NCBI RefSeq assembly: GCF_029590555.1
Contig: NZ_CP081002.1
Span: 802,501 to 866,500 of the forward strand
Direction: 5' to 3'
Length of the DNA stretch: 64,000 nt
From: Sphingobium sp. V4
GTDB lineage: Bacteria; Pseudomonadota; Alphaproteobacteria; Sphingomonadales; Sphingomonadaceae
A program made the translations under genes and the position numbers. Under the pieces are notes generated by a model that did not search any database, was not told where the DNA came from, and saw only the letters and a list, made by a program, of their open reading frames with translations. Shown here in pieces: positions 1 to 64,000 of the stretch (the stretch's first letter is position 1; every line of letters starts with the position of its first letter).

Positions 1-1503
<1,503 letters not shown>

Positions 1504-1648
1504 AACGGTTCAGAAATGAACCGCAGAGTCCCACCATCAACGACAGCCTTGAAAAACCTGTCGAAACATGGCGGTCGTTAAGCCAGCCAGGATATCTCAA
1601 CACACCCCGCACGGGCATCGATTATACCCAACAAAGCGCCAGCTCCAT

Positions 1649-1766
1649 TGCTTGGTGACCATAGCGTCAGTGACCCACCCGATCCCATCCCGAACTCGGC
1701 CGTGAAACCTGACTGCGCCGATGGTACTGTGGCTCAAGCCCCGGAAGAGTAGGGCGTCGCCAGGCA
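1649..1766 (+). rRNA. rrf: 5S ribosomal RNA
   Basis: A 5S rRNA follows the 23S gene by about 145 bases. The terminal helix is visible: TGCTTGGTG at the 5' end pairs with CGCCAGGCA at the 3' end with G-U wobbles. The conserved core CCCGATCCCATCCCGAACTC lies at 1678-1697. The ends are set by that terminal stem and could be off by a base or two. Confidence 0.95.
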
Positions 1767-1804
1767 TTGAAGCTCGCGCTTTGTTCAAAACCCATTCACA
1801 TCCC

Positions 1805-1840
1805 AAAAAGGGCGGCCCGTAAAACAGGCCGCCCCTTTTT
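1805..1840 (+). terminator. Rho-independent terminator after 5S rRNA
   Basis: A GC-rich hairpin (GGGCGGCC ... GGCCGCCC) is flanked by an A run before and a T run after the stem. It sits 40 bases after the 5S gene. Because the A and T tracts are symmetrical it could act in both directions. The tRNA-fMet gene lies beyond it, so that tRNA depends on readthrough or its own promoter. Confidence 0.8.
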
Positions 1841-1875
1841 GCTGCAAAAAACTGCCTCCTCAGGCAGAACAACGT

Positions 1876-1954
<79 letters not shown>

Positions 1955-2169
1955 ATTCCCAATAACCTAGCTGGATAATGCTCGCACCGCCAAAAAGGCG
2001 TGTCCGCAGCAGGTCCGCAATCGCAGTGAGGTAACTCGCCTGCCCGGCCCTTCTCAGCCTCTTCATGCCCTCCTCATCCACAGCCACCTAGACCGAGTGG
2101 CCGCTGACTGGTTGTGGCCGGTAGGCGACTGTCCTCTGTGGATGGCTCCCGCGTTGCAAGTGTAAAGTG

Positions 2170-2370
2170 ATGATCTGGCGTTCCGTCGGGTGCAGTCGTC
2201 TGTCCGGCCTGTTGATGCAGTCGGTTTAGACTGCTGGCCCTGATGGGGTCCACGAACAAGGTCCGATCGGGTTTGCAGGCTATTACGCCTATGACAGTCC
2301 TTGGGTTGTCCTTGTTCCCGGTCCGACCGGTATTGCCATCACATCCTTTGCGCTCACAACCTCGTGAAGC
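2170..2370 (-). ncRNA. Candidate bridge RNA (seekRNA) of IS110/IS1111 element 1
   Basis: This noncoding 3' flank of the transposase is where IS1111-group elements encode their guide RNA (established for the family). The DNA shows an 8-bp stem, GAACAAGG at 2254-2261 with CCTTGTTC at 2310-2317, enclosing a 48-base loop. In the loop, GACAGTC at 2293-2299 is the complement of GACTGTC at 2127-2133, just left of the insertion. The right-hand guide match is weaker (about 7 of 10 positions near 2267-2276 against the right flank from 3519). RNA ends are approximate and transcription is inferred. Confidence 0.55.
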
Positions 2371-2394
2371 TGATCTCCTCAGCTAACTCTTGAT

Positions 2395-3435
2395 CTATGC
2401 TGCCGTCAGCATAGGCGCATGCCCTCGTTCGAAGACGCCGCCGCGCGCCATGACTGCCCATGCGATCCGCGCCATCTTGTTGGCGATGGCGACCGAGGCG
2501 ACGCGTGCAGGCTTTCTGGCAAGCAGGGCAACAAAGCGCGGATCGACCGTGCTGGGTTTCTGCTTGGCGTATCGGACCAGCGCGGTTGCACCGACGATCA
2601 GAAGCTGCCGCAGATATCTGTCGCCCATCTTGGTGATGCGCCCCAAGCGTTCCTTGCCGCCGCTCGAACTCTGCCGCGGGGTCAGCCCCAGCCAAGCGGC
2701 GAACTGGCGTCCCGAAGCGAACTGCGTGGGATCGGTGACCGATGCCGCGAGCGCCGTCGCGCCGATCGGCCCGATACCAGGGATCGTCGCCAGGCGCCGG
2801 GCCCTGTCGTCGCTCCGCTGCAGAGCGGCGAGACGCAGGTCGAGCTTGCGCAACTGGGCGTGAAGCTGGAGCAGTTGCCCTGCCAGCACTGCGACGACGT
2901 TCGACGCTTCGGCCGGTAAATCGAGTTCAGTCTCCTCGCCGACGATCTCTCGCGCCATCTGCAGCGCCTTCACAATCCCGACGGGGATGGCGATCCCCAG
3001 CTCGGCAAGCACGCTGCGCATCATGTTGACCAGCTGCGTGCGCTGCTTGATCAACAGGCTGCGCACGCGATGCAGCGACAACGCCGCTTGCTGCTCGCGC
3101 GACTTGATGGGCACGAACCGCATCGTCTGACGTGTGACCGCTTCGCAGATCGCCTCGGCGTCGGCGGCATCATTCTTGCCGCGCTTCACATAGGGCTTCA
3201 CATAAGCCGCCGGCATCAGCCGAACCTCATGACCCAGCTTGGTCAGTTCGCGCGCCCAGTGATGCGACGTCCCGCAAGCTTCGGCGCCTACCAGGCACGG
3301 CGGCAACTTCTCGAAGAACGGCAGCATCTGCGATCGCCGCAGCGCCTTGCGTATTACGACCTCTCCGGTCGTGCTAATACCGTGAACCTGAAAAACGTTC
3401 TTGGCCAAATCCAGGCCGATCGTGCTAATCTCCAT
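2395..3435 (-). CDS. IS110 family transposase (IS1111 group)
   Basis: A DEDD recombinase that, with its guide RNA, would catalyse insertion and excision of the element. The N-terminal RuvC-like domain opens with GLDLAKNVFQVHG, carrying the first catalytic Asp, and continues with KNDAADAEAI. The C-terminal Tnp_IS110_2 domain has the helix-hairpin-helix-like TIPGIGPIGATALAA and the conserved QSSSGGKERLGRI segment with the catalytic Ser. The start at 3435 (MEISTIGLDL) is preferred over an upstream in-frame ATG at 3513, which would fall inside the terminal repeat. The predicted protein is 346 residues, a normal full length, and looks intact. Confidence 0.9.
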   Translation of the reverse strand: MEISTIGLDLAKNVFQVHGISTTGEVVIRKALRRSQMLPFFEKLPPCLVGAEACGTSHHWARELTKLGHEVRLMPAAYVKPYVKRGKNDAADAEAICEAVTRQTMRFVPIKSREQQAALSLHRVRSLLIKQRTQLVNMMRSVLAELGIAIPVGIVKALQMAREIVGEETELDLPAEASNVVAVLAGQLLQLHAQLRKLDLRLAALQRSDDRARRLATIPGIGPIGATALAASVTDPTQFASGRQFAAWLGLTPRQSSSGGKERLGRITKMGDRYLRQLLIVGATALVRYAKQKPSTVDPRFVALLARKPARVASVAIANKMARIAWAVMARGGVFERGHAPMLTAA

Positions 3436-3622
3436 GGCGGGTGGCTCCTGGCTCGGGTTTGCATGACAGCAACCCATCTTGGCACTTAGATGCCGTGAGC
3501 GGGAGCCATCCACCCTATCCGGTTTAGCGCCGGGTTTCGAGGATAGCTGCCGCTCAGGCGGCGTCGGCTGCCGACCAAGTTAAGCCGTTCGCCGGCCGCG
3601 TCCCATCGCATGGTGTAACAGC

Positions 3623-3684
3623 GTCATTGTGGGGCTTGAGGTGCAGGGAGCGTAGCGACCGGAGCCTCAAGCCCCAGCAATGAC
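3623..3684. repeat. Long imperfect hairpin upstream of the IS256 transposase
   Basis: Arms 3623-3641 and 3665-3684 are complementary over 19 bases with one bulged C, around a 23-base loop. The hairpin lies between the left inverted repeat and the transposase start. Such structures in IS leaders can block transcription entering from outside or hide the transposase ribosome site; that role is inferred here. Confidence 0.7.
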
Positions 3685-3763
3685 ATGGCCCCTGTCTTGG
3701 CGGCCATCGCCGATCTTCGGTAGAGTTCGGGTTGCGAAACCAATGAACCTATCGGAGACGACG

Positions 3764-4963
3764 ATGACCACGGACAGAATGGCGCTTATCGAGCTGGTTG
3801 AAAAGGGCGCAGACGCAGATCTCGTACGCGAGATGTTGGCCTTCGCTGCTGAAAGGATGATGGAAGCCGAGGTGCAGGCGCTGACCGGCGCTCCCCATGG
3901 TGCTCGCGACCCCGCAGTGCGGCAGGTTCAGCGCAACGGCTATCGTGAGCGCTCCTGGGAAACCAGGGCCGGCCATATTGATCTGGAGATTCCCCGCCTT
4001 CGCAAGGGGTCCTATTTCCCGTCCTTCCTTGAACCCCGCCGTACCGCTGAGAAGGCGCTGACCGCGGTCATTCAGGAGGCCTATGTACAAGGCATCTCGA
4101 CCCGCTCGGTCGATAATCTGGTGAAGGCCATGGGCCTCACAGGCATCTCCAAGAGCTCCGTCAGCAGGCTGGTCGAGGAGATCGACGAGCGGGTCAACGC
4201 CTTCCTGAACAGGCCGATAGAAGGCGAATTTCCGTACGTCTGGCTCGATGCCACCTACATAAAATCCCGCCAGGGGGGCAGGATCCTGTCGACGGCGACA
4301 ATAATCGCTGTCGGGGTGAGCACCGATGGCCGGCGTGAGGTGTTGGGCGTCGCCACTGGCCCCACCGAGGCGGAGACCTTCTGGAAGGGCTTCTTGCGGT
4401 CTCTCGCCGATCGCGGGCTGCGGGGCGTCAAACTTGTCATCGCCGATGATCACAAAGGGCTGCGCGCCGCCGCCAGCAAGGTCTTCCATGCTACCCTGCA
4501 GCGCTGCCGAATCCACTGGATGCGCAATGCCCTCGCGCATGTGTCGACCAAGCAGCGGCCTGCGGTCACAGCGATGATCAAGACGATCTTTGCCCAGGAG
4601 ACCTCTCAGGAGGCCCATAAGCAGTGGCAGACAATTGCCGACGCCTTACGCGACCGCGCTCCCAAACTCGCCGAAATGATGGACGCCGCACGAGAAGATG
4701 TCCTCGCCTATACTGCCTTCCCGAAGGACCATTGGCCCCAGATCTCCAGCACGAATCCTCTCGAGCGCCTCAACGGCGAGATCAAAAGACGGTCCGATGT
4801 CGTCGGCATCTTTCCCAATGATGCGGCCGTGATCCGCCTCGTCGGCGCCCTGATGCTCGAACAGCAGGACGAGTGGGCCGTATCGCGCCGATACATGAGC
4901 CTTGAAAGTCTCGCCCCAGTCAGCGACAATCCTCTCATCACGCTGCCCGGCGTGGCGGCCTGA
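3764..4963 (+). CDS. IS256 family transposase (mutator type)
   Basis: A DDE transposase of about 399 residues. The N-terminal segment has the family pattern [17 protein letters not shown] and the catalytic domain contains WLDATYIK (first Asp) and [10 protein letters not shown] (second Asp). The C-terminal region [16 protein letters not shown] matches the conserved stretch around the catalytic Glu. The ATG at 3764 has GGAG ten bases upstream; an in-frame ATG at 3743 is possible. No frame disruption is seen, so the element may be active. Confidence 0.93.
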
Positions 4964-5185
4964 TCCAGTCCGATCCTCTACCAAGGATCCGCGCTGTTAC
5001 ACCATCCCGCAGGGCACGATCCGTTCGCCCACCAGTGCATAAAGGGCACTCCGCGACGAAAGCCGCCATTCCTCATCAGTTGAGTGGTCCGGTAGCAGTG
5101 CACTCCCCCACAGCCATTCGGTCGGACGGGAAGCCATCCTTAAACCGGCTATTGCCGCGCTGAATAGAGCCTCCGAGAGCGATTC

Positions 5186-5202
5186 TTGCGATTAATTCGC
5201 AA
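5186..5202. promoter_or_regulatory. Candidate Fur-type operator upstream of the ECF sigma gene
   Basis: A perfect inverted repeat TTGCGA-TTAAT-TCGCAA ends 40 bases before the proposed sigma factor start. Its shape (17 bp, AT centre, TTGCGA half-sites) resembles Fur-family operators of alphaproteobacteria, and the downstream operon is for iron uptake. The assignment rests on symmetry and context only. Confidence 0.5.
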
Positions 5203-5242
5203 ATATCGTAGCAGCGGTGAGCAACGCAGGGAAAGCAGGTTC

Positions 5243-5767
5243 GTGTCGTTCGGGGCTCTGGAAAGGGATTATCGTCGCTGGCGCATTGAGTTGGAGCGAT
5301 TCCTCATGCACCGCGGTTCGTCGCCCGATCTGGCCGCGGAAATTACGCAGGAAGCGTTCACGCGACTGATGCAGGTTGACCCTCCATCGCTTGTGAGGGA
5401 GCCGAGGGCCTGGCTTTTTCGCACCGCCAGCAATCTGGTCGTCGATCATCATCGCGCGGTGATGCGTGCGCCCCTTGACCATATCGATGAATCTGTACGC
5501 GACAATATCGCAGATCCCGCACCATCCCAGGAGAGTTCCGCGCTGTCTCGCGAGGCACTGGCAGTGGTAGGACAGGCGATCGCGGATTTGCCGCCAAAAG
5601 GCAGGGAAGTCTTTATTCTGAGCCGCTTCGAAGGTCTGGGGTATAGTGAAATCGCAGAGCGCCTCGGCATTTCGCGCAACACGGTGGTCGTCCACATGGT
5701 CCGATCATTGGCGCACTGCAAGAAACGTTTGAACGCCTACCGCGAGAGGGGCGAGGCGCCGGAGTAA
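5243..5767 (+). CDS. fecI: ECF RNA polymerase sigma factor, FecI type
   Basis: A 174-residue extracytoplasmic-function sigma factor. Region 2 includes DLAAEITQEAFTRLM and REPRAWLFRTASNLVVDHHR. Region 4 includes LPPKGREVFILSRFEGLGYSEIAERLGIS, the helix-turn-helix that reads the -35 element. The GTG at 5243 is chosen because it gives the usual start of the family (SFGALERDYRRW...) and follows an AGGGAAAGCAGG purine tract; an in-frame TTG at 5186 would lie in the palindrome. It precedes fecR by 81 bases, the standard arrangement in which FecR holds and activates FecI when the outer-membrane receptor is occupied. Confidence 0.88.
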   Translation: MSFGALERDYRRWRIELERFLMHRGSSPDLAAEITQEAFTRLMQVDPPSLVREPRAWLFRTASNLVVDHHRAVMRAPLDHIDESVRDNIADPAPSQESSALSREALAVVGQAIADLPPKGREVFILSRFEGLGYSEIAERLGISRNTVVVHMVRSLAHCKKRLNAYRERGEAPE

Positions 5768-5848
5768 TGGTGGTGCGTCCGTCAACCGTCGTTGAACTAG
5801 AGGCAGGATCGTGGTTGCAGCGGTCACGTGTAGGGGAATGCAGGACAC

Positions 5849-6802
5849 ATGTCTGAAACGAGCCTGGATGCGATCGAAGAAGAGGCCGTCGCCTGGTTCG
5901 TACGCCTGCACGACGAGAATGCGACGGATGACGATCGCGCAGCGCATGCACAGTGGCTTGCCGCTGACCCGCACCATGGCCCCGTTTGGCTTGAGGTCGC
6001 GCAGCTTTGGTTGGGCATGGATGGTCTGCAAGGCGTCGACGCCCCGGATGTCATAGCGATACAGCCGCCTACCGCACCGCGCGCTGTGGTAACGCGCCGC
6101 CGCTTAGCCGCCGCCGCTGTAGCCTTTCTGATCGGTTCGGCGGGGTGGATGGCCAATCGCAGCCACTTGTTCGCCGATGAGCGCACAGCCGTGGCGGAAA
6201 ATCGATCCGTGGCTCTGTCCGACGGATCGCGGGTAGAACTGGCTGCGTCGTCGGCGCTGTCAGTCGATTTTTCCCAGGCCGAGCGCAAGGTGGTGTTGCA
6301 TGATGGCGAAGCATTCTTTGTCGTCGCAAAGGATGATTCGCGACCGTTCCGAGTCCAGGCAGCGGATGGCTCCATTACCGACATCGGCACGGCTTTTGAT
6401 GTAAAGTTGGGCAGGCAGGCCGTGGACGTTGCCGTCACCCATGGCGTCGTCGATGTGGTCATGCCCAACCATCCCGCAGTGCGACTGACGCCGGGCCGTG
6501 CGGTTCGCTATGGGGCGAATGGCGTCGCTGCGCCGAAAGGCATCGATGCCGCCAATATCGGCCTGTGGCGGGAAGGCCGGCTGGCGTTTGACAACGCGCC
6601 CTTGCCGGAAGTGCTCCGCGACCTTGAACGGTATCGCCGGGGCCGGATCATCGTAATGGACGAAAGCCTCGACAGGCTTGCCGTATCCGGCATGTTCGAC
6701 GCCACGCGAACGGACGCAGCGCTCGACACGATCGTGCGAACGCTGCCAGTGCGGTTGGTGCGGATCACCCGCTTCCTCGTCCTCGTGTACCCCGCAAGCT
6801 GA
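5849..6802 (+). CDS. fecR: FecR family anti-sigma factor / signal transducer
   Basis: A 317-residue inner-membrane regulator. The N-terminal cytoplasmic DUF4880-type segment (residues about 8-50, EEEAVAWFVRLHDE and WLAADPHHGPVW) would bind the sigma factor. A single membrane segment at about residues 80-95 (LAAAAVAFLIGSAGW) is followed by a periplasmic FecR domain with IGTAFDVKLG and a C-terminal DUF4974-like domain. It would relay occupancy of the TonB receptor encoded next to the sigma factor upstream. Confidence 0.88.
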   Translation: MSETSLDAIEEEAVAWFVRLHDENATDDDRAAHAQWLAADPHHGPVWLEVAQLWLGMDGLQGVDAPDVIAIQPPTAPRAVVTRRRLAAAAVAFLIGSAGWMANRSHLFADERTAVAENRSVALSDGSRVELAASSALSVDFSQAERKVVLHDGEAFFVVAKDDSRPFRVQAADGSITDIGTAFDVKLGRQAVDVAVTHGVVDVVMPNHPAVRLTPGRAVRYGANGVAAPKGIDAANIGLWREGRLAFDNAPLPEVLRDLERYRRGRIIVMDESLDRLAVSGMFDATRTDAALDTIVRTLPVRLVRITRFLVLVYPAS

Positions 6803-6868
6803 ACCGGCAAAAAATTTTGAAGGGCATGTAATGCTCCTGCCCCAGCCCCGCGTCTCAACAAATATATA

Positions 6869-6891
6869 ATGCAAATGACAGGCATTTGCAT
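6869..6891. promoter_or_regulatory. Palindromic operator candidate upstream of TonB receptor
   Basis: ATGCAAATG and CATTTGCAT form perfect 9-bp arms around a 5-bp spacer, 50 bases before the receptor ATG. The next ten bases (6891-6900, TGTGATCACA) are themselves a perfect palindrome. An A/T tract (CAAAAAATTTTG near 6808-6819) further upstream could be part of the FecI-dependent promoter. The regulators are not identified; Fur or a related iron sensor is the natural guess. Confidence 0.5.
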
Positions 6892-6940
6892 GTGATCACA
6901 TCGGCCTTCTCCCAACCCAGGGAAGGGCCTGGGGGAACGA

Positions 6941-9394
6941 ATGACGATTTATGGAATGAAGTCCGGTCTGCGGACCGTACTGGCGTCGACGGCTCTGGTC
7001 TCGATGGCGATGGTGGCGAATTCCGGTGCCGCGCAGGCACAGGGCATGGCACAGAACGGAACGCAGCAGTTCGACATTCCCGCCCAGTCGCTGTCTTCCG
7101 CTCTCATGCGTTTCTCGCGCGAGACGCGGCTGGAGCTCTTCTACAGCGCGGACCTCGCGCAAGGGAAGACGACGCTGGGTGTTTCCGGAAGGATGGCCCC
7201 AGCCGAAGCACTCTCCCGGTTGCTTGCCGGGACCGGCTTGACCTTCAAATTCTCGAACACCACCACGATCACCCTTGAACCGGCACCGCAGGCGGCCGCA
7301 GGCACCATTCAGCTCGGGCCGGTGCGGGTAGAGGGCGGTGCGGCCTCGGGTGCCGCTGCCGATGCAGCGCAAATTCCGACGGGGCCCGTGAGGGGCTATG
7401 TCGCGTCGCGCAGCATCACGGCGGCAAAGACCGACACGCCTATTCTCGAAATCCCGCAATCTATTTCCGTGATCACCGCCGATCGCATGACGGATCAGGG
7501 CGTCCAAACGATCAACGACGCCCTGCGGTACACCGCAGGTGTCCGTACCGAAACGAACGGCGCGCAATTGTTGGATAACAATCTCTATCTTCGCGGGTTC
7601 ATCCAGAACAGCCTCTATATGTATCAGGACGGCTTGCGAGGTGCGACACCTGGCTATTTCGGCTTCTTTGCCGGCGAGCCCTACGGCTATGAACGCATCG
7701 AAGTGCTCAAGGGCCCTGGTTCGGTCCTCTACGGTCAATCCGAGCCGGGCGGCCTCATCAACATGGTGTCCAAGCGCCCCACCGCTGATCCGATCAACGA
7801 GGTGCAACTGACTGTCGGCAGTTTCGATCACTATCAGGCCGCCGCTGATCTTGGCGGCGCGACACGCGACGGGAAGCTGCTCTATCGTATCGTCGGGCTT
7901 GTGCGTGATGCGAACACGCAGGTCGACTATGTCAAGAATGATCGCGTCTACATCGCGCCCAGCCTCACTTGGCAGCCTACTGACCTTACCAGCTTCACGG
8001 TGCTGGCATCCTATCAGCGGAACAAAGGCGACTTTTACGCCCAGGTGCCAGCTACGGCGGTACTGCTTCCCAATTCGAACGGCCATATACCCTTCAGCCG
8101 ATTTCTGGGTGAACCTGGCTGGGAAGGTGAGACAACCGAACGTTATGCGATTGGCTATGAGTTCGAGCACCGTTTGGGCGACCGGGTGAAGATCAGCCAA
8201 AATGTCCGCTACACCCATCTGGAAAATGACCGGCAATATCTCCAAGCGCTCGGTGCCCTGATCGATGAAAGGCAGCTCAACCGGCGCTACACGGTGCGGG
8301 CCATCTCGAATGACGGCGTTGCTGCGGACACGCGCCTGCAATGGGACGTGGATACCGGCAACCTGACGCACAAAATCACCGGCGGCTTTGACTATCTGCG
8401 GGGAACCTCCAATTGGCTGGAGCAGACGGGCAACGCTTCGCGGATCGACATCTTCGAACCTGTCTATAGCGGGACCGTAGACACCAGCGTCTACACGGGC
8501 CTCTCGCTGCAGGATATTTCAGCCGATCAGTTGGGCCTCTATGTGCAGGATCAGATCAAGTATGATCGATGGGTCGCGACGGTGGGCATCAGGCAGGACT
8601 GGTCCTGGCGCAAGACCCGCAACGTCCTGACCGGCACCAGCGTGCGCCAGAAGGACGATGCCTTCACTTGGCGTGCCGGTCTGACCTACGTGTCCGATTT
8701 CGGTTTGGCGCCCTATGCCAGCTATACGGAGTCTTTCACGCCGATAATCGGCACGGATCGGCTGGGCAATGCCTTCGTGCCGGAAACCGGGCAGCAATTT
8801 GAAGTGGGCCTGAAGTACCAGCCTACCGGTTCGAACAGCCTGCTGACCTTGAGCATGTTCGATCTGCGCCGCCAGAACGTGCAGACCACCGATCCGGAGA
8901 ACACGAGTTATTCGGTACAGACCGGCGAAGTGCGCGTGCGCGGGATCGAGATCGAAGGCGTAGCCGAAATTGCCAAGGGCCTGAACCTCGTCGCGGCGTA
9001 CACCTATAACGATGCAGAAGTCACCGAAAGCATCTATTCGGCAGTGGCCGGCAACAGGCCGACCCGGGTGCCGGAACATTCGGCTTCGCTCTGGGCGAAG
9101 TACAAGGTGCAGTCAGGAGCGTTGAAAGGCCTCGGCATCGGCTCGGGCGTTCGCTACACAGGCAGCACTTATGGAGACGACGCCAACACGTTCAAGGTGC
9201 CGGCATTCACCCTGGTCGACCTCGCGCTCGACTACGATTTTGGGCCGCAATGGGGCATGCTGGACGGTTTGTCCGCGAGCATCAACGTCAGCAATCTGTT
9301 CGACAAGTACTACGTGCCAGTCTGCTTCACGGTAAACGGGTGCAACTATGGCACCGAGCGGACGGTTCTGGGCAGCCTGCGATATCGCTTCTGA
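6941..9394 (+). CDS. TonB-dependent siderophore receptor with STN signalling domain
   Basis: An 817-residue outer-membrane receptor (FpvA/FecA-like layout). A signal peptide (residues 1-34, ending GAAQAQG) is followed by an STN domain (about 40-115, FDIPAQSLSSALMRFSRE) that contacts FecR. The plug domain (about 155-280) includes IPQSISVITADRM and the motif IEVLKGPGSVLYGQSEPGG. The barrel ends in the terminal aromatic signature GSLRYRF. It would bind an Fe-siderophore, import it with TonB energy and signal through FecR/FecI. The siderophore cannot be told from sequence. It is followed 47 bases later by the PepSY gene. Confidence 0.92.
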   Translation: MTIYGMKSGLRTVLASTALVSMAMVANSGAAQAQGMAQNGTQQFDIPAQSLSSALMRFSRETRLELFYSADLAQGKTTLGVSGRMAPAEALSRLLAGTGLTFKFSNTTTITLEPAPQAAAGTIQLGPVRVEGGAASGAAADAAQIPTGPVRGYVASRSITAAKTDTPILEIPQSISVITADRMTDQGVQTINDALRYTAGVRTETNGAQLLDNNLYLRGFIQNSLYMYQDGLRGATPGYFGFFAGEPYGYERIEVLKGPGSVLYGQSEPGGLINMVSKRPTADPINEVQLTVGSFDHYQAAADLGGATRDGKLLYRIVGLVRDANTQVDYVKNDRVYIAPSLTWQPTDLTSFTVLASYQRNKGDFYAQVPATAVLLPNSNGHIPFSRFLGEPGWEGETTERYAIGYEFEHRLGDRVKISQNVRYTHLENDRQYLQALGALIDERQLNRRYTVRAISNDGVAADTRLQWDVDTGNLTHKITGGFDYLRGTSNWLEQTGNASRIDIFEPVYSGTVDTSVYTGLSLQDISADQLGLYVQDQIKYDRWVATVGIRQDWSWRKTRNVLTGTSVRQKDDAFTWRAGLTYVSDFGLAPYASYTESFTPIIGTDRLGNAFVPETGQQFEVGLKYQPTGSNSLLTLSMFDLRRQNVQTTDPENTSYSVQTGEVRVRGIEIEGVAEIAKGLNLVAAYTYNDAEVTESIYSAVAGNRPTRVPEHSASLWAKYKVQSGALKGLGIGSGVRYTGSTYGDDANTFKVPAFTLVDLALDYDFGPQWGMLDGLSASINVSNLFDKYYVPVCFTVNGCNYGTERTVLGSLRYRF

Positions 9395-9440
9395 CCATGC
9401 GAGACCTGTGGTCCGAGTTCGACGATCGGGCGGTGTCAGG

Positions 9441-11012
9441 ATGACGCGCCTGACCACGGCTTCAAACAGTATCCGCCAATCGATGGCGCGGCTTCACACC
9501 TGGGCAGGCCTCCTGCCCGGGTGGTTGCTGTTCCTCGTCTTCCTGTTCGGGACTAACGCCTTTTTCCAGCAAGAAATCTCCCGCTGGATGCGGCCGGAAC
9601 TGGACCATGGCGCCGTCACGCTGCAGGCAATGGCGCAAGTCGACCGGATCGTGGCGGAAAAGGCGCACCATGCCGACACGGTGATCGTCTCTTTTCCCGA
9701 TGCGCGCGGCGACAGCCCGATTTCCGTAAGCTGGCGATCCAGCGGTGATTCCGATGAAGCCGACGAAGTGACGCTGGCTCCAGCCACAGGTCGCGCTGTT
9801 ACGGTTCGTCAGACGCAGGGCGGCTGGTTCCTCTATCGCTTCCATTACGACCTGCACTATCTGCCGATCAAATGGGCGCGCCTCGTCGTCTGCATTTGCT
9901 CCCTTGCGATGCTGGTCGCGATCTTCTCCGGTGTCGTGACGCACAAGAAGATATTCGCGGATTTCTTCCAGCTTCGTTTCGGCAAAGGGCAGCGATCATG
10001 GCTGGACGCGCATAACGCCACGGCCGTTCTGATGCTACCCTTTCACCTGATGATTACCTATACGGGCCTGGCGGCGTTGCTGTTCACGCTGATGCCTTGG
10101 GTAATAACAGCCAACTTTCCCAGTGAACGGGCGTACCTGCAAGCGGCCTTTCCATCCCGATCAGCCGGGAAGCCGCACAACAAGGCGGCCACCCTGTTGC
10201 CATTGGGTGAATTGATGACTCGTGCATCACAGGCCTCCGGCGGGCTTTCACCGACCTACATAAGCATCACCAATGCGTCCGACGCCACGGCGCTGGCGGA
10301 ATTCTGGTTCCCCTCCAATCACCTGGGCGGATACAGGCGGCCGCTATATCTGAGCGCCGTTACCGGCGTCGCGGTAGAGTCCCAGCCGCGGATCGGCTCC
10401 GCGCAGGCCGTGCAGCGCGTGATGATCGATCTCCACGCCGGTCGTTTCGCCGATCCGATGCTGCGCTGGCTCTATTTTCTGTCGGGCGTGGGCGGCACGG
10501 CCATGGTGGCCACAGGCCTTGTCCTGTGGACGGCCAAGCGTCGCGCCAAGCTGCCGGATCCGTCGCGGCCGCACGTCGGCTGCCTGCTGGTCGAGCGGCT
10601 GAACATTGGTGTGATGGCTGGATCATGTTTGGGAATCGCAGTTTATTTCCTCGCCAACCGGTTGCTGCCGCTCGGCACGGCGCACCGGGCCGATTGGGAA
10701 ATCAACAGCCTGTTCATCGCATGGGGCGGGGTGTTCGCCTGGGCATTGGTCCGCCCCGCCAGACGGGCCTGGATCGAGGCGCTGACAGCCTGCGCGGCTT
10801 TCTACGCGCTGGTGCCTGTAGTGAACGCCATCACTTCTCTGCGTGGCCTTGTCCCCAGTCTGGCCGCGCGGAATTGGGTCTTCGTCGGCTTCGATCTCGC
10901 CATGCTGGTGACAGCCGCCGCATTTGCGCTGGCAGCAAGGAAAGTCGCAAGCCACAGACAAGAAGCGGTCCCCCGCCAGAAGATGCGCGTGCAGGCGGAG
11001 GGGCGCGCATGA
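9441..11012 (+). CDS. PepSY-associated TM protein (PiuB-like iron-regulated membrane protein)
   Basis: A polytopic inner-membrane protein of 523 residues. It starts MTRLTTAS followed by the family segment ARLHTWAGLLPGWLLFLVFLFG, has a periplasmic PepSY-like region, and at least four more hydrophobic segments. Members of this family reside in iron-uptake operons, and some act as periplasmic reductases for ferric siderophores. The ATG at 9441 has CAGG upstream; an earlier in-frame ATG overlapping the receptor gene is unlikely. Its stop overlaps the next start in an ATGA. Confidence 0.85.
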   Translation: MTRLTTASNSIRQSMARLHTWAGLLPGWLLFLVFLFGTNAFFQQEISRWMRPELDHGAVTLQAMAQVDRIVAEKAHHADTVIVSFPDARGDSPISVSWRSSGDSDEADEVTLAPATGRAVTVRQTQGGWFLYRFHYDLHYLPIKWARLVVCICSLAMLVAIFSGVVTHKKIFADFFQLRFGKGQRSWLDAHNATAVLMLPFHLMITYTGLAALLFTLMPWVITANFPSERAYLQAAFPSRSAGKPHNKAATLLPLGELMTRASQASGGLSPTYISITNASDATALAEFWFPSNHLGGYRRPLYLSAVTGVAVESQPRIGSAQAVQRVMIDLHAGRFADPMLRWLYFLSGVGGTAMVATGLVLWTAKRRAKLPDPSRPHVGCLLVERLNIGVMAGSCLGIAVYFLANRLLPLGTAHRADWEINSLFIAWGGVFAWALVRPARRAWIEALTACAAFYALVPVVNAITSLRGLVPSLAARNWVFVGFDLAMLVTAAAFALAARKVASHRQEAVPRQKMRVQAEGRA

Positions 11013-11299
11013 TTCATGGCACGATCTCGTTCCTGTCGCTAGGCGGCTTCGCTTTGCTGCTGCTCGCCATGACGCGGCATCAGCAGGACTGGCTTGGCCG
11101 TAAGCTCCCTCCGCCCATGAGCCACTCCTTGCGCCGGTCGGGCTTCTTGTTGCTGGGGCTGGCGCTCTTTGTAGCCGGCGCGGGGCTTGGCTGGGGCTAT
11201 GGTGTGGTGACATGGTGCGGATGGCTGACCATCACCGCCGCGCTCGTCGTGACAGCCAACACCAACCGCGAACGCATCCTGCGGAGGGTTCGACCATGA
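11009..11299 (+). CDS. DUF3325 family small membrane protein
   Basis: A 96-residue protein with three hydrophobic segments (residues about 5-20, 45-65 and 68-85) and a Met-Thr-Arg-His-Gln stretch after the first. It matches DUF3325 proteins, which accompany PepSY_TM and TonB receptor genes in iron operons. Start and stop overlap both neighbours by ATGA, indicating translational coupling. Its molecular role is not known; it may be an accessory subunit of the PepSY reductase. Confidence 0.75.
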   Translation: MIHGTISFLSLGGFALLLLAMTRHQQDWLGRKLPPPMSHSLRRSGFLLLGLALFVAGAGLGWGYGVVTWCGWLTITAALVVTANTNRERILRRVRP

Positions 11300-11592
11300 T
11301 CGATTTGAACGGACAAACGCGTGGGCGAGGGTCCATCTTCTTGCGCGTCCTGGCGGGCACGCTCGGGGCATATGGCCTGACCTCGCTCGCCACCGTCGCT
11401 TTGTCCCTGCTTCTGGTAGGGATCGGCATGAACCGGGTGGAAGCGGTCACGGCTGCGGCGCTGGCGAGCTTCGTTATTTTCGCCGTCGTCGCCATGGCCG
11501 TATTTCATGCTCCCAGTGCCGTGCATGCGTGGCGATGGTTGCTCGCCTTTGCCGTTCCCCTCGCACTGGCGATACTGGCGGTGAAACCATGA
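11296..11592 (+). CDS. Small membrane protein, DUF3649-like iron uptake protein
   Basis: A 98-residue protein with three predicted membrane helices: residues about 15-42, 47-67 and 73-95. Position in a PepSY/DUF3325 operon and the pattern fit the DUF3649 family (iron uptake protein of unknown function). Recognition is by context and hydrophobicity rather than by a diagnostic motif. It overlaps DUF3325 upstream and tonB downstream by ATGA. Confidence 0.6.
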   Translation: MIDLNGQTRGRGSIFLRVLAGTLGAYGLTSLATVALSLLLVGIGMNRVEAVTAAALASFVIFAVVAMAVFHAPSAVHAWRWLLAFAVPLALAILAVKP

Positions 11593-12383
11593 ATGCAGGA
11601 CCGAACGTAACGACTATTCCCCGGACCGGGCATGGCGAAGCCGCCGCTCCGAATATAGGCGCGTCACTCGTCCGATCGGCCCCTTCGGTGGCGGAATGTC
11701 ATGGCTACCGTCCATCGCGATATAGCCGTTGGATTGGACTGCTGGGCACAGGAGCAATCTATACGGTGGTGCTGGCCGGGTTCTTCCTCACCATCACGCA
11801 TGTCACGCCGGCGAAACCACCCGCAGCCCTCACAGTGCTCGAACTCAAGGCGCCGGCCTCGCCGGCCAAGACGCCTCCCGAGGAGAAGATAGCGCCAATA
11901 CCGGTCGAGAAGAAGGATAAGCTCCCCGAACCGCCGCATAAGCGGCCAATCGCGCGCATCCCTGTTCCCATAGCGCCGGTATCGATTCCCGTGGAGATCG
12001 TGACGCCCCGGCTTACCGATCCCGGTCCGATCGTACCGGAAACGGCCGCGCCCAAAACCCTGTCCGCGCCACCCGCGCCGCAAGTTTCGAACAACGCGCC
12101 CGATAGCTGGGAAGGCCGCGTCCTGGCCCAGCTCAACAAGCATCGCCGGTACCCGCGTGCGGCAATGGCGCGGCGGCAGCAGGGCGTGCCTTATATCCGC
12201 TTCATAATGGATCGCAGCGGCAAGGTGCTGTCATCACGGCTAGAACGGTCTTCGGGTTTTCCTGAATTGGACCGCGAAGCCGTGGCCTTGGCAAAACGGG
12301 CGTCGCCGTTTCCCGCGCCGCCTGGCGACAAAGGCGGCGATACGCTGGAATTGGTTGTCCCGGTCGAGTTTTTCTTGAAATAG
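11589..12383 (+). CDS. tonB: Energy transducer TonB
   Basis: A 264-residue TonB protein. One membrane anchor lies at about residues 50-70 (IGLLGTGAIYTVVLAGFFLT). A long Pro/Lys/Glu-rich periplasmic linker (about 75-165) spans the periplasm. The C-terminal TonB domain contains RRYPRAAMARRQQG and ends LVVPVEFFLK. It would couple the proton motive force, with ExbB/ExbD encoded elsewhere, to the receptor of the same operon. The ATG overlaps the previous stop. It is the last gene of the iron operon; an IS630 element begins 125 bases further on. Confidence 0.88.
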   Translation: MNAGPNVTTIPRTGHGEAAAPNIGASLVRSAPSVAECHGYRPSRYSRWIGLLGTGAIYTVVLAGFFLTITHVTPAKPPAALTVLELKAPASPAKTPPEEKIAPIPVEKKDKLPEPPHKRPIARIPVPIAPVSIPVEIVTPRLTDPGPIVPETAAPKTLSAPPAPQVSNNAPDSWEGRVLAQLNKHRRYPRAAMARRQQGVPYIRFIMDRSGKVLSSRLERSSGFPELDREAVALAKRASPFPAPPGDKGGDTLELVVPVEFFLK

Positions 12384-12508
12384 GGCGAGCTTTCCTATTC
12401 CCGAACCGATCCGGTCGAACGCCTCAACACCCGGCTTGTCGGATACCGCCGCTCATGATCTCGAAGGACGGCTTCGTTCCATGATTTTCCGGCCGTAGGC
12501 GGCCAAGC

Positions 12509-13678
12509 TAATACCAACCTCCATTGATGCTGACTCACGAGGGGGATTCCCAAGGCGCTGAATTTCTGAATCTATGGCTTCCTGTTGGAGGGCATGACGA
12601 TGGGTGCAGCGATTGGATTGCGGGACGACTTTGACGCAGTGGGCTTGAGACGCATGGCTCGTGCGACAAGGAGCGCGAACCAGGGACGACGGTTGCTGGC
12701 ATTGGCGGAAATTTATGATGGCGCAAGCCGCAGCGATGCCGCACGCATCGGCGGAGTGACGTTGCAGATCGTGCGCGACTGGGTGGTTCGGTTCAATGCC
12801 CAAGGTCCAGACGGTCTCCTCGATGGGAAGGCGCCGGGCAAGCCCCCGTTGTTGAACGATGCCCAGCGCCAGGCTCTTGCAGAGATCGTTGAAAGCGGCC
12901 CGATCCCAGCGATCCACGGGGTTGTCCGCTGGCGGCTGATCGACCTGGCGCGGTGGCTCCATGACGAGTTTGGCGTGTCCCTGACGGAAACGACCGTGGG
13001 GCGGGAGTTGAAGAAGCTGGGCTATGTCAAACTGACGGCACGCCCGCGTCACCATGCCCAGAACGGATATGCGCTGGAGGGCTTCAAAAAGGGGGCTTTG
13101 CAGCCGAGCTGGCAAAGATCAAAGCCGCCCTCCCGCGCGGCACGCCGATAGAGGTCTGGTTCCAGGATGAGGCCCGGATCGGTCAGAAAAACAAGATCAC
13201 CCGGCGCTGGGCCAGGCGCGGCACCCGGCCGTCGGCACCCAAGGACCAAAGAACGAAATCGGCCTACATCTTCGGCGCCATCTGTCCAGAGCTTGGCAAG
13301 GGGGCAGGCTTGGTCCTCCCGTTCTGCAACACCCAGACCATGTCGCTGCACTTGGCGGAGAGCTCGCTATCGAACCAAGTGCCCACGGCGTTCTGTTGAT
13401 GGATCAAGCCGGGTGGCACATGACCGGAAAGCTCGAAGTGCCAGAGAATATCAGCATCATTCCGCTGCCGCCCAAATGCCCTGAACTCAACCCGGTCGAA
13501 AATATCTGGCAGTTCATGCGCGATAACTGGCTGTCCAACCGGATCTTCACGTCCCACGACAACATCATCGACCTTTGCTGCGAAGCTTGGAACAAGCTGG
13601 TCGATCAGCCGTGGCGCATCATGACTATCGGACGCCGCAAATGGGCGCGAGGGTCGTGATCAATGCACGTTGGTATTA
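12509..13678 (+). mobile_element. IS630 family insertion sequence (disrupted transposase)
   Basis: Near-identical terminal inverted repeats TAATACCAAC..(4)..TTGAT occur at 12509-12528 and, inverted, at 13659-13678. Both ends carry TA, the dinucleotide targeted and duplicated by IS630/Tc1-type elements. Length is about 1.17 kb. The transposase frame is broken twice, so the element looks immobile unless the first break is a programmed frameshift. It lies between the iron operon and a tyrosine recombinase gene. Confidence 0.85.
12600..13659 (+). pseudogene. IS630 family transposase, broken by two frameshifts
   Basis: The N-terminal helix-turn-helix part (to about 13085) includes YDGASRSDAARIGGVTLQIV. 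At the run CAAAAAGGGGGC (13085-13096) the coding frame moves by -1 and continues with AELAKIKAALPRGTPIEVWF and QDEARIGQ (catalytic Asp). Near 13355-13368 a second -1 shift is needed to reach MDQAGWHMTGKL (second Asp) and CPELNPVENIWQFMR (Glu). The first site is a slippery A/G run as in frameshifted IS630 elements; the second has no such run and points to decay. ATG 12600 follows GGAGGG. Confidence 0.85.
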
Positions 13679-13783
13679 CTCATTCTGCTCACCGCCATCC
13701 GACAAACGGCCGGTAAATCCGAAAGCCGCCGCTCGCGCTCACGCTTGCAAACGGCGGTGATGTCCCAGGGTGACCAAAGTCGA

Positions 13784-13806
13784 CTCCCCGCCTGTGCTGC
13801 GGGGAG
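13784..13806. terminator. Hairpin between IS630 and integrase 3' end
   Basis: CTCCCCGC and GCGGGGAG form an 8-bp perfect stem with a 7-base loop, just past the stop of the minus-strand recombinase gene. No clear T tract follows, so termination is only possible. Confidence 0.35.
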
Positions 13807-13814
13807 CCGACGGT

Positions 13815-14447
13815 TCAGATTTCGGTGTTTTCAGCGAGCGCGAGCGCGTCTTCCACATCGATCCCCAGATAGCGGACCGTATTCTCAATCTTGCTGTGGC
13901 CGAGCAGGATCTGAACGGCACGCAGGTTGCCAGTCGCCCTGTAGATGATCGAGGCCTTGGTTCGGCGGAGCGAATGCGTGCCATATTCGCTTCGCATCAG
14001 GCCCACCCCCGTCACCCATTCGTCGACAAGCCGGGCATATTGCCGTGTGCTGAGGTGAGCATTGCGATCAACCCGGCTTGGGAAGACATAATCATCGACT
14101 GTGCCGCCCCGCCGCTCGAGCCACGCCAGCAGGCTGGCCCGGGCATCAGGGAGAAGTTCGAATTGAACAGGGCGACCCGTTTTCTGTTGCATGACGATGG
14201 CCCGCGTGCGGATCTGCCCGCCGCTGACGACATCGCCAATTTTCATGCGAACAAGGTCGCAACCGCGTAGTTTGCTGTCGATCGCAAGGTCGAACAGCGC
14301 CCTGTCCCGCAGGCGGCGGCGCTGATTGAGATAAAATCGGATCTCCCATATTTGTTTGGGCTTCAAAGCCCGTTTCGCGCCGACAGTGCGCCCGGCATTC
14401 CAGACTGGGCGCTTGGGGGACGCATTCACGGTTTCAGATATTTCCAT
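13815..14447 (-). CDS. Tyrosine-type site-specific recombinase / integrase
   Basis: A 210-residue tyrosine recombinase lacking most of the N-terminal core-binding domain. Catalytic-domain features are LRDRALFDLAIDSKLRGCDL (Arg I), THSLRRTKASIIYRAT (His-x-x-Arg box, here H-S-L-R-R), and LLGHSKIENTVRYLGID with the catalytic Tyr. The start at 14447 (MEISETVNA) has GGAGAATGATC upstream. Short integrases of this type are common in alphaproteobacterial plasmids and accessory regions. No attachment site could be recognised near it. Confidence 0.85.
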   Translation of the reverse strand: MEISETVNASPKRPVWNAGRTVGAKRALKPKQIWEIRFYLNQRRRLRDRALFDLAIDSKLRGCDLVRMKIGDVVSGGQIRTRAIVMQQKTGRPVQFELLPDARASLLAWLERRGGTVDDYVFPSRVDRNAHLSTRQYARLVDEWVTGVGLMRSEYGTHSLRRTKASIIYRATGNLRAVQILLGHSKIENTVRYLGIDVEDALALAENTEI

Positions 14448-14623
14448 GATCATTCTCCGATTGGCCAGAATTGGCCATTCTGAAGAACGGTTGCGGCCCT
14501 CCGGAGGAAATTTTGTGAGTCGTCGGCTGCACAATGGTCTGTATTCAAGGGGGCAGCCCATGGCTGACCATGAATTGACAGACTTTGCCAATCTTTGCTA
14601 TTTCCTTAGCCTTGGAGGCTACC

Positions 14624-14869
14624 ATGGCTACGATGAACATCTCACTGCCCGACCCAATGAAGCAATGGGTGGAAGCGCAAGCTGACACTGGCCGGTATAG
14701 CAATGCCAGTGACTATGTGCGCGATCTTATCCGTCGCGATCAGGAACGCGCCGACAAGATTGCCGCCATGCAGCGCCTGGCCGATGAAGCTAGAGCGAGC
14801 GGCCTGAGTGATGAGACGATGGCGGACATCCGGGCGCGGGCGATCAGCCAGGCTGGCTTGCAAGCCTGA
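14624..14869 (+). CDS. parD: ParD-like antitoxin (CopG/RHH family)
   Basis: An 81-residue protein with the ParD pattern: MATMNISLPDPMKQWVE at the N-terminus (ribbon-helix-helix DNA-binding strand), then GRYSNASDYVRDLIRRDQE. A charged C-terminal tail would wrap the toxin. ATG 14624 follows a GGAGG ribosome site. It is translated two bases before the ParE gene, and ParD normally represses the operon. Confidence 0.88.
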   Translation: MATMNISLPDPMKQWVEAQADTGRYSNASDYVRDLIRRDQERADKIAAMQRLADEARASGLSDETMADIRARAISQAGLQA

Positions 14870-14871
14870 TC

Positions 14872-15174
14872 GTGCCTCGCTTCCGTTTAACACGCGCCGC
14901 AGTCGATGATCTGACAGCCATCTTTCTTGAGGGAATCGAGCAGTTCGGTCTACCTCAAGCCGACACCTATCATGAAGGGCTGAGCGCGATTTTCGCGTTT
15001 CTCGCAGACTATCCCCATGCCGCGCGTCTGCGCGAGGAGATTTCGCCGCCTGTTCGCGTGCATCCCTACAAGGCCCATCTGGTGATTTATGATGTGGGAA
15101 ATGAGGGCGAGGTCATCATTCTGCGCGTACGGCATGGTAGGGAAGATTGGATATCCTCGAATTATGATGGCTAG
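14872..15174 (+). CDS. parE: ParE family toxin
   Basis: A 100-residue RelE/ParE-fold toxin. The start is a GTG at 14872, two bases after the antitoxin stop. Recognisable elements are RFRLTRAAVDDLTAIFLEG, PVRVHPYKAHLVIYDV and the C-terminal IILRVRHGREDW, where the conserved Arg-His-Gly-Arg lies. ParE toxins poison DNA gyrase; whether this member does is inferred from family. The pair sits next to integrase genes, consistent with stabilisation of a mobile region. Confidence 0.88.
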   Translation: MPRFRLTRAAVDDLTAIFLEGIEQFGLPQADTYHEGLSAIFAFLADYPHAARLREEISPPVRVHPYKAHLVIYDVGNEGEVIILRVRHGREDWISSNYDG

Positions 15175-15366
15175 GCGCGGCGAGGTAGGCGCAGGCGGGG
15201 ATTCAGCAGAGTTTCCGCCCCACTTGGCACTTCTCCTGTCGACCAGCGCACGAACCCGCTCCGCGGGAGGGTCGCTTGGGGTGACGTAGCGTAGTATTTG
15301 TGAGGCTTTCGGCGGGGCGGCGTCGCCCGCCGACGGTGGAGTTCCTTCAACGGAGAGGAACTTACC

Positions 15367-16272
15367 ATGGATGCTATCACGACCGCTGCCCCGACCCATT
15401 CGCTGCGTGAGCGGATGCTGCAGGACATGAAGATGCGTGGCTTCGGGGCGCACACGCAGAATGACTATATCCGACATGTCCGGAACTTCGCCGCGTTTCT
15501 CGGCCGCCCCCCGGACACGGCCACGGTGGAAGACCTGCGGCGTTATCAGGTTGACCAGCACGAGCGCGCCGTTGGTCCAGCCACGATCAATGGCGCGGTA
15601 TCGGCACTGCGGTTCCTCTTCGGGATAACCCTCAGGCGGCCGGAGATGGCCCTAGCGCTGGTCGTCGTTCGCTTCACACCCAAACTGCGGGTGGTTTTGA
15701 GCGTCGAGGAGACAGCGCGGCTGCTCGAGGCTGCGCCAGGCATCAAGTACAAGGCGGCCCTCAGCGTGGCCTATGGCGCGGGCCTGCGGGTTTCGGAGGT
15801 TGCCCACCTCAAGGTCGATGACATCGACAGCACCCGGATGATGATCCGCGTCGAGCAGGGCAAGGGACGCAAGGACCGCAACGCCATGCTCTCACCGCAC
15901 CTGCTGGACTTGCTCCGTCAATGGTGGCGCGAAGGCAAGCGGCGCGGAGTGATGCTACCTCATGGCTGGCTGTTCCCCGGCCGCAGCGGCACAGATCCGG
16001 TCTCGGCTCGCCAGTTGCACCGCGTCGTGCAGGAAGCGGCCGAGCGCGCCGAGATCCACAAGCGGGTAAGCCCGCATACATTGCGCCACTCGTTTGCCAC
16101 TCACCTGCTCGAGCAAGGCGTCGATATCCGGGTCATCCAGGTGCTGCTGGGACACGTGAACATCAACACGACCGGCATCTATACCCAGGTCTCGAGCAAG
16201 ACGATGCGGGCGGTGGCCAGCCCGCTCGACCAGATCGTGGCCGTGATGGAAGGCAGGGCACCTCCCGGTTGA
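15367..16272 (+). CDS. Tyrosine recombinase/integrase associated with IS91
   Basis: A 301-residue XerC/D-like recombinase. The N-terminal SAM-like domain (about residues 12-95) has HTQNDYIRHVRNFAAFL. The catalytic domain contains AYGAGLRVSEVAHLKVDDI (Arg I), EQGKGRKDR (Lys), SPHTLRHSFATHLLE (His-Leu-Arg) and LLGHVNINTTGIYTQV (Tyr). It has a normal full length and all catalytic residues. ATG 15367 follows GAGAGGAACTTACC. It almost abuts the transposase gene, so the two are likely co-transcribed. Confidence 0.9.
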   Translation: MDAITTAAPTHSLRERMLQDMKMRGFGAHTQNDYIRHVRNFAAFLGRPPDTATVEDLRRYQVDQHERAVGPATINGAVSALRFLFGITLRRPEMALALVVVRFTPKLRVVLSVEETARLLEAAPGIKYKAALSVAYGAGLRVSEVAHLKVDDIDSTRMMIRVEQGKGRKDRNAMLSPHLLDLLRQWWREGKRRGVMLPHGWLFPGRSGTDPVSARQLHRVVQEAAERAEIHKRVSPHTLRHSFATHLLEQGVDIRVIQVLLGHVNINTTGIYTQVSSKTMRAVASPLDQIVAVMEGRAPPG

Positions 16273-16276
16273 GCCG

Positions 16277-16555
16277 GTGCGCACCTCACTCGAGGTCGCC
16301 GATATCTTCCGGAGCAGCGGGCCGGCCTATCGCGCGGCCCATGCCGGGCATCTCAGCCTCGGCCAGCTCAAGGTCATGACGGCCATCGAGAACTGCCGCA
16401 CCGCCGCGCTGGGCGGTCACGTCGAGGCCTGCGACGACTGCGGGCACTGGCGGGTCGCCTACAACTCGTGTCGCAACCGGCACTGCCCCAAGTGCCAGGG
16501 CGCCGCCGCGCGCACCTGGCTGGCCGCGCGCGAGGCCGACCTGTTGCCGGTTGGC
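16277..16555 (+). pseudogene. IS91 transposase, 5' fragment (zinc-binding domain)
   Basis: A GTG at 16277 opens the N-terminal part of an IS91 transposase. Its zinc-binding segment reads EACDDCGHWRVAYNSCRNRH followed by CPKC. The frame is intact to codons for LLPVG at 16555, where an IS110/IS1111 element is inserted. Joining base 16555 directly to 17951 restores a continuous frame, LLPVG|YFHVVFTLPN, which defines the insertion point exactly. Confidence 0.9.
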
Positions 16556-16589
16556 TTCTGTGGTTGCCGCCCGGTGTGCAAGAGGGTTT

Positions 16590-16800
16590 TGATCGAATGC
16601 GCGCGTGATCGAGTGCGGTCTTCTGTCAGGCCTTCCTATGCGGCATTTGCAGAAGCCGCGGGCCAGTATGGTGATCTGCGGATCAGGTCCAAATCTACTT
16701 CCCGAGCTTTATCGCTCATGCCAACCGGCTGGTTTTCCTGATCCAGATCTGTTCGATCATTGTGCCCATTCGGGTCGTCGCCTTCTCACACCCCCTTTAT
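16590..16800 (-). ncRNA. Bridge RNA (seekRNA) of IS110/IS1111 element 2, with guides matching its target
   Basis: An 8-bp stem, GGATCAGG at 16680-16687 with CCTGATCC at 16737-16744, closes a 49-base loop. Within it GCCAACCGGC (16720-16729) is the exact complement of the left target flank GCCGGTTGGC (16546-16555). CTACTTCC (16695-16702) equals the rebuilt right target, core C plus TACTTCC from 17951. Read as minus-strand RNA, the left guide comes first and would pair with the bottom strand, and the right guide with the top strand, as in described bridge RNAs. A second hairpin, 16615-16625 with 16650-16659, may be the donor loop. RNA ends are approximate. Confidence 0.75.
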
Positions 16801-16831
16801 CCGGCGTCAGGTAGTTTTTGCGGCATGTCGA

Positions 16832-17863
16832 TCATGCTGCGGCTGCCTGCGCCGAATCTCGGTAATCCTCGTTTTTCGTCAACATAGCCCAGATTGTTCG
16901 CGCCATTTTGTTGGCCAAGGCGATCGCAACAAGCATCCTTGGCTTTCGCGCTGCGATGCGTGCCAGCCACGAGCCTTCCGGAATTGATTTTCGGCCGAGC
17001 CAGTTCAGGCGCGACATTGCTCCGATAATCAGAAGTCTTCGGATATCGCTCTGCCCCGCCTTCGATACCCGACCGAGCCGTTCTTTCCCGCCAGAGGAGA
17101 ATTGGCGCGGGACGAGGCCAAGCCAAGCGGCAAAGTCGCGGCCGCAACGGAAACTCTCCATTGGTGGAGCAAAGGCTTCGACAGCCAAGGCGGTCAACGG
17201 ACCAACTCCCGGAATTGTCTGCAAGCGCCGCGCAGTATCCGCTTCAGCTGCGAGAGCCTTGATCTTTGCCGTCCGGGCATCGATGCGGACCGTCTTCTCG
17301 GCAATCTGCTTCATCAGATCGCCGCACTCCTCGCGCATCAGTTGGGGCAGGTCGCTGTTTGGTCCATCCAGGATACCTTTGATCCTGCCGAGCTGGTGAA
17401 TTCCCAGCGGAACGACATGGCCAAATTCGTAGAGGCACGCTCGAAGAGCGTTCACCAGCTCCGTGCGCTGGTGGACCAGCCGCTCTCGAGCGCGAAACAG
17501 GATGGTACGGCTTTGCTGCTCCGCAGACTTGGGTTCGACGAAACGCATCTCCGGCCGCTGTGCGGCGATCACGATGGCTTCGGCATCCGCCGCGTCGTTC
17601 TTCTGCCGCTTGACGAAGGGCTTCACGTAACGCGGAGCGATCAGCTTCACCTCATGGCCGCGCCTGCTCATCTCGCGCGCCCAGTAATGCGCGCTGCCAC
17701 AAGCTTCCATGACTACAATGGTGGGAGGCTGCTTGGCCATGAACTCAGCGAAACCCTGCCGCGACAGCTTCTTTCGAAACTTCGGCTGCCCGGTCATCGA
17801 TGCGCCGTGCAGCTGGAAAACAGATTTTGCCAAATCCACGCCGATCATCGTATCTTTTGTCAC
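16832..17863 (-). CDS. IS110 family transposase (IS1111 group), second copy type
   Basis: A 343-residue DEDD recombinase, clearly diverged from the first IS110 transposase. N-terminal IGVDLAKSVFQLHG carries the first Asp and KNDAADAEAIVIAA follows. The C-terminal domain has TIPGVGPLTALAV and the Ser-containing FSSGGKERLGRVSKAG. The start is a GTG at 17863, with an ATG at 17848 as alternative. The frame is intact, and the element sits inside an IS91 transposase with a matching guide RNA downstream, so it may be functional. Confidence 0.92.
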   Translation of the reverse strand: MTKDTMIGVDLAKSVFQLHGASMTGQPKFRKKLSRQGFAEFMAKQPPTIVVMEACGSAHYWAREMSRRGHEVKLIAPRYVKPFVKRQKNDAADAEAIVIAAQRPEMRFVEPKSAEQQSRTILFRARERLVHQRTELVNALRACLYEFGHVVPLGIHQLGRIKGILDGPNSDLPQLMREECGDLMKQIAEKTVRIDARTAKIKALAAEADTARRLQTIPGVGPLTALAVEAFAPPMESFRCGRDFAAWLGLVPRQFSSGGKERLGRVSKAGQSDIRRLLIIGAMSRLNWLGRKSIPEGSWLARIAARKPRMLVAIALANKMARTIWAMLTKNEDYRDSAQAAAA

Positions 17864-17950
17864 GGTTGCCGTCCTTTCCGCTCAGTGGCCTCAACACCAC
17901 TAACTTGGCACATTGCGATGCCGTCTGGGGAGGGCGGCAACCACCCCATC

Positions 17951-18865
17951 TACTTCCACGTCGTGTTCACCCTGCCTAACGAGGTCGCAGACATCGCCTT
18001 CCAGAACAAGGCGGTGGTCTATGACCTGCTGTTCCGCGCAGCCGCGGACACGATGCTGATCATCGCCGCCGATCCCAGGCACCTTGGCGCGCGGATCGGC
18101 ATCACCGCCGTGCTGCACACCTGGGGATCGGCACCGACCCACCATCCGCATGTGCACATGATCGTGCCTGGCGGTGGCATCGCGCTCGACGGCACGCGCT
18201 GGATCTCGTCGCGCCCCGCATTCCTGCTGCCGGTGCGTGTGCTTGGCGCCTTGTTCCGCCGTCTGTTCCTCACTCGCCTGTTGGCATTGTTCGATGCCGG
18301 CAAGCTGGTCTTCTTCAGCACCTTGGCTGGCCTCGCGACACGCAAGGCCTTCCTGCGGCATCTCTCGCCGATCCGGAAGAAGCGCTGGGTGGTCTATGCC
18401 AAGCCGCCCTTCGCCGGGCCGCAGGCGGTGCTGGCCTATCTCTCGCGCTACACGCACCGGGTTGCCATCTCGAACCGGCGGCTCCTCGGCTTCGACGAGA
18501 CCGGCGTGACGTTCCGCTACAAGGACTATCGCCGCCCTGCTGCTGAACGCCAGCAGGTCATGACGCTGGAGACCGACGAGTTCGTCCGCCGCTTCCTGAT
18601 CCACGTTCTGCCGCGCGGCTTCCACCGCATCCGGCATTACGGCCTGCTCGCCAGTTCGACCCACAAGGACACCATGGCGCTGGCCCGCAGCCTGCCGGGC
18701 GTTGCTGTACCGGTCGAGGAGCCCGAACCCGACGAACCTCCCGACCATCGCCCACCATGCCCATGTTGCGGCGGGCACATGACCATCATCGAGGCCTTCG
18801 CCCGCTGGTGCCAGCCCCGCGCGCCACCATCATCGGCATCGCCAATCCGGGGGAATGCGCCATGA
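17951..18865 (+). pseudogene. IS91 transposase, 3' fragment (HUH/Y2 catalytic domain)
   Basis: This is the continuation of the fragment ending at 16555. It holds the HUH motif (HHPHVHMIVPGGG), the tyrosine motif in YLSRYTHRVAISNRRLL, the conserved RKKRWVVYAKPPFAGP stretch and a C-terminal CPCCGG zinc motif. It ends at the TGA 18863-18865. Apart from the IS110 insertion no damage is visible, so precise excision would restore the gene. A partial second copy of this region, of a different variant, lies at 50088-50374. Confidence 0.9.
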
Positions 18866-19290
18866 TGCGGCATGGCTCAGACTGCACGACGGTCACGCCC
18901 ATGGCGGCCTGGCCGATGACCCAGTGTATGCCCATTCCGCAATCGAGCCCAGCGCAGGGCACACCGACCAGCAAAACCGCCACCGTCGGCACTCTGACGC
19001 CGCACAAAGTCACGTTGATCCGGCCAGAACCGACACTTCCGGATCGGCATCGCTTACCCGTCCAAACCACCCCTAAGCCGCTTTACCCATAGACCAGCGC
19101 ATGGGGCCCGCGGGTTCCTGCACTGGAGGCTTTCGTACGCAAGCGCCCGAAACCCTTCACAACTCAAGCCGTTCCGTCACCACGGCAAAAGTGTCCGCTC
19201 GCGCCGAAACCGGTCATACACTTAGCATCGCTTGTCCCGAGCAGCGGCTTGCCAGAATATAAAAACCCATCTCTCAACGCTTGCCGCCCC
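18866..19290. other. Noncoding: probable IS91 3' end, no gene seen
   Basis: No supportable gene is visible in these 425 bases. The segment following the transposase probably includes the replication-origin end of the IS91 element, but its boundary was not resolved. The GFA gene stop lies at the right edge. Confidence 0.5.
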
Positions 19291-19728
19291 TTACTTCGCA
19301 AGCGCGACCTGGAACTGCGCAGGAGTTGGCGTTTTCTCGAAAGCGGGGGCCTTATCGGGCAAAATCACCCAAGGCTGGGCGCTGCTGGTCCAGATATGAA
19401 CGGCGGGCACCACCTCGTCGCTGCGGTCGAGCGTTCCCGCGCGCAGGATAATCATGCCCGGAACTGCGCTGTTGCGGTTGGCGATGCGTGTCATGCACCG
19501 TGCGCATCCGAGATGCTCGGACGGCATCTGCTCCACATCGTCCAAACGGAAGCGATGCACGCCCGGGTCCAGCGAAAGGATTGCTTCGGGCAGCATCGCG
19601 TGGAGCGCGAAGGCGCTGCCGCTCCATGTCTGGCAGTCCCGGCAATGACAGGCATAGACCAGCGGCAGGGCGTCTAGAGCGATATCGTATCGGATCGTGC
19701 CGCAGCGGCACCCTCCCGTGATCGGCAT
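19291..19728 (-). CDS. GFA family protein (CENP-V/GFA domain)
   Basis: A 145-residue zinc-binding protein. Zinc ligands are seen in GGCRCGTIRYD near residue 5 and CHCRDCQTWSGSAF near residue 27, with a further Cys pair in HLGCARC. The family was named for glutathione-dependent formaldehyde-activating enzyme, but most members have no proven reaction. The ATG at 19728 is preferred because AAGGA lies seven bases before it; an ATG at 19734 is the alternative. It is 70 bases from the aldo/keto reductase stop on the same strand and may be co-transcribed. Confidence 0.82.
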   Translation of the reverse strand: MPITGGCRCGTIRYDIALDALPLVYACHCRDCQTWSGSAFALHAMLPEAILSLDPGVHRFRLDDVEQMPSEHLGCARCMTRIANRNSAVPGMIILRAGTLDRSDEVVPAVHIWTSSAQPWVILPDKAPAFEKTPTPAQFQVALAK

Positions 19729-19798
19729 GGGCATTCCTTGTTCCGAAGTGTGAGTGGCAGGCAGTTGCATGTCCCGCTTACAGGCGATACTCGTCCGA

Positions 19799-20782
19799 TC
19801 AAACCGCGATGCCCTTAACGGCGGCGGCGAGCGGTTCGAGCGCCTGTATCGCCGCTTCATTCGGGCGCAGCAGGGCTGCGGCCAGGTTTTCTTCGAGACG
19901 CGCGCGCTTGCGAGTACCCGGAATGGGCACGCAGGCAACGCCGAGTTCAGCCGCCCGGGCATAGAGCCACGCCAGCGCGAGTTGCGCCGGGGTGGCCCCC
20001 ATGTCGGTGGCGATCCCCTCGATCCGTTCGACGAGCCGGGCATTCGCATCGACATTCTCCGCCGAGAAGCGCGGGAAATTCTGGCGCGCATCGTCCGCCC
20101 CCAATGCGGCGCCGAAAGCCCGCCCGGTCAGCAACCCGCGTCCCAGCGGTGAATAGGGCACCACCGTCACTCCGAGCTGCGCCGCAGCCGGGATCACTTC
20201 GCGTTCGATGTCGCGCGTGAATATCGACCATTCCGATTGCAGCGCCGCGATCGGATGCAGGGCATGCGCCGCGCGTAATTCGGCCGCATCGACTGCGCAG
20301 AGTCCCAGCCAGCGGACCTTTCCTTCGGCGACGAGGTCGGCCATCGTGCCGATGCTGTCCTCCAGCGGCACCGCGGGGTCACGCCGATGCATATAGTAGA
20401 GGTCAATGGTGTCGACGCCGAGCCGTCGGAGCGAGCGCTCAGCCGCCGCGCGGATGAATTCGGGCCGGTTGTCGAGGCTCCAGTCGTCTGGACGCTCGGG
20501 CGAGCGGGCATAGCCGAACTTGGTGGCGATCAGCATGCGGTCCCGGTGCGCCCGCACGAAGGGCGAAAGAAACGTCTCGTTGGCCCCCATGCCATACATG
20601 TCGGCGGTGTCGAACAGGGTGACGCCCAATTCCAGGGCGCGCTCCAGCGTGGCGCGCGATTCAACCTCGTCGGTCTCACCGTAAAATTCGCTCATGCCCA
20701 TGCAGCCGAGACCCTGCACGCCAATGAGGGGACCGTCCTGGCCGAGCGGAACCTGCGGGAGTGGAGAGGAAAGGCCGGTCAT
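19799..20782 (-). CDS. Aldo/keto reductase
   Basis: A 327-residue NADPH-dependent oxidoreductase of the AKR superfamily. The catalytic tetrad can be read: Asp and Tyr in LFDTADMYG, Lys in MLIATKFGYARS and His in YYMHRRDPAVP. The C-terminal nucleotide site includes the IPGTRKRARLEEN stretch, typical of the AKR11/13-like quinone- or aldehyde-reducing group. It is transcribed away from a MerR gene, whose product probably activates it through the operator at 20818-20839. The physiological substrate is unknown; reactive aldehydes are plausible. Confidence 0.9.
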   Translation of the reverse strand: MTGLSSPLPQVPLGQDGPLIGVQGLGCMGMSEFYGETDEVESRATLERALELGVTLFDTADMYGMGANETFLSPFVRAHRDRMLIATKFGYARSPERPDDWSLDNRPEFIRAAAERSLRRLGVDTIDLYYMHRRDPAVPLEDSIGTMADLVAEGKVRWLGLCAVDAAELRAAHALHPIAALQSEWSIFTRDIEREVIPAAAQLGVTVVPYSPLGRGLLTGRAFGAALGADDARQNFPRFSAENVDANARLVERIEGIATDMGATPAQLALAWLYARAAELGVACVPIPGTRKRARLEENLAAALLRPNEAAIQALEPLAAAVKGIAV

Positions 20783-20811
20783 TTTGTGTCTCCAGTTTCT
20801 GACAGGCCAGC

Positions 20812-20842
20812 CCTATAACCGTGGACTTTAGTCCATGGTCAA
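20812..20842 (-). promoter_or_regulatory. MerR-type promoter with 19-bp spacer for the aldo/keto reductase
   Basis: On the minus strand TTGACC (20842-20837) and TATAGG (20817-20812) are spaced by exactly 19 bp. The overlong spacer is a hallmark of promoters twisted into shape by MerR-family activators. Between them sits a dyad, ACCGTGGACT-TT-AGTCCATGGT (20818-20839), with 9 of 10 arm positions matching. The adjacent MerR gene is divergent. Confidence 0.75.
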
Positions 20843-20855
20843 GAGCTTTTCCGCG

Positions 20856-21251
20856 ATGCTGATTTCCCAGTTTTCCAAAGCGACCGGCTTGTCGCTCGAC
20901 ACAATTCGCTTCTACGTCCGCAAGGGGCTGCTGAGCCCAGGGCGGAACGGTAAGGGCGGCGCCAACCCCTATCAGGTCTTCAGCCCGCAGGATGTCACGG
21001 CGGCGCGGATGATTCGGCTGCAGCAATCGCTGGGCTACTCGCTGCGGGAAATCGCGGCACTGGGTGCCGAGTACCGTGCGGGTGAGGACTCGCCTGCACG
21101 GACCGCAGCAGTGTTGAGGGCGCAGATGGCGAAACTCGAGGAGCGGCGTTCCGAACTCGAGTCAGCCCTCGACTTTCTTGGCAGGAAGCTCGCATGGGTG
21201 GAGGCGGGCCAGCCCAAGGATGCTCCGAGTTGGGAGAATTTCATCTGCTGA
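20856..21251 (+). CDS. MerR family transcriptional regulator
   Basis: A 131-residue MerR regulator. The winged helix-turn-helix is at the N-terminus (MLISQFSKATGLSLDTIRFY then VRKGLLSPGR). It continues with QQSLGYSLREIAAL and a long dimerisation helix (about residues 75-115). No C-terminal metal-binding Cys cluster is present beyond a single final Cys, so it is not obviously a metal sensor. The ATG at 20835 lies inside the operator, so the second ATG at 20856 is favoured. It probably controls the divergent aldo/keto reductase and itself. Confidence 0.85.
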   Translation: MLISQFSKATGLSLDTIRFYVRKGLLSPGRNGKGGANPYQVFSPQDVTAARMIRLQQSLGYSLREIAALGAEYRAGEDSPARTAAVLRAQMAKLEERRSELESALDFLGRKLAWVEAGQPKDAPSWENFIC

Positions 21252-21643
21252 CCTTCTGGCAGCAATAATGAACTTTACTTCTGCCCGCGTCGGGAAACGA
21301 CATTTGCCTTGCGGACCAGTGGTGCAGGGAAGTTCCTGCGATTAGGTGATCGCTCCCGGCGGCAGGCGACCAAATTGCGACGTTCCGGTGCCGCTGCTGG
21401 AATGTCGGCTGATGGCCGATTGCCGAACGGCAGGTTTCCGTCGAGCGACTCGACTGAGCCGCCGTTTCTCAGCGATGGCCGCCGACCGGCATGTGACCTA
21501 TCCGGGCCTGGAGATCGCTCACAGGATTATCATCCATTCCCAGATCCACCCAGGTCCGGAGTATCGAGATTAGCCGAATGTCGGCAGCCAATCGGCCTGT
21601 GCTGCGTTTCTATAAGGGGGATAAACCGCCAAGGAGGATTGGC
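21252..21643. other. Noncoding stretch before the stress gene cluster
   Basis: No gene was supported in these 392 bases. Open frames here lack ribosome sites and resemble nothing recognised. The last 60 bases hold the promoter region and the AGGAGG ribosome site of the following gene. Confidence 0.4.
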
Positions 21644-21940
21644 ATGCCCCAGGGTGACAAGTCGAGCTACACCGACAAGCAGAAGCGCAAGGCCGAGCAT
21701 ATCGAAGAAGGCTATGAGGATCGCGGCGTCGGCCACAAGGAGGCCGAGCGTCGCGCCTGGGCCACGGTGAACAAGGAATCGGGCGGCGGCAAGAAGTCGG
21801 GTTCCGGACGCGGTAAAACCGAAAGCCATGCATCGTCACGTAAAGGCGGCCGCAAGGGCGGTTCAAGCCAGAACCACTCCCAGCGGTCGGCGGCTGCGAA
21901 AAAGGGCTGGGAAACGCGCCGCAAGCAGGGACATGGCTGA
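21644..21940 (+). CDS. Small basic hydrophilic protein (annotated in relatives as plasmid stabilisation protein)
   Basis: A 98-residue, lysine/glycine/serine-rich protein. Residues 1-45 (DKSSYTDKQKRKAEHIEEGY and RGVGHKEAERRAWATVNKE) form the conserved part; the rest is a low-complexity basic tail ending RSAAAKKGWETRRKQGHG. I recall similar proteins labelled plasmid stabilisation protein, though no mechanism is established, and the pattern is also that of stress-induced hydrophilic proteins. ATG 21644 has a perfect AGGAGG seven bases upstream. The stop overlaps the next ATG. Confidence 0.7.
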   Translation: MPQGDKSSYTDKQKRKAEHIEEGYEDRGVGHKEAERRAWATVNKESGGGKKSGSGRGKTESHASSRKGGRKGGSSQNHSQRSAAAKKGWETRRKQGHG

Positions 21941-22329
21941 TGTCTATCCACAAGATGCTGCAACTGCACCCTGATGTGGGTGACGATTTCAACGAATTGC
22001 TCGCCACGGCGGCGCGGCACGCCATGTTCTGCACGGAAATGTGCACCAGTTGCGCCGACGCCTGCGTCGCTGAGGCAATGGACATGACCCAGTGCATCCG
22101 GACCTGCAGCGACTGTGCGAACGTCTGCACGGCGACCGGGCGCCTGGCCGTCCGGCGCGCCGGGCAGAATGTCGAAGTGCTGCGTCTCATGCTCGAGACA
22201 TGCGCGAGGGTCTGCGATCTTTGCGCCGAGGAGTGCGAGCGCCACGACCATGGCCATTGCAAGCTGTGCGCGGAGATGTGCCGGGAATGTGCGGCCGACT
22301 GCCGGGCAGCTCTTCCTACGGTCAACTGA
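21940..22329 (+). CDS. Four-helix-bundle copper-binding protein (DUF326/Csp-like)
   Basis: A 129-residue protein with 17 cysteines in repeating CxxxC and CxxC spacing along predicted helices, for example MFCTEMCTSCADACV, CIRTCSDCANVC and CKLCAEMCRECAADC. This is the layout of Csp copper-storage proteins, in which the Cys side chains line a four-helix bundle and hold many Cu(I) ions. No signal peptide is visible, so it resembles the cytosolic Csp3 type. The start overlaps the preceding gene and the next gene follows after 3 bases. Confidence 0.85.
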   Translation: MSIHKMLQLHPDVGDDFNELLATAARHAMFCTEMCTSCADACVAEAMDMTQCIRTCSDCANVCTATGRLAVRRAGQNVEVLRLMLETCARVCDLCAEECERHDHGHCKLCAEMCRECAADCRAALPTVN

Positions 22330-22332
22330 GCC

Positions 22333-22707
22333 ATGGCCGTTACCGGCTGGAAAGTGGATGCCGATGATCGCCACCGCCTGCTCGCGCGCTTCGCGCCTCG
22401 CTGGCCTGACGTCATCGCCGATCATGTGACGCTCGATGCGAAAGCGAATTCGCGGACGCCCCTCCCCTCATCGGTGTCAGCGGAGATCGTCGGCGAGGCC
22501 GATGACGACGCAGGCCTGCAGGCCATGGTGGTCGCGATCGACGGCAGCACCGACCGGTCTGACGGCGGCACCTATCACATCACCTGGTCGCTGGATCGAT
22601 CGCGCGGGCGCAAGCCCGTCCAAAGCAATGATGTGATCAAGGCGCGCGGCTGGCGGCCCTTGGAGCGACCTGTGCCGGTTGCGCTCATCCCGGCGAGGTT
22701 CGGCTGA
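22333..22707 (+). CDS. Unknown protein with two HxT motifs, possible 2H phosphoesterase
   Basis: A 124-residue protein I do not recognise as a named family. Two His-x-Thr motifs stand out: DHVTLD at residues 30-35 and YHITWSL at 81-87, spaced 51 residues apart and each set in a predicted strand. Paired H-x-T motifs are the active-site signature of the 2H phosphoesterases, which act on cyclic phosphate ends of RNA or nucleotides. The protein is smaller than most 2H enzymes. Its stop overlaps the start of the HAD phosphatase gene, so the two are coupled in translation. Confidence 0.55.
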   Translation: MAVTGWKVDADDRHRLLARFAPRWPDVIADHVTLDAKANSRTPLPSSVSAEIVGEADDDAGLQAMVVAIDGSTDRSDGGTYHITWSLDRSRGRKPVQSNDVIKARGWRPLERPVPVALIPARFG

Positions 22708-23210
22708 TGCAACTCTATCTCGATTGCGATGGCGTCCTTGCCGATTTCGATCGTGCCGCCACTGACCTTCTCGGCATGCCGCCTCGTGCGTTTCAAAAGC
22801 GGCGCGGCAAGGGCGCTTTCTGGCGCGAGCTGGCACGCCATCCCGATTTCTATGGCACCTTGCCGCTAATGCCGGATGCCATGCGTCTGTTCAAAGCAGT
22901 TCGGCATCTCGACCCCATAATCCTGACCGGGCTGCCGCTGGGAAAATGGGCGGCACCGCAAAAGGTACGCTGGGCCGCCGAGCATTTTCCCGGCGTCAAG
23001 ATCCTGACCGTGATGGCCGTCGACAAGCGCAACCATGCTCAGGAGGGCGACATCCTTGTCGACGACCAGATGAAGCATGCCCATCTTTGGGAAGCGGCCG
23101 GCGGCATCTTCCTTCATCACGAAAATGCCGAGAGTACGCTCGTCAAGTTGAGGCTGCTCGGTGTCCCGGTGCGCGATCCCGAAAATGAGAAGGAGCCGGA
23201 CAATGCCTGA
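22707..23210 (+). CDS. HAD superfamily phosphatase, 5'(3')-deoxyribonucleotidase-like
   Basis: A 167-residue HAD hydrolase. Motif I is YLDCDGVLADFD with both Asp nucleophile and acid, motif II is the Thr of ILTGLPLGKW, and the acidic motif IV is ILVDDQMKHA. The arrangement resembles the small NT5C nucleotidases, and the substrate is likely a nucleotide or polynucleotide phosphate. The ATG overlaps the previous stop (ATGA) and its own 3' end overlaps the next gene by 8 bases. Coupling to a putative 2H phosphoesterase suggests sequential opening and removal of a terminal phosphate (inference). Confidence 0.8.
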   Translation: MQLYLDCDGVLADFDRAATDLLGMPPRAFQKRRGKGAFWRELARHPDFYGTLPLMPDAMRLFKAVRHLDPIILTGLPLGKWAAPQKVRWAAEHFPGVKILTVMAVDKRNHAQEGDILVDDQMKHAHLWEAAGGIFLHHENAESTLVKLRLLGVPVRDPENEKEPDNA

Positions 23211-25194
23211 CTTCGCAAAGCAGCGAGCGCGGATGGTTGACGTGCACCTGACCCGGCGCGGCATCCGCGACAAGCATGTGCTCGCAGCCATGCGCAAGGT
23301 GCCGCGCGAGCGCTTCGTGCGTGAGGGCCTTGAGGAGTTCGCCTATGAGGATTCCGCCCTTCCGATCGAGCAGGAGCAGACCATTTCCCAGCCCTATATC
23401 GTCGCCGCCATGATTGAAGCGGCCGAAGTGCAGCCCGGCGACCATGTGCTGGAGGTCGGCGCGGGCTCCGGCTACGCCGCTGCCGTCCTCGGTCAGATTG
23501 CGGAGAGCGTGATCGCGATCGAGCGGCATTCCGCCTTGGGAAAACTCGCCGCTGCGCGCATTGCCACGCTGGGTTACGACAATGTCGAAATCCGGATCGG
23601 TGATGGCACCCAAGGGGCATCCGACGACGGACCGTTCGATGCGATACTGGTCGCGGCGGGCGGTCCCGACGTACCATCTGCCCTAAAGCAGCAATTGAAG
23701 GTTGGAGGCCATCTCGTCATTCCAGTGGGCGAGGCCGGCGACCAGAAGCTCTGCAAGGTGAGTCGGATCGGCAAGGACCGTTTCGAGGAGGAAAATCTCG
23801 GCGCGGTGCGGTTCGTACCGCTCATCGGCGCGCAGGGCTGGCGCGAGGACGGCAGCCGGGCGGCAAGCAACCATGTCCCCGCCGCATCGCGCAGGCTCAG
23901 CCTTGCGGAGATGATTGCAGAGGCGGCCGAGCCATTGCCGGCGTTCGACGATCCGGCCTTCGGTCGACTTTTCGACCGCTTCGCCGGTCGCCGCGTCGTC
24001 ATGCTGGGCGAGGCGAGCCATGGCACCAGCGAATTCTACCAGGCGCGCGCCGCGATCACGCGGCATTTCATCAAGAAACATGGCTTCACCATCGTCGCGG
24101 TGGAGGCCGACTGGCCCGATGCCGCGCGCGTCGACCGCTATGTCCGGCATCGTCCTCATCGGGAAGACGATGAGCCGCCGTTCCAGCGATTTCCGACCTG
24201 GATGTGGCGCAACACCGATATTCAGGCGCTGACCGGATGGATGCACGAGCGCAACCGGGCGCTGCCGCCGGAGGCGCGCGCGGGCTTCTACGGTCTAGAC
24301 GTCTACAATATGTCAGGCTCGATCGGCGCGGTGCTGGACTATCTCGACCGTATCGACCCTGAAGCCGCCGCGGTGGCGCGCGAACGCTATGGCTGCCTGA
24401 CGCCGTGGCAGCGCAATCCTGCGACATACGGCCGCGCCGCGATCTCGCGCGGCTATGCCGAATGCGAAGAGGCTGTGATCGAGCAGTGCCGCGCTCTGCT
24501 GGAAAAGCATCTCGCCTATGCCGCGCACGACAGCGATGATTTTCTCGATGCGGCGCAGAATGCACGGCTCATAGCCTCGGCGGAGCGCTATTACCGGATC
24601 ATGTATTATGGCGGCGCCGAGAGCTGGAACCTGCGTGACACTCATATGTTCGAGACGCTCGACCATCTGCTGGAGGCGAAGGGAGCCGACGCGAAGGCGA
24701 TCGGCTGGGCGCACAATAGTCATATCGGCGATGCGCGCCACACGGACATGGGCAAGAGCCGCGATGAACTCAATATCGGCCAACTCGCGCGCGAGCAGTG
24801 GGGCGATGACGTTGCCCTGGTCGGGTTCGGCACCCATACAGGAACGGTCGCCGCCGCGACCGACTGGGATGGCGACATGGAAGTGAAACGCGTCAATCCC
24901 TCGCGCCGGGACAGCTATGAGCGTCAATGTCATGACAGCGGCGTCGATCGCTTTCTGCTCGACCTGATGCCGGGCAGCCATGACGCGCTGTGCCGACGTT
25001 TGAGCGAGCCCATGCTCGAACGCTTCATCGGCGTGATCTACCGGCCCGAGACGGAACTTTGGAGCCATTACAGCCAAGCGGTCCTTACCGAGCAGTTCGA
25101 CGCCTTCGTCTGGTTCGATGAGACCAGCGCGGTGACGCCGCTCGGCCCCGAGCACCACAAGGGCATGCCGGAAACCTATCCCTTCGGCGAGTGA
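23203..25194 (+). CDS. Fusion of protein-L-isoaspartate methyltransferase and erythromycin esterase-like domain
   Basis: A 663-residue two-domain protein. Residues about 1-210 are a PCMT repair methyltransferase: ALPIEQEQTISQPYIVA and SAM motif I VLEVGAGSGYAAAVLG. Residues about 245-650 match the erythromycin esterase/EreA-like family, with VMLGEASHGTSEFY (near 267), VAVEADWPDA (near 298) and GWAHNSHIGDA (near 502) carrying the conserved His and Glu residues. EreA enzymes hydrolyse macrolide lactones, but many homologues have other, unknown substrates. ATG 23203 follows AAGGAG. No frameshift is present, so the fusion is genuine in this sequence. Confidence 0.88.
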   Translation: MPDFAKQRARMVDVHLTRRGIRDKHVLAAMRKVPRERFVREGLEEFAYEDSALPIEQEQTISQPYIVAAMIEAAEVQPGDHVLEVGAGSGYAAAVLGQIAESVIAIERHSALGKLAAARIATLGYDNVEIRIGDGTQGASDDGPFDAILVAAGGPDVPSALKQQLKVGGHLVIPVGEAGDQKLCKVSRIGKDRFEEENLGAVRFVPLIGAQGWREDGSRAASNHVPAASRRLSLAEMIAEAAEPLPAFDDPAFGRLFDRFAGRRVVMLGEASHGTSEFYQARAAITRHFIKKHGFTIVAVEADWPDAARVDRYVRHRPHREDDEPPFQRFPTWMWRNTDIQALTGWMHERNRALPPEARAGFYGLDVYNMSGSIGAVLDYLDRIDPEAAAVARERYGCLTPWQRNPATYGRAAISRGYAECEEAVIEQCRALLEKHLAYAAHDSDDFLDAAQNARLIASAERYYRIMYYGGAESWNLRDTHMFETLDHLLEAKGADAKAIGWAHNSHIGDARHTDMGKSRDELNIGQLAREQWGDDVALVGFGTHTGTVAAATDWDGDMEVKRVNPSRRDSYERQCHDSGVDRFLLDLMPGSHDALCRRLSEPMLERFIGVIYRPETELWSHYSQAVLTEQFDAFVWFDETSAVTPLGPEHHKGMPETYPFGE

Positions 25195-25334
25195 TTGCCC
25201 GAGGGGTCAAGGCAACCGCGTTCCTGACGGACAGAGCGGACCGAAAGTTGCTCTCCCAGCAACGCACCAGGATTTGGTCGCAGTGAATATTTCACTACGT
25301 TGCGCGATCGGAGAATAGGTGCGAGACAACGTTC

Positions 25335-26376
25335 ATGAACACCGACGACCTGTATCGCCTGCTGCGCACCAGCCATGCTCAAGCGCAGGGCATCGTTGAT
25401 ACGGTTGCGGAGCCGCTTCTGGTGCTGGATGCCAGTCTGTGCGTTCAGGCGGCGAGCCGCTCATTTCTTGAAGCTTTTGGCGTCAATAGCTACGAGACAA
25501 TCGGGCAGCCCGTCTATGAGCTGGGCAACCGGCAATGGGACATTCCGGAGCTGCGCCGTTTACTTGAGGAAGTGCCCCAAGGCCGGCGCGATCATTGATT
25601 ATGAGGTCACGCACGATTTTCCGGGCTTGGGCGAACGAACGATGCTGCTGACGGCGCGTACATTGCGCCAACCCGGTGGAGGGAGCCGTTCCATGTTGGT
25701 GTCCATCACGGACGCGACCGAACAGCATCAGCGCGATGTGGCCAAGGATCTTCTTTTCGGCGAACTCCGGCATCGTGTAAAAAACTTGTTCGGCGTGATC
25801 CAGGCGGTAGCCAGTCAAACAACCACCAGTGGCTGTTCGGCTGAGGAATATCGCGACGCATTTCTTGGGCGGCTTGCCGCTCTGATCGAGGCCGAAGACC
25901 TCGCCTTCGGCGAGCAGGAGGCGAGTGATCTCCCCGAACTGCTGAAGCGGGTCTTTGCGCCCTATGCGGCCAACCCCGGTGTCATCGCAATACAGCCCGG
26001 GGAACCTGTTGTGCTGATTCCTGGCACGATCATGTCGCTAGCCCTGATCTTCCACGAGATGGCAACGAACGCTGTAAAATACGGTGCGTTGTCGGTGCCA
26101 GGCGGCCAAGTGAAAGTCTGTTGGTTGCTTGACGATGGTGGCGAGACGTTGACGGTGAAGTGGAGTGAAATCGGCGGCCCCCCGGTGAACACCCCGACCG
26201 CGCCAGGCTATGGAACTCACCTTATCCAGTGGACGACAACCTATAGCCTGCGAGGAAAAGTGGATCTGGAATATGCCTCTGATGGCTTGAAGGCCGAGAT
26301 CGTCATCCCGCTTGGGTGCCTCTCCCGAAGGCTGACGGCCACCGATGCAGAAGAGGGTTCTGATCGCAGAAGATGA
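25335..26376 (+). pseudogene. HWE-family sensor histidine kinase with PAS domain, frameshifted
   Basis: The first frame (25335-25598) encodes a PAS domain start: NTDDLYRLLRTSHAQAQGIV and LVLDASLCVQAASRSFLEAF. Near 25573-25580 (GTGCCCCAAGG) the frame shifts, and the continuation GAIIDYEVTHDFPGLGERTM is read in another phase. It then runs to the phosphoacceptor region GELRHRVKNLFGVIQAVASQ and the ATPase segment FHEMATNAVKYGALS. HWE kinases feed the PhyR/EcfG general stress response or light sensing in alphaproteobacteria. One base change would restore the gene, so a sequencing error is possible. Confidence 0.82.
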
Positions 26377-26431
26377 ATATCTGGTAGCAAGGGATCGGCT
26401 GCTGCTGAGAGCCAGGGATGGTAGGTCATAA
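26345..26431 (+). pseudogene. Response regulator receiver domain, truncated remnant
   Basis: An ATG overlapping the kinase 3' end begins MQKRVLIAEDEYLVARDRLL, the classic first strand and acidic pair of a receiver domain. After about residue 18 the similarity stops, and the frame ends at a TAA after 28 residues. The rest of the regulator has been lost, with the breakpoint near 26395-26410. This and the kinase frameshift show that the two-component pair is no longer functional. Confidence 0.75.
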
Positions 26432-26500
26432 GTCCCGTGCGACCGTCAGAGAAGCACTTGCCCAATAGAGATCGAGCCACCATCCAGCCCACGGACAAAT

Positions 26501-26528
26501 AAAAAGGGCCGCCAATAACGACGGCCCT
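26501..26528 (-). terminator. Terminator for the minus-strand Q-rich gene
   Basis: AGGGCCG and CGGCCCT form a stem with a 10-base loop. On the minus strand it is followed by a T run (complement of AAATAAAAA). It lies 20 bases after the stop of the small Gln-rich frame, supporting that gene and its direction. Confidence 0.75.
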
Positions 26529-26547
26529 CGGTAACATGACCAGCCGT

Positions 26548-26766
26548 TCAGCGCTGCTGACCGCCGGAACGATTATCATCGCGGCGTTCCTGCTGGCTCT
26601 GGCCACCCTGTTGGCGGCGTTGGTCGTCCTGCTGATTTTGCTGGCCGGGGGTGCGTTCCTGCTGACCGCCTTGCTGCCCACCACCCTGCTGGTTCTGCTG
26701 GCCAGAATTCTGGCTCTGCCCACCTTACTGGTTACCCATCTGATTGTCTTGGCTCTGATTAGCCAT
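26548..26766 (-). pseudogene. Small Gln/Gly-rich hydrophilic protein gene with premature stop
   Basis: Starting at ATG 26766, with GAGAGGATT upstream, the frame reads MANQSQDNQMGNQ and hits TAA at codon 14 (26727-26725). The same frame then continues without stop for 58 codons of Gln/Gly/Asn/Arg-rich sequence (GGQSQNSGQQNQQGGG ... RRDDNRSGGQQR) to TGA at 26550. A single CAA-to-TAA change in this glutamine-rich gene explains the break. Ribosome site, low-complexity composition continuing across the stop and a terminator behind it argue this was one 72-codon gene. Its function is unknown. Confidence 0.65.
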
Positions 26767-26915
26767 TTGATAATCCTCTCGTGCCGAAATGGCACGCATC
26801 AAAAGCCTGCGACGTCATGCGGCTGTTCCCGGCGCGGATTTCCTACCGACCTGTGTGCCGGGCAATTGAGCGCGGAGTGGTAGTGTCCGTGGATGCGCCG
26901 CACGGGCGGAGCCTT

Positions 26916-28979
26916 TCAGGCCTCAAAAAGTCGCGTCCGTGCCCCCCCGTGCGTGGCTTCCATCCGCATCGGCGTGCCTCTGATCCACAGCCGATCCACG
27001 ATGATGCTTTTCCACCCGGAAGGCAGGATGACAGGCCGTCGGCACCAATCCGAAGGATCGGCGTCGGAAATCTCGATCCCAGGCAGACCCAGCAGCATAG
27101 TCATCAGCATCCCGCCGATATTCGCCATGAAGGGACCGGCAGGCACTTTGGAGTCTGGATGATCCTCCCGATATTCCAGGCACTGGTGAAACCGTCCCTT
27201 GTCATAGGCGGCATAGCCTTCCTCGAACAGCTTTAGCGCCAGTGCCCGGTCCCCGCGCATCGCTGCCCAGACCGGATAGAATGCGGGCAGCATCGGCGAT
27301 CCCACATAATCGGCCCAATGCGACAGAAAGAGGTCGAGCGTCGCCTTTTCCTGGTGGGACGTCGCCGGAAAGTGCATCGGGAACAGGCCGGCGAGCGGCG
27401 AGGGCGTCGCGCCCTTGGCCTCGCTGATGCGGAATTCCTCATGTGACGCGATGACGCCGTCGCTGCGGATCGGCAAATGGAGGCTGTCCGCCATATCGCG
27501 CCAGATGGCCGGAACCTCCTCGCCGATCGACAGGCCGATGCGGATGGTCCGGCGCATCAGGTCATAAGCGGTCATCAGCGTGAAGCTGTCATTGTCGGGC
27601 GGCTCGGGTACTTCGGCCGGTCCGGTCGCCCGCAAAAGCTCAAAGCCGCGCGTCGTCTTCGTCAGGCGGGATGCCAGCCAATCCGCCACGCCCGACAATA
27701 TGGGCCAGCCCGTCTCGCGCAGGTAGCGCAAATCACGCACCGCCTCGGCATGGAGCGCAAAGGCGCGCGCGACATGCAGCGACACATGGGCCGCATGCGC
27801 CGCGCCCGATCCGGGGCCGGGCGTTGCTTCCTCGCCCGAACGCGGCGCCGCCTCCCACGGGAAACGCAACCCGTCTTTGTTGTCGAGCATTGCATACATG
27901 CGCGCGGCATCGACATGCCGTGCGCGAAAGCCGAGCAGGCTGCGTGCCGCCTCAGGCTGGACCAGCAACAGGGGCGGAACGCAGAAGGCGTCGATGTCCC
28001 ACATCACATGCCCGAAATAATAATTGTAATTGGACCAGCTCGCGAGCCCGAACATCGACGTCGCGGCGGGCGACGACCTGTGCGCGGAGCTGTTCAGATA
28101 GAAGAAACCGGCGTCGACCAGACGTTGATGATCCGCCCTCGCACCATCGACGACTATCCGGCCCTGCCACAACTCCCGCCAGCTTTCCCGGTTGAGCTCG
28201 CGCAATCGGTCGAAGCCCAGCTCTGTACCCTTCGCCAGCCGCCGGACGGCCTCGTCCATGGGGCGATGATGGACAAGGGAAGGAACGAGGGCGGCGATCT
28301 GCTCCAGCCGCACCGTTTTTCCGCGCCTCAATTCGACCGAATATTCGGCTGTCAGCGATCCCGAGCCGTGCTTCTCCAGAAAGCAGGGCTGGTCCTTGGC
28401 TTCCGGGCACTCACTATGAAAAGCGATGCCGCAGCAACTGAACGCGCCCTCCGGCACCCAGAGCATCGCGCCTTCACCCGACGCCGCTTGTTTCCCCACC
28501 TTCCGCTCGTCCGCCCTTCCACGCGCGCCCGCTATCGCAATCCCCGCCCGCAGCCGGACCGTGCAAGCAGTATCGGCTGTCAGTTCGATGCGTTGCAACA
28601 CCATCGAAGGATCACTGCGGCTGGCAAAGGTTAGCACCTCGACGCGGAGCACAACTTCGCCCACATGAAACACAAATCCGCTGACAAGCTCCCCGGCTGC
28701 GAAATCATATCGCTGTGTCACATCGCCGATCAGCCATGGCTGCTCGGTCAGCCAAGTCTCCCCGATACCCATGTCGGCGGCCAGCGGATAGGGAACCGGG
28801 ACGGCAGCTTCGACCGGCTCCTCGACATGCAGGCCCACGACGCCGTTGACGATGACGGAACCGGGCAACATCGGAATCTCGCGAACGCGAAGACCCACAA
28901 GGCCGTTCGCGACATAGGCAGGAAGGTCGTCGCCGCGAAAGCCGTTAACCGGATCTGGACTGAGCGGCTCCCATCCCAC
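26916..28979 (-). CDS. Glycoside hydrolase family 65 protein
   Basis: A 687-residue cytosolic protein of the GH65 fold: an N-terminal beta-sandwich (about residues 1-260), then an (alpha/alpha)6 barrel with NYYFGHVMWDIDAFCVPPLL, the family WD motif, and RFPWEAAPRSGEE. GH65 members are phosphorylases or hydrolases acting on trehalose, maltose, kojibiose or glucosyl-galactosyl units. It is shorter than typical phosphorylases (about 750-800) and closer to the hydrolase-like group, so the substrate is unsettled. It is the last gene of the five-gene minus-strand unit beginning at 31781. Trehalose metabolism would fit a stress operon. Confidence 0.82.
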   Translation of the reverse strand: MGWEPLSPDPVNGFRGDDLPAYVANGLVGLRVREIPMLPGSVIVNGVVGLHVEEPVEAAVPVPYPLAADMGIGETWLTEQPWLIGDVTQRYDFAAGELVSGFVFHVGEVVLRVEVLTFASRSDPSMVLQRIELTADTACTVRLRAGIAIAGARGRADERKVGKQAASGEGAMLWVPEGAFSCCGIAFHSECPEAKDQPCFLEKHGSGSLTAEYSVELRRGKTVRLEQIAALVPSLVHHRPMDEAVRRLAKGTELGFDRLRELNRESWRELWQGRIVVDGARADHQRLVDAGFFYLNSSAHRSSPAATSMFGLASWSNYNYYFGHVMWDIDAFCVPPLLLVQPEAARSLLGFRARHVDAARMYAMLDNKDGLRFPWEAAPRSGEEATPGPGSGAAHAAHVSLHVARAFALHAEAVRDLRYLRETGWPILSGVADWLASRLTKTTRGFELLRATGPAEVPEPPDNDSFTLMTAYDLMRRTIRIGLSIGEEVPAIWRDMADSLHLPIRSDGVIASHEEFRISEAKGATPSPLAGLFPMHFPATSHQEKATLDLFLSHWADYVGSPMLPAFYPVWAAMRGDRALALKLFEEGYAAYDKGRFHQCLEYREDHPDSKVPAGPFMANIGGMLMTMLLGLPGIEISDADPSDWCRRPVILPSGWKSIIVDRLWIRGTPMRMEATHGGARTRLFEA

Positions 28980-28999
28980 GGCTCGCCTCGCTATAGTAT

Positions 29000-29209
29000 T
29001 TACGGGCGGGAATCCCGCCGATCCTTTTCCGGATAATCCTCCGGCGTCACCGTCCCGACATTGGGCCGATTCTCGACCTCCTCCTGCCGCTGGCCACCGC
29101 CCGTCCGCGGGTCTTCCTTTTCCCGTCCCGGCAGCGTGTCACCCATCGGACCGCGCGGTGTTTCGGCATTTTCCGGCTTATGCTGTCCTTCGCGTTCACT
29201 CATCGTCAT
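29000..29209 (-). CDS. Small hydrophilic stress-type protein, unknown function
   Basis: A 69-residue, highly charged protein rich in Glu, Arg, Pro and Gly ([20 protein letters not shown]...), predicted to be disordered. It overlaps the SDR stop by 14 bases and ends 20 bases before the GH65 start, so it is translated within the operon. It resembles in composition the 99-residue protein at 32526-32825 in the divergent unit. No family was recognised. An in-frame ATG at 29203 is an alternative start. Confidence 0.6.
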   Translation of the reverse strand: MTMSEREGQHKPENAETPRGPMGDTLPGREKEDPRTGGGQRQEEVENRPNVGTVTPEDYPEKDRRDSRP

Positions 29210-29993
29210 GTTCCTCTGCTGTGCCGGGCTCTGCCATCTTGCGATGCTGTTCAGCCAGGATGGAGGCAGGCGTGACGTGCGCGGCGGCGGCCTGAAGCTT
29301 GTTCTTCCAGCCCGACACGATGTGCGCCTTTCCCGCCATCAGCGCGTCCCAACCGTCCTTGGCGACCTTGGCGGGATCATCCTTTTCGTCAGATCCGACC
29401 TTGGTATCCAGCATGTCCGCCCGGTCGAAAAATTCGGTTTCGGTCGCGCCCGGCATCAGCGTTGTGATCGTAACGCCCTTGGCCTCCTCGATCTCATTGC
29501 GTAGCGCATCGGCAAAGCTGTCGATAAACGCCTTGGTCCCGTTATACACTGCCTGGAAGGAGCCGGGCATGAACCCGGCGATCGATCCAGTGATCAGCAC
29601 CTTACCCTCGTCACGGGCGACCATGGGCTGCACGACTTTTTGCAGCAGGTAGAGGGTGCCAGTAATGTTGGTGTCGATCACGCGCCGCCAGTCAGCGACC
29701 TCCTGCTCCAGAAAGCCATGGCCCAGACCGCGTCCGGCATTGGCGCAGAGCAAATTCACCGTGCGTCCCTTCGCCGCCTCGATCAGTTTCTCGACGCCCT
29801 CTATGGTCGCAAGGTCGGCCTGCACCGCTTCCACCTCCACGCCGTGACGGCGAAAGTCGGTGGCGGACGCCTCGATCAGCGGTTCGTCCGCCACGACCAG
29901 CAAGTCATAGCCATTTTGCGCGGCAAGATGGGCCAGCTCGAACCCGATCCCTGTCGAGGCGCCGGTGATGATGGCGAATTTACTGGCTGCCAT
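29196..29993 (-). CDS. Short-chain dehydrogenase/reductase
   Basis: A 265-residue classical SDR. The nucleotide motif [12 protein letters not shown] is at the N-terminus, [10 protein letters not shown] follows near residue 95, and the catalytic Ser plus YxxxK pair are seen in [22 protein letters not shown]. The active-site Tyr and Lys are thus intact. Its start overlaps the dehydrogenase stop by 14 bases. The cofactor and substrate are not evident; in this stress operon a role in detoxifying carbonyl compounds is reasonable. Confidence 0.88.
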
Positions 29994-31194
29994 GGCGGCT
30001 CTCCTCCTTCGTACTGACGGCCATGCCGGGTTTCAGCACGACCTTGGTCACTTCATTCTGATGATCGTGGAACATGCGATAGCCCTCGGCCGCTTCCTCC
30101 AGCGGCAGGCGATGGCTGATGAGGAAAGTCGTATCGATCTTGTCTTCCATGATCGCATTGAGCAGGCCGGGCATATAATGCTGAACATGGGTCTGGCCGG
30201 TCTTCAATGTCAGCCCCTTCTCCATGAAGGCGCCCAGCGGAAACTTGTCGACGAAGCCGCCATAGACGGCGGGCATGGACACGCGCCCACCCTTGCGGCA
30301 GGCCAGGATAGCCTGACGGATGGAGTGGGTTCGGTCGGTGCCAAGGAAGGTCGACACCTTGATCTGGTCCCAGACATTATCGGCGAAAAAGCCGTGCGCC
30401 TCCAGCCCGACCGCGTCGATGCAGGCATCCGGCCCGATGCCGCCGGTCATCTCCATCAGCGCCTCATAGGTTTTCGTCTGCTCATAATTGATCGTCTCTG
30501 CGCCAAAACGCGCCGCGAGTTCCAGTCGCCGAGGGAAATGGTCGATGGCTATGACCCGCTCCGCTCCCATCAGGAAGGCGGACTGCACCGCGAACAGCCC
30601 GACCGGCCCGCAGCCCCAGACCGCGACGGTATCCCCAGGCTCGATCTCGGCATTCTCGGCAGCCATCCATCCCGTAGGAAGGATATCGGAAAGGAAGAGC
30701 ACCTTGTCGTCTTCCACCCCATTGGGAATGACGATCGGCCCGACGTCGGAAAAGGGAACCCGGACATATTCCGCCTGCCCACCCGCATAACCGCCGGTCA
30801 TGTGGCTGTAGCCGAACAGGCCCGACATCGGCTGGCCGTAGATGGTCTGGGCGATATCCTGATTGTCGGCGGGCAGGCCGTTGTCGCAGGCGGAATATTG
30901 ATGCTTGCCGCAATGATAGCAGCTGCCGCAGGCGATGGTGAAAGGCACAACCACCCGCTGCCCCTTTTTCAGTGTCGATCTCGGGCCGGTCTCGATCACC
31001 TCGCCCATGAATTCATGGCCCAATATATCGCCAGCCTTCATTGTCGGAATATAGCCGTCATAAAGGTGAAGGTCGGACCCGCAGATCGCCGTGGAGGTAA
31101 TGCGGATGATCGCATCGCGGGGATTGATGATCTCCGGGTCGGGCACCGTGTCGACGCGAACGTCATGCTTGCCATGCCAGGTCAGCGCCCGCAT
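29980..31194 (-). CDS. Zinc-dependent alcohol dehydrogenase (formaldehyde dehydrogenase-like MDR)
   Basis: A 404-residue medium-chain dehydrogenase. Catalytic zinc ligands are in [13 protein letters not shown] and LGHEFMGEV, the structural zinc cysteines in [15 protein letters not shown], and the Rossmann motif is [14 protein letters not shown]. Length and sequence resemble the glutathione-independent formaldehyde dehydrogenase-like group. The start overlaps the SRPBCC stop by one base, so translation is coupled. It belongs to the stress operon reading from 31781 to 26916. Confidence 0.88.
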
Positions 31195-31781
31195 CAGACT
31201 TCCTCCTCATGTTGCGGGCGAGTCCATGCCGACGTCGCGATTTCGCCCGTTTCCATCAACTGCTTGAAGCGCCGCAAATCACGTCGCGCCTGGATTGCCG
31301 GTTCTCGCTGAAACATTTTGGCAATTGCCTTGCCGATGATCCCGGCCGGCGGATCATAGAGGATCGTAGCCGTCACCCATGTTCCACGCCCGCCCGGTGC
31401 GTCGCGGAAGTCGATCCGGCCGCTATTGGGAACGTCGGCGCCATCCTCCGAAGCCCAGGCAATCGTCTCATCGGGCCTGTCCTCGGTGATGGCAGAAATC
31501 CATTCAACCGTCTTTCCCGCAGGTGCCTTGACCATCCAGTGGGTGCGCCCCTCTGCCACCGGCACCACTGACACCACATTTTCCATGAACCGAGGCAAAT
31601 TGGAGAAATCGCGCCAGAAGGCATATAGCTCCGCCCTAGGGCGATTGATGGTCACCGTTTTGCCGACCAGCGTATCTCCTTGGGGTTCGATCAGTTGGTC
31701 GCCCACCTGTTCGCTGTGATCTTCCTTGCGCGTAGCAAGGGGCGCGTCGTCGCTCGGGAGCGACGCCTTGTTGTCGGCCAT
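31194..31781 (-). CDS. SRPBCC family protein (polyketide cyclase/dehydrase type)
   Basis: A 195-residue protein with a START/SRPBCC ligand-binding fold. Characteristic segments are [27 protein letters not shown], then [19 protein letters not shown] and [20 protein letters not shown]. The family binds hydrophobic ligands; many stress-linked bacterial members have no assigned ligand. It is the first gene of the minus-strand unit and has a GGAGG site and an EcfG-like promoter about 35-50 bases upstream. An N-terminal hydrophilic extension of about 30 residues precedes the domain. Confidence 0.82.
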
Positions 31782-31810
31782 GTTGAGCCTCCTGAAGTGA
31801 TCAACACCCC

Positions 31811-31835
31811 AACCAGCGGCCGGCGACCTCGTTCC
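31811..31835 (-). promoter_or_regulatory. EcfG-type general stress promoter (leftward)
   Basis: On the minus strand GGAAC (31835-31831), 16 bases and GGTT (31814-31811) match the sigma-EcfG consensus GGAAC-N16/17-(C/G)GTT. It lies 30 bases before the SRPBCC start and would drive the five-gene operon down to the GH65 gene. Confidence 0.7.
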
Positions 31836-31901
31836 CTCTGTTCACGAAAGACTGAACACGGCCGCCTGATAGCAGAGATAAGAGATCCTGCGACGGGCTG
31901 C

Positions 31902-31926
31902 GGAACATGCGGGAATAGCCATCGTT
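31902..31926 (+). promoter_or_regulatory. EcfG-type general stress promoter (rightward)
   Basis: GGAAC (31902-31906), a 16-base spacer and CGTT (31923-31926) give an exact match to the alphaproteobacterial EcfG consensus. It is 30 bases before the hemerythrin-like gene and divergent from the similar promoter at 31811-31835. Confidence 0.8.
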
Positions 31927-31956
31927 GATCGACCATCAGTCAAAGGGAGAAAGCCC

Positions 31957-32508
31957 ATGGCGCTTCACGCCCATCACCCCTCACGATCCCAAAGCCTGCT
32001 GCTCGGCGCGGGCCTTGCCGTCCTCGGTTTCGCCGGGCGAAAGTTGATGGTCCAGGCACCGACCATGCTGGCAGGCGACTGGGATAAGGCGCTTGCTGCC
32101 GAGCATAAGGCAGCTCTTGCCCTGTTCGACGGCCTTGCCGCGACTGACGATGCAGCCAGCGGCAGGCGCCGGATGATGCTGATGCAACTCAAACATGCTC
32201 TGGGCAAACACGCGCTGGAGGAAGAAAACGCGATTTACCCCGCGATGCGCGAACATGGCATGAAGGCGGAGGCTGACGCACTCAACAGCGAGCATGGCTA
32301 TGTGAAGCAATATCTCTACGAACTGTCGGACCTGCTGGACGATAATCCGGCCTTCCAGCAGAAGCTGGCGACGTTCCGCGCCGACATCGAACAGCATATG
32401 AAGCAGGAGGAGCAGGAACTGTTCCCTCGCCTGCGTCAGGCGCTCGACGACAGCGCAACCGGACGCCTCACGCGGCGAATGAACCAGGAAGGGCTGAAAC
32501 TCGCCTAA
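31957..32508 (+). CDS. Hemerythrin-like domain protein
   Basis: A 183-residue protein with four helices carrying the HHE pattern: AAEHKAALALFDGL, GKHALEEENAIYPAM, NSEHGYVKQYLYEL and IEQHMKQEEQELFPRL. These His and Glu residues would bind a di-iron centre used for O2, NO or redox sensing. A hydrophobic stretch at residues 12-25 could be a membrane anchor. It heads a short unit under an EcfG-like promoter. A truncated paralogue-like frame lies at 36445-36576. Confidence 0.85.
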   Translation: MALHAHHPSRSQSLLLGAGLAVLGFAGRKLMVQAPTMLAGDWDKALAAEHKAALALFDGLAATDDAASGRRRMMLMQLKHALGKHALEEENAIYPAMREHGMKAEADALNSEHGYVKQYLYELSDLLDDNPAFQQKLATFRADIEQHMKQEEQELFPRLRQALDDSATGRLTRRMNQEGLKLA

Positions 32509-32525
32509 AAGACAGGAAATGACCT

Positions 32526-32825
32526 ATGTCTACTCCAGACCCTGACCAGCGCACCGTCCCTACGGAGCAGACTCGCGATCCAAACATCTCCACTGAAAAT
32601 CAGCCCAAGGGCTCGGCCCGGCGGCCCAGCGACACGCTCGACCGGCCGGAGACAGACAGCGGCTCGGGCGGCGGCAATCTCGCGCGCGACATCGGATCAC
32701 GCGACGAAGAGAGGACAGCCAGAGGGGGCGACCCCCGAGCCGACGCGGGTAATCAACAGGATAAAGTACAGCCCGACACTGGCACGCAGTCCGACAATGA
32801 GGGCGCGCAGACATCGAAGGATTAG
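32526..32825 (+). CDS. Hydrophilic, probably disordered protein of unknown function
   Basis: A 99-residue protein rich in Asp, Arg, Gly, Gln and Thr with almost no hydrophobic residues (for example STPDPDQRTVPTEQTRDPN). It begins 17 bases after the hemerythrin gene, with AGGAAATGACCT as ribosome site, and is likely co-transcribed from the EcfG promoter. The composition recalls desiccation-protective or stress-induced hydrophilins; this is an inference from composition only. Confidence 0.6.
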   Translation: MSTPDPDQRTVPTEQTRDPNISTENQPKGSARRPSDTLDRPETDSGSGGGNLARDIGSRDEERTARGGDPRADAGNQQDKVQPDTGTQSDNEGAQTSKD

Positions 32826-32864
32826 AGTGACCGCCTCCCAACCGTTCTATATCCCGCTATCCGG

Positions 32865-34925
32865 TTAGTCCGGAGCCGGTCCCAGCGCCGAGGCCAGTTC
32901 ATTGCGCCAAATGTCCGCCGTGCCATCCGAAGGCGCCCGCCAGTCGCCCCGCGGCGAGAGAGCGCCGCCCGAAGAGATTTTCGGTCCGTTGGGCAGCGCG
33001 GACCGCTTGAATTGGCTGATGGCGAAAAATCGATAGAGGAAATTGTCCAGCCAGCGGCGGATGGTGGGCAGGTCATATGCTACCTTGCCACTATGAGGAT
33101 AGCCCGCCGGCCAGACCCCTTGCTCAACATCGCGCCAAGCGTGCCAGGCCAGAAAGGCGACCTTCGAAGGCGGCAATCCCTGCCGTACGATATGATGCAG
33201 GAAAAAATCGTTCAGCGCGTAAGGGCCGACCCGCGCCTCCGTGCTCTGCATAGCGCCGCTGGCATCGGCCGGGACGAGCTCCGGGGAAATTTCGGTGTTC
33301 AATATCGCATCCAGAATGTCGTCGGTCGCCTCGTCGAACTGACTCGTGGTGATGCACCAGCGGATCAGGAACTGTATGAGAGTCTTGGGCACCCCGCTGT
33401 TCACGGCATAGTGGCTCATCTGGTCACCCACGCCATAGGTACACCAGCCCAGCGCCAGTTCGCTGAGATCACCAGTGCCAACGACAAAACCTCCATGCCG
33501 GTTGGCGAGCCGGAACAGATAATCGGTACGCAAGCCCGCCTGCACATTTTCGAATGTCACATCATAAACCGGCTCGCCCCGCGCGAAGGGATGATCCATG
33601 TCCGCCAACATCTGCCGCGCCGCGGGCCGGATGTCGATTTCTTCACCCGCTACCCCCAGCGCATTCATCAGCGCCCAGGCGTTACCCTTGGTCTGCTCAC
33701 CAGTTGCGAAGCCCGGCATTGTATAGCCAAGGATCGTCGAGCGCGGCAGACCGAGCCGATCGCATGCCTTGGCCGCCACGATCAGCGCATGCGTGGAATC
33801 GAGGCCGCCGGACACGCCGATCACGAAATGCTTGCCCGCCGTCGAGCGGAAGCGGGTGACGAGCGCCTCCACCTGGATATTGAACGCCTCGTAGCAATCG
33901 GCATCCAGTTCGGTCAGATCGGCCGGAACGAAGGGAAAGCGCCGCCCCCCCCGCCGCAGGCCAATATCGTCGCTTTGCGGATCAAAGGAAAAGCGGAGCT
34001 TGCGAAAGCGCGTCTCCGGATGCCCGGCCGCTTCCACGCTGTCGTTGAATGTGCCGTTGCGCATTCTCTCCAGCCGCAATCGCTGAAGATCGACATCGGC
34101 ATAAAGCAGTTCCGGCTCATCGCCGAAGCGGCTCGACTCTCCCAGCAACTCACCCAGTTCATGCACCATCGCCTGCCCGTCCCAGGCAAGGTCGGTCGTG
34201 CTTTCCCCTGCACCCGCCGCGGAATAGGCATAGGCGGCAATACACCGCGCCGATTGGGAAGCGGAAAGCAAATGCCGGTCGCGCGCCTTGCCGATGGTGA
34301 TGTTGGATGCCGACAGGTTGCATAGCAGCAGCGCCCCGGCCATCGCACCCGAGGTCGATGGCGGCAGCGGCGCCCAAAAATCTTCGCAGATCTCAACATG
34401 GAATATGAAGTCGGGCCACCCATCGGCAGCAAAGAGCAGGTCGGTCCCGAAAGGCGCGCTATACCCCGCGACCTCTATCTCAAGTCCCGCCAGACCGGCG
34501 CCCGGCGCGAACCAGCGTTTCTCATAATATTCCCGATAATTGGGCAGGTAGCTTTTCGGCACGACGCCGATCAGCGCGCCCTTTGCAATGACGAGGGCGC
34601 AATTATAAACCCGCCCTGCGCGGCGCAGCGGCGCACCCACCAGCATCACCGGCAGATTTGCGCTCGCCTCAATCAATCTCCCGACTTCCGCTTCGACCCT
34701 GTCCAGCAGGGCGTCCTGAAGGTGAAGATCATCGATCGCATAGGACGACAAGCAAAGTTCGGGAAAGAGAACCAGATCCGCGCCCTCTGCCGCCGCTTGC
34801 AGCGCCAGTTCCCTCACCGCCTCAGCATTGGCGCCCACGTGCCCAACCGTACCTCGCGGCGTGGCGGCAGCGACCCGGACAAGACCGTGGCGATGAATGG
34901 ACATGAAGGTTTCAGGAATGCTCAA
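32865..34925 (-). CDS. nadE: Glutamine-dependent NAD+ synthetase
   Basis: A 686-residue two-domain enzyme converting nicotinate adenine dinucleotide to NAD+ with ATP and glutamine. The N-terminal nitrilase-type glutaminase (residues about 10-290) has the Glu in DLVLFPELCLSSYA, and the Cys in HVEICEDFWAPL. The C-terminal synthetase has the ATP pyrophosphatase loop VIGVSGGLDSTHAL and later GTGDLSELALGWCTYG. The ammonia-channel fusion is the standard long NadE form. ATG 34904 (MSIHRHGLVRVA) is an alternative start. The 5' end overlaps the pncC stop by 14 bases. Confidence 0.92.
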   Translation of the reverse strand: MSIPETFMSIHRHGLVRVAAATPRGTVGHVGANAEAVRELALQAAAEGADLVLFPELCLSSYAIDDLHLQDALLDRVEAEVGRLIEASANLPVMLVGAPLRRAGRVYNCALVIAKGALIGVVPKSYLPNYREYYEKRWFAPGAGLAGLEIEVAGYSAPFGTDLLFAADGWPDFIFHVEICEDFWAPLPPSTSGAMAGALLLCNLSASNITIGKARDRHLLSASQSARCIAAYAYSAAGAGESTTDLAWDGQAMVHELGELLGESSRFGDEPELLYADVDLQRLRLERMRNGTFNDSVEAAGHPETRFRKLRFSFDPQSDDIGLRRGGRRFPFVPADLTELDADCYEAFNIQVEALVTRFRSTAGKHFVIGVSGGLDSTHALIVAAKACDRLGLPRSTILGYTMPGFATGEQTKGNAWALMNALGVAGEEIDIRPAARQMLADMDHPFARGEPVYDVTFENVQAGLRTDYLFRLANRHGGFVVGTGDLSELALGWCTYGVGDQMSHYAVNSGVPKTLIQFLIRWCITTSQFDEATDDILDAILNTEISPELVPADASGAMQSTEARVGPYALNDFFLHHIVRQGLPPSKVAFLAWHAWRDVEQGVWPAGYPHSGKVAYDLPTIRRWLDNFLYRFFAISQFKRSALPNGPKISSGGALSPRGDWRAPSDGTADIWRNELASALGPAPD

Positions 34926-35454
34926 TGGCTTCCCCCATCATCTCCAGCGCGACCCGAAGCGATTTGATCCGCACTGGGCCGCGTCCAATGTCTCCAAAAT
35001 GTTCGACACGGTGGACAGTCGCGCCATTGTGCCGGGCGGCAGCGAAATGGACGAGGCCGGCCTCATCTCCGTCCGCCCCCGCACCGGCAAAACCAGTAAT
35101 GGCAAGCGCAATGTCGGCATGAGATTGCCCGATAGCCCCCTCCGCCATGGCAATAGCGACCTCACGGCTCACCGCTCCACAGGCGTCGATCTGTTCCCGC
35201 CGAATGCCCAGCAACTCGCACTTCGCCTCTTCGCTGTACACGGCAAAGCCGCGCTCGAACGCATGGCTCGCCCCCTCCACATCGGTCAGCAATGAAGCGA
35301 GCAAACCGCCCGTGCAACTTTCCGCCGTTGCAAGCCTCAGTTCCGCTTCACATGCCGCCTTCAGCACAGCGGCGGCGGCTTCCTCCACATCGTCGGGCAA
35401 TATAGGGGACAGCGTTTCGGCCGACCCCGTTTGTCGATTCTGTGGCTCGCCCAT
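34912..35454 (-). CDS. pncC: CinA C-terminal family nicotinamide-nucleotide amidohydrolase
   Basis: A 180-residue PncC-type deamidase that would convert nicotinamide mononucleotide to nicotinate mononucleotide in pyridine-nucleotide salvage. The family core is visible: RLATAESCTGGLLASLLTDV, then FAVYSEEAKCELLGI and AITGFAGAGADGDEAGLVHF. The ATG at 35454 is chosen over in-frame starts upstream (35490, 35538) because AAGG precedes it and it gives normal length. It is coupled to nadE by overlap, so consecutive salvage and synthesis steps are co-expressed. Confidence 0.85.
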   Translation of the reverse strand: MGEPQNRQTGSAETLSPILPDDVEEAAAAVLKAACEAELRLATAESCTGGLLASLLTDVEGASHAFERGFAVYSEEAKCELLGIRREQIDACGAVSREVAIAMAEGAIGQSHADIALAITGFAGAGADGDEAGLVHFAAARHNGATVHRVEHFGDIGRGPVRIKSLRVALEMMGEAIEHS

Positions 35455-35651
35455 GATGCGTCGCCTTATGCCTGCCTGCTTCTCGGTCATATCAAAGGAA
35501 TAGGGGCTGCCCGAGTTCCGTCGCAGTCGATCACGCACGATAAAATTTCACCCGGCTCCCTCCCGATCTGTCGTTGCCGCCGAGTGAAAGGCGGACGCGG
35601 ACCTACGAAGCGCGATCAGCGTTTCTTCAGCAGCCGATATGGGAGAGCAGG

Positions 35652-36308
35652 ATGCGGGTCTTACGCGACAATGGGCTGACGATCGTCCTCATGCTGCTAT
35701 TTGGCGGCAGCATAACAGGCCAATGGATCGCCGGCTGGCACGTGCAGATGGAAGATGCTCGGCGTCATGGCGAAACCATGCTTTCACTCGCGACCTATAC
35801 CACAAGCCCCGAATTCCTCTCGAGCGTGTTCGAGAATTGGGAAAGCGAATTTCTCCAGATGTCCGCCTATGTCGTTCTGACGGCCTTCCTGTTCCAACGC
35901 GGTTCAGCTGAATCGAAAGACCCGGACAGTCCGCCCCGCGACAAGGATCTCGACCTTCAGGCGAGCAAGCCAGGGTCCCCGCATATCTTGCGCTGGGGAC
36001 CGATATGGCGCGCCCTCTATGACCGGTCCTTGGGCCTTGCCCTCGGCATTCTCTTCATCGCTTCGTTCATCATTCACTGGACCCAGAGCGCCCGGGTCGC
36101 CGCACAGGAAGCGCTGGCGCATGGCGGCACGCCGCTCAGCACGCTTGCCTATCTGGGCGATCCGCAACTCTGGTTTGAATCCTTCCAGAACTGGCAGAGC
36201 GAATTTCTATCCACAGCCGTGCTGGTAGTGCTGTCGATATTCCTTCGGCAACGGGAATCGCCAGAATCCAAGGGGGTCGCGGCGCCGCACGGGCAGACCG
36301 GAGAATAG
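35652..36308 (+). CDS. DUF6766-like membrane protein
   Basis: A 218-residue integral membrane protein with a two-fold internal repeat. Each half has a hydrophobic helix, a loop and the pattern ENWESEFLQMSAYVVLTAFL (about residues 65-85) or QNWQSEFLSTAVLVVLSIFL (about residues 180-200). The repeat suggests a duplicated two-helix unit. I believe this fits the DUF6766 family, which has no known function. ATG 35652 follows GGGAGAGCAGG. It stands alone, with the pncC/nadE unit diverging from it. Confidence 0.7.
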   Translation: MRVLRDNGLTIVLMLLFGGSITGQWIAGWHVQMEDARRHGETMLSLATYTTSPEFLSSVFENWESEFLQMSAYVVLTAFLFQRGSAESKDPDSPPRDKDLDLQASKPGSPHILRWGPIWRALYDRSLGLALGILFIASFIIHWTQSARVAAQEALAHGGTPLSTLAYLGDPQLWFESFQNWQSEFLSTAVLVVLSIFLRQRESPESKGVAAPHGQTGE

Positions 36309-36444
36309 CTGCTTCCGACGTCAGAGAAAGCAACCCCTGCCGAATAACTGTCCGCAATCAAAAGCCGATCTCCCCCGAGGCGTTCGCGCGGAACCACAGC
36401 CACGCCGGGGCTTCACTCTCGCTTCCACCTAGGGTGAGACGATC

Positions 36445-36576
36445 ATGACCCAGTCCCAATCCGAGCCCAAGTCCACCCATGCGATCACGCTTCTGAGCGC
36501 AGATCATCGCGAGATCGAAGAGCTTTTCGAAACATTCGAGACGGCAACGACCACAGTTGAGCAACGGCATCTTTAG
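36445..36576 (+). pseudogene. Hemerythrin-like protein, truncated N-terminal fragment
   Basis: A 43-residue frame beginning MTQSQSEPKSTHAITLLSAD and containing HREIEELFETFETA, the first iron-ligand helix of hemerythrin HHE proteins. It ends at TAG 36574-36576, far short of the four helices required. The gene is a relic; downstream sequence to 36640 shows no continuation in any frame. Confidence 0.65.
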
Positions 36577-36640
36577 GTGAAGAATGACCGGTTCGAGGAT
36601 CGTCATAATGGCTCGCGAACGGCAAAAAATGGCGCTACTT

Positions 36641-37330
36641 TCACTTTCGGATAGGCTCGCAGGCGACCCCGTCGAGGTCGCCGTCTAATCCCACCCGATA
36701 GCCGGGCTGCCCACGGTAAACAGGTGCGGCGCCTGCTGCCCATGCCTGCCTGCAACTGGCGTAATAGGTCGATGGCTTGGGATTGACCGTCCTTGGCGGC
36801 ACGACCGCTCTACCCGAATATCGAGGCGATGCGGGTTGTGGTTTGATGGGATTCGCAGCACGGTAGTCGGCAGGGCGTTCAAACTCTCCGGCCCATATGC
36901 CTCTGCGCGCGGATTGCGCCGCTTGCTCTGAGGCTGCATAGGCCGTCGTCCTCTCGGTGAGTGCAATGGCATAGCCGCCTTCCGCAAGAGACTGGCTCAA
37001 GTCGCGGCCATTGACGTGGCAGACGGCCACGATGCGGCCATACACGTCGAAATCTCTTGGTTGACAATCGAGCCGCCCACCCTCGACATAGCGCCTGAGG
37101 GCGCTTGCCGCTTCCTGACCACAGGGCCAGCTTTCGGCCCCTCGTTTGCAGGTCTGTTGGCTTTCAGGTGCGTCGATACCGTAAAGGCGGACAGTCTCGC
37201 CACCGAATCTCAACGTGTCTCCATCAATGACGATTGGGATGCCAAGCATGACCTGCGCATGTGTGATGGAAAATGAGAGCGAAAAAGCCACCGATGAGGC
37301 GGCGGCAAACACTGCAAAATGAAATTTCAA
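36641..37330 (-). CDS. Secreted thermonuclease-family protein with Excalibur domain
   Basis: A 229-residue exported nuclease. A signal peptide covers about residues 1-25 (ending SITHAQ). The SNase fold follows with IVIDGDTLRFGGETVRLYGI then DAPE (catalytic Asp and Arg region), RDFDVYGRIVAVCHV and RRGIWAGEFERPADYR. The C-terminus (about 185-229) is an Excalibur calcium-binding segment with DGDLDGVACEP. It would degrade DNA or RNA in the periplasm or outside. It stands alone between remnants and a small unknown gene. Confidence 0.85.
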   Translation of the reverse strand: MKFHFAVFAAASSVAFSLSFSITHAQVMLGIPIVIDGDTLRFGGETVRLYGIDAPESQQTCKRGAESWPCGQEAASALRRYVEGGRLDCQPRDFDVYGRIVAVCHVNGRDLSQSLAEGGYAIALTERTTAYAASEQAAQSARRGIWAGEFERPADYRAANPIKPQPASPRYSGRAVVPPRTVNPKPSTYYASCRQAWAAGAAPVYRGQPGYRVGLDGDLDGVACEPIRK

Positions 37331-37362
37331 TGCCGCCCCCCTGCGTCATCATGGGTGTGGCC

Positions 37363-37731
37363 TCAGATTATATAATAGCGGCTTCTGGAATGAAATAAGC
37401 GCTTGGTGAATCGGGCGAGGTCCGCTCCAATCTGGTCGGCGAAGTCCACTCCCATGTTACGAGCGAAAGTAGAAAGTTGCCCGGGCGCAATGTCGTGCAT
37501 CGCCGCGCGGGCTATTAGCAAACCCAGCATTTGCCGCGATAGCAGTTGATCGTGGGCATCGCGCTGGACTGTTTTTACCGAGGACGGGACGCTGCCGCTG
37601 CACATGTCGGCAAATTCTCTGGCGGCCTCGCGCCGCACAGCTTGCCAAAGAGGACTGTCGGGCCAGCGCGAGCGATTGGAGTCTGAACTTGGCTCAACGT
37701 GCCGCACCGCGTTCAGCATCGCGCCTATCAT
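37363..37731 (-). CDS. Hypothetical protein
   Basis: A 122-residue mostly helical protein (for example SPLWQAVRREAAREFADMCS and QLLSRQMLGLLIARAAMHDI). No family was recognised and there is no signal peptide. It lies upstream of the nuclease on the same strand with a 32-base gap, so it may be co-transcribed with it. Its 5' end is within 60 bases of an IS256 fragment, which may have removed its original promoter. Confidence 0.5.
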   Translation of the reverse strand: MIGAMLNAVRHVEPSSDSNRSRWPDSPLWQAVRREAAREFADMCSGSVPSSVKTVQRDAHDQLLSRQMLGLLIARAAMHDIAPGQLSTFARNMGVDFADQIGADLARFTKRLFHSRSRYYII

Positions 37732-37789
37732 GTCGCCAAATACGCAACCAAGGTCGTGCCAGGTAGAGATCTGCCAGTCCGTAAGGTGG

Positions 37790-38404
37790 CGCTTATGGTC
37801 GCAAGACGGTGACGACCGACAGTGGGCGGATCGAGATCGAAGTGCCGCGCGATCGGGCGGGCAGTTTCGATCCTCAGTTGATCGCCAAGAACCAGCGTCG
37901 CTTCCCCGGCTTCGATGACAAGATCATCTCGATGTACGCGCGTGGCATGAGCACGCGGGAGATCACCGGGCATCTGCGCGATTTGTATGGGATCGACGCC
38001 TCGCCTGATCTGATCAGCACGATCACCGACGCGGTGCTGGAAGAAGTGGCGGCCTGGCAGCAACGCCCGCTGGACCCGGCCTATCCGCTGGTCTTCTTCG
38101 ATGCGATCCGGGTCAAGATCCGCGACGAGGGGATGGTCCGCAACAAGGCGATCCATATTGCCCTGGGCGTCATGGCCGACGGCACCAAGGTCGTCCTGGG
38201 GTTGTGGCTGGAGCAGAATGAAGGCGCCAAGTTCTGGCTTCGCGTCATGAACGAACTGCGCAACCGCGGCGTCGAGGATATCATGCTGGCGGTCGTCGAT
38301 GGCCTCAAGGGCTTCCCCGACGCCATCACCGCCGTCTTCCCCGAAGCGATGGTCCAGACTTGCATAGTTCATCTGCTGCGCAACTCGATGGATTTCGTGG
38401 CGTG
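37790..38404 (+). pseudogene. IS256 family transposase, internal fragment
   Basis: This fragment starts in mid-protein with [20 protein letters not shown] and continues through the catalytic stretch [17 protein letters not shown] and [14 protein letters not shown]. It stops after [13 protein letters not shown], before the catalytic Glu. It belongs to a different IS256 subgroup from the intact element at 3612-5003. At about 38404 it is cut and joined to an IS30 fragment of opposite orientation. Confidence 0.85.
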
Positions 38405-38640
38405 GAGGCACCTTCCCGATAGCGGCTTCGCCGTCGCCCTGAAAATCGTAGGTGGTATACCGCCGGACTCCCGAAACCACCTGGTTCCTACAGGTTGTGA
38501 GACGCCAGCCTCGATAGCAGCAGCCTCGCTACTCAGTCCTCTCGCGATATGAAACCAGAACGACTGACGTTCATCACGCGCCGCAGCACTAGGGCGGCCA
38601 GGGGACCGTAACGGCGGTCGCCCAAATCGATCTGCACCTT
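38405..38640 (-). pseudogene. IS30 family transposase, N-terminal fragment
   Basis: Read on the minus strand, FGRPPLRSPGRPSAAARDER and [20 protein letters not shown] match the N-terminal helix-turn-helix region of IS30 transposases. It continues with [13 protein letters not shown] and KPLSGR. It then runs straight into the IS256 fragment at 38404-38405. The catalytic domain is missing. Confidence 0.7.
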
Positions 38641-38709
38641 GCCTTCTATTGTTGATGGCGGAGTAAAATGCCCCGGAACGGGCAAAGTAAAATTCCCCAC
38701 TTCTTCTGA

Positions 38710-38747
38710 TTGGCCCTTGTCCGGGGCGAGCCCCGGACAAGGGCCAA
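38710..38747. repeat. Perfect 18-bp inverted repeat upstream of the IS21 fragment
   Basis: TTGGCCCTTGTCCGGGGC (38710-38727) and its exact complement (38730-38747) are separated by two bases. It would extrude as a 38-base cruciform or form a strong RNA hairpin. It is located 46 bases before the IstA start and near the junction with the IS30 fragment. It may be an IS end or a transcription barrier. Confidence 0.8.
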
Positions 38748-38793
38748 AACCAAAAATATCGGGCATGATCCTCCTGACGGGAGGCGCGCTACG

Positions 38794-39342
38794 ATGAAGA
38801 AGCTTGGAGATCTGATAATGATCCTGGATTTACATCGCCAAGATCTGAAGGTGGCCGTTATCGCCCGCCAGGTCGGGATCGACCGCAAGACCGTCCGTAA
38901 ATATATAGCGCAAGGCATCGAAGTGCCGACGTATGGACCCAGGCAGCCACGCGAGCGCTTGCTTGACCCTTGGATGGACTATCTGAGGTCCAGCCTTGAT
39001 GCCTATCCGGGTTTGAGCGCGCGGCGCCTTTTGCGCGAGATTTGCGAGCGTGGTTACACCGGCGGCTACAGCACCTTACGCGATACGGTGCGCGCATTGC
39101 GACCGGCAGGCGGCGGCAGCCCCTTCGCCGTGCGCTTCGAGACGCCACCCGGGCAACAGGCACAGGTCGATTTTGCTCAGTTCCGGGCGCGATTTACCAG
39201 CGCGCCGGACAGCGTCCAGATCGTGTGGTTGTTCTCGCTGGTGCTGGGCTTCTCCCGGCTGATCTGGGGGCGCCTCGCCCAGCGTCAAACGATGCAGACC
39301 GTATTGGCGTGCCACAGAGCAGCGTTCGAGGCGGTGAAAGCC
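38794..39342 (+). pseudogene. istA: IS21 family transposase IstA, 5' fragment
   Basis: The frame starts MKKLGDLIMILDLHRQDLKV with the N-terminal helix-turn-helix (ARQVGIDRKTVRKYIAQG). It enters the catalytic domain at QQAQVDFAQFRA (first Asp) and runs on to LAQRQTMQTVLACHRAAFEA. Similarity ends near 39342; the rest of IstA and the IstB partner are missing. ATG 38794 follows GGGAGGCGCGC. The sequence after the break is unrelated. Confidence 0.8.
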
Positions 39343-39524
39343 CGTCACCGCCACGAACTCGTCGAGAACACGGCCCTTGCTCTCCCGATCAGCCGATCAG
39401 TAGCGGTCGCCTACCGCCGCCACCAGTTCTGCGCGCATCGCCATACTCACTTTCCTCATCACTCGCTCCCAGCCAACGCTGGGAGCATTTTAGATGAGGC
39501 AACGACCCTATCATCGGGAGCAAA

Positions 39525-39815
39525 TCAGGCGAGGCAATGCGACTTCTCATCCAGATCGCAGCGCCATAAGGTAAGTTCGGCCAGAAGCGGCTCGCACAGT
39601 TCGGCGCGCTCCTGGCAGCAATCCTTGGCGAGATACACCATCAGTGCGCGCAGCGCATCGAGGTTGGCGCGCTGGATTTGTTGGCGGCCACGTTTCTCGG
39701 ACATTACCAGTCCTGCCTTCACCATCACGGCGAGGTGCGTGGAGAATGTGCTCTGGGTCAACCCGTAAGCCTCGACCAGTTCGCCAGTCGACAGGCCCTC
39801 AGGTCCATGGCGGAT
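39525..39815 (-). pseudogene. ArsR-type helix-turn-helix regulator, truncated at 5' end
   Basis: On the minus strand the frame reads GLSTGELVEAYGLTQSTFST then HLAVMVKAGLVMSEKRGRQQ, the recognition helix and wing of ArsR/SmtB repressors. A C-terminal Cys pair (KDCCQERAELCEP) resembles a metal or arsenite site. The first part of the protein is absent: upstream of about 39815 the sequence is that of an IS110 fragment. No arsenic resistance genes are nearby. Confidence 0.65.
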
Positions 39816-39824
39816 CGGATCAGG

Positions 39825-40040
39825 GCGAGTCAGGACGAAGGCGGGGCATCGCTATCTGCGCCAGATGCTAATCGCCGGCGCCGTGTCGGTCATTCGCTTT
39901 CCTGAGCGTCATAAGTCAAAGCGGTTCTGGCTTGTGCGGTTGCTTGCGCGCAAGAAGTTCAAGGTAGCCGCCGTGGCGCTCGCCAACAAGCATGCCCTTA
40001 TGACCTGGGGGATGATGACCAACGGCGAACGGTATCACGA
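39825..40040 (+). pseudogene. IS110 family transposase, C-terminal fragment
   Basis: The plus-strand frame KAGHRYLRQMLIAGAVSVIR, FWLVRLLARKKFKVAAVALA and NKHALMTWGMMTNGERY matches the last third of IS110 transposases. The N-terminal DEDD domain is missing. It is a third member of the family in the window, diverged from both complete ones. The original noncoding end downstream is too degraded to recognise a guide RNA. Confidence 0.75.
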
Positions 40041-40702
40041 ACCCCAGGTTGCATGGAATGTAGCGCTCATCGTCTACGATGTTGGGAATGGCGGACAGGA
40101 GCTGATGCATAAAGTCGGTTGAAACCGCCGGATCGGGAAAACCCATGTTTCGACCCAGCACCTCGAGGGCGCGACAATGGTCGGGTTCCCGAGCCGCGCT
40201 AATGGCATTATGACCAGCGGCCCCATGTGGCCCACGAATAGGTCGGACACATGGCCGCACCAACCGCAAATCTCAATATGCCACTTGCCAATGGAGAGCC
40301 GTCCACACAGGGGGCGACGCCGGAACGGGCCATGACCTGCTTATCAGGGCGTTTCCCATGCTCCATCGAGCAGCTGAAAGCTGCCGCCATTCACGGAGCG
40401 GCCGGAGATGGCGCCCGTTTGGATATGCTTGTGAATGAAAAACACCAAGGCGCTGGGATCCCGATCCGCGTCGGTTCGACCCCATCTATTCCTCGCACTT
40501 GATTTCAGATCGCTGTCTGCGCTGATCCAGGGTTACGCTTGACTCCCGATTTGCAGAGCTTTGGCCGGAAGCGCTGTCTCTTATGATATAGGCCACGTCT
40601 GTGAGGCCCAAGGGCGGCTTGCGATCGAACTGTTTCGAAGATACCGGTCCCCGGATACCATATGTCTCACCTCGCAAGCCGGGAAATCAGGGATAGAGCC
40701 GG
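40041..40702. other. No gene recognised; decayed mobile DNA
   Basis: These 660 bases carry no frame that resembles a known protein or has a good ribosome site. The first part probably includes the end of the IS110 fragment. The final 100 bases are likely the promoter region of the TonB receptor that follows. Confidence 0.4.
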
Positions 40703-43210
40703 TTGTTCGTTCGCATCTTCTGCACCTTAATCATGGCAGCAATGGCCGTGGATGCCCAAGCAAGGACTGGCGCGATCGATGTTCCGTCCCAAAGGCTGGG
40801 CTCCGCGATCGCGGAACTGGCCAGGCAGGCAGAGGTCGAGATATTGTTGAATGCTCCCGGACTGGAGAGAAGGCAAACAAGGCCTGTCCATGGAGACATG
40901 GTGGCCGAGAGCGCGCTGCGGCACATGACCCGAGGGCTGGGCGTCAGCATTCGTCGCGTAGGCAGGAGCCTGTTCATCGTAGAGCCGTCCGTATCCCGGT
41001 CGGCGATCGCGGAAGTGCCCGGGCCGGGAAGCGATCCGGACATTCTGGTAACGGCGCGGCGGCGGCTGGAAAAAGGGGGAGATGTGCCGCTGATGGTGGC
41101 GCACGATGGTCCCGATATGCTCAGCCGACAGGCGGTCCGGACGCTGGCCGACCTAGCGCGGGTTACGCCGGGATTCGTTGCGACGGGTCAGACGTCCAGC
41201 GCAATGCCGCTGCTGGTCATGCGCGGGCAGCGGCGGTCGATCAACGACGAAAACCGCTTGCCTTTGGTGGTCTATCAGGAAGAGGTGCCATTGCCGAACC
41301 AGGCGGCTCTTTCTCCGCTGTACGACATGGCCTCCATCGAGATATTGCGGGGGCCGCAGGGTACCTTGTTCGGGCGCAGCACGACCAGCGGCGCGATCCT
41401 GCTCCATTCCGCCCGGCCGGGCGACGACATGCCATCCTATGTCGAGACGGATGTGGGCAATTACGGCATGAACCGGATCGAAGGCGCAATCGAGCTGCCC
41501 GCAAGGGGGCCGTGGTCGCTGCGGGTTGCGGGGCAGCGGACGCGCAGGGATGGATTCATCCATATGGCATCGGGCGGCAGAGCGGATGATGCGCATAGTG
41601 ATGCCGCGCGTGCGGTACTCCGTTTCGCACCGGAAGGACGGTTCAGATCGCTGCTGACCTTCGATATGCTCAATGCCGACGAGCGTGGATCGGCTCAGAT
41701 ACTGACCGGCGTTTATGGCGGAGGGACGGCCCGGACGATCGAAAATGCGCCCTATTTCGATTGCGGTCAGGGGGCATGCGATGTCGATGCCTTGCTGGAG
41801 CGGCAGCGGGAGCTGGGAAGGAGGACGTCCCAATCGGGGCTTTCGCCACTTTTCAGGCGCCGCTTCCGTGCCGTGACGAACATCAGCGAATATGGCGATG
41901 ACGATCTGCTGTTGCGTAACATCGCTGGCTGGCGATCGACCCGGATCGTCAACGCGCTGGATGGCGATGCAACGCCGCTGGCGATCAACGATCTGAGCGG
42001 TCGTGCCAATCTGCGGCAGCTGACCGAAGAATTCCAGGTGCAGGGCAAGCTGGGTGGGACGCGTTACATTGCGGGAGTCTTCTTCCTCCAAAGCGTGCCG
42101 GTAGGGACGATGTTGCAAAGGAGCGCGCAATTCATTCGTCCGGGAAAACCCGTCAACAACATTGCCAATTATCAGACCTTTCGAAGTGCCGCCCTTTTTG
42201 GTCAGGTGACGCTCCCCCTGGCGCCCACGCTGACGGCGGATCTGGGATTGCGCTATACCGTAGAGAAGGTGCGGGGCTGTTCCTTGCGGAGCGCAGACGC
42301 AGAACCGCTGTCGCGGACCGATTGCATCGACACGGGGGGATCGCTCAGCGCCTTTCGATCGGGAAGGGTGACCTGGACGGCGGCCCTTACTCGGCGGCGG
42401 GGCGAAAGCAGCCTGTATCTGACAAGCCGGCGTGCGTTCCGATCGGGCGGCTATAATAGTCCGACGCTCGGCGGCAGGCTCGCGCCGTTCCAGCAGTTCG
42501 GGCCGGAAAGTTTCACCGACATCGAAGCGGGCGCAAAGGGACGATGGGCGGTCGGTTCGGTCCATGGTTCCTATTCCGCCGCCATCTATGCCGGCGTCTA
42601 TCGCAATATCCAGCGGGCCTTGTTCCCCGATTCCGACTTCGATGGCGACGGCGATCCGGGCAATGATCCCATCTCCTTCTACGTCAATATCTCGCGCGCC
42701 CGCGTGATGGGAATGGATGGCGAACTGGCGGCCAGCGTCGGCAGTCATCTGCGCGCTACGGTCAGTTTTTCCTATGTCGATGCGCGCTATACGAAGGTCG
42801 ATGCATCCGCATTGCTCGCGCCCCTTCTGGGCAGCGATCCGATTAACAACCGTTTCTCTTACACGCCCCGTTTCAGCGGGGTCGTGGATATGGTTAGGGA
42901 ATTTCCCCTCCCGGACAATCTGGGTCGGCTGGAACTGGGAATCGACTATAGCCATGTCAGCACGATCCGCTTTGCCGAGCGGGCCAATGACCGCGCCGGT
43001 GTTCAGCCCACCTATGGTCTTCTGGGTGGAGCCATCGGCTGGAAACGGATAGCGGGGCGACCGCTCGACCTCGAAATCTGGGGCCGCAATCTGACGAACC
43101 GCTATTATGTCAGCGCCGGTGGGACGCTCAATCCCATATTTACGGCCGCCACGATCATTCCGGGGGCACCGCGTACCCTTGGCGTGCGGATGCGCTATGC
43201 CTTCGAATAG
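40703..43210 (+). CDS. TonB-dependent receptor with STN domain
   Basis: An 835-residue outer-membrane receptor. The start is a TTG at 40703, which gives a signal peptide (FVRIFCTLIMAAMAVDAQA); the nearest ATGs would remove it. An STN signalling domain follows (residues about 22-95, IDVPSQRLGSAIAELARQAE). The plug has ASIEILRGPQGTLFGRSTTS and the barrel ends RTLGVRMRYAFE. It resembles the receptor at 44923 along its length (RGQRR..., NAPYFDCGQGACDVD). The STN domain suggests it signals through the FecR/sigma pair encoded tail-to-tail with it. The ligand is unknown. Confidence 0.85.
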   Translation: MFVRIFCTLIMAAMAVDAQARTGAIDVPSQRLGSAIAELARQAEVEILLNAPGLERRQTRPVHGDMVAESALRHMTRGLGVSIRRVGRSLFIVEPSVSRSAIAEVPGPGSDPDILVTARRRLEKGGDVPLMVAHDGPDMLSRQAVRTLADLARVTPGFVATGQTSSAMPLLVMRGQRRSINDENRLPLVVYQEEVPLPNQAALSPLYDMASIEILRGPQGTLFGRSTTSGAILLHSARPGDDMPSYVETDVGNYGMNRIEGAIELPARGPWSLRVAGQRTRRDGFIHMASGGRADDAHSDAARAVLRFAPEGRFRSLLTFDMLNADERGSAQILTGVYGGGTARTIENAPYFDCGQGACDVDALLERQRELGRRTSQSGLSPLFRRRFRAVTNISEYGDDDLLLRNIAGWRSTRIVNALDGDATPLAINDLSGRANLRQLTEEFQVQGKLGGTRYIAGVFFLQSVPVGTMLQRSAQFIRPGKPVNNIANYQTFRSAALFGQVTLPLAPTLTADLGLRYTVEKVRGCSLRSADAEPLSRTDCIDTGGSLSAFRSGRVTWTAALTRRRGESSLYLTSRRAFRSGGYNSPTLGGRLAPFQQFGPESFTDIEAGAKGRWAVGSVHGSYSAAIYAGVYRNIQRALFPDSDFDGDGDPGNDPISFYVNISRARVMGMDGELAASVGSHLRATVSFSYVDARYTKVDASALLAPLLGSDPINNRFSYTPRFSGVVDMVREFPLPDNLGRLELGIDYSHVSTIRFAERANDRAGVQPTYGLLGGAIGWKRIAGRPLDLEIWGRNLTNRYYVSAGGTLNPIFTAATIIPGAPRTLGVRMRYAFE

Positions 43211-43216
43211 GCGCGC

Positions 43217-44233
43217 TTAGGGTTTCACCAGTTCCGCGCCCGTGGCGCTTTCGTTGACCACGCGGGCGATGCCGCTTGTCTCCAGACTTTGCAGGAAGCC
43301 GCGTGTGACACCGACACGGAAACTGCCAGTGATCGGCCGGCGGCCGAGCGTAGCGCTGGCGACGGCGATCTCCTGCGGGCTGTAGCGGTTGATCTCCGCA
43401 ACCGCTTCGGCGAGCGGGGTGCGGTCGAAGACGATCATGCCCTGCCGCCAGCCAAGTTGCTGGCCGACATTCACCTGCGCGATACTGTAACGACCATTTC
43501 GCCAGGTCAATTGCGTGTCCGGCGAAAGCAGCGCCGACTGGGCCGGTTTGCCGCCGGCTGCAGGCATGTCGACACGCACACGGCCATGCGCCAGTGTCAC
43601 GCGCACGCCTTCGTCGCCCAGTTCGCGGACAGCAAAGGCCGTGCCGAGCGCCGTCACCGTCACGCCTTCTGCTTCGACCACGAAGGGCTTGCGGGGATTT
43701 CTCGCAACCTCGAAGAACGCCTCGCCCTGCTTCATCCGCGTGCTGCGCCGCGTGTCGCTTTCGCTGACCGACAGGGTCGATCCGGTGTTGATCGTGATCG
43801 TCGATCCATCGGACATCCGGAAGGATGCCTGCTGGCCGACGCCGGTGGAAAATGTGCGCGCCTCGACCTGAGCAAGTTTGGCGAGCCTGCCCTGATGCTG
43901 CTTCCAGGCGATGCCGCCAAGCATCAGGATGCCGATCGCAGCCGCTGCGGCAACCGGGCGACGCCAGTTGCGGCGCGCACGGCGGTTGGCCAGCGCCCGT
44001 TCGCGAATGGCGAGGATCCTGGCATCGGCGCGCACCTTGCCGGCCTCTTCCCATTCCTGCTCCACCCGCGCCCAAGCCCTACGATGCGCTTCGTCGCGCG
44101 CATGCCAATGCTCGAAGGCCAGATAGTCCTCCGCCGCTGCATTGGGAGAGCGGAAATGGCTGAAATAAGCGGCTGCGGTCGCTTCGGGAGAATCGATCTG
44201 TTCCAGCGCGCGGGCGTCGAAGGCCTTGCTCAT
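43217..44233 (-). CDS. fecR: FecR family anti-sigma factor
   Basis: A 338-residue transducer. The DUF4880-like N-terminus has ATAAAYFSHFRSPNAAAEDY and FEHWHARDEAHRRAWARVEQ, one membrane segment lies at about residues 91-107 (PVAAAAAIGILMLGGIA), and the periplasmic FecR domain holds VTALGTAFAVRELGDEGV. It starts at the ATG overlapping the sigma stop and ends 6 bases from the receptor stop on the other strand. It would keep the neighbouring sigma factor inactive until an occupied STN receptor signals. Confidence 0.87.
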   Translation of the reverse strand: MSKAFDARALEQIDSPEATAAAYFSHFRSPNAAAEDYLAFEHWHARDEAHRRAWARVEQEWEEAGKVRADARILAIRERALANRRARRNWRRPVAAAAAIGILMLGGIAWKQHQGRLAKLAQVEARTFSTGVGQQASFRMSDGSTITINTGSTLSVSESDTRRSTRMKQGEAFFEVARNPRKPFVVEAEGVTVTALGTAFAVRELGDEGVRVTLAHGRVRVDMPAAGGKPAQSALLSPDTQLTWRNGRYSIAQVNVGQQLGWRQGMIVFDRTPLAEAVAEINRYSPQEIAVASATLGRRPITGSFRVGVTRGFLQSLETSGIARVVNESATGAELVKP

Positions 44234-44685
44234 GGCAAGTCCCTCGCCGCCAGGAAGCGTACGGCTTTCATCAGATGCCGTCCGACTGCGCTCGTCGAAA
44301 TGCCCAGATGCTCGCCGACGGCGTCATAGGACATTTCCTCGAATCGATGGAGGACGAAGGCATCGCGGGTCAGCTCCGGCATCGCCTCCAGCGCTTCCAC
44401 CAGTCGGTCGACATCCTCGCGTCCGCGCAACACGCGCTCGGGCGTCCGGTCCTCCACCGGGTGAAAACTTTCTGTCAGCTCGCAATGGGCGCTGCGCTCG
44501 CGGGTTCGATCGCGCCGGGCGCGGTCGGTCAGGACGCTGGCCGCTACCTGAAACAGATAGCCCTCGATATTATCGATCGCCTCGGCCTGACCGCGCACAT
44601 GCATGCGCAGCAGCACGTCCTGCACCAGATCGTCGACATCGACGGCATCGGTGCGCTTGGCTATATAGCGGCGTAATGCGGGCAC
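44230..44685 (-). CDS. fecI: ECF sigma factor, FecI-like
   Basis: A 151-residue sigma factor with region 2 (VDVDDLVQDVLLRMHVRGQA and YLFQVAASVLTDRARRDRTR) and region 4 (MPELTRDAFVLHRFEEMSYD and GEHLGISTSAVGRHLMKAV). The GTG at 44685 gives this length. The frame stays open upstream without an ATG, so the true start could be a few codons earlier. Its stop overlaps fecR. Both flanking receptors are candidate targets. Confidence 0.85.
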   Translation of the reverse strand: MPALRRYIAKRTDAVDVDDLVQDVLLRMHVRGQAEAIDNIEGYLFQVAASVLTDRARRDRTRERSAHCELTESFHPVEDRTPERVLRGREDVDRLVEALEAMPELTRDAFVLHRFEEMSYDAVGEHLGISTSAVGRHLMKAVRFLAARDLP

Positions 44686-44922
44686 ATAAGCCGACAGATC
44701 GCGTGAAGGCGCGACAGAGTCCGGCGATGTCCTGCGTAGCGAGAAAATGGCACTTTGCTCCGGTCGATCGGTGCCGCCCCTTTAGCCGAGCGGGGGGAAG
44801 AGCGTCATCTGAAATATTTTTGTCATGTCCCCGAATGATCGGCGCGCGGTTGCGTCTTGCGATCATCGGCCCTCCCGAAAAACCGAACAGGGGGCCGAGC
44901 CACGATAAGGGGAATCAGACTT
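44686..44922. promoter_or_regulatory. Divergent promoter region between sigma factor and TonB receptor
   Basis: The 237-base gap must hold promoters for both directions. An A/T tract (GAAATATTTTTGTC near 44812) lies about 110 bases before the receptor ATG and resembles in position and composition the tract upstream of the first iron receptor (near 6808). Such tracts could be recognised by FecI-type sigma factors. GGGGA at 44909-44913 is the likely ribosome site. Confidence 0.4.
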
Positions 44923-47253
44923 ATGGCCTATCGCACAGCATCCGTATTGCTGCTCGCCAGTTCACTCGTCGCGATCGCAGCGCCGGGCGCCCATGCCCAG
45001 ACCGCGCCGCAGGTCAGCGACGATCCGGGTGGGCAGATTACCGTCACGGCACGTCGCCGCGAGGAAAGCGCGCAGACCGTTCCGGTTTCCGTCACCGCCT
45101 TCAATGAAGAGATGTTGCGCGAAAAGGCCGTGGTCAGCACCCAGGACCTGACCTACACGACGCCGGGCCTCAACGTCGCGCCGCAAACCTCGCGCGATAC
45201 CCCCAGCATCGTGATCCGCGGCCAGCGCCGCGCCACGGCAGGTGCGGCCGCGCCGTCGGTCGTCACCTATTTCGCCGACGTGCCGCTGCCCAATGAAGGC
45301 AGTATCGTGCCGACCTTCGACGTCGGATCGATCCAAGTGCTCAAAGGGCCGCAGGGCACGCTGTTCGGCCGCAATACCACGGGCGGCGCGCTGCTCCTCT
45401 ATCCGGTCGCCCCCGATTACGACTTTGGCGGCTATGGGCAGTTGACGCTCGGCTCCTATAATGAGCGGACTTTCGAAGGGGCAGTGAACATCCCGGTCGT
45501 TACGGACAAGGTGGCGCTGCGCCTTGCGGGGCAGGTTGCCCGTCGCGAAGGCTATACCAAGAATCACGGCGTTGGCGGCGATCTCGACGATCGTCACAAC
45601 AATGCCTTTCGTGGCTCGCTGCTGCTGGAACCGCTCGACGGCCTGAAGAATGTGACCGTGTTCGACTATTACAAGGCAAAGGAGAACGGCACCGCCACCA
45701 TCCTGAACGGCGTTTACCCCAACCCGGCCGTCGCCGGCGGCGGCAACGCCCGCACGGCAGTCAATGCCCCATATCTCGATTGTGGCGTTGCAGGGTGCGA
45801 CATCGACATCGCGTTGGCCGAACAGCAGGCGAATGGCGTGCGTGACGTATCGACCAGCATTGCGCCTCGCTCCAACCGGACCTTCTGGGGCGTCGCGAAC
45901 ACTACGACGCTGGATGTCGGCGCCGTCACCTTCAAGAATATCTTTGGCTATCGCAGCAGCAAGATCGACGCCGTTCGCGACATGGATGGCACCTATCTCC
46001 AGCTCAACGAAAGCCTGTCCAACACGGCCGTCGAGCAATATTCGAACGAGTTCCAGATCATGGGCAAGCTGTTCGCCGACAAGCTCGACTGGATCGTTGG
46101 GGCCTTCTATCTGAAGAACGATCCGACCGGAGTGAATGGCGGCGTAACCTATGCCGCGGTCATTCCGGGCCGCACCTTCACCTATAACGAGAATTACAAC
46201 AGTGCGACGAGCAAGGCGCTGTTTGGCCAGATCGGCTATGCCTTCGGAGGTTTTGCCGATGGCTTGCGTTTCAACGGCGGATTTCGCTACACTTGGGACA
46301 AGTCGTCGGGCTGTTCGGTGGCCGTGCTGTCCACGCTGGACCGCATCGGTCCGGATGCCTGCCAGGAGCGCGGTGGCAAGACAGGCGCCGAAAAGTCGAA
46401 GGCGCCCACTTGGACGCTGGGCTTCGACTATAAGGTGAATGAGGATATCTTCCTCTACATCACCAATCGTCGCGGTTACCGCGCGGCCGGATTCAACCAG
46501 AGCGGCCTGTCGTCCTATTTCGACGGCTTCGAAACCTTCAAGCCAGAGAAGGTCACCGACTATGAGGCAGGGATCAAGAGCAGCTGGCAGATTGGTGACG
46601 TAAAGGGGCGCTTCAACGTCGCAGCCTACACGAGCAAATACAGCAACATCCAGCGCTCGATCTTCCCCGGTGCGAACTTCGACGGCGACAATGATCCATC
46701 GAACGATCCGGGCAACATGATCATCAATGCGGCGAAGGCGACGATCAAGGGAACCGAGTTCGACATCTCAGTGACGCCGGTCCGTGGCTTCAGCGTAACG
46801 GGTTTTGGCGCCTATACCGACGCCAAATATGATGAATACGCGGCGCCAGCGGCCTTTGTGCCGCTGCTCGGCACCAATCCCGTCAACAACAAATTTTCCT
46901 ACACGCCCAAATGGACGCTGGGGGCAGGCGCCCGCTACGCGCATGAACTGGGCGATTTCGCGGAACTGGTCATCAACGCCAACTGGTTCCACAGCAGCAA
47001 GGTCTGGTATGTCGAGCGGCCACTCGACACCAACGGCATCCAGAAGGCCTATGATACGGTCAATCTGAAGTTCGACCTGAACGACATCGAGGGACGGGGC
47101 ATCGACCTTGGCCTGTTTGTCCGGAATCTGTTCGACGTGACCTATGCTGCCGCCGGCGGCGTGGTGACGCCGTCCATTACGGCAACGTCGCTGGTCTATA
47201 ACGAGCCGCGTGTGATCGGCGTCCAGTTGCGCATGGCGATCGGCGCACGCTGA
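44923..47253 (+). CDS. TonB-dependent receptor
   Basis: A 776-residue outer-membrane receptor without an STN domain. The signal peptide (about 1-25, ending APGAHAQ) is followed by GGQITVTARRREESAQTVPV, where the TonB box region lies. The plug contains VLKGPQGTLFGRNTTGGALL and the barrel ends VIGVQLRMAIGAR. This is the iron-complex outermembrane recepter-like class abundant in sphingomonads, which also handles organic substrates. It is followed by a periplasmic amidohydrolase and a DAACS symporter in the same direction, so the imported ligand may be an amino-acid conjugate rather than iron. Confidence 0.9.
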   Translation: MAYRTASVLLLASSLVAIAAPGAHAQTAPQVSDDPGGQITVTARRREESAQTVPVSVTAFNEEMLREKAVVSTQDLTYTTPGLNVAPQTSRDTPSIVIRGQRRATAGAAAPSVVTYFADVPLPNEGSIVPTFDVGSIQVLKGPQGTLFGRNTTGGALLLYPVAPDYDFGGYGQLTLGSYNERTFEGAVNIPVVTDKVALRLAGQVARREGYTKNHGVGGDLDDRHNNAFRGSLLLEPLDGLKNVTVFDYYKAKENGTATILNGVYPNPAVAGGGNARTAVNAPYLDCGVAGCDIDIALAEQQANGVRDVSTSIAPRSNRTFWGVANTTTLDVGAVTFKNIFGYRSSKIDAVRDMDGTYLQLNESLSNTAVEQYSNEFQIMGKLFADKLDWIVGAFYLKNDPTGVNGGVTYAAVIPGRTFTYNENYNSATSKALFGQIGYAFGGFADGLRFNGGFRYTWDKSSGCSVAVLSTLDRIGPDACQERGGKTGAEKSKAPTWTLGFDYKVNEDIFLYITNRRGYRAAGFNQSGLSSYFDGFETFKPEKVTDYEAGIKSSWQIGDVKGRFNVAAYTSKYSNIQRSIFPGANFDGDNDPSNDPGNMIINAAKATIKGTEFDISVTPVRGFSVTGFGAYTDAKYDEYAAPAAFVPLLGTNPVNNKFSYTPKWTLGAGARYAHELGDFAELVINANWFHSSKVWYVERPLDTNGIQKAYDTVNLKFDLNDIEGRGIDLGLFVRNLFDVTYAAAGGVVTPSITATSLVYNEPRVIGVQLRMAIGAR

Positions 47254-47333
47254 CTTGCCTGTAAGGCCTGCATGGGGCTTTCCTGATGCAGGCCATCTTT
47301 TGTTTCGAAACAATATCAAAGGGGTGTGTGGCC

Positions 47334-48788
47334 ATGAAGACAGTTGCCTGGTCGTTGCTCAGCCTGCTTGCGGCAGGAGTTTCCGCTCCGGCGCTTGCCG
47401 GTCCACTTGCCGACAGTGATCGCATGGCGATCCTGGCGGATATCGATCTCGACACGCCCGCTCTAGAGAAGAATGCGCTTGCGATCTGGAACTATGCGGA
47501 GGTCGGCTTTCAGGAGACGAAGAGTTCCGCTTTGCTTCAGAAGGAACTGAAGGCGGCTGGCTTTGCGATCAATGCTGGCGTGGCGGGCATGCCGACCGCC
47601 TTCATCGCCAGCTTCGAGACGGGCGACGGCCCGGTCATCGGCATCCTTGCGGAGTTCGATGCATTGCCCGGTCTGCCCCAAGCGGCCGAGCCGGAGCGCA
47701 AGCCGATTGCCGGCATTGCAGGCCATGGTTGCGGCCATAATCTCTTCGGTGCGGCATCAGTGGAAGCTGCGATCGCGACCAAGAGATGGATGGTCGCGCA
47801 CGGCATCAAGGGCGAACTGCGCCTTTATGGTGCGCCTGCCGAGGAAGGCGGATCGGGCAAGGTCTTCCTCGTACGCGAGGGTTTGACCAAGGATGTGTCG
47901 GCGATGCTCCACTGGCATGCCGCCGACAGCAACAGCGCCTCGCAGGGACGAGCGCTTGCCAATATCAGCGGCAAGTTCCGCTTTCACGGTGTTGCAGCCC
48001 ACGCAGCCGCCGCGCCCGATCGCGGCCGCTCCGCACTGGATGGCGTGGAAGCGATGGACAATATGGTCAACATGATGCGCGAACATGTACCGCAGGACAC
48101 GCGCATCCACTATGTCATCACGGACGGCGGCAAGGCGCCCAATGTCGTGCCGGATACTGCCGAGGTCTATTATTATGTCCGCCATCCGGACCAGAAGATG
48201 GTGTCTGACATCATGGAGCGCGTAAAGAAGGCGGCGGAAGGCGCTGCGCTCGGGACGGGCACCACGGTAGAGTTCAACCAGGTCGGCGGTACGTTCGACC
48301 TGCTGCCCAACGACACGCTGGGCCATATTATGTACGATAATCTGAAGAGCCTGACCCTGCCGACCCATACGGCGGAAGAACAGGCCTTCATCAGCAAGAT
48401 CCAGTCGACCTTCCCCAAGGGGACGCGGATGGGCGACGGGTCGGTCGGTCCCTACACCAGCGGGCAGGTGTCGCCAGCATCGACCGACGTCGGCGATGTC
48501 AGTTATACGACGCCGACGGCGGGCATGGTCGCGGCGACCTGGGCGCCGGGCACGCCACCGCACAGTTGGCAGGCAGTGGCGGCAAGCGGTACCAGTGTCG
48601 GTCTGAAGGGCGCCGTCACGGCGGCGAAGACGATTGCACTGACTGCTGCCCAGCTGTTCCAAAGCCCCGACACTCTGGTCGAGGCGAAGGAGGAGCTGGA
48701 CAAGCGCCGGGGCGCCGACTTCGTCTATCGCTCCCTGCTCGGCGACAAGGCGCCATCGATCGATTATCGCAAGTCCGCACAAAACTGA
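47334..48788 (+). CDS. Exported M20 family amidohydrolase (AbgB/peptidase M20D-like)
   Basis: A 484-residue zinc amidohydrolase with a signal peptide (residues 1-22, ending SAPALA). Metal ligands and catalytic residues appear in GILAEFDALPGLPQ, GIAGHGCGHNLFGAAS, YGAPAEEGGSGKVFL and LHWHAADSN. The dimerisation domain follows (SGKFRFHGVAAHAAAAPDRG). Homologues such as AbgB cleave p-aminobenzoyl-glutamate, and M20D enzymes cleave N-acyl amino acids. Periplasmic location places it between the TonB receptor and the symporter. ATG 47334 is preferred for the signal peptide. Confidence 0.88.
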   Translation: MKTVAWSLLSLLAAGVSAPALAGPLADSDRMAILADIDLDTPALEKNALAIWNYAEVGFQETKSSALLQKELKAAGFAINAGVAGMPTAFIASFETGDGPVIGILAEFDALPGLPQAAEPERKPIAGIAGHGCGHNLFGAASVEAAIATKRWMVAHGIKGELRLYGAPAEEGGSGKVFLVREGLTKDVSAMLHWHAADSNSASQGRALANISGKFRFHGVAAHAAAAPDRGRSALDGVEAMDNMVNMMREHVPQDTRIHYVITDGGKAPNVVPDTAEVYYYVRHPDQKMVSDIMERVKKAAEGAALGTGTTVEFNQVGGTFDLLPNDTLGHIMYDNLKSLTLPTHTAEEQAFISKIQSTFPKGTRMGDGSVGPYTSGQVSPASTDVGDVSYTTPTAGMVAATWAPGTPPHSWQAVAASGTSVGLKGAVTAAKTIALTAAQLFQSPDTLVEAKEELDKRRGADFVYRSLLGDKAPSIDYRKSAQN

Positions 48789-48857
48789 TCTGCAACCGCG
48801 TCGGGCCATGCCCATTGCTGGCCCGGCGAATTGCAGTTTTCGTGAATTGGTGATCTC

Positions 48858-50243
48858 ATGAAATCCCGACTGACGGCCTTCATCCTCATCGGCATGGTCC
48901 TGGGGGTGCTAACCGGCTTTGTGGCCAATCTCTGGGTTGGGGGCGACGAAACGCTGGCGAAGGATGTAGCGGGCTATTTCCACCTTCTGGCCGACATCTT
49001 CCTGCACCTGATCAAGATGATCATCGCGCCGCTGGTCTTTTCCACGCTGGTCGCGGGCATCGCCCATATGGGCGACAGCGCGGCGCTGGGGCGGATCGGC
49101 GGGCGGGCACTGGCCTGGTTCATCATCGCCAGCCTGATCTCGCTGACGCTGGGCCTGATCTTCGTCAATTTCTTCGAGCCCGGCGCGGGCCTCAACCTGG
49201 TCCGGTCGGGCGCGGATTCGGGGGTGAGCACCGAGGCGCTCAACTTCCGCGACTTCATCCTGCATGTCTTCCCGACATCGATGGTGGGCGCGATGGCGGA
49301 AAATTCGATCCTCCAGATCGTCGTCTTCTCGCTGTTCGTCGGCGTCGCGCTGACCGCCATAGGCGACAAGGGCAAGCCGATCGTGACGGTGATCGAGGCG
49401 ATGGTCGAACTGATGCTGCAGGTGACGGGCTATGTGATGCGCGTCGCGCCCTTCGCGGTGTTCGGCGCGCTCGCTTCGTCCGTGACGGTGCAGGGTCTGG
49501 GCGTGCTCAAGACCTATGGCGCGCTGGTCGGCGAATTCTATATCGCCCTCCTCTGCCTGTGGGTGCTGCTGTTCTGCGCAGGAGCGATCTTCCTTGGCAA
49601 GCGGATGTTCAAGCTGCTCCGCTATGTCCGCGAACCGATCCTGATCGCCTTCTCGACCGCCTCGTCCGAAGCCGCCTATCCCAAGATGCTGGAGCAGCTC
49701 GACCGTTTCGGCATTCCGCGTCGCATCTACAGCTTCGTGCTGCCGCTGGGCTACAGCTTCAACCTGGATGGGTCGATGATGTACGCAACCTTCGCGACCA
49801 TCTTCATCGCCCAGGCCTATGGCATCGACCTGCCGATCGCGACGCAGATCACCATCCTGCTGGTGCTGATGGTGACCAGCAAGGGCATCGCCGCCGTACC
49901 GCGCGCGTCGCTGGTCGTCGTGGCCGCGACGCTGGGCCAGTTCGAACTCCCGGTCGAGGGCGTGGCCTTCATCCTGGCGGTCGACCATTTCATGGACATG
50001 GGCCGCACCGCCACCAACGTGCTGGGCAACGCGATCGCAACGTCGGTCATCACCAAATGGGAAGGTATGCTGGAGGTCGGCGCTCATACACCATCCGCAT
50101 GTGCACATGATCGTGCCAGGAAGTGGCATCTCGCTGGACGGCACGCGGTGGATATCGTCGCGCCACGCCTTCCTGCTGGCGGTGCGCGTACTGGGGGAAT
50201 TATTCCGCCGCCTGTTCCTCACCCGCCTGCTGGCGTCGTTTGA
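48858..50243 (+). CDS. DAACS family dicarboxylate/amino acid:cation symporter, C-terminus replaced
   Basis: A sodium- or proton-coupled transporter of the GltP/DctA family. Residues 1-409 show the family pattern: IKMIIAPLVFSTLVAGIAHMG, STASSEAAYPKMLEQLDR (substrate serines), GYSFNLDGSMMYATFATIF and DHFMDMGRTATNVLGNAIA. The normal short cytosolic tail after KWEGMLE is missing. From about 50085 the frame runs into an IS91 fragment and adds roughly 53 unrelated residues. All membrane segments seem present, so function may persist. It likely imports the amino acid released by the preceding amidohydrolase. Confidence 0.85.
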   Translation: MKSRLTAFILIGMVLGVLTGFVANLWVGGDETLAKDVAGYFHLLADIFLHLIKMIIAPLVFSTLVAGIAHMGDSAALGRIGGRALAWFIIASLISLTLGLIFVNFFEPGAGLNLVRSGADSGVSTEALNFRDFILHVFPTSMVGAMAENSILQIVVFSLFVGVALTAIGDKGKPIVTVIEAMVELMLQVTGYVMRVAPFAVFGALASSVTVQGLGVLKTYGALVGEFYIALLCLWVLLFCAGAIFLGKRMFKLLRYVREPILIAFSTASSEAAYPKMLEQLDRFGIPRRIYSFVLPLGYSFNLDGSMMYATFATIFIAQAYGIDLPIATQITILLVLMVTSKGIAAVPRASLVVVAATLGQFELPVEGVAFILAVDHFMDMGRTATNVLGNAIATSVITKWEGMLEVGAHTPSACAHDRARKWHLAGRHAVDIVAPRLPAGGARTGGIIPPPVPHPPAGVV

Positions 50244-50374
50244 TGCCGGCAGGCTGGGCTTCTTGGGCGCTCAGGCACATCTCGCTGCCCGCAAGGCGTT
50301 CCTCCTGCGCCATCTCTCGCCTATCCGGAAGAAGCGCTGGGTGGTCTATGCCAAGCCGCCCTTCGCTGGGCCGC
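50088..50374 (+). pseudogene. IS91 family transposase fragment
   Basis: A plus-strand stretch encoding HHPHVHMIVPGSGISLDGTR, LFRRLFLTRLLASFDAG and SPIRKKRWVVYAKPPFAGP. It corresponds to the HUH region of the transposase at 17951-18865 but differs at several positions, so it comes from another copy. It begins at the HUH motif, where it cuts the symporter gene, and ends where the ISL3 relic begins. Confidence 0.85.
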
Positions 50375-51212
50375 ATTCGGCATCATGGATTGGAAGTCGC
50401 CGATTGCCTTGCGCGCGGCTACCAGTTCAGGGACGTTCTCCTCGATTACCGCCACCAGGATCGCTTCGGATTTGGCAAGTCCATCCCACGCCGAGGTCAT
50501 CAGGCGCACAAGGACGCGCGCCGAGGGCGTGCGTGCGAGGCCACTTTGATTGGCCTTTTCGGCGAGACGGCGCCGTTGGGCCCATTGTGAGACGACACCG
50601 CTCTGACCGACAAAACCTTCCGCGCGCATCTCGCGCCAAAGCGCCAGGGCAGTGCGGGTGCCGTTATCCCATCGGTCGTTCAGCCATGGCAGCCAACTGT
50701 CCAGGAAGCTGGGTCGGGTGCGGAATACGTCCATTCGCTGACCGCGCAAAACATCGCGAACGAGCTTTCGGCTATGGCCGGTCTGCCGAACAATCTGCCG
50801 GATGGACGCTCCATTTTTCGTTAGTTCCCGGACGGCGTCATTGGTTGCCTGCCGACGGAGGTAGCCTTCATACTGGAGCTTTTCGGCATAGTGGCTGAGT
50901 CCGCCGAGCATACCGAGCCAGAACGCCGTCATCGAATTGCTCGCAAAAAATGCGTCGCCCGCAAATGACAGTGTCGCACCAAAAGCGGCGCGTCAGAATC
51001 TTCAGAAGGACGCGAAGACCACCAAGGGGAAGGTCCGACGGTCGGCGCACATATCGGCTTTGAACCCGCCGACATGTGCGCCCACAGTCGCGGCAAACCG
51101 CAAAAGTACAGCGTGAGCGCAGCAGGATTTGGACATCTTCCCCGACGCTCTGCACTGAGACAACTACAAAGCCTTCGGGTGCAAGGCTCGCGCGCTGAAA
51201 TCGACCGTGCAT
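50375..51212 (-). pseudogene. ISL3 family transposase relic with internal deletion
   Basis: On the minus strand the N-terminal zinc-binding domain is present (51212-50950: FAVCRDCGRTCRRVQSRYVR and RRFWCDTVICGRRIFCE). The C-terminal part follows directly in another frame (AEKLQYEGYLRRQATNDAVR, GHSRKLVRDVLRGQRMDVFR, SWLPWLNDRWDNGTRTALAL). The whole central DDE catalytic core is deleted between about 50885 and 50935. It is cut at its 3' end by the IS91 fragment. It cannot be functional. Confidence 0.75.
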
Positions 51213-51508
51213 GGCAGATACTCCCGATTAAGCTGCTGGAGCATACTCCTAACAGCAGCAAAAGTGAGTCAGAGCCAACTTTGCGCGCCGGTTGACAATG
51301 GTGCGCGCGATGAATTCGGAATCCGCATGCCGTGAAACAAAGATTTGAGGATTTCGAGTAGGGACGTTTCAAAGAGGAGAGAGTGAAGAGGTTGACATGG
51401 AGCCTGGGTTTTCTGTTCTGAAATTGGGTCAGGCTGATGGCGAGCAGCAACGCAGTCCCCCCTATCGATGAACTGGAAGAGATGATAGATTTCAAATCAT
51501 GAGCGGTG

Positions 51509-51946
51509 ATGAGTTTGAGCATAATGGAAAATTCTCAAAGTCGACGACAAGCGCCCACTCGGCTGCGGGATTGGCTGTGGCGGCCGTGGTATGCGAAGCT
51601 ATGGTGGAGCGCGGTGCCGACCTATTGGCTGGGCATGCTCGCAACCCTCAGGATTGATGCTCTAGCTGAAGTTTATCATTCGGCTGCCGGTGGATATCTG
51701 AACGTCTTGTTCTTCCCGCCGATGGTGGCGCTTGTTCTCTCGTTTGGTTTCTTGCGCAACAGACTGGCATCGTTGCCAGCCCAGGAGGACGGTGAATTTG
51801 ATGAGGACTCATTTTGGGAGCGAAGGAAATATGGGCCGTCAAGGTTGCCGAAAGAGGTTGATCCGCTGGATTCCGCGTCCGGGGCTCTATGGATCGGCAG
51901 CTCTTTGGACCCCCTTAACCCCGGCTATATCAATCGCGCTTCTTGA
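51509..51946 (+). CDS. Small membrane protein of unknown function
   Basis: A 145-residue protein with two predicted membrane helices at about residues 34-50 and 64-80 (WWSAVPTYWLGMLATLRI and YLNVLFFPPMVALVLSFGFL). A polar tail ends SLDPLNPGYINRAS. The final residues and the composition do not match a family I know. It converges on traG and overlaps its stop by 17 bases. It could be an entry-exclusion or accessory protein of the conjugation system, but that is only a guess from position. Confidence 0.55.
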   Translation: MSLSIMENSQSRRQAPTRLRDWLWRPWYAKLWWSAVPTYWLGMLATLRIDALAEVYHSAAGGYLNVLFFPPMVALVLSFGFLRNRLASLPAQEDGEFDEDSFWERRKYGPSRLPKEVDPLDSASGALWIGSSLDPLNPGYINRAS

Positions 51947-54900
51947 ATGACCCGTCGCCATCTGTTGGACCGTTAGCTAAGTCGGTCGAGAAGCGGCCGC
52001 TGTAGAGGAGCGAAGACTGCTCAAATGAAGTGACGGGGGCATTTATATCGGTCGTTCCACGCGCGCTGTCGGCATCTCCAAGATAGCGGTTTCGCAGGCC
52101 GTTGGCTCCAAGGATCTCTAAGGTAAGGCGATTTGTGAATGCCTCTGCCGGTTGGCCGGCCTTCGAAGCCGCGTACTCGGCGTTGGCGATAGCTTGCCGG
52201 ACATCGTAATTTACAATGCTGAGCTGACTGCTGGCGGCTTCGTTCGTGGTCCCGCTTTCCTGACTTGAAACGGCAAGAGATCCTCCAACTCGACCGCTGC
52301 CACTCCCGGAGCGATCTTTGCTAGATCCCCCGCCTGTGCTGATGGTTGTACCGGCGATTTCGCCTTGGGCCGTAATATTGAACACGTTCTGATCTTGAGC
52401 TGCCCTTCCGATCGAGCGCTCCCAACCCGTCTGCGCCATGATCGCCTGAACATCCCGCTGGAGGGTGTCAACGACCTGCGGTTTCAGGCGCCAATCGCCT
52501 TTACGATCCATCTCGAACCCGCCCTTGAGCCAGTTCGCCATCGCGGCGCGACCTTCGGCGCCACCGCCCATGAAATGCTCGATCGTGTCGGGCCCGGCCT
52601 GCTTGCCCGCTTCGAACCGCGTGCTGGTGTCGTTGCGCGCGGACTTCTCGAACCCAGCGCTGCTGGAGACGAGGAGGTCATTATGGGCGAGGCTGAAGCG
52701 GGCATGGCCGCCATTGGCAACCGCGCCAAGCTGACTTTCGTTGAGAAGGCCGGCCTGCCACATCTGAGCGGCGGTCGCCGGGGTAAGATTCATCCTGAAG
52801 TCGCCATTCTGGTCCATGGCGATCTGACGCTTGCTCATCTCGATGCCGTTGGCGCGAAGCAGGCCCTGCATGCGTGACAGACGCTCGCGCTCGACAATGC
52901 TGGTCATCCGGGCGTTGCGCGCCCGGTCGGCGATGCCGTCGGTGCCACCTTCCGCCATGTCGAGCTGATTGCCGCTGGCATCAGCCAGCGTCCGAATGAA
53001 ACTGTCGAGACGAGCCGCCTCGCGCGTCGACATGCCGGCGACCTCGGCGCCTTGTGCAAAGCCGAAATTCTCCGACTGGCGCCGCTGTTCGCCGATCCGG
53101 GCAGTGCTGCGGGTGCCGCCATGCCCGACCTCCTTCTGCGCGTCGAGTTTTCCAGAACGCTCGGCAAAGTCATAGCCGGCAGCTTCCCGGGTCCGCCCAT
53201 AAACGCTGGTACCTTCGCGTGCCGCTTCAGCCGTTGCGCCATCGGCCGTGCCAAGATCGGTCGCCGCCCGATAGGTTTCGAGAGCCTTGGTCACCTGGGC
53301 TTCATTGCGGCCCGTTGCGCGGGAGAGTTGCGTGATAGCGGAGGAGCGCGCTTCGCCGGAGAGGGCATTGATGAAGGCGATGCGGCGGCTCATCTCATCA
53401 ATGGGGAGGCCAAGCATAGCGGCAGCTTCGCGCTGACCTTCATTGCCGCCAGTGCGATGTGCCTGCTCGGTCGCGACGTTGCCCCGTTCCACCTGGGCGA
53501 CCCGGTCACCCGCATAATCGCGGCGACCTTCCATCGCCCCGACTTGCACCTGCGCTGCCGTCAGGTCATTGCGGAGCATCGTCTCCTGAGTGAAGCTATT
53601 GGCGATCAGTTTCGCGAACGTCGGATCGGCGCTGGCCTCGGCCACGACGCCGCTCGCTTTAAGTTCGGCATCTTGGTTCCCATAACCGGCCCGTTCAAAA
53701 TGCCGGGTGGCCTGCTGCATCATCATGCCATAGGCGCGGGTGTCACCAAACGCTCGCCACTGAACCAACCCCTGGGTGAAGGCGCCGAACGCCTTCTCGC
53801 CGGCCTCGCCCGCGCCAAAATAGCGGGTGCCGAGGGTCCGCAGCGCATCCTTGTCGGCAAAATTGTGGATGGCGCCGGTAGCCGCCGCCGCGCGAACCGC
53901 GCTGATCGTTGCCGGGTCACCCAAGTCCCGGCCATGAAGCGCGGGCGCAAGGCCGCCCATCTCGCGGGCGGCATCGAGCGCGCCAAGCCCCATCGCCGCG
54001 CCACCGGGCGCGCCAGTGCCATGGGATGCCGTGACCGCGCCCGCCGCGCCGAAGCCGCGATTGGCGCCGAAGCTCGACCGTTCCCCAAAATCTCCGAAGG
54101 TCGACGCTGCGCCACGGCGCGCGCCCGTGCCCATGGCCGAGGCCTGCGCCTCCAGCGCGGAGGCGAGGCCCTCGGAGGTGGACACGCCAGCGGCGGCAGC
54201 CGAGCCCTGCGCCTGGACGCCCAGCGAGCCGCCGGTGAAGGAGGAGAAGACATTGCCCGAAAAGCGGAAGACGGTGAACACGAACGCGCCGGCAAGGCCC
54301 GCCGCCGCCGTGCGGAAGCTCCCGAAGATGGCGAGCGCCTTCATCGCCGAGGAGGGGGCAAGCATCCAGGTCGTGGCCGCCACATGATTGGAGCGCATCT
54401 CGGCAAGGACCGCCATCGCTCGACCCAGCGTCAGCTGATAGATGCCGGCGTCGATGACGCCCCAGAGCGCCACGAACACGAAGAGGCCCAGCGCAAAGCT
54501 CGCGACCCGCAGGTTGATGGGGGTGAGAATGAACAGCAGCGCGATCGGCATCATGAACAGCATGATTCCGAACACCGTCGCCCGGATCGTGGGCATCCAT
54601 TCATTGGCGGTCGACATGGTGGCGAGACCACCCGCCACCACGGCGCGATTGGCCATCACCCGGGCGGCGGTCGCCGGGCTGTCCTCGAACAGAACGTCGC
54701 CCACGCTGTTGCCAAGCAGGATATTGGTGAAGAAGGTCTGGGCGGTGAGCGGCGTCTCCAGCATCATGTCGCCCATCTCGGCGAGGTTGCTGCGGCACCG
54801 TGCGAGCTGGTCGGCCTTGGCGATGTCATAGCCTGTGCGCTGACAGACCTGGGCGGAATAGTCCTCGAAGATCGTCGGGTCTGAGAGCCGATCGGCGATA

Positions 54901-55658
54901 TGGGACCAGGCTTCGCTGCAACTGACCGTCGTGCCGCCCTTGTCCGAAGCCGTGAACACCGTGCTGAAGGTCGACGGCCCTGCCATCGCGGCGAACGATG
55001 CGGGGAGATCTGTGCTGGTGCGGAAGAGCTGGTCGTCATCCACGCCATAGGCCGGCGAGACGCGGGCGACCGGATAGCATTGGCGGACATAATCCTTGAT
55101 CGTCGCGTCGAGAAAGGCATCGGTCATCGGCCCGCGCGGATTGATGGCATTGAGGAACAGATCGAAGGCGTGGCCGCCGGCACCGAACTCGAGCTTGGCA
55201 TGTGGGTCGAGCGTATTGTCGTCGATCGTCTCGGCAAGCGCGCGCTCCATCATGTTGGTGACGCCTGCCACGAGGACGATGAGATTGGGAACGTCCCCGA
55301 CTGGCTGGTAGGCATTGCGTACCCGGTCGTAAACATGGACGGTGCCGGTCGTCGCGACGAGGCCGACGAACAGGCCGATGCCGACCAGCATCTGAAGGCC
55401 GAACGCGACCAGGCCCATGCCGGTACCACGGATCATGGCGAGCACCGCGCCCAGCGCCATCCCGACGACAGCGACGATCAGCACCAGCGTCTCGTAGCGC
55501 GGATCGGCGAAGATCATCGACACGAGCCGGAACGCGTCCACGGTTTCGGCAAAGCCGTCATAGGTGTGGAAGCTTGTCTCCAGAGCGAGGGCGGGGGAGG
55601 CGACGAACAGGCTGGCGAAACCGCCAAGTGGCGCGGGCAGTCGGGGTAGGCGGCGCAT
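51930..55658 (-). CDS. traG: Conjugal transfer protein TraG (F-type mating-pair stabilisation)
   Basis: A 1242-residue protein. After a signal-like segment it has several N-terminal membrane helices (YETLVLIVAVVGMALGAVLA and GLVAFGLQMLVGIGLFVGLV) and the TraG_N region with cysteines (VRQCYPVARV, CSEAWSHIADRLSD, CQRTGYDIAKADQLARC). Three more helices lie at about 360-460. A long Ala/Gly/Gln-rich soluble C-terminal region (about 500-1242) corresponds to the part of F TraG that contacts the recipient. In F-type systems TraG joins pilus assembly and mating aggregate stabilisation. It is the last gene of the minus-strand tra operon. Confidence 0.87.
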   Translation of the reverse strand: MRRLPRLPAPLGGFASLFVASPALALETSFHTYDGFAETVDAFRLVSMIFADPRYETLVLIVAVVGMALGAVLAMIRGTGMGLVAFGLQMLVGIGLFVGLVATTGTVHVYDRVRNAYQPVGDVPNLIVLVAGVTNMMERALAETIDDNTLDPHAKLEFGAGGHAFDLFLNAINPRGPMTDAFLDATIKDYVRQCYPVARVSPAYGVDDDQLFRTSTDLPASFAAMAGPSTFSTVFTASDKGGTTVSCSEAWSHIADRLSDPTIFEDYSAQVCQRTGYDIAKADQLARCRSNLAEMGDMMLETPLTAQTFFTNILLGNSVGDVLFEDSPATAARVMANRAVVAGGLATMSTANEWMPTIRATVFGIMLFMMPIALLFILTPINLRVASFALGLFVFVALWGVIDAGIYQLTLGRAMAVLAEMRSNHVAATTWMLAPSSAMKALAIFGSFRTAAAGLAGAFVFTVFRFSGNVFSSFTGGSLGVQAQGSAAAAGVSTSEGLASALEAQASAMGTGARRGAASTFGDFGERSSFGANRGFGAAGAVTASHGTGAPGGAAMGLGALDAAREMGGLAPALHGRDLGDPATISAVRAAAATGAIHNFADKDALRTLGTRYFGAGEAGEKAFGAFTQGLVQWRAFGDTRAYGMMMQQATRHFERAGYGNQDAELKASGVVAEASADPTFAKLIANSFTQETMLRNDLTAAQVQVGAMEGRRDYAGDRVAQVERGNVATEQAHRTGGNEGQREAAAMLGLPIDEMSRRIAFINALSGEARSSAITQLSRATGRNEAQVTKALETYRAATDLGTADGATAEAAREGTSVYGRTREAAGYDFAERSGKLDAQKEVGHGGTRSTARIGEQRRQSENFGFAQGAEVAGMSTREAARLDSFIRTLADASGNQLDMAEGGTDGIADRARNARMTSIVERERLSRMQGLLRANGIEMSKRQIAMDQNGDFRMNLTPATAAQMWQAGLLNESQLGAVANGGHARFSLAHNDLLVSSSAGFEKSARNDTSTRFEAGKQAGPDTIEHFMGGGAEGRAAMANWLKGGFEMDRKGDWRLKPQVVDTLQRDVQAIMAQTGWERSIGRAAQDQNVFNITAQGEIAGTTISTGGGSSKDRSGSGSGRVGGSLAVSSQESGTTNEAASSQLSIVNYDVRQAIANAEYAASKAGQPAEAFTNRLTLEILGANGLRNRYLGDADSARGTTDINAPVTSFEQSSLLYSGRFSTDLANGPTDGDGSFKKRD

Positions 55659-55672
55659 GGTGTGGTGACCCT

Positions 55673-57094
55673 TCAGCGGTTGCGGCTGGCGGCGGTGCCG
55701 GCGGCGTCACGCGCATCCCGATCACGCTGACGGATGAGGCCGGCATAGCCCGTCGAGAGGTTCGCCTGGGAGAGCTCCGCCATATAGGATTGCCGCATCT
55801 GCGCGCGCTGGCGCAGCACCTCCTCCCGCAGGTCGCGGAGCTGCTCGATACCCTTGGTGAGGATCCGGGTCTGGCAGATATTGGCGCTGGTCCCATCGGC
55901 GGCGCCCGCCGCGCTGGTCCCGCGCTCGGCATTGGAGATCGCAAAATCGATGCTGCGGGTGAGGTCGTTCAGCATTTGATAGGCAAGAGTCAGGGCGACC
56001 AGCTCGTCAGTATCGCCGATAACCGAGTCCACCACATCCTGGCGCACGCCCCATTCAAGCATTCGGTAGACCGGCAGGGTCCGTACATTGGCGACGAACT
56101 GCCGTTCCTCGGCCGTGAGCGAAGCGCGCGTCCTGATCTTCTCCGCGATCGAGGTCATGCGCTCACGGGTGAGCGCCAGCGCGCCCTTGTTCCCATCCTG
56201 CGTGCAATCGGCGGCGGTGGCCGGCATGTTGAGCGCACGCCGCATCACCCGCCCGCTCAGGAAGTCGTCCGAGGACTCGGTATCCTGACCAGCGCAGGCG
56301 GGGATAGCCGAGAAGAGCGGCACCTTGTCGGTCGCGTCCCAGCGCATATAGACGTCGCCGACCCGCGCGCGCATGACGGCGGCCCAATCGGCGGCGCCGA
56401 CGCGGGACGCCGCATGGGCGAGCAGCGATCCGGTGCGGAAGATGTCGGTCACTTCGATCGGGCAGTTGGCCAGTGCGTCCTTCAGATCCTCGGTCGGACT
56501 ATTCCCGTTCGCCTGGATCTTCTCGCGGCTCTGCTGATAGCTTTTGGCGTAACCTTCTTTCACCGACTTGTAGCCGGTCATCTCCTCGATGATGCCCGAC
56601 ATATTGTCGTCACCTTTGGCGATCTGGACCATGCGGTTGGCGAGGCGGCAGTCGTTGACCTGGATCGAATTCAAGAAATTGGTGGCCGCCTCCATCTTCG
56701 AAATGATGTTCCCCATCTTCTCGTCCAATGTTTCCAGCAGATATTGGAACGCGACGGCGGGCGCGGCCTGGAGGATGCTCTCGAGCTTCTGGACGAGATA
56801 GTCGGGGTCGAGGAAGGACATGCCGCCCAGAAACATGTCGATGCCGCCGCAGCCTGCCTTTACCTTGGGCATGGTGAGGCTCATCAGATAGTCGCTATGG
56901 ACATCGATGCGGCCGGACATGCCGCCCGCCGTCACATAGCCGCGCGTCTGGTCCTCGAAGCTGCCAGGGCTGGTATAGGTCACATTGTCGAACCAATGCT
57001 CGGCCCAGCTTTGGGCATGGGCGGGCATAGCCGTCCCGCAGGTTGCAAGCAGAGCCAGAACGGTTAGCGTCGCGCTAGATTTGAGATGGGGCAT
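55673..57094 (-). CDS. traH: Conjugal transfer protein TraH
   Basis: A 473-residue periplasmic protein with a signal peptide (residues 1-27, ending MPAHAQS). It matches F-type TraH: FDNVTYTSPGSFEDQTRGYV, GCGGIDMFLGGMSFLDPDYL then VQKLESILQAAPAVAFQ, and NDCRLANRMVQ. TraH is needed for pilus extension together with TraF, TraW, TraU and TrbB. It starts 14 bases after an AAGGAAG site and ends 14 bases before traG. Upstream the operon is interrupted by the ATPase gene. Confidence 0.9.
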   Translation of the reverse strand: MPHLKSSATLTVLALLATCGTAMPAHAQSWAEHWFDNVTYTSPGSFEDQTRGYVTAGGMSGRIDVHSDYLMSLTMPKVKAGCGGIDMFLGGMSFLDPDYLVQKLESILQAAPAVAFQYLLETLDEKMGNIISKMEAATNFLNSIQVNDCRLANRMVQIAKGDDNMSGIIEEMTGYKSVKEGYAKSYQQSREKIQANGNSPTEDLKDALANCPIEVTDIFRTGSLLAHAASRVGAADWAAVMRARVGDVYMRWDATDKVPLFSAIPACAGQDTESSDDFLSGRVMRRALNMPATAADCTQDGNKGALALTRERMTSIAEKIRTRASLTAEERQFVANVRTLPVYRMLEWGVRQDVVDSVIGDTDELVALTLAYQMLNDLTRSIDFAISNAERGTSAAGAADGTSANICQTRILTKGIEQLRDLREEVLRQRAQMRQSYMAELSQANLSTGYAGLIRQRDRDARDAAGTAASRNR

Positions 57095-57170
57095 GGCGGC
57101 TTCCTTGTCGTGAGGAGAAAAAGGAAGGGCGCGCCCGCCATATGCGAGCCCTTCAGCAGCAACTGAAAAA

Positions 57171-57190
57171 TATTGAGGTTTTTAACCTTG
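57171..57190. promoter_or_regulatory. Small inverted repeat upstream of the inserted ATPase gene
   Basis: AGGTT-TTT-AACCT (57176-57188) lies 35 bases before the ATPase start and 80 bases from the traH start. It could be an operator or a weak promoter element. It is the only symmetric element seen in the divergent gap. Confidence 0.3.
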
Positions 57191-57222
57191 CAAATCTGGA
57201 ATACTGATCCGAATATGCAAGG

Positions 57223-58389
57223 ATGATTGAACGTCGGATCAGAAGCGAGCTCATTGCTCGGCTGGATGAAAGCCCTGCGGTCGCCTTGCTCGGGCCACGC
57301 CAGGTCGGCAAGACGACGCTTGCGCAGGAACTGACCTATGACCGGCCATCCATCTATCTCGATCTCGAATCGGACCGGGATCGCGCGAAGCTTGCCGATC
57401 CCGAACTCTATCTCGAAAGCCATGAAGACAAGCTCGTCATACTCGACGAGGTTCATCGACTTCCGGACCTCTTCCAGCTTCTGCGCGGCCTCATCGATCG
57501 GGGGCGTCGCAAGGGATTGCGGACGGGTCGGTTCCTGCTGCTGGGTTCGGCTTCCATGGAATTGCTGGCTCAATCGGGCGAAAGTCTTGCCGGGCGCATC
57601 GCCTATCTGGAAATGCGTCCGCTCGACGCCCTGGAGGTGGGCGACGGGGATGTTGATCGGCTTTGGATTCGCGGCGGCTTTCCCGACAGCTATCTCGCCA
57701 CCAGCGATGCCACGAGCCGGCGTTGGAGGCAGGACTTCATCCGAACCTATCTCGAACGTGACATTCCCATGCTGGGTCCGCGTATTCCTTTCGAAACGCT
57801 GAGGCGTTTCTGGACGATGCTCGCCCACCATCAATCGGGCCTGTTGAATGCCTCGGACCTGGGGCGCAGTCTTGGCGTCGATTCCAAGACCATCGCCTCC
57901 TATCTCGACCTTCTGGTCGACCTGCTTCTCGTCCGTAGGCTTGAGCCCTGGCACAGCAATAGCGGCAAGCGTCTCGTCAAATCGCCTCGCGTCTATGTGC
58001 GCGATAGCGGCATCGTCCACACATTGCTGGGTCTTGCCACCCGCGAGGATGTGCTGGGACATCCCGTCGCCGGCGCAAGCTGGGAGGGGTTTGCAATCGA
58101 GACGCTGATATCGGCGGCCCCCGAAGGAACGCAGGCGCATTTCTACAGAACATCGGCCGGCGCCGAGATCGATCTTCTCCTCAGCATTCCGGGGCATGGC
58201 CTTTGGGCCTTCGAGATCAAGCGCAGCCTTTCGCCCAAGGTCGAGCGGGGCTTCCATCATGCTTGCGCAGATCTGGATCCGGCGCGGCGGATCGTTATCT
58301 ACCCTGGAGAAGAGACCTACAAGCTCGCCGAGAATATCGAGGTTTGCGCGATAGCCGAGGCAGGCCGATGGCTCCTGTCTCTGCATTGA
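57223..58389 (+). CDS. AAA family ATPase with DUF4143 (AAA_14)
   Basis: A 388-residue ATPase. Walker A is LLGPRQVGKTTLAQEL and Walker B VILDEVHRLPDLFQLLRG. The sensor region LLLGSASMELL and FIRTYLERDIPMLGPR follow. The C-terminal DUF4143 nuclease-like domain has SWEGFAIETLI and AEIDLLLSIPGHGLWAFEIK, an acidic/Lys pattern resembling the PD-(D/E)xK fold. Members are common, often single genes in accessory DNA, and their function is unsettled. It lies in reverse orientation within the tra operon, between traH and the trbB-like gene. Confidence 0.87.
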   Translation: MIERRIRSELIARLDESPAVALLGPRQVGKTTLAQELTYDRPSIYLDLESDRDRAKLADPELYLESHEDKLVILDEVHRLPDLFQLLRGLIDRGRRKGLRTGRFLLLGSASMELLAQSGESLAGRIAYLEMRPLDALEVGDGDVDRLWIRGGFPDSYLATSDATSRRWRQDFIRTYLERDIPMLGPRIPFETLRRFWTMLAHHQSGLLNASDLGRSLGVDSKTIASYLDLLVDLLLVRRLEPWHSNSGKRLVKSPRVYVRDSGIVHTLLGLATREDVLGHPVAGASWEGFAIETLISAAPEGTQAHFYRTSAGAEIDLLLSIPGHGLWAFEIKRSLSPKVERGFHHACADLDPARRIVIYPGEETYKLAENIEVCAIAEAGRWLLSLH

Positions 58390-58421
58390 CGGAATGTCGA
58401 TGATTGAGACGCCCGGCATGA

Positions 58422-59018
58422 TCAGTTCCGATCCTCCCCTTTTGCGTTGGAGATGCCCGCGACAATTCCCGTGAACTTCGCCATCGCGCGAACGCCGACC
58501 GCGGCCCGCACGCCGGTCTGCATCTTCAGCCCAAGATAGATGTTGCGGGCGAGATTGGCTGGATGATCCGTCCCGATCGCGATCGGCAGGATGCGCGCCT
58601 CGTCGGAGACCGGGCGGAGCCAGGCGACGGGATGGCCGATCCACGGAAGGCCGAGCCGTCCTGAACGGAGCATCGCCTCGTCCCTGCCGATCGGACGGAC
58701 TGTCAGCCTGTAGCGCGTCTTGAGAGCAAGAAGCTTGGTCCAGAGATCGCCGCAGGGCAGGCAGCCGGGCGCCGTGCTCATCTCGATGACGAATGCGGAC
58801 CCTTCGCCCTTCAAAGCCGCCTCGAAATCCGGCGGATAATCGACAGTTCGGGGAACGCGGGCGAGCCAGCTCTGCATTTCGCGGGCGCTGGACACCGGAT
58901 GGATCGCGGCGCGGGCTGCCGCGACACGGTCAGGTGCCAGTCGTTCCGCCTGCGCATGGACCGGGAGCGGCAGCACGCCCAGCAGCGCGATCGATGGTCG
59001 AAGAGGAAGGGCCCTCAT
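58422..59018 (-). CDS. Periplasmic thioredoxin-fold protein, TrbB-like
   Basis: A 198-residue exported protein with a signal peptide (residues 1-22, ending PVHAQ). A thioredoxin-like active site CLPC occurs in STAPGCLPCGDLWTK, followed by YRLTVRPIGRDEAMLRSGRL. In F-type transfer regions a second thioredoxin-fold protein, TrbB, works as disulfide isomerase for other Tra proteins; this gene sits in the matching position next to traF. Assignment to TrbB is by context and CxxC motif. The start overlaps the traF stop by four bases. Confidence 0.65.
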   Translation of the reverse strand: MRALPLRPSIALLGVLPLPVHAQAERLAPDRVAAARAAIHPVSSAREMQSWLARVPRTVDYPPDFEAALKGEGSAFVIEMSTAPGCLPCGDLWTKLLALKTRYRLTVRPIGRDEAMLRSGRLGLPWIGHPVAWLRPVSDEARILPIAIGTDHPANLARNIYLGLKMQTGVRAAVGVRAMAKFTGIVAGISNAKGEDRN

Positions 59019-59866
59019 GGGCGGTCCCCGGCTGGGTTCGCCATCGGATCGGCGGCCGCGACCGGACCATTGGCGAGCGCGTCGAAAAAGCCATTCTCCT
59101 CACCGGCACCGGTCAGGAACTGTTCCGGCCTTATGTCGCCCGAGAGCAATTTCACTGCCTGATAGGCGGTCTGGATGAGCGTGGGGAAGGCCTCGACGCC
59201 ATTGGCGATGACCATGCGCTGCGCGGAGTTGCGGCGAATGACCATGGTGGTGGGCGTCACCTCCACGCCCAGGCGAGCGCCAAGTTCCGGCCGCCGGTCG
59301 AGGTCCTCGCGGATGATCTGCCAGCCAGTTTCCTCCTGGAAGCGCTGGAGGATCGGCCATTGCACCCGGCAATAGCCGCAGGAGGTGCGCGAGAACATGA
59401 CCAGCGCGAATTCGGCGCCCCGCGAGCGGAGATAGGCGCGGCGCACCGCGTCCTTTTCCGCGGTGAGGGCATCGCGCGCATCGCCGATCATCGGGTTGGC
59501 GGACTTGGCGCTGAGCTCGGGATGAGCGAGCATCGCAAGCTGGGTGACGCCCGCAAAGGCGCGGGCCTTACGTCTCGCGAAATCCTGGAGGCGCCAGAAG
59601 TCCGAAACGGCGTCGACCGTGAGCACGGTCGCAGCATAGTCGCGCTGCTCTGCAATGAGCTTGGCGATGCGGGGCGGGCTCCAGCGCGCCAGCTCCCCCA
59701 TCGGCGGAATGGCAGGCGCGGGTGGAAGCTCGTCGCTTGGCTGTTCCGGGTCGGGTTTTGGCGCGTACCACCAGTAGCCCTGACGCACGCCATCCTGTGC
59801 CGATGCTGGTCCTGCCATGACAAGACCAACAATCGCCGCTCCCGGCAGGATGTCGCGGCGGGTCAC
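59015..59866 (-). CDS. traF: Conjugal transfer protein TraF
   Basis: A 283-residue periplasmic protein with signal peptide (ending GPASAQ). The central segment LTVDAVSDFWRLQDFARRKA and the thioredoxin-like domain with FSRTSCGYCRVQWPILQRF (CxxC = CGYC) identify F-type TraF. It continues GVEVTPTTMVIRRN. TraF is required for pilus assembly. F TraF itself has lost the CxxC in some plasmids; here it is retained. It overlaps the genes on both sides by four bases. Confidence 0.85.
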   Translation of the reverse strand: MTRRDILPGAAIVGLVMAGPASAQDGVRQGYWWYAPKPDPEQPSDELPPAPAIPPMGELARWSPPRIAKLIAEQRDYAATVLTVDAVSDFWRLQDFARRKARAFAGVTQLAMLAHPELSAKSANPMIGDARDALTAEKDAVRRAYLRSRGAEFALVMFSRTSCGYCRVQWPILQRFQEETGWQIIREDLDRRPELGARLGVEVTPTTMVIRRNSAQRMVIANGVEAFPTLIQTAYQAVKLLSGDIRPEQFLTGAGEENGFFDALANGPVAAADPMANPAGDRP

Positions 59867-60462
59867 AGAAGCCGCTCCATCCGGGTGAGGCGCTCGATCC
59901 GGACGGGGCCGAAATAACGACTGTCAAAGCCTCCGGCATGATCGGAGCCGACATAGATAAAGCCCGCCGGGATCGGCCGGTCGCCCCAGTGGAACTGCGG
60001 CAGCGGTTGGCCGTCGTGACTGAACGGGCGGGTCGCGCCGAGAAAGGTCCGACCGCAATAATACCAGCTGCGGGTTCCAGGCTTGCCATCGAGCGCTGGC
60101 CGCTCAATCTCTCGCAGCCGCTCACCCGGGAGGCACGCAGCTCTCTTGGTGACGCTGACCGGACGGGGACCGGCAACGGGTTGGGACAGCATGAACTGGA
60201 CGAGGTCGCCTTTCCGGATCGGCCCCGGAGCGGGCCGCACCGCCCAGGCATCAATTGATGGGCTCATCACGAGGGTCACCTTCGGCAGGAGATAACCCGC
60301 AAGACCAGCGAGCGGCAGGGTGATGGTAAGGGCTAGCGTCAGACGGCGCGGATTGGCCGGCTGATCCTCGACCGCGCCGCCGAGTGCAGCCACTGTCTCG
60401 CGAGGCAGTGCCTTGAGGCGCGGCCAGGCCGCGCTAGCGGTGATACAGGCGAGACGCAGCAT
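59863..60462 (-). CDS. S26 family signal peptidase of the conjugation system
   Basis: A 199-residue membrane-bound peptidase, homologous to the TraF peptidase of RP4 and LepB. A hydrophobic anchor at about 45-65 precedes the catalytic Ser in LVMSPSIDAWAV. The Lys base lies in VSVTKRAACLPGERL, and the C-terminal box HWGDRPIPAGFIYVGSDHAG completes the fold. It probably processes propilin or other secreted Tra proteins. ATG 60462 has GGAGGAGG upstream; the first 29 bases overlap trbC. Confidence 0.87.
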   Translation of the reverse strand: MLRLACITASAAWPRLKALPRETVAALGGAVEDQPANPRRLTLALTITLPLAGLAGYLLPKVTLVMSPSIDAWAVRPAPGPIRKGDLVQFMLSQPVAGPRPVSVTKRAACLPGERLREIERPALDGKPGTRSWYYCGRTFLGATRPFSHDGQPLPQFHWGDRPIPAGFIYVGSDHAGGFDSRYFGPVRIERLTRMERLL

Positions 60463-61267
60463 CGCTGACCTCCTCCTTGCCGCCAAGGCGGGCATATTCT
60501 TCGAAAAGTCCCGACAGTGCCGCGTCGCCATAGACGATATGGCTGGCGCGCGGTTCGACCTTTTCTTCGCGCTCACAATAGGGCAGAGTGGGGTTGCCCG
60601 GCACCATGGCGAAGGCAGGGACCTGACTGACGCCATGCTGGCGAAAGAGGATCGGGTCGACGATAAGCTGGACATTGCGCATCGTGCAGGCAGGCCCTTC
60701 GCAGCCCGGATCGACGCGCAGTATCTGCGCCGTCAGTTTCGCCATCGGGCCGATCTTGCTCATGCCCCCGGGCACGCCGCGAAAGGCGATGACCCCGCCC
60801 ACCAGTTCAAGCTGCCCGGCGTAATTGCGGAGGGTCTGGAGCGGCATGGAGGAGGAGGCGAACAGCATCGGCACCCAGCTCTTTGCTGAACCCGGTTCGC
60901 GGACATCCTTAGACTTTGCTGCATCGATCGGCGCGGCGAGTCCCAGCGCCTCGTAAAGGCGCTTTTGCACAGCATCATGCTCGGCAGCCAGACGCTGGGC
61001 GGCATTCTCCCGATCTTTGCGCGCCCGCGCTTCGATGTCGGGAAAGCGCCCCTTTTGCCGCATCGCCTCGAAGGCCCGCCGGCGCATCGCCTGCGATGGT
61101 TCGGGGATGCCGGCTGGACCGGATAGAACGGACTTGTCTGATGCGGGCGGCCTGCGCTCGTCCGCCGTTTGCTGGCCCTGCGCTGGCGCTAGAGCTGCCG
61201 CGCAAAGCGCGACCATGGCGCCGGCGCACAGCAAGAAATCAGGGATGGATGATGCTGAGCGTCGCAT
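60434..61267 (-). CDS. trbC: Type-F conjugative transfer pilin assembly protein TrbC
   Basis: A 277-residue exported protein (signal peptide about 1-31). The C-terminal half has the TrbC core: VPMLFASSSMPLQTLRNYAG, LVGGVIAFRGVPGGMSKIG and VDPILFRQHGVSQVPAFAMV, a thioredoxin-like fold lacking CxxC. The N-terminal half is a charged helical spacer. In F, TrbC works with TraW in pilus assembly. It overlaps its upstream and downstream neighbours by 29 bases each. Confidence 0.87.
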   Translation of the reverse strand: MRRSASSIPDFLLCAGAMVALCAAALAPAQGQQTADERRPPASDKSVLSGPAGIPEPSQAMRRRAFEAMRQKGRFPDIEARARKDRENAAQRLAAEHDAVQKRLYEALGLAAPIDAAKSKDVREPGSAKSWVPMLFASSSMPLQTLRNYAGQLELVGGVIAFRGVPGGMSKIGPMAKLTAQILRVDPGCEGPACTMRNVQLIVDPILFRQHGVSQVPAFAMVPGNPTLPYCEREEKVEPRASHIVYGDAALSGLFEEYARLGGKEEVSDAASRLYHR

Positions 61268-62330
61268 CGATCTTCTCCTTCATGTCGATCTGGATGTCGG
61301 ATTGGGCGCGGGCCTCGATGTCGGAATAATATTCGCTGAGATCCATCCGGCTGAAATCGAGCGCCTGGAACTCTTCCGCCGAAAAGCCGCGGCAATAGGG
61401 ATGTTCGGGCGTGCCCCAGCCAAGGCTGTTGAAGGCTATGAGTTGCGGCCGGCCCTGCTCCTGGATGATCCGGCCGAGCTTGGTGTTGAAGCAGCAATGG
61501 CCCCGCGCCTTCTGGATGCAGATGCCCAGGATCCTGGACGAGCAGTAGGTGCCGACCTCATGGCACATTCCCGAGCCGCGCAGCATGCCGGTTTCCATAT
61601 CCTGTTGGTCGCAGCCCTGGAGCAGCACCTCGATCATATAGTTGATGGCAAGGCTGATCGCGATCGAGGTGGGGTCTATGCCGACGATGATCGCGTTGGC
61701 GCCTGCGGACGCCGCCTCGCTCGCGGTCGCGCCGGCCTTGAAGGCGGTATAGGCCGCTTTCATTCCGGTGAAGACGCCCTTGGCGATCGCGATCTTCGTC
61801 GTGATGGAGCTGAGCGAGCCGCCCATCCCGTCCTTCACGATTTTCCCCTTGTCCTTGCAGCAATTCTGGAATGCGACGCTCGCGCCCGGCGGCCGGCAGC
61901 GCAGTGCCCGTCCACCGAATATCTCGATCGTCCCCAAACAATTGCCGTCGGCATCGACCGGGCCGTCCCCCGGCGCGCCGGGATCGTCGACGACCTCCTC
62001 ATTCTCGATCGGCGTGGCGGAGGTATCGATGCAGCTATGGGGCGAGCAGGCCGGCACGGCACGTGAGGCCGAGGTCTTGCAGGCATAGCTTGCGCCCAGC
62101 GGACAGGCATAGGAACCCAGCGCATCGGCCACGCAATCGACCGCACCGATGGGACAAAGCGTGCCGCCATCCGTGGTTGCAAGGCACTGCGCCATTTCGC
62201 CTTCATCGGCGGCATCGCCGTTGCCATTGAGGTCTGCGGCGCAGAGTTGCGCGGCGTGGGCCTGCGGCACCAATGAGAGCTGCACCAGCGCGCAGGTGAG
62301 CGCGAGTGCGGGGGCAAGCCGGCGCATCAT
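61239..62330 (-). CDS. traN: TraN-like mating-pair stabilisation protein (Cys-rich C-terminal type)
   Basis: A 363-residue exported protein (signal peptide about 2-27, ending PQAHA). A calcium-binding-like NGNGDAADEGE stretch follows. The Cys-rich C-terminal part has LLQGCDQQDMETGMLRGSGM, CHEVGTYCSSRILGICIQKA and RGHCCFNTKLGRIIQEQGRP, which is diagnostic for the C-terminus of TraN. TraN is an outer-membrane adhesin that contacts the recipient. The ATG at 62330 overlaps the stop of the next upstream gene, so the two are coupled. Confidence 0.8.
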   Translation of the reverse strand: MMRRLAPALALTCALVQLSLVPQAHAAQLCAADLNGNGDAADEGEMAQCLATTDGGTLCPIGAVDCVADALGSYACPLGASYACKTSASRAVPACSPHSCIDTSATPIENEEVVDDPGAPGDGPVDADGNCLGTIEIFGGRALRCRPPGASVAFQNCCKDKGKIVKDGMGGSLSSITTKIAIAKGVFTGMKAAYTAFKAGATASEAASAGANAIIVGIDPTSIAISLAINYMIEVLLQGCDQQDMETGMLRGSGMCHEVGTYCSSRILGICIQKARGHCCFNTKLGRIIQEQGRPQLIAFNSLGWGTPEHPYCRGFSAEEFQALDFSRMDLSEYYSDIEARAQSDIQIDMKEKIDATLSIIHP

Positions 62331-64000
62331 CGCGCCACCGCCGTGCAGGCAAGGTCCGAGCCTGCGAGCCGGACCGTCTGCATCATGACCACCGCTTCCG
62401 GGAAATCGTCGAGGCAGCCGCAGGGTGAGACGATCTCCTCGCCTTCGCCCAGCGGGCAGACATTGTCGGCCGAGCAGACATGATAGAAGCTGTCCCAACC
62501 CACGGGCACATTCTGCTTTTCCGCCACGGCGCCAGAGGGCGCGACGCCGCTATTGGCGCTGGGCGCGCGGGTCTTGCAGATGGTTTCGCAGGCCGCGACC
62601 GCCGGACGGTCGGGGAGGGCGAAGGCGCGGGTCGACTGGACGAGGGAGCCTTCGCTGGCGCGAGTCTGGTCGGCAAGCAGCGTCTCTGTGGAATGATCGA
62701 TGATGTAGGTTGCGCGGGCAAGATCGGGCTGCACAGTTCCCGACGTATCGACCACGCAGGCATAGCGCCGCGTCCGCAGGAAAAAGTCGCGGCTATATTG
62801 AAAGGTGCAGTTGCCCGTGCCGAACAGGCGGGTGAGGGGCAGGGGCTTGAGGCCCGTGACGACGCCGTTTCTGACTGTCTCCACGCCGTCGACAACGTCC
62901 TGAGTCAGGCGGCAAGTGGGGTCGCTTGCATAGCCCGTGCAGAGATCAACCAGTCGTTCGCTGACCTCGCAGCTGGTGTCGACCTGGATCTCGACGGTGA
63001 TGGTGCCCCAATTGCCTCCACCGCCGCCGCGCACGCGCGCGCTGACGGAGGTCGCGCCAGACTTGAGCGTGTCGGTAAAGTCGATGGGCGTGCGGTTATA
63101 CCAGGGATCATCGCTGATCCGGCAGTCACCCGATGGCAGGCCATCGCCCGTCCAGAGGCGCTTGCCGGCGGACCCCACGACCTGGCCGTTGATCCGCCCC
63201 TGGACCCAGTCGTCCGCGCCCATCTCGATGATCCGCGCCGAGACGATCCGGCTGGGCAGCAGCGGATTGAAGGTCACTGAATAGAGCGGCGGATTGCTGC
63301 CGCAGGTTCCCGTGCCTCCGATCTGGAAGCGGAGGCATCCGGTGCCGCAACTACTGGTCGAGGAGATCGAGCCGCTGGCCGAGACGATATCGGTGAATTC
63401 CCAGGCCTTGACCGAAATTTCGCGCTCGATCGTGCAGGAGCGCGTTTCCTCAGCCTTGCCATTCCCCGCCGGTGAGGCCGCGAGCGCTGTAAAGACAGAA
63501 TTTGTCTGCGAGGCCGCATAGGCGTCGCCGCTGATCGCGGTCGGGTTGGCGCGGTAGCTGGTCGCGGACACCGTAGGCGAGGAACTGCAGGCTGTCGTCT
63601 GCGCGCCGACATAGCGGATGACCGGGCCGTCGATACTGGCCTGCGCCACTGCGATCCTGGGATCGGCGGTCGTGAGCGCGCCGATGACCCCGCCACCCAG
63701 ATCCTTGAGGACCGAGGGCAAATTGCCTGAGACAAGGTTGGTGCCACAGCTTGCATTGACGCAGTAGCAGCCGGATAATTCTGGCAGGTCGACCGCACTC
63801 AGCTTCAAATCGCCTGTACTGCCGACATCCCATCTGAAGCTCCGGCACTGGTTCCAGCTTCCGGGCGAACAGGAAATGATCCCGTTGGCGCAGATGCCCG
63901 AAACCGGGACCGGCAGGGTGAGGCTGCTGTCGAAGCTGCCGTCGAGATCCTTGTCGCGGGAAATGGAAAGATGGGTGATGTCGCCGGTGCTGCCGGGCTG
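62327..64000 (-). CDS. Large Cys-rich conjugation protein, TraN N-terminal-like, partial (runs off window)
   Basis: An open frame runs from the window edge at 64000 to the stop at 62327, at least 557 residues, so the start lies outside. It has a cell-surface character: numerous Cys residues (LSGCYCVNASCGTN, CSPGSWNQCRSF), a putative galactose-binding-like segment (CRISDDPWYNRTPIDFTDTL) and Ser/Thr-rich stretches. No signal sequence is visible because the start is missing. It couples to the TraN C-terminal gene by ATGATG overlap, so together they probably provide the two halves of TraN. Confidence 0.65.
   Translation of the reverse strand, partial: QPGSTGDITHLSISRDKDLDGSFDSSLTLPVPVSGICANGIISCSPGSWNQCRSFRWDVGSTGDLKLSAVDLPELSGCYCVNASCGTNLVSGNLPSVLKDLGGGVIGALTTADPRIAVAQASIDGPVIRYVGAQTTACSSSPTVSATSYRANPTAISGDAYAASQTNSVFTALAASPAGNGKAEETRSCTIEREISVKAWEFTDIVSASGSISSTSSCGTGCLRFQIGGTGTCGSNPPLYSVTFNPLLPSRIVSARIIEMGADDWVQGRINGQVVGSAGKRLWTGDGLPSGDCRISDDPWYNRTPIDFTDTLKSGATSVSARVRGGGGGNWGTITVEIQVDTSCEVSERLVDLCTGYASDPTCRLTQDVVDGVETVRNGVVTGLKPLPLTRLFGTGNCTFQYSRDFFLRTRRYACVVDTSGTVQPDLARATYIIDHSTETLLADQTRASEGSLVQSTRAFALPDRPAVAACETICKTRAPSANSGVAPSGAVAEKQNVPVGWDSFYHVCSADNVCPLGEGEEIVSPCGCLDDFPEAVVMMQTVRLAGSDLACTAVAR

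Follow-up and report, generated by a model that had tools for sequence, protein, structure and literature searches.

A predicted bridge RNA in an IS1111-type element carries guides that match the element's insertion site in an IS91-family transposase gene

How did a transposable element come to lie inside the transposase gene of another transposon in Sphingobium sp. V4, and does it carry the address of that site itself? We analysed a window of 64,000 nucleotides of contig NZ_CP081002.1 (positions 802,501 to 866,500), in which direct reading places an IS1111-type element of the IS110 family at 16555-17951, cores included, within an IS91-family transposase gene. A first, sequence-only reading had proposed that a noncoding RNA of this element holds the complement of its target. 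From the evidence set out below, we consider it almost certain that the element was inserted by RNA-guided recombination.

The element consists of a DEDD transposase, a pair of subterminal inverted repeats (sTIRs) and a long 3' noncoding region (Table 1). Analysis of the transposase revealed a DEDD RuvC-like N-terminal domain (PF01548) and a Transposase_20 C-terminal domain (PF02371), both above cut-off; the NCBIfam model NF033542, "IS110 family RNA-guided transposase", also matched above cut-off (E 8.8e-93), and parts of the protein matched the sequences of the solved ISCro4 and IS621 transposases. A comparison of the transposase with the PADLOC defence-system library gave no match. Transposases of the IS1111 type are 330-350 aa long and contain the motif GL-P----S(t)G (PMC11187229), while the sTIRs measure 7-17 bp (PMC11208160). 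Here, a protein of 343 aa contains GLVPRQFSSG, and a perfect repeat of 11 bp lies inside both element ends. The noncoding region downstream of the transposase has 275 bases (16557-16831), versus 87 upstream (17864-17950); IS1111 members usually have such a region downstream, and their seekRNA forms are about 80-155 nt long (PMC11187229). In the IS110 group (IS621-like elements), the RNA lies upstream of the transposase and the sTIR is absent or short, whereas in the window the RNA is downstream and the sTIR has 11 bp. The junctions read, in window orientation, GCCGGTTGG-CT-TCTGTGG on the left and CCCCAT-CT-ACTTCCACG on the right. Elsewhere in the window (2395-3513, minus strand), a second frame resembling IS110-family transposases encodes 372 aa and has KNDAADAEA in common with the transposase studied here; its DNA is 69% similar to the element over 258 bases.

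Table 1. Positions, within the window, of the element, its predicted RNA and its target.
Feature	Position	Strand	Basis
Interrupted IS91-family transposase gene, 5' part	16277-16556	+	PF14319, NF033538
Left half of target, GGTTGG, same sequence as in 5' target guide	16549-16554	+	reading, family test, empty site
Core CT, left junction (AG in element orientation, 3' end)	16555-16556	.	direct reading
Subterminal inverted repeat, 3' (RNA-proximal) end, GGGCGGCAACC	16562-16572	-	repeat comparison
Predicted bridge RNA / seekRNA, closing stem to closing stem, 154 nt	16606-16759	-	consensus fold of 65 sequences, pair counts, single-sequence fold
Closing stem, 3' arm UCGAUCA	16606-16612	-	helix 1
Donor guide ACAGAAG, same as RNA-proximal element end + core	16620-16626	-	59/65 rows equal over 7 nt
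Putative donor guide CCAU, complementary to element 5' end (17946-17949)	16668-16671	-	nearly invariant
Target-arm stem, 3' arm CCUGAUCC	16680-16687	-	helix 3
3' target guide GAAGU + core AG	16695-16701	-	reading, family test
Inner hairpin GAGC-loop-GCUC between the two target guides	16704-16717	-	helix 5: 99.6% of cells paired
5' target guide GGUUGG + core C	16720-16726	-	reading, family test; match extends 3 bases to 16729 without family support
Target-arm stem, 5' arm GGAUCAGG	16737-16744	-	helix 3: 7/8 pairs changed on both sides
Closing stem, 5' arm UGAUCGA	16753-16759	-	helix 1: 92.7% of cells paired, 1/7 pairs changed on both sides
IS110-family (IS1111 type) DEDD transposase, 343 aa, frame open	16832-17863	-	PF01548, PF02371, NF033542
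Subterminal inverted repeat, 5' end, GGTTGCCGCCC	17932-17942	-	repeat comparison
Core CT, right junction (element 5' end)	17950-17951	.	direct reading
Interrupted IS91-family transposase gene, 3' part	17951-18865	+	PF04986, NF033538
Right half of target, ACTTC, complement of 3' target guide	17952-17956	+	reading, family test, empty site

We searched the genome that carries the window (4.54 Mb, 4 contigs) for the target. Three further copies of the IS91 gene (L087-L089), 99% identical over the 915 bases searched, run unbroken across the insertion site, where ...TTGCCGGTTGGC is directly followed by TACTTCCACG... (GGTTGG-CT-ACTTC; contiguity was read at the site only). The 13-mer GGTTGGCTACTTC (GGTTGG-CT-ACTTC), defined by the guide positions that have family support, occurs exactly three times in this genome, each time in one of these copies and nowhere else. 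When up to 2 mismatches were allowed, 77 sites were found versus 182 for a reversed control pattern; near-matches of the 13-mer are therefore not enriched in the genome. IS91 relatives on two other plasmids, which lack the element, differ from the 13-mer by one base (L091) and by two bases (L092). The sequence-only reading had placed an IS1111-group element inside an IS91 transposase, with CT at both junctions and an original site that can be rebuilt exactly. The domains, the sTIRs, the IS91 parts on both sides and the junction letters agree with it, and the intact target, which it had suggested looking for in uninterrupted IS91 copies, is present in the three copies described above. Other family members were sought at IS91 sites by tblastn (E up to 1e-5) with the two IS91 pieces separately against 80 related loci and the window, some flanks being short, and the window alone was found.

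Several other features belong to the surroundings of the target. A tyrosine recombinase gene (15367-16272) lies directly upstream of the interrupted IS91 transposase gene. On the related plasmid of L091, a recombinase is likewise found beside the IS91 transposase gene; the pair may therefore form one mobile unit. Another partial match to the IS91 transposase (L090, 306 bases, 83% identity) is located at 50070-50375 of the window (852570-852875). At 51930-63808, several long minus-strand reading frames presumably resemble F-type conjugation proteins, which suggests a conjugative element there.

The element is present once in its own genome, all remaining matches being partial and 69-84% identical. 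A single copy in spite of three open matching targets would fit a relic, with a genuine RNA and genuine guides, that can no longer move. We regard such a loss of mobility as rather unlikely, though it deserves to be kept in mind, given that the copy retains, all intact, its 343-aa frame, the sTIR and core of each end, the two target guides and the RNA fold.

To compare the element with its kin, we used the best 80 of 172 confirmed loci from a scan of genome contigs. In 90 of 397 genomes from the same family, a match of some kind was present, full-length relatives reaching at most 80% identity. Together with the window, 68 of the 80 loci align end to end (69 elements), the other 12 having been dropped for a missing or unaligned end. 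The flank tests used 68 of these 69, as L057 lacks its 3' flank; removal of duplicate guide pairs left 59 distinct pairs, and removal of identical RNA stretches left 65 rows. The core at the 5' junction is AG in 69/69 elements, and that at the 3' junction is AG in 65/69, GG in two and AT in one, with one cut off. The 5'-end subterminal repeat is GGTTGCCG in 63/69 elements and GGATGCCG in 6/69 (counted by eye). The flanks vary between elements.

The downstream noncoding region is predicted to fold into a bridge RNA. An Rfam scan of 15000-19500 matched no family (E up to 1). The single-sequence fold of 16557-16831 has a z of -3.5, and RNAalifold on the 65 sequences gave a closing stem, a target arm with an internal loop and an inner hairpin, and a second arm that ends in the hairpin GCGGC:GCCGC; of the 36 pairs, 12 are retained through changes on both sides. 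A structure of 35 pairs, written by hand from the window sequence, was tested on the 65-row alignment. It pairs in 96.6% of cells, with 12/35 pairs changed on both sides. None of 500 shuffles, which ignore relatedness, was as high on any of five measures, and pairing falls to 21-47% when the structure is slid by 1-3 columns. The best supported helix is the target-arm stem. In the second arm, the ACAGAAG donor guide tracks the natural end variants ACAAA, ACACA, AAAGA and ACAAG; the putative CCAU guide and the element's 5' end are nearly invariant and therefore without covariation support.

Within the target arm, 16720-16729 reads GCCAACCGGC; its reverse complement, GCCGGTTGGC, is the sequence that ends at the left junction, and 16695-16702 reads CTACTTCC, the same as the right junction sequence. 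All 11 of the guide positions match the element's own flanks; the second core base is mismatched in the 5' guide, which has CA for CT. The window contains 6,659 CT sites, counted on the two strands; the best of them matches 8 guide positions, and none matches 11/11. The sequence-only reading had described a stem closing a 49-base loop, in which 10 and 8 bases, counting a core C, match the two sides of the target as in published IS110 bridge RNAs. Its stem is perfectly complementary and conserved with compensatory changes, and the conservation across homologues that it had proposed as a check is seen in the covarying stems of the 65 sequences. The stem does enclose the loop, but the loop is not open: it holds CCA:UGG and GAGC:GCUC helices and an internal loop. 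The core is the dinucleotide CT and not C alone. The guides do match both strands; their order in transposase orientation, however, with the top-strand match 5' of the bottom-strand match, is that of IS1111 elements and the reverse of that in the IS110 member tested (PMC11187229). As to the lengths, all letters match exactly, but the relatives support 6 + 5 non-core positions: bases outside these match at or near chance across the family, and part of the 10 + 8 match is therefore fortuitous.

This calibration to 6 + 5 bases around CT comes from the alignment of noncoding regions, in which two variable stretches, the guides, are set between conserved segments in the order AACCAG-(5' guide)-GAGC-loop-GCTC-(3' guide)-AGA-TTTGG. 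In the relatives, the 3' flank recurs in the 5' guide as its reverse complement, and the 5' flank recurs in the 3' guide in direct orientation. Over the 59 pairs, 5' guides match their own flank at a mean of 5.49/7 positions versus 2.46 for other flanks (better of two registers taken both ways), and 3' guides at 4.63/7 versus 1.84. The own-flank sums lie 20.3 and 17.7 SD above the mean of 10,000 permutations and exceed every one of them, kinship being handled by duplicate removal only. The own flank is best or tied-best for only 40/59 5' guides and 37/59 3' guides, partly because related guides recur. The signal lies in six bases of the 5' guide (76-90% own versus 25-34% others, the own values being slightly inflated, as they also served to choose the register) and in five bases of the 3' guide (78-93% versus 25-32%). 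At each of the eleven positions, all four letters are found as matches. At least 8/11 positions are matched in 61/68 elements and fewer in seven, of which three (L034, L040 and L041) have 6 or fewer. Pairwise identity is 0.25-0.36 in the guide columns (50-55 and 76-82) and 0.56 in column 56, the core base in one register, whereas the 145 columns that belong neither to the guides nor to the inner hairpin loop average 0.84; two unpaired non-guide stretches, namely this loop and columns 142-147, are as variable as the guides. With guide columns of such low identity, shared descent can hardly explain the agreement between guides and flanks.

The comparison of guide loops with flanks, which had also been proposed at the outset, was extended to a hold-out set of 12 plasmid elements, hand-picked among 40 listed of 729 records. 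None of their accessions occurs in the relatives' set, and the guides of one (L131) are equal or nearly equal to those of L007. With the 6 + 5 positions and two registers, all 12 match their own flanks at 9-11/11, whereas against the flanks of the other elements the mean is 3.7. Of the 132 other-flank values, four reach 9-11, as expected because two pairs share guides (L134/L135 and L140/L141).

A single element at a single site cannot tell cause from consequence, and the loop might have taken up flanking DNA after insertion, the match being a trace of the event and not its guide. This account is very improbable. Each target half has its own guide, the two guides match opposite strands, and a conserved hairpin lies between them. 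One guide pair is common to three contigs of one Sphingobium genome (L022, L023 and L076) and to L019 and L020; the five sites differ, have the guide motif in common and match 11, 10, 9, 8 and 9 of the 11 positions, respectively (counted by eye). The same loop at unrelated sites, named beforehand as the finding that would speak against a guide, was sought in this set with a negative result. One 5' guide and the corresponding flank motif, with similar 3' guides, are common to seven loci from as many taxa (L008, L013, L018, L030, L032, L035 and L042), pointing to a recurrent target. Moreover, published reprogramming experiments show that it is the RNA that determines the site (PMC11187229). Still weaker is chance complementarity between noncoding region and flanks, for which one could cite the 7-8-base matches to flanking sequence elsewhere in the noncoding region and the chance-level agreement of the outer matched bases in the family, but which is already refuted by the permutation tests on the relatives, and further opposed by the 12/12 result of the hold-out set and by the lack of any CT site in the window above 8/11, so that we give it practically no weight. 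Modular exchange of single guides was also considered: the 3' guide alone is common to 7 pairs, while 500 column shuffles gave 2.1 such pairs on average and never more than 7. One of the observed pairs resembles a register artefact, and the count was not taken as evidence.

The preferred reading, insertion by RNA-guided recombination, can be put as a sequence of steps. The 3' noncoding region would be transcribed into a bridge RNA (seekRNA) carried by the DEDD transposase in an RNA-protein complex. In its target loop, 6 bases and the core in the 5' guide would pair with one strand of one target half, while 5 bases and the core in the 3' guide would pair with the opposite strand of the second half; the second arm would recognise the two ends of the element through donor guides. 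A circular intermediate would then recombine, by strand exchange, through its CT core with the CT core of the IS91 gene, giving an insertion without gain or loss except for the shared CT.

The relatives differ in how the 5' guide is set against the core. Among the 59 distinct pairs, 41 are in a first register, with the full CT core complement in 34/41, and 15, including the window's element, are in a second, with CT in 1/15 and CA or CG in 10/15; three are ambiguous. A looser register rule gave 42 and 17, the calls being made from the alignment with simple scoring. With the CT complement in only one second-register guide, pairing of the second core base appears to have been abandoned there. 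We tentatively suggest, from these sequence comparisons, that within this mainly alphaproteobacterial subfamily the scaffold may stay fixed while the sequences of the two target guides change to saturation, the 5' guide occupying either of two registers that differ by one base. If true, the crossover position relative to the RNA scaffold would be adjustable in evolution. This one-base shift between members is possibly the sole mildly new detail.

The mechanism was already published in 2024, and the element is a clear new natural example of it. The element and its IS91 target were not found in the literature listings, and the titles and abstract openings of papers on IS1111 and IS91 together concern no such targeting. 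A guide, its used target and three unused identical targets in open IS91 copies within one genome make a textbook natural case, and the subfamily, whose scaffolds hardly vary while its guides are numerous and unrelated, is suited to studying how natural bridge RNAs are retargeted.

Among the systems described, the closest are the IS1111 seekRNA elements ISEc11, ISPa11, ISKpn4 and ISPst6 (Siddiquee et al. 2024, PMC11187229), which likewise have a DEDD transposase of 330-350 aa, sTIRs and a long downstream noncoding region with two short guides in the same strand order; the window's element differs from them in its target, an IS91 transposase gene, in its guides, and in that its RNA is predicted. 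With IS621 and the bridge RNAs of the IS110 group (Durrant et al. 2024, PMC11208160), it has in common the target and donor loops, a CT core included in the pairings, and guide-target covariation; both the covariation and the CT core are described there. In IS621, however, the RNA lies upstream of the transposase, whereas here it lies downstream, with the guides in the opposite order when read against the transposase. The window element's donor guides also flank a further hairpin arm, unlike those of IS621; in many IS1111 members, the donor-binding bases are located in a multiloop (PMC11208160). Finally, ISEc21 of the IS110 group, which inserts into IS3-family transposase genes, is a published precedent for a transposon that targets the transposase gene of another (PMC11187229). 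Its target, like that of the window's element, is a conserved stretch in the transposase gene of a different IS family, but ISEc21 belongs to a different group, has a different victim family and carries its RNA upstream.
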